This document shows, one piece after another, positions 1 to 64,000 of a DNA stretch of 64,000 nucleotides; the stretch's first letter is position 1; every line of letters starts with the position of its first letter. This DNA comes from Branchiostoma floridae. Taxonomy: Eukaryota > Chordata > Leptocardii > Amphioxiformes > Branchiostomatidae. The translations under genes were made by a program, and so were the position numbers. The notes beneath the pieces were generated by a model, which saw only the letters and a program-made list of their open reading frames with translations, was not told the origin of the DNA and did no database searches. The DNA lies in assembly GCF_000003815.2 (NCBI RefSeq), contig NC_049986.1, forward strand, positions 938,864 through 1,002,863, read 5' to 3'.

Positions 1-1969
1 CTTGTAGGAAGGGGGCTCTCGAGTCTGTTTTAACAGTGAAAATTCATAATGTATTGATGATTGTTGCTACTGAAAATGATTTTACATGATTTGTGGTTTT
101 GTACTTACGTTAGAACGTTGACAGAAATGAATTTTACTTGTCTCAGAAGCATTTGAGGACAAGTTGCTACTGAAACCTTTAATACTGAAAGCTTTCATAG
201 ACAGTTGAAAGTAAGTCGTTGAATGGTGAATCACAGACACAATTTCAGGCACTGGTAGAGCTAGTTATATCAAGGAGGTTGAAGTGATTTTTAAAGCTCA
301 TTGGTTTGATATCATTTTCATGAAACTCACGCTGCAGTTGCTGTGGGCTCCAATAGAGGTCGCTCCTGGTCTTTGTTTTGTTGTTGCACATGTGTGTACT
401 AGTATTGCCTCACTTTCGAATACTAGTATGACGTTACGTTTCATTTCGTCGTAAATACAAATCAAACATGTCTTCATCCATCTCTTTCTCAATACTATAG
501 ACAGTAGCAAATGATCTCTTAAAATTTGCATACATTTTGTCATATACATTTTGTTGAACGAAAAAAACAATCACAAAGAAGCTCAAGTATTGATTTCCAG
601 ATTTATTAATTCTTGTTCTCAATCCAACAATATTGATGTTATTCATCACCAAGGCAATATCACAATTCAAGTTGCCATTCCCAAAATATATTATTTCGAT
701 CGCACAGACAAGTGAAAAACGTGATGTTTAGAGCTTGAGTTACATGATAACGATTTTATACAGTTTTGTTTCGACTTGGATAATGTTATGTATATGGTAT
801 GTATTACACGTGCTTCTCTATTACCGTGTATTGCCTAATTACTGCGCAAACGGTTTACTGTGTACGAGGCAGTCATTCACATATATAGCCGCACTGACAA
901 AAATACTATACTTACTGTAGTTACACTTGTGTGGCGTTTATGATTTAAGTACGAGGCTCTAGAAAAAATAACAAATCAACTAGAAAGGTAATATTTGCAA
1001 GCAAATACAGAATGTTACCTTCACATGTTGTAGTCTAACACTGGCAACTGTTTTGTTCATTCTTATTTGAATACATTTCTAAATGTAGTGACCCGAGCCC
1101 CTCTAGATCTGACGTTTGCTACATTATGTAACCAAACACCACAGGGTGCCTGCTACTTTACCGGTTACCATGGTGACAGCCGTCTGGTCCAGGTCGTTGA
1201 CCTTATTTGCGCGGAAAAGAAGAAGAAGAAACAAAGCAAAAACAATATGTTCCCTTCTGTGAAGGTAACATAATAACTATATAATGCGCCATATCAGAAT
1301 GCCCAATCGTCGTACCACATGACCAAACACATTTTACCCTTTTTTTAGCCATTGAGTTGATGAATTCTGATAGTATCTCTTTATACAATTGCTTTAGAAA
1401 GGCCGTGCCGCTTTTGATATATCTAACTTAAGGTACTTTTTGTACATCCATTTTATCTAGCTGTTTTATATACATCCTAGATATGGTGATAGTACTCTGA
1501 TTTTTTTCTCAGTTGTACTTTGTACTAATTTATTTACAGATTGTATGATCCCGTATGTACACTTTCCTGTGCCTGGCTCATGTACTTTTTTTTATAAACT
1601 ACCTTTCGGTACTATCAGATCCGTGACAATGCCATTGACAATGCACATGAGGTGTGCTCTATTCTATTCTGTTCTGTTCTTTTCACTGCATTGTCTTCTG
1701 TGGTACATAATACGGTGAGTGCATATGATTGTGCCCATTGTACACTTTGCTTTGTCTGATTGCATTCTGAATATAGTTTTGGATGTGTAATTGTTTTTTC
1801 AGTGGCACGACAATTAGAAATGTCTGATCATGACGTTTGTTTCTGCAGCGAGTTTACCTATAGTTATTATCTACAGTTCTACCACATAGCGTCCTTCGAA
1901 GACTTTGAGCTGGCTTTTATTCTTTGCAGAGGGAACTGTTTCAAAGTTTCGCTTGTTTCAAAGTGGCCT
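1..1969. other. Spacer downstream of the TRIM-NHL gene, no gene seen
   Basis: This AT-rich stretch contains only short open frames with no recognisable domain or splice pattern. It lies 3' of the minus-strand TRIM-NHL gene and may hold part of its 3' untranslated region, but I could not fix a polyadenylation site. A short pentamer-like run (ctatt/ctgtt) is visible near 1660-1682. Confidence 0.5.
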
Positions 1970-2133
1970 TAGGTTCTCTATCGCAGGGAGTTTGCCAGTG
2001 AAGGAAGTTTGCCGAGGAAAGTAGTTTGCCGTACTGTAGAGGGGAGTTTCATGCCTTCCACGGTAAACTACAGTAGTTTTCTAGGCAAAGTCCCTTCATC
2101 GACAAACTCTCTTTCCCGACATTAGAGAACCTA
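1970..2133. mobile_element. Small inverted-repeat MITE with TA target (Tc1/mariner type)
   Basis: The left end reads TAGGTTCTCTATCGC and the right end is its near complement ending AGAGAACCTA. The inner arms (GGGAGTTTGCC against GGCAAAGTCCC) also pair. The flanking TA at both ends suggests a TA-duplicating element. No coding capacity is visible. Family assignment is inferred from the ends only. Confidence 0.65.
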
Positions 2134-2407
2134 TGCCAACACCCCTCTAAATTTTCGGTCAATCTCCGTCGACCTTGTTCAGAGAATGACCCTTTCTATC
2201 TCCAGCAGTGACGTCAGGAACACGCCACTTTTGTAGGAGGGGGCCAATAAGTATCAGAAAGTCTATGTTGCCCCCCGTCTCTGTTGAAAGAGACCAACTT
2301 TGAAACTAGCAAGACGCCCCCCCCCCCCATAAAACAAAAGTTAGCCCCGCTCGAAGAATTTCCTCGAAGTCTGCAAAGGAGGATATACATCACACAAAGT
2401 TTCTGAA

Positions 2408-4001
2408 TCAGTACTTGTAGATTTTGATTGCGCAATCTGACACGTCTGTAACCACGACCCTGCCGTCAGGTGTCATGGCGACGCCGTACGGGGACAGCAG
2501 CCCGTCCGAGGCCGTGGCGATGTGCCGCAGGAACGACCCGTCCGGCCGGAACAGATCCACCCGCCCGTTGTGGATGTCCGCCACGATGATGTTGTCCCGC
2601 GGATCCACGCACAGCCCCGCCGGCATGCCGTGTTTCCCCCGGTCCGCGTCCGCGCCAACCTCGCCGCCGAACTTGAACAGGAACAGTCCCTCCGAGTCAA
2701 ACACCTTAACAGGAGAAATTTACATTAATATCAAGTTTGATAATGATGGGTTAATCACAGAAAGAAATGCTTAAATGACCTCCGTGTTCATTCTGAAAAA
2801 TATCTGTCAATNNNNNNNNNNNNNNNNNNNNNNNNNNNNNNNNNNNNNNNNNNNNNNNNNNNNNNNNNNNNNNNNNNNNNNNNNNNNNNNNNNNNNNNNN
2901 NNNNNNNNNNNNNNNNNNNNNNNNNNNNNNNNNNNNNNNNNNNNNNNNNNNNNNNNNNNNNNNNNNNNNNNNNNNNNNNNNNNNNNNNNNNNNNNNNNNN
3001 NNNNNNNNNNNNNNNNNNNNNNNNNNNNNNNNNNNNNNNNNNNNNNNNNNNNNNNNNNNNNNNNNNNNNNNNNNNNNNNNNNNNNNNNNNNNNNNNNNNN
3101 NNNNNNNNNNNNNNNNNNNNNNNNNNNNNNNNNNNNNNNNNNNNNNNNNNNNNNNNNNNNNNNNNNNNNNNNNNNNNNNNNNNNNNNNNNNNNNNNNNNN
3201 NNNNNNNNNNNNNNNNNNNNNNNNNNNNNNNNNNNNNNNNNNNNNNNNNNNNNNNNNNNNNNNNNNNNNNNNNNNNNNNNNNNNNNNNNNNNNNNNNNNN
3301 NNNNNNNNNNNNNNNNNNNNNNNNNNNNNNNNNNNNNNNNNNNNNNNNNNNNNNNNNNNNNNNNNNNNNNNNNNNNNNNNNNNNNNNNNNNNNNNNNNNN
3401 NNNNNNNNNNNNNNNNNNNNNNNNNTTTGTCGTCAATACTGAGCTTTTCCAAACTTTCCATTCCTACCGCGACAAAATGTCACACTTACAAAGTCCTCCC
3501 AATGGACAGATACCACTCAAAAGAGCCCCCAACTCACGCACGTGTGAAATATAATCGACTTTTTCGGTATAACTACTATAAGAACAGACTGTATGTGTTA
3601 CCTTGACGCAGTGGTTCTTGTAGTCCGACACGATGATGTCCGAGTGCGAATTGACGGCCACGAATATCGGCCTGTTAAAGTTGGAGTCGTCGTCCCCTGT
3701 CGACCCGAAGTGGTGCAGCAGCTCTCCGTCAGACGAGTGGATGGTGATCCGGTTCTTACCTGCACAAGTGGATCGTAAAGATATGATGCAAACTACAGGG
3801 GCCCTTTTATACAGTCTCAGAATATACAAAAAACGGAAATTCTGCTGCAGTACTAAGGTCACATACTCTCTCGGCTTTTCTCCGCTCAGGTCACATACTA
3901 GTAGGCCCGAAATCGACATTGACCTTTGTCTTCCAAACACATACCAACACATACATAAAGCACACACACAAACACACAGGCACACACATACACGCGCGCA
4001 C

Positions 4002-4056
<55 letters not shown>

Positions 4057-7000
4057 CACACACTTGAATATGTTAACGGTACCTGCGTCTGTCACCAATA
4101 CGTGATCAGTACGTGCGTCGTATGCAATGCCCGATGGGATGTCTAGGACGTCATTTCCGAATTTGCTGATGACTTCTCCCTGAAAGACAGATTTGCCTAC
4201 TGATCAACATCTTCCATTCCAATCCCTATCTCGCTTATGAAATATATACATTATATCAAATCCTTACAATATTTGTAAAAAAATTAATTTCCATTTCGCT
4301 GTGAATACGTTTACATTCAACATAACTTCTTAGTGGTCCACGTTTGTCACAACTGCCCTAGTGCAAAAATAGATTTTCTATTTCAAGTTACTGAATACTA
4401 TATAGATGAATCAGGTCAAGCTATTGATACGTTACTATGGGCACTGTTCAAGTATGCTACTGTATAAGCAGCGCAAAAAACAAAAGGTTTAGCATAGCTA
4501 GAGATTGGCTGCAATTGTGCGTAAAAGTTTTGCATTGTTATATTTCTAGTCTGTATTCCCATCTTTTGGATTGCTATGCATTAACCTGCAACCATTGTAT
4601 TGCAAAACCGGTGGAAGACGAAATGCATTTTTTTTCTAACTGCCTCTCCAATGACCAGGAAAGAAAGGAGTTATTTGAAGAGGTTTGCAAAACACACAAA
4701 AATTTCGAAACGCTTACCGACGAAATTTAAAACAAAACTATAAAGCTGTTGACGTCACATAACCCACTCATCATAGAAAAAGTGGGGTACTTCGTCTTCC
4801 ACTGCTTCCAGAAAAGAAGTCAAACCCCAAATGCGTAGATTGTAGCTCTCAGCAGTCAATATCATTGTTAGAATAGTCACTTGTTTACACTTGTCACCAT
4901 TGTTATCTATACCAAATTACTTTATGTATGTTTACTATATCTTCTGTATGCTTCATGTTGCAATTAGCCCTCGGGCAAGAACTTGCAAATAAACTTCTAT
5001 TAACATTGCTACACATCTAATACCTTAGGGTCGAACTTCTTGACACACTTGTTGGCCACGTCTGTAATGTAGATGTTCCCATCAGGCGTCACGGCCACGT
5101 CTACGGGCTTCAGGAACTTGTCTCCTTCCTCTTTCTCAGATTTCCACTTAAACGTGCCTTTACTGTCAAACATCTGAAATGTATCAGAGTTCCTTGTAAA
5201 TCACAGGCAAGTAGCACTACTGGCAAAGTAATAGGATACGTTTCTAAAAGTTTCTGACTGATATTGAAGGAGTTTCATGGGGGTGATTCATATCAAGATC
5301 CTATCGTCTGTACCCACTAGTAAGAATAGTATGCAAGTCAGGAAAAGGAAAATATATATGAAGGAAAACATAATTTTTTTTTATATAGTATTAGTAAAAT
5401 GTCGCCCGATAGAATTGATAGTATTATTATACAGCCAGTAACATCACTGAACTGAATGATATGTTATGATATATGAACGGCATTTATTAACTGTTTATCT
5501 AAAAACGTTATGTAAAAATCTTCAGTTGTGGTATTTCCTTTGTATGTATTCTTTGTTTGTCTTTGTTTGAAATTAATAAAAAGATTAAAAAAATCTTCAG
5601 TTGTAAAAGCAGCTATTATCAGGAAGCATGACACATTGTGCTGTGTTGTGCTATTTTGATAAAACAAGCAAACTAACAAACCAACATACAAACGAACAAA
5701 TTAAAGAAAGAAACACATGACGAACTGACCTGTAACCGTTTGTTCCCGTTATCCGCCACCAGGATCTCCCCCTGACTGTTGGTGACTACCCGGAAGGGCG
5801 AGTCGAACTCCCCGTCCTTGGTTCCCTTCGCTCCGAACTGGAACACGGACTCTGTGATCAGCACGCCCAGCCGGAAATTCTGCAGGGATAGAAGATGATA
5901 GTACGAATCACTAGAGCACTCCGGCAATAGTGTTGTAATAGATTAAACCACAGGTGTCTTGGAGGCAGATTCACCTAAAAGTATAGCTTCCAATGCTTCC
6001 TTCAATGCTCTTTGCAAACATCAGATTGTACATGTACATAAACTGGAAAAAAATATCGCAACAGCTAAAAACAAAATAAGTAAACATAACAAAAAGTGGG
6101 AACCCTTATACCTGTTTCTGTAATATCACTACCACAAGTACTTACCTGTCAGTGTATGTGCACTTGTATGTTCTTGTTTAAGTTTTCTTGTATTGTATGT
6201 TTTTTTTTGTTCATCTGAATAAAGTTTGAAAAAAGAAAATTTGAAAAAACAACAACATCAGATTGTAATGGATACATTGCCATAGCTGCACTTGGCGTTT
6301 CGGACCCTCTCCTGTTTTAGGATAGCTGCTTTCGCTCCATAGTAGTAAAGCTTTTATAAGCAGGACGCTTTTGCCTGAGAGGCTTACTTTATTACTTACT
6401 TTACTTCAAGTTCTCCAACCTTATTCAATCTCATTTCTTTACTTTATTATGTCAACGGGTCGTCAACGAAATCAAGGTAGAAGAAATATACTCTCAAACA
6501 GAGGTTGATGAAGAAAATCGTGACATTTTTCTTATATGCCGTCCTTTTCTGTATCTGAGAGAAAAAAGTCGACATTTAAGGAAAAGGTCATAATATTCCC
6601 CTTCTTGGTATCATCCTCTGCCTGGAGAGTAGAAGAAAGACAGATCTTTGAAACCAGTGATAGGATGCACAATGGTGCAAAAATGACTCTAAGATGCAAA
6701 GATGATTGTAAGCATTTGCCGCCCGGCTGAGAAAGAGCGAAAACAACATTCCGTAATAGCAAATGACATTTGATGACGTGACGGGTGATTATACTTGATT
6801 TGTCAGGGACACATTTGAGACAGTCTCGTACTTCTAAAGTCGTAAAATATTCATGTGTGTCTTTGCCACTTGGCGCTTATGAATTGTCTCACGCCTCTTT
6901 GTGATTGTCGTCAATCCATCTTACTTAACAGTCGGGTCAATGCCCTGGGGTGGAGTGTACCACAGATAGAGGGACAGGCTTTGCTGGGGTGTTTGCGTGT

Positions 7001-10000
7001 CAACGACCTCTAAGATAATTCCTTAACAATGGCGGCCCGTGGGATTGCATAATTAAGAGCGACACAAAATCTAGCAACGTTTCTTAAATGCAAGCGACTC
7101 TAGGCTGCAGACCTTGGATTTTCAAAGTCATTTTTGGAGCGCTTTTCTATGAAGCGATGTGAAGCAACTCTATTCCATTCCGTGCCGACATTTATTGGGG
7201 AAAAAAATTATGTCGCTGTGCAGCGAGAACGTTGTGAAAGACAGCGCGCTGAATGTTTGTGTTTCTAATAATCATAGGATTTCTAGTACGGGATTTTGTG
7301 CCATTTTTACCACTCAAATTATGACAAAAATGATGTAGATGTTGTAACATGCGGTGCAGTAAATGTCATTATCATACAGATTGCCTTATCCAGAATATTT
7401 TCGATTTTAACGCCCTAATAATGCTTAGGTTGCCTCTAAAAAGTTTTGTAAAAAGTGATGACATCAGGCACACATGTATACACATGATTACACAGAGAGA
7501 GGGGGGCACACACACACACAAACACACACACAAACACACAGAGGGAGACAGACAGAGGCATAGGGGCACATCACTGGGTAGTGGTTTGGAAGAGTCATCT
7601 AGAATATATTTCCGTGTAGTACTTGAGAAGTGAAAGAATATTACTCCGCACTAGTACCTCATGTAAATGCTCGGCTGAGAACTTGACACAGGTGTTGACA
7701 TCCGGGCCCTGAGTGGGCAGCAGGTCCCCGGCCTCTGAGATGGAGTTCTCCAGGATGGACCACTGGGACAGCTTCTCAACATCAGAGTCTTTCTCCAGGG
7801 CTTCTTCAGCAGCCTGAAGGTATAACGACATGTGTCGTTTTATTCGTTTATTCGTTTCGTTTATTCAGAAAAACAATCAGCATCGCAGTCAGTATAAAAA
7901 CAAACTGAATATCACTGATTTTACAACTTGTGAATACAGAAATATATGTACAAACATTAATAAACAATTACAATACATAACGCAGAAACACCTAAAACAA
8001 AGTTGTACGTAATGCCCATATTCGAGTACCGGTCTGATAAGTGTGACGTACACCTGGACCAAATCCACGACACAAGTGCCCTGTTTAGTAAGGAGCCTAA
8101 GATAATGAAGCCTAAGAGAGGCCTTCGTGACCATGGATGTCACTTGATATTAAACGTCAAGTACCTGTNNNNNNNNNNNNNNNNNNNNNNNNNNNNNNNN
8201 NNNNNNNNNNNNNNNNNNNNNNNNNNNNNNNNNNNNNNNNNNNNNNNNNNNNNNNNNNNNNNNNNNNNAGCTCACCCGAGAGCTATCATTCCACTTGTAG
8301 TGACAGAGAAAACAGACGGTATGTACAGTATGACGGGAAAATCCCCCCACGCTCTTTTTCACAGGCAAAATGAAAAGTGGACATGTCCAAAGGACTGCAA
8401 CCCTTTCCCAAATGTTAGAGCAAAATTATACTGGTTGAGATGACTAGTCTAGGAATAGAAGTCTCGTATCTTAACTTAAGGTGCTATCTCGACTGAATCG
8501 AAGAAAATTTCATATAGTTTGTAGTCTGTGACAAAAAGAAGACACATCTTTAAATTCTAAATGCGGACAATGCCAATGACTACGAGAAGCATGTGGAATG
8601 AAATTGTATTGCGAACACAACAATGCGTTTTCTCATTACCGAAACAGATGCTTATCTTTAGTGAGTGCCTGTCAATGTGACGGGTCTAGATACGCGTGGT
8701 TAAACTTGTTCATTAGCATAGAGGGATGTTCGCGTGTTCTGTCATGACAGACAACGTTCCAAGCATGCACGTGTCCCGAATACATCTAAGCTCATGTTTT
8801 TATCTGGCTAAAAGATCTTCAATCGGCATGTTAGTCTTCAGCACCTGCCTGGGAACGTGTCCAACACGGCGGTGGTAACTAAAAGAGAATTCTGACATCT
8901 TAACAGATACTACTGGTAGATAAGTGTATGTATCTTGTCCCAGGGGAAACACAAATTATCCCAACGAAATGATGATATTTACCAGGTTTCCTTTTCCCTA
9001 GAAAATTGCCACTGTCCCGTATCTGTCTGATTATGTGGTCAAAAACACGCCATCGTAAATTCCCGCTAATCTCCAAGCAGATCCTACGGTACCATAAGAT
9101 AGTATCAAAAGCTGGCAGAGGAGTAAAGCCGGCCTAGGAGTGTGTTTCGCTACATGGCAAATGGACACCTCTTGGCTGACTACACCCCTTGGCCAGTTTT
9201 GTACTATTTTATGCCATTGTAGGATCTGCTCGGAGATTAAATTCCCGCCGCCCCAAACTCCCCCGTCACCCTTGGGAGATGTAAATTTACTGACTTTCTC
9301 TGTGTGTCTAGATCTTATTCGTGCTGTTGATATTTTTACACTCATCTATCACAATTACTTGGTTTCGTCAACTGGAAAGAAACGTATTATCTACAGTTCC
9401 GTGCTCTCAATATATACAGAGGCAAAAAGTAGGCGTGTTGTGGTAGACGGCGATCAAATGCTCGGAACATTTCTCACAGAATAATTCTGCACCCACCTTT
9501 AATCCACCAACATGGCGGACATTAAATGATTCATGGTCACGTGGCCGCAAACAGTCAGAGGAATGGGAATGATGCAGGCATGTTGAGATAGACGGTAACC
9601 AACTACTCTGAACATTTCTCACAAAATCATTTTGCGCCTATCTCTCTCTTTCTTTAATCCACCAACATGGCGGACGTTAAGTGACGTCATTGTCACGTGA
9701 CGGCAAACAGTCCATAGAATAGATGTGATAAAAGGCAATCAACTGTTTAGAACATTTCTCACAGAATCAGTTTGCACTCATCTTTAATCCACCAACATGG
9801 CGGACATTAAGTGACGTCATTGTCACGTGACGGCAAACAGCCCATAGAATAGATGTGATAAACGGCAATCAACTGTTTAGAACATTTCTCACAGAATCAG
9901 TTTGCACTCATCTTTAATCCACCAACATGGCGGACATTAAGTGACGTCATGGTCACGTGACGGCAAACAGCCAATAGAATAGATGCTACTCCACCTGCAT

Positions 10001-13000
10001 GCATTCCTCCAGTTTGTGCAGACCTGCCTGCATCTCTCCCCGCTGATTGGCCAGGGAGTCCTTCCTATCGTTGTAGATCGCCTCCACGGCAGACACCATC
10101 TCCTCCTCGTTCTGCTGGATGGCTTCTATCAGCATCTCTGCGTGCTGGTGGATCTCTTCTTTTGTTGTCTCTCTGTAACATCGTGTTTTGTTTTATTGCA
10201 ACATGAATTGACAACATATATGGTGGCGGCATACTCAAGTCATTGAGTTATTTTATGCGACCAACAACATAAAAACAATGTACGAGTACATAAATACAGG
10301 AACACAAAGAACATCTACAGTAACATGTTCACAACGTGAAGTTTATAAAAAAATTGAGATGTACAGTGTTGAACGATCGCTTTGTTCTTTGTCCTTTCGA
10401 TCGACTATCCAAACAAAGGATTTGTATGGCTGCTCATATGGTATAGCCACAGGGATTGTCAATCACATATCTTATCTTAGTAGAAATAATGATGTTGACA
10501 AACTACATGTACTGTATGTATGTATTACAGTCGATTCAGATCAGAGGAATATAGAAAACAAATAGTTACTAGCGAACGATTTTTCTTTCAGCACCAAGGA
10601 CAGATGACGTAATGCGACTTGTTGATGCTTGTTTACGTGTTCAGAGCTCACAAAATATATAACTGCTGGTTGAAAACGTATGCAAATACAACATGTACTG
10701 GAGCTTAGACAGCATGTAATAACTTGTGCTGTAATAGTTGCTGTTATTGGTTACTCACTTGTTCTGCTTCAGTTCGTTCTCCATGGCCACCAATAGGCTG
10801 ACGGCTTGCTGTAGAGGCTTGGCGCGCTCCCGACATTCCCCCACCCGCTCCCTGATCCGCTCACAGTACTTACTGGCCGCGTCCTGGGTAACACACGCAA
10901 ATCATACGGGCGTTAAAAGGCTATAAAACACGAGAGTTTGATATTGATAATGTTGGTGAAGGTTAAACACCCCAGGTGATAGGGTACACAATTCACGGGT
11001 TACTCAAGCAACTTATTCATAATTGCAGGAAACTTATTGCAAAATTCAGGTGGCCACCCCCTTAGTGAGCAGGTAGGCACTAGTAAGCAGTTACAGGGAC
11101 GTAAACACGCTTCATCACATTTTATACTGAATGATTTATCTTTAAAATTGTTCTCTTTAAGGGTAAATGTAAGTATGAAAAAGTACTAGACAACTTCTTC
11201 AGACCTTGAGTTTGGAGACGGTATGGCCGTTGTGTTCCATGACGAAACAGTCGCCGCAAATCGGCACCTCACATTTGTCGCAAAAGTACTTGATGACTTC
11301 TCCATCGTGCGTCCCACAGGTTACCTCCTACGAAAGGTAGAACAAACGAAAGTATCGATATTAGTATACACGGTAAATATTCATGACAACAACAGTTCCT
11401 ATTCTTAACATTAATAAGCGAGATTCTCTACCATTTACAAAGGTATTTTGGGAATAGTCTTATACTATGCAAGTGTATTAGAAGAAGCTTTACGTAATCG
11501 AACCGAAATGTAACTGTTTCTGTGGACATAAATTTTCCACATTAGGAACACAATCTGAAGGAAAATACTGTATATAGAAGATGAAGATGAAGCAGACCTT
11601 TACAGTACGCTTCTGCAATCACAAGCTAAGTACAAGTCAGGATGATAAAGTTCCAAGTCCTTCTGAAAAGTCTAAGTACAAGTACTAGTGAAGTAAGAAC
11701 GAGTTGTACTACTACATGCAACTACAAAGCCTAATGTATGCTAGAATGCACAGGTTCGACTTGCACTATGATAGAGGATTTTTCGTTACTGATCATCACC
11801 GTACCTTTTTCTCTCTCCTGGGCGGGGCAGGTGACCTGGGTCGCGGGGCGTTCCGTGTGCGCTCCCTCTCGGCGTGTAGGATCTGACACAGGTTGGAGAC
11901 GAAGAAGTTGTCCCTCAGACCCTTCACTCCGTTCTTGGGCAGGGGCGTTTCCTCCCGACACATCGGGCACGTCAGCTTTCCTTTTGGACTCTTGGCCGTC
12001 TTACTGGCTGTCAGCCTGCTCGGAGAAAAAAATGTAACGAATTGATAACTATTAGTACGGATGTTTTCTGACATAGTCGTTGTTTCAATCTTGAGCTGTG
12101 TGATAAGCGTTCCATGTAAGGGCTCTCTGGTAGGTCCAATCCCAACATTTGTATTACTCCTTGTCTTACCTTAGTGTAAACGCTTGCATTGGAAAGAGAC
12201 AATCTTTTACAAGTCTTCATCTTAAAAGAGAGTCTGAGAGCTCCAAGGTTGTAAAAAGGTAGCCTCTACCAGGCTTCGTGGATCGGTGGTCTAATTGCAG
12301 AAATTGGACAAATAGAGTCTATAGTACGCTAGAGGAGTCGGCCGGCAAGAAGAGTACGTTTCCTCACCACGAAGACTGTGCGGGGTCGCTATGTTCTTTG
12401 AAGTCCACTAATCGCTATCTAATAGGTGCGAAGTGGTTTATTCGTGGTGAGGATACTGATTCTACCGATCCACGGAGCCTGGTAGAGGCTAGTAAAAAGG
12501 AAGTGTTGTGAGATACTGTTAACAATGTGGTTAAGAAAGTAGTTAATGCGAGATCCAATTTCTATTCTTAAGCCATAGTGATTTTTCATTATCCACAAAA
12601 TACAGAAAACTTTATGCTAAAAAAAACCTGAAGTGTGATACCATGCAATTGGCACATTTTGCCCTTGTCGCATTTCAATTATGGAAAGCATTGGCTGAGT
12701 TTGACTCATGAATTCAACCTTGGTCTTGGATAATTCTACATTTTAAACATAACAGCGGATATACGTAAGTGAGTTTTACGTCATATGCGCGATGATTATA
12801 GTTTTGCTTCTCAATGTAATGACGGGGTAGGTCATTTTACTAGTACACTTTGCTCATGCACATAGCAGACTAAACCCAACTCACGAAGAATATACAAACA
12901 GTTGAAAAATCACTCTGCACGTCTTTTTTTTTCAAACTTTACTCAGATAAACAAAAAAAACATACAATACAAGAAAACTTAAACAAGAACATACAAGTGC

Positions 13001-13866
13001 ACATACACTGACAGGTAAGTACTTGTGGTAGTGATATTACAGAAACAGGTATAAGGGTTCGCACTTTTTGTTATGTTCACTTATTTTGTTTTTAGCTGTT
13101 GCGATATTTTTTTTCCATTTTATGTACATATTTGACGAAGGCAATAAACATGTGGATGGATAGATTCGATTTCTCCCGGTTTTTATAGATATATATTTTG
13201 CCCAATAGAATTATAACATTAGCAATTACTGGTGTTTCACTTGATAAATCGCCTAGTAATACATTCAATGGGTTGTTTATATCTAGGTAGTGTCCTGTTA
13301 TGGAATTATACCAAATTTGAACCTTTTTCCAAAATAAAAATACAATGTGACAATTCCAAAATAAATGTTTCGTCATGCACACTCTGCACATCTTGCTTTT
13401 GCATAATATTTTGTTTCTTTAGGATGATGCGGAAAAAAAGAATACAATACAAAGGAGTGCCAAATTTCCTCCGAGTTTGATATCAAATGGTCACGTATCA
13501 TCTGCCAAGGACACTTGTTGAGGGTTAGATCTTAAATTTTCTGTCACTTATTAGAGATATCCGTCAATATAACTTTGGAAACGACTGTCTAATGCTGCTT
13601 TTAGTGATAAAACTCAATCTATAGTTAAGCCATAACCCTATGGTACGCGATTTGTAAGAATGCTTCTCTCACCTTGCCAGACAATCCATACAGAAAGTGT
13701 GAAGACAAGGTAGCACCTTGGGCCGGTTGTACGTCTCAAAGCAAATGTTACACACGATCATCTCATCACTGATCTTGTTGAGAACGGTGGACGTGCCGGT
13801 GGGAGAGGGGGCAGTCAGGGCCGCCATCTTGGATTCCTGAGGCGAACCTTTGGGCGAGCGCGCCAT
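2408..13866 (-). CDS. TRIM-NHL protein (RING, B-box, coiled coil, NHL propeller), probable E3 ubiquitin ligase
   Basis: Eleven coding exons join in phase to a protein of about 612 residues: 13673-13866, 11805-12015, 11205-11327, 10759-10883, 9995-10172, 7658-7813, 5730-5879, 5024-5173, 4083-4179, 3602-3759, 2408-2704. The start ATG is at 13866. Exons 1-2 encode a C3HC4 RING ([23 protein letters not shown]) with the '[10 protein letters not shown]' segment typical of TRIM2/TRIM3 relatives. Exon 3 is a B-box ([24 protein letters not shown]). Exons 4-6 are charged and helical, fitting a coiled coil. Exons 7-11 encode five to six NHL blades (e.g. [46 protein letters not shown]). No filamin domain lies between coiled coil and NHL, unlike TRIM2/3. 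RING TRIM proteins are usually ubiquitin ligases, and NHL propellers bind protein or RNA. Amphioxus has many TRIM paralogues, so no symbol is given. Two assembly gaps lie in introns; no coding phase is lost across them. Confidence 0.93.
2812..3425. other. Assembly gap (N) in the last TRIM-NHL intron
   Basis: Unknown bases. The flanking exons (3602-3759 and 2408-2704) join in phase 0 and give a continuous NHL repeat, so no exon needs to be hidden here. Confidence 0.99.
3951..4055. repeat. CA microsatellite
   Basis: Imperfect then pure CA repeats in a TRIM-NHL intron, ending about 30 bases from the exon at 4083-4179. On the gene's strand it is a GT run just downstream of the splice donor. Long open frames here are artefacts of the repeat. 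Confidence 0.95.
4437..5004 (+). mobile_element. LINE 3' fragment (reverse-transcriptase tail and 3' UTR)
   Basis: The plus-strand reading contains a CxxC..H..C knuckle ([19 protein letters not shown]) of the kind found at the C-terminus of non-LTR retrotransposon ORF2 proteins. It ends in a stop and an AT-rich tail with 'gggcaagaacttgcaaataaa'-like sequence containing AATAAA. It lies in a TRIM-NHL intron and stops about 20 bases short of the donor of exon 5024-5173. It is 5'-truncated and inactive. Confidence 0.7.
6042..6236 (+). mobile_element. L1/Tx1-like LINE 3' UTR fragment
   Basis: This segment reappears as the reverse complement at about 12930-13110 (shared landmarks: CTGTCAGTGTATGTGCACTT, acttgtggtagtgatatt in complement, and TCTGAATAAAGTTTGAAAAA). 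It is therefore the 3' end of the same LINE family, including its polyadenylation signal. It sits in the TRIM-NHL gene. Confidence 0.75.
7495..7556. repeat. CA-rich microsatellite
   Basis: CACACA runs interrupted by AAACAC and a GA-rich tail, in a TRIM-NHL intron. Confidence 0.85.
7829..8168 (-). mobile_element. CR1-like LINE fragment, cut by the assembly gap
   Basis: The minus-strand reading contains '[13 protein letters not shown]...[17 protein letters not shown]', the conserved C-terminal stretch of CR1/L2-type reverse transcriptases. A TTTATTCG-rich 3' tail lies at 7840-7870. The other side is lost in the gap at 8169. Confidence 0.7.
8169..8268. other. Assembly gap (100 N)
   Basis: A 100-base run of N inside a TRIM-NHL intron, next to a LINE fragment. 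Confidence 0.99.
9430..9984. repeat. Tandem array of four about 130-155 bp units with YY1-, CRE- and E-box-like sites
   Basis: Units share the block ttctcacagaat...ccaccaacatggcggac...cacgtga..ggcaaacag. The CCAACATGGCGG motif starts at 9507, 9662, 9792 and 9922, so the last three units have a 130-bp period. Units 2-4 carry TGACGTCA at 9682, 9812 and 9942. GTCACGTGAC occurs at 9692 and 9822, and the same core follows GG at 9952. Unit 1 has lost the CRE-like site but keeps CACGTG. The array ends 10 bases from the splice donor of TRIM-NHL exon 9995-10172. The motifs match YY1, CREB/ATF and USF/TFE consensus sites. Regulatory activity is inference. Confidence 0.9.
12260..12491. mobile_element. 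MITE with long terminal inverted repeats, TA ends
   Basis: The left end TAGCCTCTACCAGGCT and the right end AGCCTGGTAGAGGCTA are inverted copies, extended inward by CGTGGATCGG against CCGATCCACG. About 232 bp, non-coding, in TRIM-NHL intron 1. The ends suggest a Tc1/mariner-type element with TA duplication. Confidence 0.8.
12926..13480 (-). mobile_element. L1/Tx1-like LINE 3' end
   Basis: The minus-strand reading gives '[23 protein letters not shown]...', typical of the C-terminal region of L1/Tx1 reverse transcriptases (C..C...HLFW.C...FW). It is followed by a 3' UTR matching the plus-strand copy at 6042-6236. It lies in TRIM-NHL intron 1. Confidence 0.75.
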
Positions 13867-15403
13867 GTTCGGACTCTGACTCCGAAAAAGTGGTCCACAC
13901 TATAATATAACGTATAGAAATATACTATACTGTCTAGTCACCAACACACAAGCCTTCACCTGAATAGTACCAGTAGCCTTTACAATACACACAATGAAGC
14001 ATTAAATGAACGATTAGATGGCTATAGACGTTACGAGCACAGAAAAAACGAGTGACCTGACAGTTATAACGTAACAATTGTTAAATGTGATATACTGGAC
14101 CAGACAACACGGTCAGTCCCTGCCGGTATTCTACTGCGTTTTGGGTTAGTCCATTATCTCATGGGGTGTTACGAATGAAGAATAAAACTAGATTTTCAAA
14201 CTTTTATGACTACTTTTACTATTTAAGCCGCCACTGCAAACTTTGACTTGAATTTTCACTCTGTATCTTCATCAAGAAAAGAGACTCTTAGGAAAATGTT
14301 CTTCGGTGGCTTTCTTAGAAAGGAAAATGGTATCTTCCAATGACTTTTGACAAAGAAAAAAGCGACATACTGCTCTTGTCACCACGCCCAAGGGACCTTA
14401 GGTCGCGTGCCGAGATATCAAAAGAAATCATTAATAATTTAAAGCCCTGCATCAATGGCGTATTGAATTCAATATCCAATATCTACATCTAATTTTCACC
14501 ACAAAAGCACGAGGAATACTTAAACAAAGACCAAAGCCTACCAGAACACAGCCAAAACAAAAAACGAAGACTGGCTGAAAGACACAGATATTTTGTGTTT
14601 TTCTCGTAGATAAGGAAGAGAAGTTACGAAAGTGAAGATGATTGGATGCTGAATGATTTATGAAGGTCTCGGCATGAAAAGGCGGGTTAGATACAATGGG
14701 AAGGGACGGGGGAAAGGGCAAGCTGAAATAACATGGCGTGGAAAAATGTCACGAGGCAGAGGGCGAAACTAAGGCGGCTTCATAATACTTACCATTCATG
14801 ATTTCAAATACTAAAAGTCGTTGCAAGCATAAGTATACTATAGTTTACAACTATGAAACCAACAACGTGATGACCAACACATTCCTAGTTTATTTACTGG
14901 AAAAAATATATCAAAGGAGACTTTTGGTCTTAACCCTAAATGTAGTCGTTTTGCCTTAAAACGGAGTACGTAATTAATAATTTCTTAAAAGACCGAGCAA
15001 TTCAGGTCCCGCAAAGGCCTTCACCCTCTAAAATTGGCCTCAGAGGAACTCGTTGCTCTCTACACTTTTCACAAAAGTGTTCTTGTTATCCAGTTAATGA
15101 TATAGTACAGCAAAAGTATAGTGTTTTGGGTACCAACAAGACACAAACAGTCGTCTCCAAGACAGCCCGTTATGTGTAGGGGAATTATACTTGTGCAAAC
15201 ATTCCTTCGCTGAAGCACCAAGGCAGGAACATGTCACTATAAAAACTACTAATATGTTACCGGTACCACTACCTAGTCAATGATGTCATTATGCTTATCA
15301 AGGACGTTATATAACCTCCTTGTGCTTATTAACACATACATTTAGATGGAAAGAAGTCAATGGAGGGGAAAACTTACAGTGTAAACTTTAACGCATTTAT
15401 AGA

Positions 15404-15834
15404 TAAAACTTTATTGCACGACATTTGTACATGGTACAATGTATGGCAACAACTATTACACAAAGTACAAAATAGGTGTATAGAATAAGACTTAACATCC
15501 TTATTAACATAGCAAAAAGGGCTAAAACAATTGCAAGATATAATGTTACAATCGAGTTGGGCTAATCATGGCTTTCATTATTCTTTCTAATAACAAAGCA
15601 GTCTTTGATATATTTGCCTAACTTAGCATTATGGGAGTTGTGGCATCTAAAGATATATACAAATCTGTCTTTAGCATCGAGGTTCTTGAAATCTGCTGTA
15701 ATAGATTTTAGAAATGTGAATAGCTCATTACGTAAAATAGTGTATTTAGAACATTCCATTAAAAAGTGAAATTCATCTTCATGTGGAAAGACGTCTACGG
15801 AGGGGAACATAATACAATATAAACTAACTTCTCA
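15404..15834 (-). mobile_element. LINE 3' fragment (minus strand)
   Basis: The minus-strand reading has 'HEDEFHFLMECSKYTILRNELF', the H..C tail of a non-LTR reverse transcriptase. It is followed by a 3' end whose complement reads TTGTACCATGTACAAATGTC then AATAAAG. The same 3' end recurs at 31369-31437. Confidence 0.75.
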
Positions 15835-18800
15835 GTCTATATTATTGACTAGAACATTGACAGATAGCCCTTAGCCCCACGAATTACTTAAAGAGACAAA
15901 ATTAATTGCAAGATTTGTTTGCATAAAACATACTCTTCGTTTCTCATTTTGCCCCGTATGGTGGTAACAATGTACACAATTCTAAGCACTAGTTTCTCGC
16001 GTGTGTTTCTCCTGACTTGTAACCTTGGACTGTTGTCTCAACATCGCCATAGTACAATGGTACAATTGTGTGCACAATCTCCTATGTGATACTTTACGAT
16101 AGTCAGCGTTTTAGCGAGACAAAAGAAACTAGAAATATCAACAACTCAATTTATCAAAAAGTCGATATTCATACATGAGGACACAATGGCAGCTTAATAG
16201 CCTAATAAATACAAGCCGTAAGTTATGAATATGCTCTCATTGTGTCACAGTCAATCAAGTAATATGCACACTCAAGGACTAAATATTTGAATAAAAGCCA
16301 AGGTCTATATGAATTCGCAGATATATCAAAATAATTACTCCCAATAACAGCAAGAAAATGTAGCTGTTAAAACTAAGTCATACTTTGGGATATGTTCTTG
16401 GAACACATATAACTCATATGTTTGTGATTTTTTTTCCGTTTTGACAAGACACTTTACACATTCCTTGTCAGAAAGCACGCTAAAAGTACATAAGAATTTT
16501 ATTGACAGCTAAACGCGTACAAGCCAATACTCGTGCATTTCTTCATTTGTGCGCGTAATGTCAGTACAAGTCTGGAAGACAAATCACGACGTATACATAA
16601 TATAGCCAAAGTTGCCATTATTGGGGAGATGGTGTTGCTTTATAAAGTGTTTTGTTGCCGACTGTATATTAGTAAGAGTACAGCCATTACACACAACTGA
16701 ACCAAAAATCAAGTCAATGCAGTATTAGAATAAAGGATAGTAAACTTATGCCTGTTGCCTATTTCAAGCCACGGCCGGCTTTTTCGAACATCAATAGATC
16801 TATACGGTTCAAATTTAAAAATGAATGGCTTTCCAACTTGTGTCTAGCCTCCGTATTGAAACCATGACATTCTTTATGCGTGTAAATGCCTGAATCATTT
16901 CCGGTAGATTCTTTAGCACATCCATTGAAAGGACCAATAAATGTTAAAAAGTGGGTCAAATAGATAAAGGAGAAAACCACCAACAACTGTAGAAATCTAT
17001 CTTTCCAAATAGACATGTAAAGTATCAACTCATATCATTGGACAATCATATAGTACTTGAATCTCTTTTCATGTGATGGCCCAATTTCTCTTAAGCTTTG
17101 GCGTTTTTTTCAGACCGTATGGTTCTTTTATGTGCAGGGCTTTTACATGTAGATTGAACCAAAAAATTGCTCTCAATGGAAGTGAGATATTTCTTGTTTG
17201 TCAGAGTTTCTAGAAGCCTACAGGTGATGATGTAGAGTCATTCGCAAGTTGCTAACGGTTACCAAACGTTGCTGACTTTGCCCAGCTAGGAAGTCGTGCT
17301 CTTGTAAATCTAAATGGTCTGTCGTCCCGTACTTTATAAAAAATGTTTTTTTCTTCAAAAGTGAGAAAAGAAATGAGCACTTCAAAGCCTGCAAGCAAAA
17401 CTTTGTCACCACCAAGACACTATTTTACATTCTGTGTCTATTATCTACTGTAAATATACGACTGAACAAAAGGAAGAGAGCTCCGCTATCAATAGTAATG
17501 TCGCCATGCAGATTTCGTTATCTTTTCTTAAATAGTTGTTTGTGTGCATGTTTAAGTTCTTACATTGGTTACGACGTCTTAGCAGTCATTGATCCTCATA
17601 AGACTTCGTTTACAGACTTCTTTGTTGTAAACGGAGAGGATTACTGATTGATTTATTGGTAAAATAATTATGACGCCTCCGCACAAAAAGAGTCAGACCG
17701 CATGGTCACGACAGATCGGTGTTTCTACTGTGTAAGGAATAATGAATAAACAGATTTGCGTGTAAAGAGGAAACTATTTACACGTATTACACGTAGCACG
17801 CCATATGTTGTGACGTCAAATTCGGCATTCAACTCGTTTAATTAAGGTGATACGTGGTTCGATTTGTCCCTATGCGTCATGATTTCAGCTCATCTTAATG
17901 TGTGGGCGGAGTGACGTATTATGTACGTCAATTTTTCGATTTTTTTGAAGAAGGTAAAGAAGGAAACGAACTGCCATGAAAATGTCTAATTCCATAACAA
18001 AAACAAAACAAAGGTTGGGAGAAATGGCGATAGCATACACGTTTTATACACGGTAAAGGAACAGCAATGCATACTTGGGGTTTAAATATTCGTCTCTGAT
18101 GCGTTATTTTGTTACATATTAATCTTATGTTTCATGTTTCCAACATTGAAAACCGTCATATAATCAAATAACATTTAATGTTGAGCGTGACAGAAGTATC
18201 GTGTTTTCCAGATTTTCAAAACTAGGCATACACAAATGGCTGATATACAGAGATAAAATACAGGGATTCCACTTACGTTTTTTCCAGTAAACTTCAATGT
18301 TTAAACTCAAAACATGAAACGAGTTTTTGCAAGAGAGCGTTCGTTCCAAAGTCCTATCAAACCCCCGTATCGCGTGTTTGGTATCATTTTACGATATCCC
18401 AACGTGGCACGCATTTTACCACACTGTCCTTGGTACTGAATAACGTTCTATTGTTGCAGGAGTCATTTGACATTTCAAACGGCCATTCTCGATAAAAGGG
18501 CGCCTGCCGATAACTAAAAATCACATGATAGCCAGCAGCCTTGTCCCCACTCGACCTTTACACTACAGACGAAAAATGCTGAAAAAAGTATACGCTCTAC
18601 AAAGTTGTATGATGTATTACTAGTGTGATACTGCCGTACGCATGATACATCTGTCTATCCGTCTGCGCTGTAGCTAAGTTACAAGAACAGCCACTGTGAT
18701 GATTTTCAATGACTTGCAAAAGGCATTTATCAATATCTGTTTGGATATCTGGTTACTAAAAGTCGACTCTTGCACCTTGTTATCTTGTACTAGCTACTAC

Positions 18801-18959
18801 TGCCATGATGTTGTGGGGTCAGTAGTGGCTCAACATACTGTACAAATACCCCCCCCCCCCCACCGATCTCTTGTGCAAAAAGCTATCAAACAATATGTTA
18901 CTGTTACTGCTACTGTTACAGTTAGAAGGAGAAAACTAAACTAACGCATGCATTTGTAC

Positions 18960-19190
18960 AACGCATCGCCACATCTGAAAACAACATTATCTCCCACTTG
19001 TTCCACTCAGATGCCTTCTTTCATAGCAAATTCTGGACACATTATGTGAATCTTGTTTACAAAAGCCCTGGCTAATCAACATTTTATTGTATATAAAGTG
19101 TATTTGTATTGTTGTATTGTATGTTTTTATATCTATTATGTATGTGATATGGGCCAAGTGCCTGAAATAAAGTTGAAATGACAATGTTAC
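18960..19190 (+). mobile_element. Degenerate LINE/SINE tail
   Basis: The stretch ends in 'gggccaagtgcctgaaataaag', which resembles LINE 3' ends of this genome type, followed by a short TGTTAC repeat. The upstream 70 bases read as a possible ORF2 end (...FHSKFWTHYVNLVYKSPG then stop). The evidence is weak. Confidence 0.4.
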
Positions 19191-19313
19191 TGTTACTGTA
19201 CTGATCTGTGACCTAAAGGTTATTATGGTAAGACAATATCCCACATGTATTAAATGGTCCTTTCACTTTCCCCTCCTTTTAATTCATGAAGTTGTTCCAT
19301 TATGTTGCCACAG

Positions 19314-19517
19314 CCTATGGCATTTATGTACATTGACATCAATGAAAAGAAATGTGACAGTGATATCAACGCTGCATGTCTGGATGTATTGGCACAACAA
19401 TTACAGCAGATGCTTAATAAATCCACATATGATTATCAACTTAAGTGTACATTGGAATGGATTTCTGTTTCTTACAGCAATTACATGACTAATAGAGCTA
19501 TTTACAAAGAATGGTAA
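19314..19517 (+). CDS. Orphan coding-looking terminal exon, function unknown
   Basis: From a possible acceptor (TTGCCACAG just before 19314) an open frame of 67 codons runs to a TAA at 19515. It has a varied, non-repetitive composition (PMAFMYIDINEKKCDSDINA ... LEWISVSYSNYMTNRAIYKEW) unlike the surrounding noise. I found no upstream partner exon on the plus strand and recognise no family. It may be the last exon of an unrecognised gene, a pseudo-exon, or the end of a transposon protein. It is convergent with ACBD6, ending about 260 bases from that gene's stop. Confidence 0.3.
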   Translation, partial: PMAFMYIDINEKKCDSDINAACLDVLAQQLQQMLNKSTYDYQLKCTLEWISVSYSNYMTNRAIYKEW

Positions 19518-19684
19518 CTGTGTGTGTCTTGTATAATATCTCAAATACATTCTTGTAATGCATGTTTGTGTAAAAGTTTATAACAATTCAACACTTGGGG
19601 TAACTGTGTGTGTCTTGTATAATATCTCAAATACATTCTTGTAATGCATGTTTGTTAAAAAGTTTATAACAATTCAACACTTGG
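19513..19684. repeat. 86-bp direct tandem duplication
   Basis: Two adjacent, nearly identical copies (19513-19598 and 19599-19684) start GGTAACTGTGTGTGTCTTG and end CAATTCAACACTTGG. They differ by a single small change (gtgtaaaag against gttaaaaag). The unit lies about 100 bases 3' of the ACBD6 stop. Confidence 0.9.
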
Positions 19685-19780
19685 GTTTCCTGTGAAAACG
19701 TCTATCTATGCAGAGAGTAGGGAAATGTCTGGAAGATATTCAGTCAAATCACAATCACATAGTTCTGATTTCTGGCACTG

Positions 19781-22722
19781 CTATGTGTTACTCTTTGCTG
19801 TCCACTGAGTCAGCAGCTCCTTGATTTGTTTGCTGTCTGTGCTGTCCAGGGGAAGGCTGCCCTCGCTGTCAGGTATGGAGGGGTCAGCACTGCTGTCCAA
19901 CAGCAGCTGTACAATACTGAGGAACTCACAAGTAGCAGCTGAGGGGGATGGAGTGGATAAAACAACAACTGGGTAAATGTTGTAGCTGCATTCAAAATAG
20001 GAAGCCTTCACAGTTTAAAGTAAAATGTTAGATTGTTAAATATCTCATAAGACATGTCTAGTTCCTATTTTGTTACTACATCACAGCAAGACACAATTCA
20101 GATCAGGTGATGATGACCAATGCTTAGAATTTTAATACCTTTCGACTGAAAAAAAACACATTCACATATGCAGACTTACCATAATGCAAAGGTGTTTGTC
20201 CATCTTCGTCCTGAGTTTATATTGGAAGGGGAAAAAAAAACAACAAGATTTGTGTCATGACAGTGGATAGAGACAAAGTTGTAACCAATGAAATATATGG
20301 ACACACACGCAACATTACTGTTTTGTATACTTGAGTCAGTTGCTAGAAGATGTACCTGGATATTGATGTTTGCTTTGTGTTGTAGTAATTCTCTGACTAC
20401 ATCCTCATGTCCTCTGTCACATGCCCAGTGTAGAAGAGACAGGCCCTGGAGAAGCAACAAAAAACATAACATTTCATTTAGAAGAGTTGCATGTGACTTA
20501 TAAACATCCCTGTTATAAATTCATGCATCAAATACATGAATCTCAATCTATGATACTTACCTCTGTGTCCTGTTGGTTGATATCTACATCCCCATTGGAC
20601 AGCAGCCTTGCCATTTGCTTTGCGTTTCCTTCTTTACACCAATCAAACACAGTCTTGTTTTTGTCACTGAAATGATATAGATATTAAAAGTTTTCATACA
20701 GCTTGAGGCATCTATTGATAGGACAAGAGTTCAGTTGTTCATCGTTGCGGCAACAAGAGGTAATGATCTGAACTTTTGACAAATTCTTGTGACTTTGACT
20801 TTCAATGTTACATTGTACTTGTAATATGCACTTCTACACAGGGCTCTAGCCAGCGTCCGTTTTTCCGTCAATTGACAGAAATTTGCTGCGTGTTAAGGAA
20901 AAATTTTAAAACCAATCTGTCAACTTTGACGGACAAAATCCTTGGTGGATTAGCTACAGGCGGCTTGGGGACGCCGTCCACGGCCGTAAAAGCAACACTG
21001 TTTGTTTTGCTATTGTTATTATTGTTGACGAAGCGTGTCAGTGGCCTTTCGCATACAATAATCTCATTAAAAACCTGTTTTTCAAGGTCTTAGTTCAGTC
21101 TTTCTAACTCCTGGAATAGTGTTTTCGCGACAATGGGAATTGGCTGACGGAAAAAAATTTCGAGCTGGCTAGAGCCCTGCTTCTACACAAGACCTTAGAA
21201 TGGCCAAACATTGTGAATGTAAGTACAGTAATATTTCTGTTCATTTGTCGTTAATCAGCAAAAGATTTGTACATTTACCTGATATATTCTTCTTCAAATG
21301 ACATTGTACTAACTACTGGGCCCATGAATGAAGTCTTCTTGGAGTCTCCCTAAAAACAGAAATGAATAAAAGACATTACAAAATTCTGTATTACACAGAT
21401 CTGTGTCTAGCACTCAATGTATTATGGAAAGAAGATCGACAAAACCTATTCTCCTTTAATCAATCAAGTGACTAAATATGTACAAAAACTCAAAGACTTA
21501 GAGATATGACCTGAAGCCATCTTTCATGAAAAGAGAGCTGAGAAGGGCAGCAGAAATACATGTTTTGCAAAAAATATTAGTATAATTTACTATAAAACTA
21601 CAAGAAATATTACAGTAACTGTTACACTGTTTTGTTAATGACCACATAATCTTGCTAAGCAAATTGTTTTGGTACTGTTTGATTCTGTAAACATGGAAGA
21701 ACTGACTCCTTCTCTGGGTTCCCATGTGGGGTCTGCTTTCCTCACACCATCCACATACTCTGTCATAGCCTGGTCCTGAGCCATGCCACCTAGACTGTTC
21801 CATGCATCCCTGGACAGAAAAACATATAACACGGTTAATGTCATAATCATCATCATTGGGTATACAAACCTTAGAATTATAGCTACTAAGTCCTTTTTTC
21901 CTCTTTCTCAAATAGGATGTAAGCACTTGGAAGAATTGTAATAGGTGTGGATACCTGGCATTAAGGAAACAGGCTTTCAATGAGGGATGAACTAGGAGTT
22001 CAATATATTTGCCTTAAGAAGCACTAATAAGTCTATACTGTGTATTATATAATAATTTGTAGGCAATTTGAATGGTGGGTACTTTTGTAGTAGTAGTAGT
22101 ACATGTAACTTAACGTTAAATATCACTATGTGACTTACCATTTCTGTTTTCCTTGGAAATCAAAGAAGCCTGGTTTGGCAGTGTTACATCTTCCGACATT
22201 AACCTATAAGAGAGAAACGAAAACAAGATATGTTACACTGGTGCTATTAAAGCCCTGTCTTCAGTCAAGTCAAGTCAAGTCATTCTACAGTTCTTTCCCA
22301 CGTAGCTCAGTTATTATAACATACAACTTATTACAAGATAGCAAGATTTTCACACTCAGATATTTTAATGCCTTTAGAATCTAAGGACCAATTGGTACTA
22401 ACATTCCTTATAACAGATCAACATTGCCATAGATCAGGTAAGGTTAGTCTATACAACGTCTGTGCTATAAGATCATAAATCATAATTTATATTAAATCAC
22501 GTCTTTAAAGATTCGAACAACATGCCCCCCTCCCCTTCCACCAACACCATCTCGCGTCATTCTCGTGACCAAACGTCCGAAACATCCCACCTGTTTATAC
22601 CTGGCGTACAGATACAGGAGTTGATCGGCGCTAAGTTGTGGAGCTATGGTGGCTACATGGTCCACAGCCTGCTGAAACACGTCCGACAGAGGAGACGAAC
22701 TGTCGTCTGCACAGGCGGCCAT
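19781..22722 (-). CDS. ACBD6: Acyl-CoA-binding domain-containing protein 6
   Basis: Eight exons join in phase to about 251 residues (human 282): 22591-22722, 22139-22203, 21707-21809, 21279-21349, 20561-20666, 20356-20445, 20180-20210, 19781-19938. I chose the ATG at 22722 (MAACADDSS); an upstream in-frame GTG is not needed. Exons 1-3 form the acyl-CoA-binding domain (VFQQAVDHVATIAPQLSADQ, LLYLYARYKQ, KPGFFDFQGKQKWDAWN, AMTEYVDGVRKADPTWEP). The YARYKQ helix and KxxW are the acyl-CoA site of the family. A linker (FMGPVVSTMSFEEEY) follows, then ankyrin repeats (GLSLLHWACDRGHEDVVREL and the DEDGQTPLHY turn). ACBD6 binds long-chain acyl-CoA and supports lipid acylation and N-myristoylation. The donor after exon 3 (GTCAGT) is the weakest join but keeps the phase. 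Confidence 0.95.
20839..21179. mobile_element. hAT-type MITE with intact 8-bp target duplication
   Basis: Ends are CAGGGCTCTAGCCAGC and GCTGGCTAGAGCCCTG (perfect inverted repeats). The host octamer CTTCTACA occurs immediately on both sides (20831-20838 and 21180-21187). CAGGG ends with an 8-bp duplication are the hAT signature. It lies in the ACBD6 intron between exons 20561-20666 and 21279-21349. Confidence 0.92.
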
Positions 22723-23548
22723 GTTGTCCCGTCTTCTGTCGTCTGAAAGCCGCAAATCGTCGAACACTCCTATTTTACGACATCACCACAACCTAGCTTT
22801 CCATATCATGATAATTTGAACTATGTAAAAATCATAATGGATAAAAATTCTCCATAAACTGTTCACAATTGATCGAAATTTTCTATATCCGTGATATTTA
22901 CGACATAGCCGCAAAGTTTTGCACCTGCGCATTGACCTTAGTAGAGACAAGATGGACGCCTGTGACCACCTGTGATTTTCGCATCGACGGTAAACTCACA
23001 TTTCAAGACGAATTGGACACTTAACCTTGTTGAGATGGTGCACGTGATTGGCAGATAGCAAGGACTTGATAAGAGAGCTGCATTCCGTGGAAAAGGAGTC
23101 TTTTCGGACGACTACATTGCCATGGAACCATCGAAACATCGCTGCTAACCCGGAAGTGAAACCAACATCGTTATATAGGATACAACCTGTTTTACGTACA
23201 TCAAAACGTCCCGCGAGAAATCAACGGATTGCCATTTCAGTGGTTAGCAAGAAATAATGGGTGTACATCTGCCATGATTAGACAGCATTATCAAAATTCT
23301 TTGTCATCTATTATCTATTATATTGCTGAATATTATCTATTAAAAACTTGTAAAGGAATCAAAATGAGCAGAGCAGGGGTGTCAATTGACGTTTGACTGT
23401 TAGTAACTCCGAAGGCTGGTCTAAAGGTTCGTTATCTCCAGTGCACCATACTTATCGAAGATATAGAAGAGCCAATCACTGGATGTTGAACCAATGGTGA
23501 AGAGGAACAGTCCACAGAAAACCACAGACATATCCGTGACAGTGTCTG
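22723..23548. promoter_or_regulatory. Divergent promoter region of ACBD6 and the small membrane-protein gene
   Basis: The region lies between two start codons on opposite strands. Candidate sites are TGCACGTGATTGG near 23039 (an E-box next to a reverse CCAAT) and an ETS-like CCGGAAGTG near 23150. Use of these sites is inference. Confidence 0.5.
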
Positions 23549-23617
23549 ATGTTCTACGAGACAAGAACTGTAACGTTATACCTCAGCAGAAAAAGCCCAG
23601 ACGGTGAGACGAACATC

Positions 23618-24152
23618 ATGCCGTTTTTCCCCATGCCGCGCCGGACGCGCACGTTCTCCGGACCTCACGCCACGTGTCTCCAAACCGCCAACACGTACGC
23701 TCGGAGACTGCACCGGTCCAAAGCCGACAACGTCGCGTCCTTCGAGATCTACCACCGCTGTCACCCCATGCACGGTCTCCTGAGACTGGTGCTGTACCTC
23801 AGTGCAGCTCTCTTCACTCTGGCAGCGTTCGTGTTCTGTGGGGTTGTCTTCATGTCAGAGTACATCTTCATACAGCTTTTTCTTAGGTCAGTGTTTGTAA
23901 GTAAGATTGATTCATTGGTTTATTTAGCCTGGTATCAAATCCCATTTTTTAGCTTTGCACTTGTTGCACTCTGACAGTCACTTAACTAAACGAAGATATA
24001 TGCTATTGGCAAGTATTAAGTATCTGTATACCTGTATCATGAATCTGCGCAAATACTATCTGCAAATGAAAGTGGCCATTGGAGCCAAGGAAGGTATACG
24101 TAAGGGCTTTGATGGAAAACTTTACTGCTCAGGTCCTCAAAAGGTTAAATAA
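23618..24152 (+). CDS. Small putative single-pass membrane protein, unrecognised
   Basis: A two-exon model, 23618-23886 plus 23978-24152, joins in phase 2 (donor AG/GTCAGT, acceptor CTCTGACAG) to about 147 residues. An in-frame ATG at 23549 would add 23. The N-terminal half is basic with several cysteines and histidines (TANTYARRLHRSKADN, EIYHRCHPMHG). One strongly hydrophobic stretch follows (LVLYLSAALFTLAAFVFCGV, then a second half FMSEYIFIQLFL). The tail is basic (NLRKYYLQMKVAIGAKEG...). The GC-rich first exon stands out from its AT-rich surroundings, which supports it being coding. It is head-to-head with ACBD6. The 91-base intron and the second exon are the uncertain part: without splicing the frame ends at 23974. 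No family recognised. Confidence 0.45.
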
Positions 24153-24350
24153 GATTTATAGGTGTATGCAGCTTGCTATGCCAGGCACCATGGTGTAAAG
24201 GCAGCAAATTCATTCTTCACTTCTATATGCCCACCAGGGTTGAACAAGTTTTCTAAAATCCACTTGTCCTATCGGGCAAGCACATAAAAAATGTACTTGC
24301 CCGAACCAATTTTTCACTTGCCCAAAATTCAAATGTCACTGTTACTAGTA

Positions 24351-24528
24351 CAGTCAAACCTGTCTATAGCGGCCACTCAAGGGACCGGACAAATGTGGCC
24401 ACTATAGACAGGTGGCCTCTGTATAGAGGTGGCAACTTGTAGGTAAAATACCCAAGGGACCGACAAAAAGTGGCCACTATGGACAGGTGGCCCCTCTGTA
24501 GAGGTGGCCCCTAATACAGGTTTGACTG
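24351..24528. mobile_element. Tc1/mariner MITE (CAGTCAAACCTG ends), nested
   Basis: Ends CAGTCAAACCTGTCTATAG and CAGGTTTGACTG are flanked by TA at 24349-24350 and 24529-24530. The interior repeats GTGGCCACTATAGACAGGTGG-like blocks. A longer relative lies at 48572-48956. It is inserted inside the CAGGG MITE. Confidence 0.88.
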
Positions 24529-24620
24529 TATATGCATTTTCACTTCCAGCAATTTGGAATTCTCTGTAGACAATTGCTTGATGTCATGACTGTAAAAAGT
24601 AACAAGTATATCAAGATTGC

Positions 24621-25228
24621 ACTAAAATGTGAAATATGTTTCTTTCTCATCTAGAGGGACTAGAAGCTTTAGGGCCAACATGGCAACACCTTTTAGGTCT
24701 AAAACTCAACAGTTTGCCACCTCATACATCCCAAGACTCATTAGTATTTGGAATGGGCTGGATGGAAACCTTAGAGCCATGGGCCGCTATGTCTCTCAGT
24801 CATCACACACAACTACATTTAAACGTCAGTTGTTGAAATACCTACACAACCGATTCACACACCTTTATAATACAGACACCCCATGTACTTGGACGTCGTT
24901 CTGCTCCTGTTCGACGTGCTTCGCAACAAGAGCACGTTAACCGTTCAACTTTGTATATAAACATTGTGCATTTTGTATACAAGTTATATTTTGTTTCCGA
25001 TTATCACTGTGCATACCATTTTTGATTATTCTTATTATTTAATTGAATGTGTATTGTATATAAGTTATTGTTTGTTTCCGATTATTCCTGTATATACCAT
25101 TGTTGACTCTTATTATTTACTTGTATTGTGTATTTTGTTTCGGGGAGACAACTTGCAGAGGTGGTATCACCTGTTTTGTCTCCCCACCATTTATGGGAAG
25201 TGCAATAAACAAATAAACAAATAAACAA
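24621..25228 (+). mobile_element. LINE 3' end with AAATAAAC tail, nested in a MITE
   Basis: The plus-strand reading 'FRSKTQQFATSYIPRLISIWNGL...TFKRQLLKYL' is the usual C-terminus of a CR1/L2-type reverse transcriptase (IP..I..WN.L....FK..L). A 3' UTR follows, ending in tandem AAATAAAC units (25204-25229). The flanking MITE sequence resumes directly after the tail. Confidence 0.8.
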
Positions 25229-25354
25229 AATCAATGGAAAAATCTTACTTGCCCGATCGGACAAGTGGGGTAGGACATGCACTTGCCCGAACAGCACTTT
25301 CACTTGCCCTGGACAATACGGCTAAGTGGACTTGTTTATCCCTGCCCACCCTTT

Positions 25355-25539
25355 GCCCCTTCCTCTCAATCTCACCTGACCTCTTCCCTTCCCTCTACCC
25401 CTTCGTCTCAATCACCCTACCTCTTCCCTTACCTGTCCTTTCACTGGACATCTTCCATTCCTTTCATCTGTACGTCTCACCCGATCTCTTCCCTCCCTTC
25501 CCATCTCTTTCCTTCCCTTTACCCCTACCCCCTGTGCTC
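25355..25539. repeat. Pyrimidine-rich low-complexity tract
   Basis: CTTCCCTTCC/CTCACCTGACC-type tandem-like sequence running into the assembly gap. It is probably the reason the gap could not be closed. Open frames through the gap are artefacts. Confidence 0.8.
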
Positions 25540-26496
25540 NNNNNNNNNNNNNNNNNNNNNNNNNNNNNNNNNNNNNNNNNNNNNNNNNNNNNNNNNNNNN
25601 NNNNNNNNNNNNNNNNNNNNNNNNNNNNNNNNNNNNNNNNNNNNNNNNNNNNNNNNNNNNNNNNNNNNNNNNNNNNNNNNNNNNNNNNNNNNNNNNNNNN
25701 NNNNNNNNNNNNNNNNNNNNNNNNNNNNNNNNNNNNNNNNNNNNNNNNNNNNNNNNNNNNNNNNNNNNNNNNNNNNNNNNNNNNNNNNNNNNNNNNNNNN
25801 NNNNNNNNNNNNNNNNNNNNNNNNNNNNNNNNNNNNNNNNNNNNNNNNNNNNNNNNNNNNNNNNNNNNNNNNNNNNNNNNNNNNNNNNNNNNNNNNNNNN
25901 NNNNNNNNNNNNNNNNNNNNNNNNNNNNNNNNNNNNNNNNNNNNNNNNNNNNNNNNNNNNNNNNNNNNNNNNNNNNNNNNNNNNNNNNNNNNNNNNNNNN
26001 NNNNNNNNNNNNNNNNNNNNNNNNNNNNNNNNNNNNNNNNNNNNNNNNNNNNNNNNNNNNNNNNNNNNNNNNNNNNNNNNNNNNNNNNNNNNNNNNNNNN
26101 NNNNNNNNNNNNNNNNNNNNNNNNNNNNNNNNNNNNNNNNNNNNNNNNNNNNNNNNNNNNNNNNNNNNNNNNNNNNNNNNNNNNNNNNNNNNNNNNNNNN
26201 NNNNNNNNNNNNNNNNNNNNNNNNNNNNNNNNNNNNNNNNNNNNNNNNNNNNNNNNNNNNNNNNNNNNNNNNNNNNNNNNNNNNNNNNNNNNNNNNNNNN
26301 NNNNNNNNNNNNNNNNNNNNNNNNNNNNNNNNNNNNNNNNNNNNNNNNNNNNNNNNNNNNNNNNNNNNNNNNNNNNNNNNNNNNNNNNNNNNNNNNNNNN
26401 NNNNNNNNNNNNNNNNNNNNNNNNNNNNNNNNNNNNNNNNNNNNNNNNNNNNNNNNNNNNNNNNNNNNNNNNNNNNNNNNNNNNNNNNNNNNNNNN
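25540..26496. other. Assembly gap (957 N)
   Basis: Run of N after a low-complexity tract. Its content cannot be judged. Confidence 0.99.
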
Positions 26497-28719
26497 GACA
26501 ATGGGATTTGTATTATACAATACTGCAATGACGCACCCTAGAAGGCAAAACCTCAATCGCAGCCATTTTTAGGCAAAAGGTCTCCCATAATGAACAAAAA
26601 GATAGCAAAGGCCAATAGTGAATCAGTGCAGTTTTTGTCTTCTAAGCTAGAACCTGTTCTACTTCTAGCCATCTTGCTCAATACTTTTTATGTGAGTTAA
26701 TCATGAAAATGTTGCATTCCATTCTCAAATAACATAGTATTTTTTATTACATAAATATGCAGAAAGGTAATGTAAGATTATTTCTATATTTTGTCACTGA
26801 TGTTCAAAAACCAGCGGATGCTATGATCTATGTTACAAAGTTGAGAGGAGTATATTGTAAACCATATTGTTTCATGTCAGTTACTTAAGTTTCTGCTTGG
26901 TTAATGTATTGTGTAGTCTTTTACAACAAGTAACAAAACAGTAAATAATATTACCATTACAGTGAAATGTGAAAGACCTCTTTGAGACAAGTAGAATACA
27001 AATAGTGATAATTATGAAAAGTCTGGCCGGATCATTGTCAAGCAAAAGTTGCACTGTGATGTAAGAAAAAGGACACATGTAACACCAACATACATATTTC
27101 TTTTATTTACATGTACTTACACAACTACTATTCCCTTGTAGGGTCTGAAATTGAAGCAGATGCAATTTTACTGGTTTAACATAAAGATTTTAACATTAGA
27201 TCATGCCTATTCAACTTACCGGCACTGAATTCATGTGAATCTTCTATTAAGACATCTTCAGTGATAGTTATCTGATCTTGTAACAATGATTCATGTATTA
27301 GAAATAGAATGCTAAACTAGGCCAATTAATGTTGCTATGTCATCAACATTATTGTCAAGACTGAAAGAGAACAAAATGTAGAGAAACAGATGATAATTAC
27401 TGATTGTAGTATATGCCATTTATACAAACTAAAAGCAGAGTCAACGTAATGGTTAGCTAAACTAATTGATGCAAAGTGGTTTCTACTGAGTCAGAAGGCA
27501 AGGACCATTCATTTTTTTGTCTTCCTCTTCTGAAGCAAAATATGCAATATTTGTACACAAAACATGTTTTCCAGATATGTGTTTTTACTAAGATGATGTG
27601 ATTGATGTTATTCTATTAAAGTCGGCCACGTTGGGTAACTTTTAGCGGAATATCGGTGCTTTAATAATCTTACAAAATTCACAGCAACGAAAAGAGGAAA
27701 GTTAGAACCTTGAGTTTTGTTCTTTATGTTCCCCATAGAAGTATTACTTATGGTCATTTGAAGTCATGAAGCCCTGTTTAAAAAAAATGTTGTCACTGTT
27801 TTATACGAATCTTCATTTATTATTGTCTTTGTACATAAATCAATTTTGTACACAAGTTTGTCTGTCTCATCTCACTTTATTGCAATGATATACCATAACT
27901 ACAGAAACGTGGTTGGTAAGTCAAGAGGAATTAAATAATGATAACAGCTTAGACTATTCCAAACTATGATTTAAAAAAAAGCTGTTGGTAAAATGTTTAC
28001 ATCAACATGTAGACTTTGATAGGTATGGCGTCGTTTAACACACTGAGTCGACGGTGACGCCCTCCTATGCTCCACAATTGATATGAGTGTACGTAACAAA
28101 AGGTGTGAAGAAGAACATGACTAATTTCTTCAATGTAAGCGATGGCGAAGGTTGAAGAAATAGTTGAACGTCATCAAGGAGGTTTAACCTCCTTGACGTC
28201 ATCGGGAGGAAGGTCGTAGGTATGCCAATATGTCCTTTTTATATCAATCGGTACGCAGATATCTACCAATTTAGTAGATTTAAAGTCAAGTGAATGACCA
28301 AAGTTGATATAGAAAATCGGATAAATTATCCAAGCAGAAGTTGGGGAGAAAAATCGTAATATTTTATGAGTGATGACTGGGCTTCTCTGACAGTCCCTTT
28401 ACATACCCCATATAAGCGGGTGGACAGTTGAATAAAAGGACTCGATGCGTTTTCAAACGAGTGATGAATGCAGTTAGTTGCAATAAACTGTTTTTGAAGC
28501 AAAGTGACAGAAAGAGAGAACATTAGTTCTAATCTGATTAAAGTTAGTAACGTTACAGTTACACTGTTATTATCATAATTCATTAATGTGGATTTGGAGT
28601 TCTCCTTATTCACGATACCGTCATAACAAACTAACTCCTACACAAGTCTTAGTTAGCCCAAAGTCCATCACTAATTACCAAACAAAAACTATATCTTAAT
28701 GCAAAAAACGTTTACTTAA

Positions 28720-29307
28720 GGCTACATTGATTTGATTATATGGATGACATCCACGCTAGCACCAATTTTCGGCCATTTCCAAAAAAAAAAAGAAGTTTTC
28801 GACCACACAATAAATTGTGCAAAGCAGCTGTAAAATGAGCACAAATATTCCGTAGATTGAAAAAAAAGTATCAGAAAACAGATAACTAATGCCATAGAAT
28901 GCCAAAATAAATCTAAAGTCAAAGAATAAGATGTGAAAGGACAGAAAGAAAAAAATCTATTGTTGGTTGGGGGAGGTACCAGTTCAGAAAATTCAGGTCC
29001 AGAGGATCATTTCCAGGTCCGGACATGAACCTGGACCTGATTGTCTGTGGAGACTGAGAACTGGCAATACTCAAAACAATGGTAATTGGTCAATTTTGCT
29101 ACAAAGGAATCTGTTTGGTGGATTATTGGACTCCCACTGCATTTTAAAATCCCATCTCCATGTAATAAAGGCTAACTGTCTCTGAACCTTTGACTGTAGA
29201 AACTTGGTGCAATTGACTATAAACTCTGCTTGACTTCGCTCTTGTTGTCTTCTTGGAGTTTTGGAGTTCCCGGAGGATGTCATCCATATAATCAAATCAA
29301 CATGGCC
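28720..29307. mobile_element. Harbinger-type MITE with TAA duplication
   Basis: Inverted ends, GGCTACATTGATTTGATTAT on the left and ATAATCAAATCAACATGGCC on the right, are flanked by TAA at 28717-28719 and 29308-29310. Next inward, TATGGATGACATCC pairs with GGATGTCATCCATA. A related copy lies at 57317-57590. A segment near 28975-29045 (GGTCCAGGTCCGGAC-like) resembles part of the hAT MITE at 47037, suggesting a nested insert. Confidence 0.85.
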
Positions 29308-29409
29308 TAATCAAATGAAAATGTGACAGCCCTTCACAACGTGACAGTTTACAGACAGTTTGTATTCAGTGAATCATGAACATCAAGTGCAAAACGTGTA
29401 CTAAGTATT

Positions 29410-29522
29410 TTCATGGATCAAAAGCGCCCCTTATTAAACAGTTGCAGTACTTCACCATTCTCTGCTGGTTGTGCGTGCAGTACTTCAACTAATTAATAGG
29501 GGGCGCTTTCAAACCATGAGAA
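29410..29522. mobile_element. Short foldback element
   Basis: TCATGGATCAAAAGCGCCCC pairs with GGGGGCGCTTTCAAACCATGA. The centre also folds (cagttgcagtact / cagtacttcaacta). About 110 bp, non-coding; family unknown. Confidence 0.6.
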
Positions 29523-31368
29523 TATTTCAGTATGTAAATGTCTAAAACACCTCCGTTAGTCGATTATTTCGATGTTATGTATGTGTGACAAGTGGATTGG
29601 AATAAACTAAAACTCAAAGTGTGCAACCAATTTGATGGGAAGATTTATAAACTTTTGTTGATGGCCTTTTCTACAACACCTAAATGTTTTCTAGTCTAAT
29701 ATACCATATATAACGTTATATCTGCTTTGTTAAAATAAATGCCAACACTAAATGAGTACAAAATGAGACGCACAAAACTACCAGGACAAGAAAGATGATA
29801 AAATACCTTATTGTATTAAGATAGTGGACATAACAGGTGTACAACACGAAGCACACTGTAATGACTATATATACACAGTACATTAATACAATACATGTAT
29901 CCGAATGTGATATCATGGGCATGTTTTTCAGGAATTACAGCACTTTGACCAACTTACATTGCACAGAGCATGAAGGAAAAACATAGTCATAACAATGAAA
30001 AAACATTCTGATGACACGTTCCCTGTGATTACAAGAACACTGTTCTATAGGCAAATCAAAGGTCTTTATTACAAAGTCATATTCATCAGTTTTGTTCTGC
30101 AATTGCTACTTCACATGAATACTGCTACTAAGTCAGAAAACGACCCTAACAAGTTATATTTTAGCTTGCCATATATTTACACAAAAGCTGCCATTTTCTG
30201 ATGATGCAGGTCAGAGCGATATGAATGATAGAATATGAATGAAAGAACATTTTGCAGCATGAGGCAAGGAAAAGCAGTGGAAATACTGTACTAAGATGCT
30301 ATAATGTAGCAAAAGAGACTTTACTGGTTAATATGAAAACTATAATGGATAATGAATAAAATAGAGTACAATGAGGACATCATTATCATTGAACTACTGA
30401 TAAACTTAATTTTACCTAAATGAAGTACAGTACTGAGATATATTGCCTGTTTTCAAATACATGGGCACTGGGCAGTGTACAACACTACACAATGGAATAT
30501 ACTGTATACACTGGATCAGTACAATAGTATCAAAGCAGAAAATTTCACAGAAATTACTATGGGCTGTTACATCTCAAAAGATGGGAGGGCTTTAAAGTGG
30601 AAATAATTCATTGACTAACATTCATTTGGACAACTCTCATTAAAATCAGCCTCCCAAAATTTCAAATAAAACAGCCCAAAAGTGTTCAACTGTAAATAAT
30701 GTTACATGTACGATAGCATATTTACAAGTTACTTAATATTCATAATCCAGACTGCTTTTACAATTTTTCTGTACTCGGTCATTACCACATCATGATATTT
30801 CCAGAAAATACAGCAAAATATACCGAAGCAAAAAAAAGCCTTAAGTAAAACAAAACTGAAGGAGTATTTCTTATCTCTCTGTTAAAACTGTACAGACTGG
30901 AAGTAACAGTTGAGCTGTTTCTTTTTTTACAGTTTATAATAGTCTTACTAGTTTTGAGAATTTCACTTGCAATGGTTTAATGACTAACTGATCTGATTAA
31001 CAACATGAAATCTTCACTCAATCATGGTTAAAACATCTAAAACACAATAATAAGATAAAAGATTATTAGCTTGAGTGGTGTGAGGTTCAAGCCCTACTGA
31101 TGGTTCATATAATGTAGTTCTACATCCCATCCAAAAGCATGTAGTATAGATCACTGAGGACTTTCTTGGGCTGATATGTAAATCATTGTGGACCGAATAT
31201 GACAAAAGTTTTACATAATATGATAACAGCTAAAATTGTGATGACATTATATTGTTTCATAGTCAAGTATATCTATGAGTGACAGCCAAATTTCAATCTT
31301 CCTAGTAAGAACTGTTTGAGAAAAGACTTTTGGAATTGAATACGTATCTGAAATCAGCAAGTATTGAA

Positions 31369-31437
31369 TGAATGAATGAACTTTATTGCACGACATTTGT
31401 ACATGGTACAATTGTAAGGCAACAGTTATAAGTCAAT
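31369..31437 (-). mobile_element. Truncated LINE 3' tail
   Basis: The minus strand gives TTGTACCATGTACAAATGTC then GTGCAATAAAGTTCATTC, the same 3' end as at 15404-15834. It is about 250 bases downstream of the syntaxin 6 stop and on the same strand, so its AATAAA could serve as the gene's polyadenylation signal (inference). Confidence 0.65.
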
Positions 31438-31686
31438 TAATACAATGATATTCGTCTAAGGTATAAAAGTATTTGAGACATTTTTGTCACAGAAAAAAAT
31501 CCCCTGTACCCTTAAAGAGCTCAGATGCAAATGAAACTTACATCTATTTTATAGAAATATTAGCTTACATTATTGACCTTTTCTCAACTGCCTATACTGT
31601 ATCTTTAGCACAGATTAGGTGCAACAATTCTTCCTCTAAAAATTAAAACAAAAATCACTGGATGATTGAAGTGGAGATTCTCCCTA

Positions 31687-34600
31687 CTATAAGGTCAGGA
31701 ACAGAATGATGAGAATGAACATGATGACCAGCAGCACAATGATTGCTGTCCACTGACGCTTGTCTGGGGGAATACAGAGAATGATCAGATAGTTAGATGG
31801 GTATCTATGACACAGTGCAGAAGATATAACGCTACATTACCTTTATCCGCGGAACAACCTTTATCCATTGCTTTTGAAAACTGGATATTTAGGGATATCA
31901 AGTACATGGACAGTGGTTTCAAATTGCAACATTTTTAAGATATATATAACCACCGTCTGTCGTCTTAATATCATTAAACACCGCTTTCAAAAGCAACGGA
32001 TATAGGTTACCCCGCGAATAAAGGCGTTACATTGTAGTTTAAAAAAAATCAAATATTCCATACTACATAGCCTAGCTCACTTTTCATACTCTTAAAATGA
32101 GCACATTCAGTGACCTTTCTGAATATTCAATGACCTTGGATTTGGTCTTATACATGCATTAATATATCAAATCTACTGAAACACAGTTGCTCATACTTTT
32201 CAAAAATGGTCAACTTCAAGTCTTGTAAAATTATTTTCACAATGTCTGTGATACAACACGAACTCCTTCCTAATACTTCATTAGACTTGCACTGGGCATA
32301 ATGCCAAACATGCATTGCAAATAATCTCTTTAGAGCCTTACTAATTGGGAATCTGTGGTCCTAATTATACTGAACCCAAGTCAAACTGTCTATCCATGCA
32401 AGAAAACAAGAGCAGGGTTCTCCCCAGAGAGTGGAATAAGGGAGGCCCTCCACTATACTCTCAGCCAGCTCCACTATACTATTTTTCAAATTTAGTGTGT
32501 TTCTTCCCTATTTTCTTTGTTAGTTTTGCTAAGATTAATGACAATTCACAGATTTTTGTACCAACTACCAAGTGGCATCACTTTTCCAGTCAGCATTGTC
32601 TGCAAAAACTTGTGAATGAGCAATGATCAAAACAATAGTAGTTTTGCCACTTCACAACAAAGGAATAACAACAGTATATTATACTTGTAGTATTTGACAC
32701 CCTCTGTCATTGCAAAATGAACCCATTTTCATGAAAGTGCAGCGCGTTGGTGCGGGTTATTTTTGCCAGCCCCTCCACTATACTAAAAAATTCTGGGGAG
32801 AACCCTGAAGAGGATAATATTACACAGAGTACTAAGTGGCCACCTACCATTGGACATGTGTGAGACTTTGGCAATTTTTTTGAGAACGCCGTCCAGTCTG
32901 GACTGAGTAGAGTCAATCTCGTGTCCCAAGTCATCTAACATCCTGGGGGGAAATGGGAACAAAGTATTGTTACAGATAGTATTTGAAGGTACAGAATATT
33001 TCATTCTACATATGTGTGCATTAAAGGAGAAATGCTCATTATGTACTGTAAATGCAGAAATGTTCGCGGTGGATTAATGTTTAATTTTTCAATTTTCTAT
33101 TGTGGTATTAGACTGCAGTCTATTGTGTTGCCGCGAACTTAAATCCACCGCGAAAAGTCCTTTTTCCCGCTACCGCGTAATTAAATCCCCGCGAACTTAA
33201 ATGCATTTACAGTATCTGTATCTATATAACTGCCCTTTGGCATAACACACCAGCTTCGCAGGCACGCGGCGCATTAGCAGCTGGTTATATTACACTGAAC
33301 GACCTGTACTTCACACCTAACTTTTGCACATCTATCTGCAAGCGTTCTTTAAAACTATTCACCGAAGACTGTGTTTGGTGATAACAAATTCCACTCTACT
33401 ATAGTGCTGGGAAAATACAAATTTTTGAACCCACCAATCCTAGGATGGTAACTCTGGTACTTGAAGGCACAACTTTTCCTTGTTCTTTTTTGAGCTGATA
33501 TTTGATACTTATCAGTCAGTACGTCCACCATTATATCTAAGACTCAATGAAGAGAACAGATCCCATCACTAAAATTAAGAACAAAACATTGAGAAGCAAA
33601 CTTACACAGCCTGTTCATCCAGCTCATTGCCTATCTGATGAGACATGTTCTTCAGTACTCCTACACTGCCTGATACCATCTCCAACTGGTCATCCTGGGA
33701 CTCCACTATTAACTACATAAACAAGCAAAAAAACATAAAAATCTCTTTTATATACACTGTCAAAATTTTATCTATCATATTTCAGTAATACATAATAAAC
33801 CATTTTCATGTAAAACAAGGAGACATCTTTACATCTTCTAGTACTTGGTTAGAAATTAATTTTTCTTATAATATAAGGCCACACCAATTTAATTTCTTGG
33901 TTCACGAATTTTTTCATAAAAAATATGGAGCGAGAGGGCGAAATAAAAATAAAAATAAAAATTGTAAAATGGTTGGGGTTAAGGTAACGGCTAATCCAAA
34001 ACATAAAGAAAAAAAGTTTTCAGCTTGAAAAAAAGTACAAAAACACTATTTTTGTACAGTAACAGCACCTGTACCCACACTTTAAGGAGCTTATAATATA
34101 AAGGCCAATTTGCTACACCAGAAAGTTGGTGAATGGTTTCATTAATGGTGAAAATTTGCTGAGTGGTAATTTTTATTTTTATTTTTTTCCCAAAAAATAG
34201 GAGCGAGCGAATTCGTGAACCAAGAAATTAAATCGGTGTGGCCTAAAGGTACAGTAAAACACAAACTCATTATTAAGAAATTTTCTTGATACCGTAGGGT
34301 TGAAGATATGGTAAACTGTTTCATATGTTTTGTACGGAACATACAGAAGACATGTAGAGTGTGCCTGCTTACCTGTTGTTGTTGTCTTGTGTCAGCTATA
34401 AATTTCTGGTTGGTGTTGTCCATCTCTGAGTCCAGTTTTGTGTAGCGGTCCTGCCGTTTACTGGGACCGTTGAAGAGGTGCTGTGGGAGGATCAGTTATC
34501 AATTAGTGATGTGACAATGACTGCTTAGGCCACACCAATTTAATTTCTTGGTTCACGGATTTTTTCATAAAAAATATGGAGCGAGAGGGCGAAATAAAAA

Positions 34601-37600
34601 TAAAAATTGTAAAATGGTGGGGTAAAGGTAACGGCTTATCCAAAACATAAAGAAAAAAAGTTTTCAGCTTGAAAAAAGTACAAAAACACTATTTTTGTAC
34701 AGTAACAGCACCTGTACCCACACTTTAAGGAGCTTATAATATAAAGGCCAATTTGCTACACCAGAAAGTTGGTGAATGGTTTCATTAATGGTGAAAATTT
34801 GCTGAGTGGTAATTTTTATTTTTATTTTTTTCCCAAAAAATAGGAGCGAGCGAATTCGTGAACCAAGAAATTAAATTGGTGTGGCCTTAAGAAATCAAAA
34901 TCTCTAAGGTGCATGTCTAACCCTGATTATGAAACTGTTAGTGTTACATATGCACAGGAGCGAGTGTGTACACATGCAGGCATGCATACACACACGCACG
35001 CACGAACACAAATTGCTATAACATACAGTATTGTCATAAATAAAATACACCAGCACAGTTTTCTAACTTTTTCTCAAAGGATCTTAATCTTTAAAGTTTT
35101 GGAAGGAAAGAAGGAAAACCCAAGAACAGCAAAAGAGTCTATGTTTAAAGAGAACCCATGGCCCAGAAATATCTCTACCGATACTGCTGAAACAAAAGCA
35201 CAGCTAGTACAAAAGCATTAACCTCGGAATGCTGTTATGACAACAACAAAAAATAACTACAATTTGTACAAAATCATGAGGCTTTGAAAAAGTGTGTGGA
35301 GATATAATAATGATATTTCGTTGTTTTTTTGCTATGCAAACCACCGTAATTTTTAAGAAACAAACAGCATGAGAAAGACCAAGTCCCAAAAATTGTTAGT
35401 TAATCTGGTTAGTTCTCATCACACCAGAGGGACAGAGATTTTCTCCCAGCACCACCTATAAAACCCAGGTGCACCATGGGATACCTCTCTTTCCCTGCTC
35501 CTGTCTTCTTTAACCGGTTTATTGTCTTTGGGTGACGTGTTAACGTGCAGCAGCTTTGTTTTCATCTGATTCTGAGTGTCCTGGAGGGGAGGTGCATTTT
35601 TCACAGTCATGAGAACTTTGTTAGAACTACACTACATGGGCAGAACTTCTTGAACGTGAAAGCTATCATATTTCCCAAAGAATTTGCTGTTTTGAATTCT
35701 ACATGTTTTACAGTGAGAAATACACGATGCACCTGTTAAAGAGGATGTCACATTTTCACCATAAACTTACATATTGCTATGTATACAGTGCATCGTCAAT
35801 ACCTTAAACGGAATTTCATATCTGTGACTCAAAATACTGTTTGAACCTGTATCTGTATATCCAGAGAAAGTTCTTGCATTGAATACGTTTGCTGACAGCT
35901 TTCACATATCAAAGAGTTCTACCAAACACACACACACACACATGACACTACAGTAGCCTAGGTGTACCTGTCTATTTCTGCCCTCTATTCTGGCTTTGGC
36001 ACTTGGACTTGCCATGTGATCCTTCATTTCCTATGGAGGTGATAACAGGATGATAACATGTAGTTGTAATGCTAGTGAGTAATCTTTTACACAGTCCACC
36101 AGGTCAGGCTTTTAGCTAGGATTTTATAATAGGGAGTCCAAACTTATTGGTGAGTCGCGGTAAGTGACTATTGTAGGGGGGTCTGGGGGCATCCACCTTC
36201 CATGGTGCAGAGTTTTTGATGATTTTAAATTAAAACAGTGCATTCTAAGGTATTCAAAGAGGCAAAAATACTGTTCCAGAGGTCACAGTCTTCACAAATG
36301 ACCTGGTAGCATCCCTAGTCAATCAGAATTTCATGCTTGTCAGAGGATTTTCTCCCCAGTATAGGGCGTCCAGGGGCATCAAATTTCTTGTTATTCTAAG
36401 AAAAGTGCGTCCAGATGACGCGTTGACGCATGCCTGGCTAAAAGCCTGGTTGTAATGCTAGTGAGTAATCTTTTACACAGTCCACCAGGTATAACGTTGA
36501 TTTTGTGACACTGTGCAAGTACTAGTATCTATTGACATCTCACAATCCTATATATATTCATGATATAAAGAGTAAAATATTCAAGTTTATGTACTACACG
36601 CTGTTTCAATTGAAGACATCTTTACTATTGGTAAATATCAAAGTAACAATGAAGTCATTTTAAGAAAATACTCTTTTCTAACTTTCTTGACTATAAGTGT
36701 AACTGTTCAAGATTTACACATACAAGAATGGAAAAATGCGGTGAAAAATGCCATCAAATGCAATTCCAACCTATCATAGTACATGGTACTAAAGAAAATA
36801 TCTGCATCATGTGTGAAGTGTTGCAGTCATTTCACCTTGACACTTTGCCGTGTCCTTGAGATAAAGGCCCGTCTGTCGGCTAGTTCCTGCTGGTCGATCT
36901 TGAACTTCCTTGGGTTGGACTCTACAATACTTGAGAACAGAGTTAAGGTCCTTTTGCTACTTATATATTAATGTCCCGAAAATAGTTTCATCAGGTTGGT
37001 AGAATATAGGATAAAGGAGAAATTCTTTGTACACAACCAGTGGGTACTTACATAGCTTACGTTTCGATGTCTCTCAGACACCTTCGTCAACCCCAGTGAT
37101 GAACCGGGACGAGGGGGGATACAAACTAAGCCACGTTTGGGATTGTTTTCTCACCGCAAAAGCGCCATCTACTTCGGATCCATCTGGTGCTGCAGGAGCA
37201 GAGCACCAGTTATCCTCTCTGACACCCATTGTCAAGCATACCTCGAAACTTCAGCTATGGACACACCCAGAGGGTCTTGACATAGGGCTTCTCCTATGTC
37301 CTATACTGTGCTCTCCAATTGTATATATTGACGGNNNNNNNNNNNNNNNNNNNNNNNNNNNNNNNNNNNNNNNNNNNNNNNNNNNNNNNNNNNNNNNNNN
37401 NNNNNNNNNNNNNNNNNNNNNNNNNNNNNNNNNNNNNNCTCCTTTATCCTATATTAATGTTGTTCACAATACACTTATACAGCATCTAGAAATGAATGTA
37501 GAATTTCCGACTCTGTATTATACCAAAGAGGACATGCGTCAATGAAGGTCAGGCATCCAGGTAATAAGATACGCCAAAAGCAATCAATCAAGCAATTGGA

Positions 37601-40600
37601 TATGATTTTGGAAACAGTCAGACGTACAGAAACCCTGTACAGAATCTGCAACACCACACCTCTCTCCGCAAAAGCCGAGCAATCAAGGTGGTCTACGTTT
37701 GAACACATCCTCAGGATGCCACAAGACACACCTGCACAGAAAGCCCTTGAATTCGCCATTCTAGGTTCTAATAGATTCAAGGCACGCAAGGGAAGACACT
37801 GTCAATTTGCTCAGCCTGCTGAAGGCGGACCTAAAGCACAGGGGCTGAACCCTTCCTACAACGGCAAAGAAACTCCTGGAGCTAAGGAAGCTTGCAGGAT
37901 GCAAAGCGCAGTGGAAAAGGATGAAGAAAGACTGAATGCAGCTACAGGACTTTTCTAAGGCTGTAGATGCAGAATGCAGTGAATGATGATGATGAGACGT
38001 TTCAGACAGTCATTCAGTTGCTTGAGTAATTGCTTTTTTGGTGCAAAGAGGACATGATATAAAAAACAAGAAAATGAAGCAATGTATTCAGGACTTTCCT
38101 ATATCTGCACCAATGACACTTATTTCAGTGTGTTCAGTAAATTTTTTTTTTCTGATAGCAAACATTTTAATAATAGTTTGATGTACAATTTTGTTTTTAT
38201 GTTCACAGACACAAATACCTACAGAAAGAATATTATCTGTTAGAAGTTCCTGATGTGCAAAACCTCAGTCATAGATGACATTCAACTCTGTACCAGTAGA
38301 AACATTGGTTGATAAGAAGATACCTCCAGCTAAAACCATTATGACCACCTTATTGCTCACACAAAGCAGGGTTCTCCCCAGAATATTTTAGTATAGTGGA
38401 GGGGCTGGCAAAAAATAAGCCGAACCAATGCGCTGCGCTTTCATGAAAATGGGTTCATTTTGCATGACAGAGGGTGTCAAATGCTACAAGTATAATATAC
38501 TATAGTGATTCCTTTGTTGTGAAGTGGCAAAATGACTATTTTTTTGATCATTGCCAATTCACAAGTTTTTGTAGACAATGCTGACTGGAAAAGTGATGCC
38601 ACTTGGCACAAAAATCTGTGAATTTTTATTAATTTTAGCGAAACTAACCAAGAAAATAGGGAAGAAACACACTAAATTTCAAAAGGAGTATAGTGGAGCT
38701 GGGCTAGGAATATAGTGGAGGACCTCCGTTATTCCATCCTCTGGGGAGGACTCTGAGAAACATTGGTTGATAAGAAGATACCTAAAGCTAAAACCATTAT
38801 CACCACCAAGATCACAACCACCTTATTGCTCCCACAAAGGATATTTATTGTCTCATCCAGATCCTCCAGGTCCCATTCGATACTGCGCAGGCTGTTCCGC
38901 AGCTCGTTACTCGTCCAATCGTATTCCTCCTTACTGACGGAGACGGGATCCTCCAACAGCTCGCACCAGCGCTGGTACAGTCCTGTGGCATTCTGGACCG
39001 CCTTCTGGACTTCACTGGTGGGGACAAAAGTGATAAAATTAGTGATGAAATTAGTTTGATTATGTAAAAAAAATTGCCCAGTGCTGGAGTACAGCTCACC
39101 GGTGTGGGGAGGTCTACCACGCGGTCTGTCGGACGAGCTGGAGAAAGTCCAGAGGACCTGTTGTAGGATTATTGGTATACCCTACGATCAGTTACCAACC
39201 CTGGAGTCCCGGAGGCGGGATGCGACTGCACGTGAACTGAGAAGGGTGGTGGCTGACGCCACTCATCCTTGCCAGGATTTTCTGCAGCAGGCTACAGAGT
39301 GTCAGTACCAGCTACGATGGGCTCCCCGTTTTAAGCTGCCAATGAGCCGGTCCAACAGACATTCGCAATCGTTTATCCCCAGGGCCGTTGCTCTGTTGAG
39401 TGACAATTAACGCACTATCATATCCGTATGACGTGTACTGAACTCATCGTTACAAATATTGTATAGTAAACGTCTGTAATGTGTGATTTTAAGCAAAATT
39501 ATCAGTCAGTGTAAAGTATGCTTTTAAAATTGTATTAACTTTTGAGACAATGTTTAACAACGAAGCTTGTAAGCACCAACACAATTCAGGCTAAATCGCC
39601 TGCAAAGTGGTGATTTTAATAAAGTTCAAAGTTCAAAGAAAATTAAAGGAATGCAAGTGCCTGCAAAACGGTCACAACGGGGCTAATCATACTAGTTTAA
39701 TGTCAATGGCTTCTACTTCTACTTTGTCAAACTTTAGTCTCTACCAGACTGACTACGCAGTCTGTTATAGGGAGAATGATTTATCAGAGGCAGGGTTGGA
39801 CAAGTTTTCTAAAATTCACTTGCAAGTACATAAAAAAAATTACTTGCCCGAAGCAACTTTTAATCACTTGCCCAAAATCTAAATGACATTCTTCTATGTA
39901 TTTTCACTTCCATCAATGGAGTTCTGGTGGTATTTTTGTGTAATTTTGTGGTAATTTTCCAGAATTTTTGCCCAAATCTAATTTCTACTATCCTCGTACC
40001 CCTGTACAGCGGTCTGGTGAAGGCTAGTCAAACTCCAAGAAGAACCAGCTGAGCTAAGCAAATTCTGAGAATTTCTGTAGGGATCCTTTTGATTTCAGTA
40101 CAAACAATGGCATTTCCCATTGTACTGAATGGACAAACACTGCCAATGGAACAAAACAAGACCTCCTTGGCCACATGCAAATCAGTTTTCAGCAATATTC
40201 TTTGTTTACTACAATGGGCACTTTGACAATTCTTCTACTAGTAGGTCTGGGAAATGGATTTGCTATATATGAAAGCATTTGCATCAACACCTATGCCAAT
40301 GACTACTACAGTAGAGTGTTATTCTATCCAAGGACGTTACACCAAGGACACATATAATGTCCTTGTATAATGTGATTGTCCTTGTTCTATCCAAAGTTTT
40401 CTATATTTTAATCCAAGGAGCTTTTATCAGTGATCTAATTGTCTTTCCAAAGTTGATGGTGCAATTAGGAAAAATTCATGACATTTCCAGTATACCATTT
40501 ACTTGTTGACATTACCAGAAAAGTAATAGCGCATGTCTTGCGCATGGTTGCTTTTCAAACCTTCTTGGTCATATTCATAGTTCTTGAAAGTTGTCCACAA

Positions 40601-42659
40601 CTCCTGATTAGCCACACAAATGAATAAATAAACACATGGATGGGACTCTGTGAAGTCTGTGATCAATTCTTCACCATTTCACACCCTACTAGTAGCCAAT
40701 CCAACGTCCTATTTGTAAGATACACAAATGATAAATTACACAACTCTATTATTAGTTATAGACTCAAAATCAACAAACCTTAGCTTTATTGAGATAACAT
40801 TAGGAGGGAGGTAATGTGTTATTGGTATAGATACAATTCAATAGATGTAACACAAGGAATATCAATCAATCAACAAGGAATATGATCGTAGTAATATGGT
40901 CTTGATTTCAAAAATTGTCAATATCCATAGATAAATAAAAACATGAAGAAAGTAAGTTTATGTGATATTTATCTGTAGGTTAAAGTAGGGCAGACATTAA
41001 TCATTGACACCCAATTCTAATTTGTAGGCAACACTATACTAAAATATCTATGTCGGTCCATGTGGCCTAAATTATATCTCTTCTTGTGATGATTTATCTG
41101 CCAAAATTTGACTGAATTAACCACTGAACCAGATGCTAAAATGAGAAGCAAAACCATAACTGTTGACACTTACTTAGTATTGTATACATAAAGTGATTTG
41201 GATTGAAAAAAAGTCTGGGATTGGGATTGGCTTATTTGTAAAAACATCTGTCACTAGAGACTGTGACACTGAGTGACATGGTCCAGTTCCGCTTCCTTGT
41301 GCGGATTAGCCAAACAGAAACATCATGTTGGCATTGATAGACTGAAAAGGAAATTTTGCAAGCAGTTGCTGGTAAACAAAAATATATTTATTATATAGAG
41401 AGTGGTATGGCAATAGATATAAGATAATTTATACAGGGACTGTCATGTTTTCTGCATGTAGATTGACTGACTAGGCAGCAGTTTTGGGATGCCCATGCCA
41501 GTAGTGTAATCAATAAGATTATGTCTAATCTAAAAGGCTGCCATGCTCTAATATGTGGACTGCAAGAGTAACGTTAGATATCTTTCAAATCATAACTGGG
41601 CTGATGCAGCATGTCCCAGAAATATGCACACATTTCTTTCTTCTTCCATTCAATAATTGACTCAGTACTGATAAAGGCATGGCGTGGTCTCGGTGTTTGG
41701 GCCGGAGCCAAAACTGACACACAAACAGAGAAATTCCTCCACTGACCTCCCAAAAAAAATCATGACGTCCATACCCCACGCAGATGATATAAATCAAGAC
41801 ACAATACACATCCTTATTGTGTACGTGCGAAGAGCCACAATGGAGAAAACGAGGGCACTCTCCATACCACCAACTCCGCATAACTCCTCATTTACATAAG
41901 ACAAGGATGTAACACACACAGCATCAGTCCCTCTCCATCTTGGAGGAGAAGTCTCAAATCCTCACACACAAACCTCAGTTCCTTCTTCAGAAACCCCAAC
42001 AAGCTTCCCACATCCTCTGCCGTGAGAGCGGGGAGAGTCATCGCTCATCAACATGTATAGGGAACAGCCATATACAGGGGAGAATAGCAGAGGGAGGGCA
42101 GGGTTTCCACCCATGGATATCTTCTGTATTTTTGGGACGGCTGGTATTTTTGGCAGGCAGGAAGGAAACACGTCATAGGCTGGCCAGTCTGAGTGAGTGT
42201 GACTGGCATACCTCAAGTAGTACACCATAAACACTACAAACTTGGACTTGATGCAGACTTAAACTGAATGTAAAGGAACTCTTAGATCCAACAGCATTTG
42301 CCTCTATAGTTTACAAACAGGAACTTTTTCTTGTATCTCAGAAGAATGAGGGTGATAGTATTCGATACTTGACACGTTGTAGTGTGTAGACATAAACAAA
42401 AGAGTGTTGCTTGGCTTTAAATTCTACGAATCTCTGGAGAAATAAAAGACTAAACAAAAAAGTAAGTTGGATCGTAGACATAATTGTGGATACCTATAAC
42501 ATGTATTTATAAAAGTGAAGGAAGCTTGTAAGATATGATTTGCGAAAAGGGAAACAATAAAATTAACGCTTGGCGTCTTTTTGGCACACTGATGCATTTA
42601 AATTTTGCCAGGAAAAATACTCACTCTTTGACGACGAAAAACGGATCTTCTAACGACAT
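31687..42659 (-). CDS. STX6: Syntaxin 6 (Qc-SNARE of the trans-Golgi/endosome)
   Basis: Nine exons join in phase to about 281 residues (human 255): 42625-42659, 38845-39014, 36836-36930, 35968-36030, 35485-35580, 34373-34480, 33606-33712, 32848-32942, 31687-31763. The start [12 protein letters not shown] closely matches vertebrate syntaxin 6. The N-terminal helical domain follows ([52 protein letters not shown]). Then comes the Qc-SNARE motif ([57 protein letters not shown]) with the zero-layer glutamine in LDEQ. A C-terminal membrane anchor ends the protein ([20 protein letters not shown]...). It mediates fusion of endosomal and Golgi vesicles. The middle (exons 4-6) is longer and less conserved. 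Intron 2 is a U12-type candidate. The gene is packed with MITEs and LINE tails, all intronic. Confidence 0.97.
31831..32040. mobile_element. MITE with complementary ends
   Basis: The left arm TACATTACCTTTATCCGCGG and the inner ATCCATTGCTTTTGAAAAC pair with the right arm (GTTTTCAAAAGC-like, then CCCCGCGAATAAAGGCGTTA). Non-coding, in syntaxin 6 intron 8. Ends are approximate. Confidence 0.65.
32413..32807. mobile_element. CAGGGTTCTCCCCAG-family MITE, 5-bp duplication
   Basis: Ends CAGGGTTCTCCCCAG and CTGGGGAGAACCCTG are perfect inverted repeats, flanked by AAGAG on both sides (32408-32412, 32808-32812). The second copy, in opposite orientation, is at 38367-38755. A 5-bp duplication with CAGGG ends fits the hAT5 group (inference). 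It ends about 40 bases 3' of the exon 32848-32942 donor. Confidence 0.88.
33044..33214. mobile_element. MITE with TACTGTAAATGC ends
   Basis: TACTGTAAATGC at the left and GCATTTACAGTA at the right are complementary. Inside, TTCGCGGTGG pairs with CCGCGAA/CCACCGCG blocks. About 171 bp in syntaxin 6 intron 7. TA-type ends suggest Tc1/mariner. Confidence 0.8.
33877..34243 (+). mobile_element. Harbinger-type MITE GGCCACACC, copy A
   Basis: Ends GGCCACACCAATTTAATTTC and GAAATTAAATCGGTGTGGCC are flanked by TAA on both sides (33874-33876 and 34244-34246). The interior is about 90 percent or more identical by eye to copy B. It lies in syntaxin 6 intron 6, upstream of copy B in direct orientation. Confidence 0.93.
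34528..34886 (+). mobile_element. Harbinger-type MITE GGCCACACC, copy B
   Basis: Same ends as copy A, flanked by TTA on both sides (34525-34527 and 34887-34889). It lies in syntaxin 6 intron 5. Copies A and B bracket the 108-base exon 34373-34480. Confidence 0.93.
37003..37455. mobile_element. Penelope-like or foldback element, interrupted by a gap
   Basis: TATAGGATAAAGGAG at the left and CTCCTTTATCCTATA at the right are exact inverted copies. Near the left end 'cttacgtttcgatgtctctcagacaccttcgtcaacc' has the ACGTTTCG...CTTCGTCA pattern of Penelope-like element termini. The centre is lost in the gap at 37335-37438. Family is inferred. Confidence 0.5.
37335..37438. other. Assembly gap (N)
   Basis: Short gap within an inverted-ended element in syntaxin 6 intron 2. 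Confidence 0.99.
37555..38040 (+). mobile_element. LINE C-terminal fragment inside a foldback element
   Basis: The plus-strand reading '[21 protein letters not shown]' matches the GH.LRMP....KALE signature after the RT domain of several non-LTR elements. It ends at a stop at 37956 followed by an ATGATGATG tail. Outside it, CGCCAAAAGCAATCAATCAA and TTGCTTGAGTAATTGCTTTT are arms of another repeat, seen intact at 49913-50103, into which the LINE inserted. Confidence 0.7.
38367..38755. mobile_element. CAGGGTTCTCCCCAG-family MITE, second copy
   Basis: Starts CAGGGTTCTCCCCAGAAT and ends CTCTGGGGAGGACTCTG, inverted relative to the copy at 32413-32807. It separates two direct copies of a 65-80 base host segment (38302-38366 and 38758-38839). 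Confidence 0.88.
39080..39637 (+). mobile_element. CR1-like LINE 3' end
   Basis: The plus-strand reading has '[20 protein letters not shown]', '[12 protein letters not shown]' and '...[13 protein letters not shown]' then stop, the classic C-terminal block of CR1/L2-type reverse transcriptases. The 3' UTR ends in AATAAAGTTCAAAGTTCAAAG (terminal TTCAAAG repeats). It lies antisense in syntaxin 6 intron 1, starting about 65 bases upstream of exon 2. Confidence 0.85.
39791..39930. mobile_element. Partial CAGGG MITE
   Basis: Begins CAGGGTTGGACAAGTTTTCT and matches the first about 140 bases of the element at 58956-59281 (reverse strand), then ends without the second terminus. Confidence 0.75.
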
Positions 42660-42901
42660 GTTGATGGGTGAAAATCGGGGACGACGTTCTGTGACTCCTT
42701 CGGCTTGAGAAGTCTTGAGAAATGGAGAAAATATTGAGAACTGGAGAGAGTTATTGATGAAACCGACAGGACAGTCGACGTGAAATCTCCCACACCACTG
42801 TCACATTTCTCGTGACGTCACTACCGGAAGTAAACCCCGCGGTGGCTGAACTTTAACCCTTGACCTACTAATATTACAAATGTGCCGGAGAGAGAGAAAG
42901 T
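42660..42901. promoter_or_regulatory. Head-to-head promoter of syntaxin 6 and OSGEP
   Basis: Only 242 bases separate the two start codons. TGACGTCA (42813-42820, a full CRE) and CCGGAAGT (42824-42831, an ETS site) stand next to each other. No TATA box is obvious. Such CRE plus ETS pairs are typical of bidirectional housekeeping promoters. Shared use is inference. Confidence 0.75.
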
Positions 42902-49813
<6,912 letters not shown>

Positions 49814-49912
49814 GGAGAACGAATGTAAAGACTGTTCGACTTTAAACGTATAACTGTTGTAACCTTGTTTCGATCCATTTCTTTTTGGAAGTCAAACTGT
49901 GATATTGATGTA

Positions 49913-50103
49913 CAGGCATGCCAAAATGCTTCTACTCATTGACAAGCAACTGAATATGATTTTGGAAATGGTCAGATGTTTCAGACAGCTGCCCAGTGTT
50001 TTTCACCAGTGACACTGACCATTTTCAAAACTTCAGAACAATTCCCAAACCATGTCCAGTTGCTTGAGTAACTGCTTTTTGGCATATCTCATTACCTGGA
50101 TGT
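49913..50103. mobile_element. Foldback element, intact copy of the 37.6 kb arms
   Basis: GCATGCCAAAATGCTTCTAC...CAAGCAACTGAATATG pairs with TCCAGTTGCTTGAGTAACTG...TTTTTGGCATATC. The inner TTTTGGAAATGGTCAG pairs with CTGACCATTTTCAAAA. Non-coding, just 3' of the OSGEP stop. Confidence 0.75.
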
Positions 50104-50310
50104 CTAACCTACACAGTACACAGGCATCTTCGGGTGGGAAATGATATCTTGTAAAGTTTTGATACTTCATGATTTTCAACATTTTTTAGTTTTTATTGAT
50201 CTATGTAGAAATTGTATGATGTGCACTTTGTTTTTTTGCTTCAGATCTGATGTATACTTGAACCTAAATGCAAAAAAATGTCTGAATACTTTTGTGAGTA
50301 ACCGAAGCTA

Positions 50311-50505
50311 CTCTCCAAGCAGAGGGTAGGCTCTTGCTGTCTGTTTAGTCGTTTTTATCGGGCTTTCTATTTTGTCATTTTTCTTCAAGTACGCCAGCTA
50401 GTTAGGTTTTGACACAGCAAGATAAAATACAAAACAGAAAGCCCGATAAAAACGACTAAAAAAGTTTTAAAAAACCCAGCCAGAGCCTAACCTCTGCTTG
50501 GAGAG
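50311..50505. mobile_element. Foldback MITE with TA duplication
   Basis: CTCTCCAAGCAGAGGGTAGG at the left pairs with CCTAACCTCTGCTTGGAGAG at the right, flanked by TA. The second arm AGTCGTTTTTATCGGGCTTT pairs with AAAGCCCGATAAAAACGACT, so almost the whole element can fold into one hairpin. Confidence 0.9.
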
Positions 50506-50517
50506 TATAACCAAGCT

Positions 50518-50922
50518 ACTATACACCTTTCTCACGCGGCGGCCATGATAGATCGAAGAAGAGGTCAATGAGGCAAACAGATAAAACTTATTTCTAAAAT
50601 CAGGTCCCATTTAGTTTTCCCCCAAACCACACAAATTTTCATGATATAAGATAGAATAATGAATATTACAAGAAGTGTTATGCACTGAAAGATGTAGCAA
50701 TTTAGAGTAGTGTACACTGACCCCATAGTCCCTTAAGAGATGCAAAATAAAAACATAATAATGCAAATTTCTAACGAATTTGCAGCCATTCACTTATTGG
50801 TCGATTTCCTAATTGGTAGGCTATCATTGGTCGAACTGCTAATTATGATGGACAGCCTTTTGTTTGCCACATTGAACTCGTTTTAGATCAATCATGGCCG
50901 CCGCGTGAGAAAGGTGTATAGT
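50518..50922. mobile_element. MITE with GC-rich inverted ends
   Basis: ACTATACACCTTTCTCACGC and GCGTGAGAAAGGTGTATAGT are perfect inverted ends, extended by GGCGGCCATGAT against ATCATGGCCGCC. It starts 12 bases after the previous MITE. Class unknown. Confidence 0.88.
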
Positions 50923-51798
50923 CCCATGACACAAAAATATTGCTTTACATGTATGGAAGTTGTATGAAGACAGACACTGATACATTTGTATAATAAAGGC
51001 CCAAATGGCACGGTCTGTTTTATTGTCTCACACAAGACTCTTTTATAATTATCCCACAGTAAAAATCATCATACAAGTTCCAACACTCAGTACAATACAG
51101 ATCACTACCATATATAATGGTTATGGCATCATAGTACTTGTTTCTAAACATCATCTTAGTTTTTCAAGTACACATATTAGTACACATCAAAATGTCATTC
51201 AATACAGTGGGAAAATACAATCATTCTTTTGAAATAAATCGTTGTCTTATCAAGTACATAATAACAGTGGTAAAAAATATCACAGTTGTCATATCTGTGA
51301 CATGTACAGGACATACAAATATCTGTAAGGAAGGAAGACGATGTTTGAGATGATCCCTTCAATTGGTTTCAGGTGTTTTGCATATTTTGAGGTAACACAG
51401 TCACACATATTGCTTTCATTCAGCAAGTGGCTTTTGAAAAAACACCTGTACACTTTCCAAACTGTGCTATAATATCCTCACCTCATACACCTGTGTTGTA
51501 CATTGCTGTCTTTTCATAACAAAAATTTATTCACATTTATATCTAAAAATGTAGTCGTATAAATAAGATGGTTATCAAACTATAACTGGCTTCTTTGGTA
51601 TACCTTATATCTAGAAGCAGACCTAAAGATCGAGGTCCAATTCAACTACACAAAATAAGGCCAATTTAGAATCTTTTAAATCACACTCTGCTGCTTTGGA
51701 AAGTTCTCAGCAAAAGTTAACAAAGAGAGCATCAACGATACTAAAAATGTTATGCTGATGATATTTTAGTAATCACCATGCACAAATTTGTTATCTTA

Positions 51799-52162
51799 GG
51801 CCACACCAATTTAATTTCTTGGTTCACGGATTCGCTTGCTCCTGTTTTTTGGAAATAAAAAAAATTTAAAAAAATTACCACTCAGCAAATTTTCACCATA
51901 AATGAAACAATTCACCAACTTTCTGGTGTAGCAAATTGGCCTTTATATTATCAGCTCCTTAAAGTGTAGGTACAGGTGCTGTTACTGTACAATAATAGTG
52001 TTTTTGTACTTTTTTTCAAGCTGAAAACTTTTTATCCTATATGTTTTGGATTGGCCCTTACCTTTACCCCAACCATTTTACAATTTTTATTTTTATTTCG
52101 CCCTCTCGCTCCATATTTTTTATGAAAAAATCCGTGAACCAAGAAATTAAATTGGTGTAGCC
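51799..52162 (-). mobile_element. Harbinger-type MITE GGCCACACC, copy C
   Basis: Same family as 33877 and 34528 but in opposite orientation, flanked by TTA on both sides (51796-51798, 52163-52165). The right end has one mismatch (GTAGCC). Confidence 0.92.
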
Positions 52163-53666
52163 TTAAAAACAGATGAAAACCCACAATCTATTATCTAACA
52201 CAGGTTTGCTGACTAAGGCTGTATGGCATATACTTAAACTACAAAGTCTTAGACCATGGCAGCTTCTTGAACTAGACACAGAAATCAAGCACCAATTAGG
52301 AAAACAATGGTATAAAAATACAGGAGAAGCTTTACAGCATCTAGATCATAGCTCTGTTCAATATCTCTCAGGATCCTAATGGCTACAGTTATGACTTGGA
52401 AAGAGTATGGAAAGTTCCAACCAGTTTCACACACAATATAACACTAGAATCACGTTTGGTTTTGCCTTACCATACATAAAGATATCTATACATTCAATAA
52501 ATATTTGTCACTAAAAGTACCTAGAAAAAGCATCTGTTGAAATACAAACTTGACAAGCTTGTTAGCTAGAAAATGGTACATACTAGTCTACCATTTTAAC
52601 CAAGCTGTTTTTAAATGTACTTAATGAAAGGAGGAAAATTCATAGCTTTCATGAGACAAGCTGGTTTTGAGTTAAACTTTGGCTATCGTTATTGGTACAA
52701 TTGTATTTATCATCATTGTCACATGACAGACAAATTGTAGAACTAAAATAAGGTAAGGTCTTATAGGAACACGTTATTAAATGTACATGTAGCCCTGGTA
52801 ATAGCTTGCAAGCATATCAAACTTTAACACTGTTTTCTCCACTGGTGATCACCTATCTTACAGCTCTGTTCTTTTGCATATACAAAATTTGTCACAGTGA
52901 CTTTTAATGCTGTTTGGTGTTGTGACTCTGACCTTTCAAGTAGGACTATCATGAAAGAGTGCTTCATCATTCTGTTGAACTTCATGTTAGAATGATTAGT
53001 GGTCCACAGCAACTACAAATTTATTCTGTAAAATGCCACTGTACGTGTATTAGGTAGATACACACACATACGTGCCATACAAGATACAAAAGTTTTCACG
53101 GTTGATTCTCACATTTGTAATGTTCCTCAAGATGGAAGACGATTATTTAAACACACTTTTCGGAATGATTTGAAAAACTTGCTAAGTTACACTACTTAAT
53201 TAGACAAACATTTGCCACTTCTTTCTGTATGTATGTATGGATTGGAATGGCTTGAGAATTCCTTTGCTAGCAATGATTTATCTATAAGGAATGAGAAATG
53301 TTTGCTACTTGTGCATTTTAGCAACTTGGAATATTTGAGAAGTGTATATCAATGATACCTAGCTAGCTAGAATGATTTTAGGAAAATCTGCTATAAATAC
53401 GTGTTTAAAGATGTCTAAAATTACAAATCTAGAAATGCTAAGACAAGAAATGAAAAAGACGTTTAATCAGTCTTTTTTCATTCAACCTGGAATGATTTGA
53501 GAGAAATTTGCTGCTGGAATAGCATAGAATAGTTTGAAAAATTTTGGCTATCAGACATTTATTGCTAGATAAACATGTTTTGAGAAACAGTTGCTGTACA
53601 TCCCTTTTAATGAGAACTTTTTACCAGCCCTTTTTGGCTACCACTAATAATAATGCTGAGAAAATG

Positions 53667-56600
53667 CTACCAGTCATTACGAGCCAGTAGGGGAAGAACA
53701 CGTAGTACAAGTTTTTCTTTCGTTTCCGCCATCAGGTCATAGACGTCATCCAGGGTTATCGTGTTCACCGCCACCCCGTTGATTTCCAGAATCTCGTCAC
53801 CGAGCCCCAGCAGCCCAGCGAACAGCTTGTCGGGGTATCCGTCGCTCAAGCGCGACACAAAAACGCCTGGAGGGCAAAAATGTATGAAGTATTAAGCACA
53901 TTGTATGAATTTGAATGCCTTGAGGTGCCAGTTCATCATTCAATAAGTGTTTGTGGATATCAAACAAACAGGTTAGAACTAATAGAAGACTATTTCAATA
54001 CACACATCAACACTAATTTATTCCCTAATATCTATTGAGAGCTGCCTTTTGATATGGAAGCTAAAACAATGAAGACTAAAAACAACCAAGCCTAGGAGGG
54101 CAGAATTGATTCATGGTATACATTCTTTTTCTTCAGGATTCAGTGTTTTGAAGGAGCCACACATGTACAGCTGGAAAATGAATTGGCTACGTAGTCTACA
54201 CACTCTAAATGACATTTTGGCAGAACATATGATATGGTGTTTCTTGATCACTATGCGACCTTAGAGATTGGCCGATGTCTGTATACGGTCCTCTAGCCCT
54301 GTTTAGATAAGTACTAGGTAGATTTTCACATGAAAAATTGTTTCCATAACTCTGGTCACAAACCAACAGATGCTGGTAAAAAACATGACCCACTTTTGAC
54401 TGGTAACAATAGTTTCTAGTCCCAAACATGTAACAATATCCTAGAGTCAAGTCTCACCATGATTGTACTTCTCGTTGCCCCGGGCGATGTAGAACCCAAA
54501 CGGCCCGTGAGGAGGCTTGATGAGTTCAATGACCTGGGTGTTGTCAGGCATCATCTTCACCAGGCGACCAATCGTCCTGAAGTGCCCCGGGGAGGAGACT
54601 GAGCTTGTGTCCAGGTCCTGGTCACCCCTGGCACTGCTAGGCCTCTTGGGTGGGCTGGGAAATTTACTGAAAGGTCATGTAAAAAAACAAGCCATTTCAG
54701 TACAAAATTTTCTTACAAATAAGCTGACTTCATAACTCAGTGCACCAAACTTCACTTCACTTCTGTTTAGCCTCTGTAAAATTTGAATTCAGATATTGTA
54801 ACAGTGGGGTTCTAGCGCTGCCAAACTGACCACGCCAACAGCTCTTGAGCTTTTGGTGATGTGGTTAGCACGTTGGATTTGTGATCCGGCTGCCCGGGTT
54901 CGGCGCGGGTTCGAATCCCGGGAGTCGGGGTGTTGTTTCTTTCTGTTCTTACTCGCCCCTCTGAATTTCTACAATATAATAGGTAAAAGAACAAAGAATA
55001 TGTATCATCAAGATAGGAAGTATTACATGTATATAACTGCACAATGTTAATTTGGACAACTTGGCTGCCTGCAATGCCAGCAAAGCGAATTAATAAAATG
55101 CACAATGAAGCGTAGAAACAATTCAGCTCACAGAACAGTGCCACCCACAAGTTTCCTAAACCATGACTCTGAAACAACAATCAACTTTCTTTGCACTAAA
55201 AAGCCCCCTACCCTCCTAACCGTTACAGTGAAATGCTTTGACCTGTATTAACCCCTAACTCCTAACAAATATAGACCCAGTGTGCAATAAATACCTCAAA
55301 AAGTCAAGAGAGGTTGAGAACACAGGCAACAACACCTGGAGTTTGATACGTCCCATTGTTACAAAAATAGCCTAAATTACTATCCCAAGCAGCAGCATTC
55401 CTGCACAACTGTGCTACCAAAAGAATGTCCTACAAACAACATACAGTTCACCTTTCAGACAAAACACCTCAAACACAGCTTTTGATGTAAAGCATTGGCC
55501 ATACAAAGGCTTACAACTGTCAGCTGTCCAAGTATGTACAACGAACAATACATGCATTACGCCACTACAGCAAGTACTAGTGGTAATATTCAGCACGCTA
55601 AAACACCAACGAAATGTCCTTTCATTAACATAATATACAAAGACCTACTAGTACTAGTAGATTTTAATTGAATTGAACTTGCAGCAATTTTCATTTTCTA
55701 TCTTCTGTATTATATGTACTGCCAAAATGTGCACAGAATGGCTAGATACCACTGTAGTAGCCCATTCTGTGAACATTTCCACAATAACCAGTCAGTGTAG
55801 CAATAACTAATGGATGACGGAACACACAGTTTTCACAGCTGAGAACATTGTATACAATACACAACCAGATGGAACAAAGCTATTTCAAAGCTGTCAATCC
55901 CAAAGGTGTACCCACAGATTGAATTACCAGCACAAAGGCTTTGCAGGTAAATCAAAACAAATTGTGTCAGTAGCATTAAGAAAACCATGTCAATCATAAT
56001 AAAGAATACACCCTATACTATGGGATACTTGTCTAGATTTAAACGTTTAAAATGTGTATATTTGCGAGATTGTGTGGCATAATTGGCAGTGATTTGGGCT
56101 CAGGTCCAAAGTTCAAAACCTGCCATATCAGCGATGTTTTGCCCTTGAGAAAGGCACTTAACACGACTTTCCTTACCTCACTCAGTACAAGTGAAAAATC
56201 AGTACCAAGCTTCTGTTTGGGCCGTCCCCCAGATAGGACATTAAATGGAGGTCCAGTGTTAGGGGAGAGTCACACCTCGAGCACGTTTAAGAACCCACCG
56301 CACTTATGGAAAAGAGTAGGGGACCTTCCCGGTGTGACTGGATCAAACCTTACAGTCTGGTCTCCGGGTTGACATCTTGCAAAGGCGATAGTCACCTGTT
56401 ATGAAAATCCTTCCACAAATGTGGTAAAACTGAATAAACAAGACAAATCTTACCTTCCCGAAGAGACGCTGTCACTCTTGGCACTGCTGGGTCGGAGCCT
56501 TCTCCTGTCACTCGTTCTCGCTTTCGTGTCCCGGTGCAAGTCATCTTCCACCATGTACTGACGGGAACGGTCAATGTCCTTCTTTCGCCGGAAGCTCAGA

Positions 56601-59600
56601 TTGGTCAAGGAACGAAGCGACGGAGTCTTCTTCAACGACATTAGGGACGGAGTCTTTTTCAGTTTGGCCTCGGGCTCGGCCGGCGAGTTTGGACGGTCAA
56701 GAGCCTGCATGCTGACCGCTCGCCGCAGGGAGTGAAACTTCTTCTTGGAAGCCTTTCCAAAGGATTGCATTCTGTCGAACAGCGAGGATCGGGAAGAACG
56801 CAGATCTTCATCTGGGAATCCTGTCAGATCCCTAAAAAAGTAGAGAACAAAGTGAATCAAAAGCAGAAAAAACAATAGATATTAAAAAACAGGGCTCGAA
56901 ATACCACCTGCATATGCAGGTTTGTGCAGGTAAAATTGGAGCTGTGCAGTTATTTTTGGTGTCTACCTGCACCTAACCTGCACTGGTCCATATACTGGGT
57001 TTTACACATAAATGTCATATGATGTAGGTGTATGTGGATTCTTATTAGCTTCATTGACTGTTACCACCTATAAAGTATAGAAGAAAAAATAGCAAATGTA
57101 TTTTAGTATGATCCTTACTTCTTAAATTCAGAGTGGTGCAGGTAAAATTTGTCTGGTGCTGGTTATTTTCAGTGTTACCTGCAGGTATTCAGAAAAAAGT
57201 ATTTGGAGCCCTGCTATTAGTAAACACTGTACATTCACCACTTGAACTTACGGATTACAAAATTATGTGCATTGATTTGGGTCTGCTTTCCCACAGAAAG
57301 ATTTTATGCACTGTAAGGTTATGTTTTCATTATATGGATGACATCCGTGCCTGCATCAATTTTTTTCTAAAGAAAAAAAAGTTTTGAATTGTATTGTAAA
57401 ATGAGAAACTGCATGCCACAGATTGCAATCAGATATTGGAAAACGTACATGTTTTGTATGCTAACGTCATAGCTAGAATGTCACTGTCAATTCCACGGTC
57501 AAAGAAGAAGATGTGCAACTATAAAAATGAAAAATCTATTGTTTGGAGGATCCTAGAGGATGTGATCCGTATAATTAAATCATCATGGCCTAACATTTGT
57601 TTACCTTGTGTTCCCTCTCTTCTTCTCCTTAGGTTTAGCAATAGATTCTATCCCAACATCCACCTCTTCCACAACACAGGGGTTACTTGAGGACGATGAC
57701 CCTGCCGACTTTGCTGACTCAGGTCGTTCCGTCCCTCTCCTCTGCTTCCTTGTCTTATCGACAGTGGCATACTCTGGTTCTGATGTCTTCAAGGAATCTG
57801 GTGAGACCCCAACATAACTTGTTCTGAGCAGTTTGTCATCTTGTGCTCTCCCTTCTCTTAAACTTTGTAGTCCTGACGGTTGTCTTGAATTTCTACTATT
57901 TCTACCATTGTTAAGATCAACCGTTCTGTAAGCATCTTCAATACCAATGTTTGGAGGAGAAACTGAAGAACTTCTGTAAGTACCATTGACATCGGGGGAT
58001 TTCCTACGCGGGCGCGGGTCGGATTCTTGATGTCGCTCCATTCCTTTATTGTCTGGCCTTTGATTGGCTGGGCTTTGCTTTGAGGAGGGGTTATATCGGT
58101 CAGTTCTACTGGACTGTCTCGGGGCTCTCCCGTGTGACGACAGACTCCCGTTGGACATTGTGCTGTCAGATTGGCTTGACGAGTGCACCTGAACTTGAAC
58201 ATTTTGATGGCTGTGATTCCTTGGGGAAGGAGAATTCTGATATCTTTCAGGTGGAGAATTGTAACTTGTTGGAGACTGACTATTGTGTTTTCTTGGAGAC
58301 GGTGTATCCTGACGTTCTGAACCTTCGGGGCTACTACCGATGTACGTATCTGGCAATATGAAATTGTCTGTTTGAATGATCTCCTCATGGATCAACGCAC
58401 CGTTCCTTTCCGACCAGGGACTTGGCGAACGGTTGCCATGGGAACCGTTCCGTTTCCTGTTCCTCTTGTTTTCTCTATTCGTGACACGTACGTCCCCCTC
58501 CGTGGCCAGCGCACCCAAAGGTCCCTCCACAACTCCATTCTGAACATCTCCATCAGAACTCACTCCCACATCATCCATGAATCGTACGCGGGCTGTCTCG
58601 CCGTTCCGCTGGCTCTTACGGGAAGTCCTGTGGTTATTTCCAGGCGGATAGTTTTCACGGTCGCTGCCGTGACCAGATTTGCCAAGATGGCCGCTGTTCC
58701 CGTTTTGTAGAATACCATTCTTGGGACGAGCACCCTGTTGTAAGTAGCTATCAATGCCATGTGGACTGGAAAGAGCAAACACGAAACATGTCAATCAAAT
58801 ATTTTATCATAATAATGAGGGAAACTGAAGAATCACGGACAATACAGGTCATACTATGTAAACTATGTAAAGATGGTTCACTTTTTGTTTTGTTGAATAA
58901 GTTTTGAATTATGAAAAAATAAATGATAAGAGAAGTGAAGTCTAAAGCACATACCCAGGGATAAACAAGTCCACTAGCCCTATTGTCCCGGGCAAGTGAA
59001 AGTGATGGTCGGGCAAGTACATGTCCTATCCCACTTGCCCGACGGGCAAGTAAGATTTTTCAATGAGTGAGATTTTTTTTATACTTGCCACTTTTCAGTC
59101 AGGGCATCAAGCATTGGTCAACAAAGAAAAATAGAGCCAATAACAAGAATTCCATCGATGAAAGTAAAAATACATGTCATTTATTAAATTTTGGGCAAGT
59201 GGAAAGTTGGTTCGGGCAAGTAAATTTTCTATGTACTTGCCCGATAGGACAAGTGAATTTTAAAAAACTTGTCCAACCCTGCATACCTGTCTTTGGGACT
59301 GGTTACAACAGGACGGATTGAGTGGTCAGCTTTCAGTGGCGTTGCCTTTGACCGTGCTTGCTGTAGCAGCCGTAGTGCCTCTCTGTGATTGGCTGAGAGT
59401 GGACGCTCTCGAACCCTACGAGCAAACGTAAACAAGACGCTGGTTGTTTTCAAGATCAAGACAACACATTTCACAATTCATTACTGTCTGTAAGTTGTAG
59501 TAAACCAAATCACATGATTTTGTTATAACAACAGGGGCCAGTTCATTTCAGAAATTTACACATTATTCAACATTATTCAACTTTTTTTCAAAATTAAAGA

Positions 59601-62600
59601 TTCACACAAGTCTCTGACCTTGTCCCATGATCTTGCGAGACTAGGTCATTCCTTGATCATGATGTACTGAGCAGATCTCGAAAATATGGAGGTATGTGTT
59701 TTACATGTTTTCACGAGTCATTGATCAAAGAATATTCTATAATAGCACATGAGAGGTTAATAAAGATAAAAACACGCACCTCTGATTGCCTCTGTGCCTT
59801 GTGGACGGATCAGAATCATCTGGTGAGGACGCTGCAGTACTCCTCTGAACTGCTGGGCGGTGTGGACGGGAGATACCGGAGTCTGCATCGCTGTCTGCAG
59901 TGTGATAACCTACGATGGATACAAAAAGATAAACTGTGATGAAATAGTGGTTTTCTGGGGGGTCTCTAAGCTAGGGAATACGGGTGCAGTACTGGTGCTG
60001 CACAAGTGGAGTACAGGTGGTATACAGGTGCTGTATGTGTGCTGTACGGTTGCTATACAGCTGCTGTACAGGTGCTATACAGGTACTGTACCGTAGCCTG
60101 TACGGGCGCTGTACAGGTGCTATATGGTTCCTAAACTTTTAGCATGCACCATCTTACCCTTGGGGACAGATCCAACCATCATTATAAGTGGACATTTTAG
60201 ATTGACCACTGACCTTACCAGGGTACAGGTGGCATGTGCCCTTATCAAATATGACATTCCCAAAGGTATTTCACATTCATGTAGTTTGTATTCCAATAGT
60301 CGTACAAAGGCTCCTGACCTAAGATATAAGACACAGATATACAACTTACAAGTTCACATACATGTATCATCAAATCATGGCATATTGTCTTGTCACTACA
60401 GTAAAGAAGATGACTAGAAATTAACATGAGCAAAAACTCTAAGAATCAAGATATATGATAATACAGCCGCTTACAATATAGGGCATGAAATGTCTTCTAC
60501 CCTAGGTTCTTACCTAAATCCCCATAAGTACATTACTACATGCAGACAACAAAGGATTCTATGTGCTCTATACACACATATTATGCATATAATCCTCTGC
60601 CAAAGCATAACACATTCCCAGGGTTTAACTTTGTCAGATTTGACCCACCACGTAGCGTAAAACTCTTAGTAATACTCAGGCAACAGCAGAAACCACTAGG
60701 TTTGGTCTTCAGCCTCTTTCTTGTAGGCATCCTTTGCTAGAGCAGTCATATACAGCATTAGAAACCATCCAAATAATCCAGTATCCAATTGAAAGATGAA
60801 TATGAAATGGCCTTGACGTGAAAATCTGTCGCACAGCTCTAGTGTATGAGGTTCTACCATCCGGTGGGTAGGCGGTGACGGAAGTTGGTGTTCTCCAAAG
60901 CTGAGTTATTGTGTTTGGAATGTTGTGAAACAGAATCAATACTCCCCACCACTTGACGTGACAGCTGGTAAAACTGTGTGGAGGGTGCCGTTTTGTAGCC
61001 AATGGCAAACTTTCCAAACAAAGTGTAAGTTGGGTCCTACTGTTACATGTGCCAAATGTTTTAGAAACACTTGTTATTGTGTTTTTAGACAGTAGGTAAA
61101 AGTATTGCCTGACTTGGATGTATATATATATATGGATTGTGCAAAATATTTACATGGGCCAAATACATGTACAGTACATTACATTTACAAGACAAACTCT
61201 TAAATGTATGTATCATAGAACCTGAACAGTCAAAACATTCAAAGAAAGTCAAGTTTATCAATTTTCAACATCATAAGAATCATATCATAAACTATGACAT
61301 TGGACAGCGACATTCAAAGTGTACAAATACGACACCACTGCTTGAGTCATCAGCCATTTTGTCAGCCACTGCAGTTTTGATATTTACCAATGCTGGAACA
61401 ATTAAGAATTATAGTACTGTTGCAAATGTCAATCTCAATGGAGATTTTAGATTTAGAATATTTGCAGTTTTGTTGCCAAATTTCTACAAAACATTTAAGT
61501 CATGCTATTACTAGTAGGTACTGTGAGTTGAGAACATTTCAATGGTCCAGGAATATAAATGATTGTTTCCACAGATATGTATCTGATGCCCTCAGGAAGA
61601 CTAAATATAACTTAAGAGCTTCATTACATTGTTTCTAAGCAATGAGAGTATGTACACAATGTGCCCTGACATTAGTCTTTGATTAGATTATCATGCCACA
61701 AGCTTAACAAATATTGTCAATGGGGTCAGCAAATCACCTTCAATCTATAGCATATGGCTTCTTATTTAACAACAAACTTTCCTTACAGCAAACTGTTGTT
61801 GGATAAAACTCTGTATCCTATGTCACACTACAGATACAGTATTTAGGAATTTTAGGTGCATAAATATTGTGGTAAAATGGTATGTCCAAAGGCCAAAGGT
61901 TAACTTTAAGAAATAACACATTCACTGCTAGTGGTACTAAAATAGAACCTCTAAAAACAGTGCTATAAAGGCCTTCTGAAGAATATCTCATCATATAAAG
62001 ATACTCTGAGGTGTGCATACCTTGGGGGTTACTGATGCTGCTTTACCGGTAGATCTCTTTCAATTCACCACTTTTTTAATTTGGTGCTCTTAGCGTACCT
62101 GGCAAATTTATGAGAGCTAACATTCTACTAAATAATAAATGTATGTTAGAAAAGGGGTTTGAATGAGACCTACCTCTGTGATAATGGTACGGTTCCGACC
62201 CATTGGACAGTCCCTCTGACGACTGTTCAGTTGGACCTTGTCCTGACTGTAGAGAGACAGAGTCCATGTCTACTGCACTGTCATGGTGGGAGTCAGGACT
62301 CCTGGTCCGGGCTAGTCTTAGCTGCTGCAAGTCTGCCGCTGGCACCTGTGTCTGTGGCAAGTGATATCCTCTGGCTGGCAAGTCGCTGGAGCTTGCACTC
62401 TGTCTCACACCGTGGGAGGGTCTTTGGTTCGGACTCGGAGTCTGTCTTGGCGAGAGAGAATTTCCTGCAGTTCTCAATTCCGGAGTTGACGTTAGTTCCC
62501 TCCGTTCTGAAAAAGGGTCCGACTCAGATCTTCCTCTACTCGCCATCAGGTTCTCGCGACTTCTGGACAAGCACTTTGGAGGAAACGGTTGCCTGGACAG

Positions 62601-62972
62601 CAATTCCTGCATGTTCTGCTTGTTCTTTTCCAGTCGTTCCTTCAACGACATGCGGCTCTCGTCGCTCCCCCGACTGGAGTAGCTCTCCGCGACGCTGTGC
62701 CCACTGTCGGACCGAGCGAGCGATCCCGCTCTCCTCCTCCCCCTACTGTCTGTTTCAGTCCCATGATTCAACTCTGACCTTGGGGATGTGACCTCCGACC
62801 TTGGTGATACTGGACTTTCCCCTATTGATGATCTGTCATGCTTTTCAAACAGCGCTGGGTTCTTTTTTCTCAGGTCGTCATAAAATCTGGACAATAGTCT
62901 GGAGGGCTGGTGACCGGAGGGTGACGGGGGCTCCTCTCTGTGATTGGTGGAAATGCCACTCTGCTGCGTTTG
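53667..62972 (-). CDS. Long disordered protein with C-terminal PDZ domain, KIAA1614-like, 5' end outside window
   Basis: Seven exons join in phase to 1001 residues: 62174-62972, 59780-59909, 59287-59415, 57605-58765, 56454-56831, 54458-54666, 53667-53866. The first opens with an acceptor, so upstream exons lie beyond 64000. Most of the protein is Ser/Pro/Arg-rich and probably disordered (SPRSEVTSPRSELNHG, YNSPPERYQNSPSPRNHSHQ). A basic block (DRMQSFGKASKKKFHSLRRA, KKTPSLMSLKKTPSLRSL) precedes the last two exons, which encode a PDZ domain: ligand loop GPFGFYIARG, GVFVSRLSD, LLGLGDEILEINGVAVN and LVLRVLP before the stop. The length and the position beside STX6 and ACBD6 match human KIAA1614. 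I infer orthology from synteny and layout, not from an alignment. PDZ domains bind C-terminal peptides; its partner is unknown. Confidence 0.87.
54830..55080 (+). mobile_element. tRNA-derived SINE
   Basis: A tRNA-like head has an A-box-like GATGTGGTTAGCACG, a five-base-pair anticodon-like stem (TTGGA/TCCGG) and a B box GGTTCGAATCCCGG. There is no acceptor stem, and the sequence runs on into a non-tRNA tail. It is in a PDZ-gene intron. Confidence 0.65.
56060..56395 (+). mobile_element. tRNA-derived SINE with a conserved-type middle
   Basis: The head has degenerate Pol III boxes (TGGCATAATTGGCAGTG and AAGTTCAAAACCTG). The middle TGCCCTTGAGAAAGGCACTT resembles a domain shared by several animal SINEs. 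The 3' part GGAAAAGAGTAGGGG...GTGTGA recurs at 43830-43880 and 44240-44290. Confidence 0.7.
56890..57213. mobile_element. CAGGGCTCGAAATA-type hAT MITE
   Basis: Left end CAGGGCTCGAAATACCACCTGC; right end GTATTTGGAGCCCTG, roughly inverted. The interior repeats TGCAGGTAAAATT. No clean target duplication is left. Confidence 0.7.
57317..57590. mobile_element. Harbinger-type MITE, relative of 28720-29307
   Basis: TTATATGGATGACATCCGTG near the left and GGATGTGATCCGTATAATTA near the right, flanked by TAA at 57314-57316 and 57591-57593. It ends 12 bases from the donor of exon 57605-58765. Confidence 0.85.
58956..59281. mobile_element. CAGGG MITE, intact copy, inserted at a splice donor
   Basis: Ends CAGGGATAAACAAGTCC and CTTGTCCAACCCTG; CATACC flanks both sides (58950-58955 and 59282-59287). 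The right CATACC holds the complement of the donor G/GTATG of PDZ-gene exon 59287-59415. Confidence 0.92.
59910..62173. other. PDZ-gene intron, 2.3 kb
   Basis: Apart from the 11-bp minisatellite I recognise nothing. Several mid-length open frames (60124-60417, 61137-61514) have no domain and no splice support. Confidence 0.55.
59983..60128. repeat. 11-bp minisatellite (ACAGGTGCTGT units)
   Basis: About 12 imperfect units of ACAGGTGCTGT or ACAGGTGCTAT in a PDZ-gene intron; one unit is 12 bp. Confidence 0.85.
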
Positions 62973-64000
62973 CTGAAAAAATACAGTCGTTATTACAAGC
63001 TATCATGCTGAATGCAAGTTTCTATGTATCTATAGCTAACAGACTACAAATTGCAGTCAAAGACTTTTATTTCTAACACTGTCAAGATAGGTAAATTATC
63101 ATTATAAAGAAATTTAACGATTGAACAAAAGTTATATGCTATTCTTCTAGAGTCCAGGTTTCTAAACTACATTTGTAATAGGTGCAAAATATCATCTAGT
63201 TGTTGTACATTATAAAAATGGTTCATTTCTCAAAAATATATTTTTATGATTACCCGGTATTTCAATGATCCTTTGATTAAAGCAGAGCCCTGGTGACTTG
63301 TAATTATGTGTTGCAGAATGACTATACACATGACTACCTATGCATACACCACAGTAAGGACACAGGGTCAACCTAATACTTTACCCAAACAACTGCTCTT
63401 CTGTTACTCTACAAAAAAACGCAGTCAACTGAGCATAAATTTCACACCAATACCGTAGTCTCATGCTAATCAACAAATTTTCCAGACTCTAACAATCCTG
63501 AAAAGCTCTTAGAATCCGAAAAGAATTACTTTGATTCTGTTACAAAGCCTGAAAGACAGCGCACAGGAAGATTTGTAGACAGAAGTCGGTGCTGAGGTCA
63601 GCGAAGTTTGTATAGTCTAACTGTGACGCACATGGGTGGTAATCCTGGCACAATAGAGGGTAAAGTGCCATAGCATGTATGATCCTGTAGACTTGGGATT
63701 AGGGAGAATGTTTGGCCGTGTATTTGTCCAACTTTCTGTGGCAACTCGCAAATACAAAATCACAAAACCAGATTTAAGTAGTCTGTCTTAATTCCTTCAC
63801 CCTATTGGCTAGTCTATTCTAGGCTTTTTTGTTTGCTCGGCTCTACTTTCAAGGACACCAATAATAAATCATTACTGAACCTCCCCCTTATCAAACCCAC
63901 ATACAGGATTGCAAGCTCGAAATATCTGTACTTTGGACAGTGATGCAAGCTTTTTCATAGGCACACCCTGGCTCTCCTGCAGGCTACTGAAATCATTGAC
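62973..64000. other. Intron of the PDZ gene running off the window
   Basis: The exon 62174-62972 begins with an acceptor, so this stretch should be intron. I see no exon in it. Confidence 0.6.

Follow-up and report, generated by a model that had tools for sequence, protein, structure and literature searches.

The intron that interrupts the gene for syntaxin 6, a protein of membrane traffic, has been assigned to the minor class in other animals. The intron of fly Syx6 (CG7736) is tabulated as U12-type with AT-AC termini, with human STX6 as its U12 ortholog of the same subtype (PMC2831892, Table 2), Syx6/STX6 is counted among the fly genes that carry U12 introns (PMC2952598), and minor-intron genes are said to include STX10 (PMC12637451; PMC8767276). 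The fish syntaxin-6 intron is likewise reported as U12-type, its subtype having switched to GT-AG (PMC2831892). As to termini, AT-AA is reported to occur more often than any other non-canonical ending of minor introns, in animals as well as plants (PMC10639083), a 5′ A can reportedly be spliced to any 3′ base with a preference for AC (PMC4176328), and loss of CENATAC in human cells is recorded as affecting A-type introns, AT-AA introns included (PMC8280824). Among the matches listed in a search of the open-licence literature, supplements aside, no AT-AA ending was named for syntaxin 6 or for a lancelet.

Here we describe a syntaxin-6 gene of the lancelet Branchiostoma floridae, which lies on the minus strand within a window of 64,000 nucleotides (the whole stretch of DNA that was analysed). 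Its second intron is, with high probability, the old minor (U12-type) intron of syntaxin 6 that fly and human have in common, present here as the AT-AA subtype; this reading is drawn from sequence, and it upholds the gene identity, the U12 class and the AT-AA ending proposed by the initial annotation. The match to the fly Syx6 and human STX6 introns is one at the level of the gene, of the minor class and of an A-type donor, whereas the last intron base is A here and C there. The fish intron also shares gene and minor class and has likewise changed its ending, but there the subtype switched to GT-AG, while in the lancelet the A donor is kept and the 3′ base alone differs. The predicted termini of intron 2 are the same as those described for AT-AA minor introns, which are A-type and belong to the AT-AN class. 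What is new is the state at the syntaxin-6 locus, the kind of intron being already known. The features of the gene are as follows.

42625..42659, minus strand: STX6 exon 1, with GTGAGT directly after it
38845..39014, minus strand: STX6 exon 2, ending in ..DLDETI plus A; matches Pfam PF09177
36931..38844, minus strand: intron 2, predicted U12-type AT-AA, phase 1, length 1914 nt including an N gap of 104 bases
38836..38844, minus strand: predicted U12-type 5′ splice site ATATCCTTT, the sole exact copy in the window; six-base pairing with the genome's own U11 and U6atac
36942..36948, minus strand: predicted U12 branch site CCTTAAC, with its second A at 36943; pairing with U12 RNA
36931..36932, minus strand: predicted terminal AA of intron 2, 12 nt past the branch A; gives DETI-S-IVE
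36836..36930, minus strand: STX6 exon 3, starting GT ATT GTA GAG
35968..36030, minus strand: STX6 exon 4
34373..34480, minus strand: STX6 exon 5
33606..33712, minus strand: STX6 exon 6
32848..32942, minus strand: STX6 exon 7, part of the SNARE domain
31687..31763, minus strand: STX6 exon 8, hydrophobic tail and TAG stop

Joined, the eight exons amount to 750 bases that translate without internal stops into a product of 249 aa, with Pfam matches of 122 bits for the STX6/10/61 N-terminal domain (STX6_10_61_N) and 41.4 bits for a SNARE domain; the hydrophobic tail was called as the C-terminal anchor by eye. Every intron but the second is GT-AG, six of seven in all. The N-terminal half scores 156.2 and 155.7 bits against syntaxin 6 and 154.3 bits against syntaxin 10, values so nearly equal that "syntaxin 6" here denotes the syntaxin 6/10 gene. 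A second syntaxin-6-like gene was sought in the genome (513,431,437 bases in 431 contigs) and rejected: PF09177 gave seven matches at E ≤1, and the two above the cut-off are exons 2 and 3 of the present gene.

Direct reading of the minus strand (36700-39100) shows the intron coordinates to be exact, with exon 2 ending ..GAT CTG GAT GAG ACA ATA A (..GAGACAATAA), the intron opening ATATCCTTTGTGGGAGC and closing AAAGGACCTTAACTCTGTTCTCAA, and exon 3 beginning GTATTGTAGAGTCC. The consensus U12 donor directly after exon 2 and the branch site 12 bases from exon 3, both claimed at the outset, are likewise where they were said to be. The U12 branch-site consensus is of the type TTCCTTAAC, of which the CCTTAAC is present exactly and the upstream T run is absent (AGGACCTTAACT). 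The 5′ splice site agrees exactly with the rule RTATCCTT given in PMC2846911. Between the branch A at 36943 and the exon base G at 36930 lie 12 bases (36942-36931), which falls inside the 11-13 nt described as the optimal branch-to-end distance in PMC3584512. Considered one at a time, the motifs are ordinary, since their copy numbers in the window are near or below expectation (one copy of the donor nonamer, 0.83 expected; five of CCTTAAC, 7.85 expected), and a search for the donor plus a nearby branch-site pattern was uninformative, with four matches and five for the reversed pattern. In a matrix scan with approximate weights, so that the figures are rough, a score matching the donor's turned up once in 124,368 positions, and one matching that of the branch site eight times in 124,338, which comes to about 0.0008 over a 13-position range. 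Where protein homology fixes the junction, the putative donor and branch motifs are not ordinary.

The most delicate point is where the intron ends. Keeping 38844 as the first intron base, we tried all ends that lie 4 to 44 nt past the branch A, and 36931 was the sole one to give DETI-S-IVE with no residue gained or lost, the junction codon being A/GT, serine, as first proposed. The DLDETISIVE so produced is the same in the syntaxin-6 chains 4j2c and 1lvf, mammalian syntaxin 6 being identical over DETI-S-IVE, and the syntaxin-10 chain 4dnd reads ETIGIVE. The AT-AA join would read ..GAGACAATAA/GTATTGTAGAG (the slash marking the junction), and other joins would read ..AATAA/TATTGTAG or ..AATAA/AGTCC. 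Because exon 2 and intron 2 both end in AA, the junction is ambiguous by two bases and the same mRNA can be written as AT-AA, AA-CA or AA-TC; the consensus donor stands at the first intron base only under the AT-AA placement. An AT-AC end was rejected, for the only AC among the ends tried lies 29 nt past the branch A and in another frame. Nor is a hidden exon needed in the gap at 37335-37438, since in the alignment with mammalian syntaxin 6 the joined protein lacks no residue across the junction.

The initial annotation went further and held that the frame forces the intron to end in AA. The AA end does stand as the best supported, but other in-frame joins exist, namely an AT-AG ending at 36922 and a GT-AG running from 38821 to 36920; they are the weaker because they disrupt a stretch that mammalian syntaxin 6 shares without change, at a cost of 10-11 Pfam bits. 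The AA would thus be strongly preferred by homology and not strictly forced. The accompanying surprise at AT-AA is also to be tempered: the spelling is rare, but the minor intron itself is published for fly and human (PMC2831892) and AT-AA ranks as the commonest non-canonical ending (PMC10639083).

Could a U12-type intron end in AG instead? An AG shares one base with the AA and would close the intron at 36930, 13 nt past the branch A, and a further in-frame AG lies at 36922, 21 nt past it; AT-AG minor introns do exist, according to PMC8280824 and PMC4176328. However, the AG one base on breaks the frame, as had been pointed out, reading DETI-I-L-stop and truncating the protein, which leaves 60.1 bits in the Pfam comparison of joined exons as against 102.2 bits for AT-AA. 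The end at 36922 reads DETI-K-SNPRK, losing SIV and replacing a conserved E with K, and scores 91.9 bits, 10 bits lower; moreover, PMC3584512 describes AT-AG as disfavoured, and 21 nt lies outside the 11-13 nt optimum. We regard an AG ending as very unlikely.

We give a similarly small chance to a sequencing error or a private variant, whereby the true end would be AT-AC and the last A wrong or polymorphic. The AA is one substitution away from the AC of fly and human (PMC2831892), and the assembly yielded one copy of the locus only: when the genome was searched for the 3′ end in another copy or haplotype, none was found, a 93% match covering only the first 40 query bases, which are intronic, so that the last base is read from a single copy in a single assembly. 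Against this, any direct sign of error is absent, and AT-AA recurs naturally according to PMC8280824 and PMC10639083.

Least probable of all is splicing by the major spliceosome at shifted GT-AG sites, e.g., AAG/GTGGTT at 38821 to GTAGAG/TCC at 36920, with NILCGSNK in place of SIVE and the U12 motifs as relics or the two forms as alternatives: of the GT/GC-AG pairs around the junction, 61 out of 192 keep the homologous frame (with residues lost or added), a short pyrimidine-rich stretch CTCTGTTCTC sits between the branch site and exon 3 where a distinct pyrimidine tract is described as missing from U12 introns (PMC3584512), and two fly U12 introns are described as twintrons with a second, U2-type site pair (PMC2831892), but none of the 61 frame-keeping pairs restores the conserved DETI-S/G-IVE, and the GT-AG example scores 90.1 bits against 101.5 for AT-AA over the same span, one residue shorter than that used above.

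The genome appears equipped to splice such an intron. For each minor-spliceosome snRNA and for CENATAC, only the best candidates of the search were scored, and among these a single match exceeded the cut-off in each case: U12 at 132.1 bits, U11 at 94.1 bits, U6atac at 133.6 bits, U4atac at 81.1 bits, and CENATAC at 238.2 bits in an open frame without stops. When the genome's own U12 RNA was set against the final 100 nt of intron 2, the best site was CCTTAAC with one A bulged. Its own U11 and U6atac each form a six-base duplex with the donor in the expected position; scanned over 100 bases on each side of the junction, both also form stronger short duplexes at other 12-base windows, which makes the donor-pairing test a weak one.

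As controls we turned to other genes of the same genome, among them TMEM231, which we take to be a gene with a minor intron. Here its donor reads ACT/ATATCCTTT and is accompanied by CCTTAAC and by an in-frame AT-AC end, ..GGCCTTAC/TTACAAACC, 11 nt past the branch A. Other in-frame ends are available, including an AA at 17 nt, and the frame alone does not pick AC; among the four in-frame joins scored, AC came first with 99.3 bits, ahead of CT (93.5), TA (87.7) and AA (85.0). The same procedure thus arrives at AC for an intron that ends that way, with TMEM231 the one working control of three: the PROX1 control was uninformative, having a GT-AG intron at the domain split, and for the PHB2 control the gene was not recognised among six Band_7 matches. 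The legend to a figure in the CENATAC paper also mentions TMEM231, in connection with cryptic splice-site activation (PMC8280824).

Taken together, the consensus A-type donor, the CCTTAAC at an optimal distance, the reading frame with its conserved peptide, and the minor snRNA genes and CENATAC argue for an AT-AA minor intron. The missing T run ahead of the branch site and the pyrimidine-rich CTCTGTTCTC speak against a textbook U12 end. During splicing, the donor ATATCCTTT would pair first with U11 and next with U6atac, and CCTTAAC would pair with U12 with one A bulged. As the U12 machinery is expected to join an intron that starts with A after an A plus any base (AT-AN), exon 3 would then be joined after the AA, 12 nt past the branch A, while a slip of one base to the AG would bring a stop after two codons. 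The AA ending most likely arose from AT-AC by a single C-to-A change of the last base, a change most likely placed in the lineage, the individual animal or the assembly. A further idea, which we consider improbable, is that the 3′ end TCAA/G acts as a built-in switch, in which AA yields functional syntaxin 6 and AG an early stop, and the choice made by the minor spliceosome, with CENATAC, sets the output of syntaxin 6.

If the AT-AA reading holds, it bears first on annotation, since a gene finder that requires GT-AG or AT-AC would misplace exon 3. Second, with an AA end 12 nt and an AG end 13 nt past the branch A, syntaxin 6 would offer a compact natural experiment on the choice of the last intron base by the minor spliceosome. 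Finally, the minor intron of one gene would then show three endings across animals, of which AT-AC (fly and human) and GT-AG (fish) are published and AT-AA is the one in this lancelet.

The beginning of intron 2 of the syntaxin-6 gene STX6 (36931-38844, minus strand), which carries a predicted U12-type donor (38836-38844), recurs elsewhere. Within the intron itself (38298-38366 and 38756-38839) it is duplicated about 460 bases downstream, with identities of 94% and 96% in two stretches, and the beginning of the repeat falls within the donor region. On a different contig of the same assembly (G000:C12), the end of exon 2 and the start of intron 2 have a DNA copy at positions 1512-1630 of the sequence L007, which contains the ATATCC of the U12 donor and is flanked by imperfect 40-base inverted repeats. 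This copy looks like a piece of STX6 that a foldback-type element has captured.

At 36961-37455, the sequences flanking the assembly gap in intron 2 contain an inverted repeat of 17 bases without mismatch, and 36961-37000 has a 93% match on another contig. The segment 36961-37455 is perhaps a mobile element, whose edge would then lie about a dozen bases upstream of the branch site CCTTAAC (36942-36948).

If intron 2 is retained, the frame of exon 2 continues (38732-38844) into a hydrophobic tail followed by a stop. The conceptual product may possibly be a short membrane-anchored form, or may have arisen by chance.

Elsewhere in the window, family matches identify these coding pieces:

47582-48519, plus strand, TsaD family (OSGEP-like)
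20179-20520, minus strand, ankyrin repeat (ACBD6-like, judged by eye)
53670-53891, minus strand, PDZ
2411-2719, minus strand, NHL repeats
13672-13899, minus strand, RING finger

Another four pieces have either no family match or just the families listed; there is no match at 57604-58794, 62079-62999 and 19784-20014. In human, ACBD6 lies close to STX6, and the ACBD6-like piece in the window would fit a conserved gene order.
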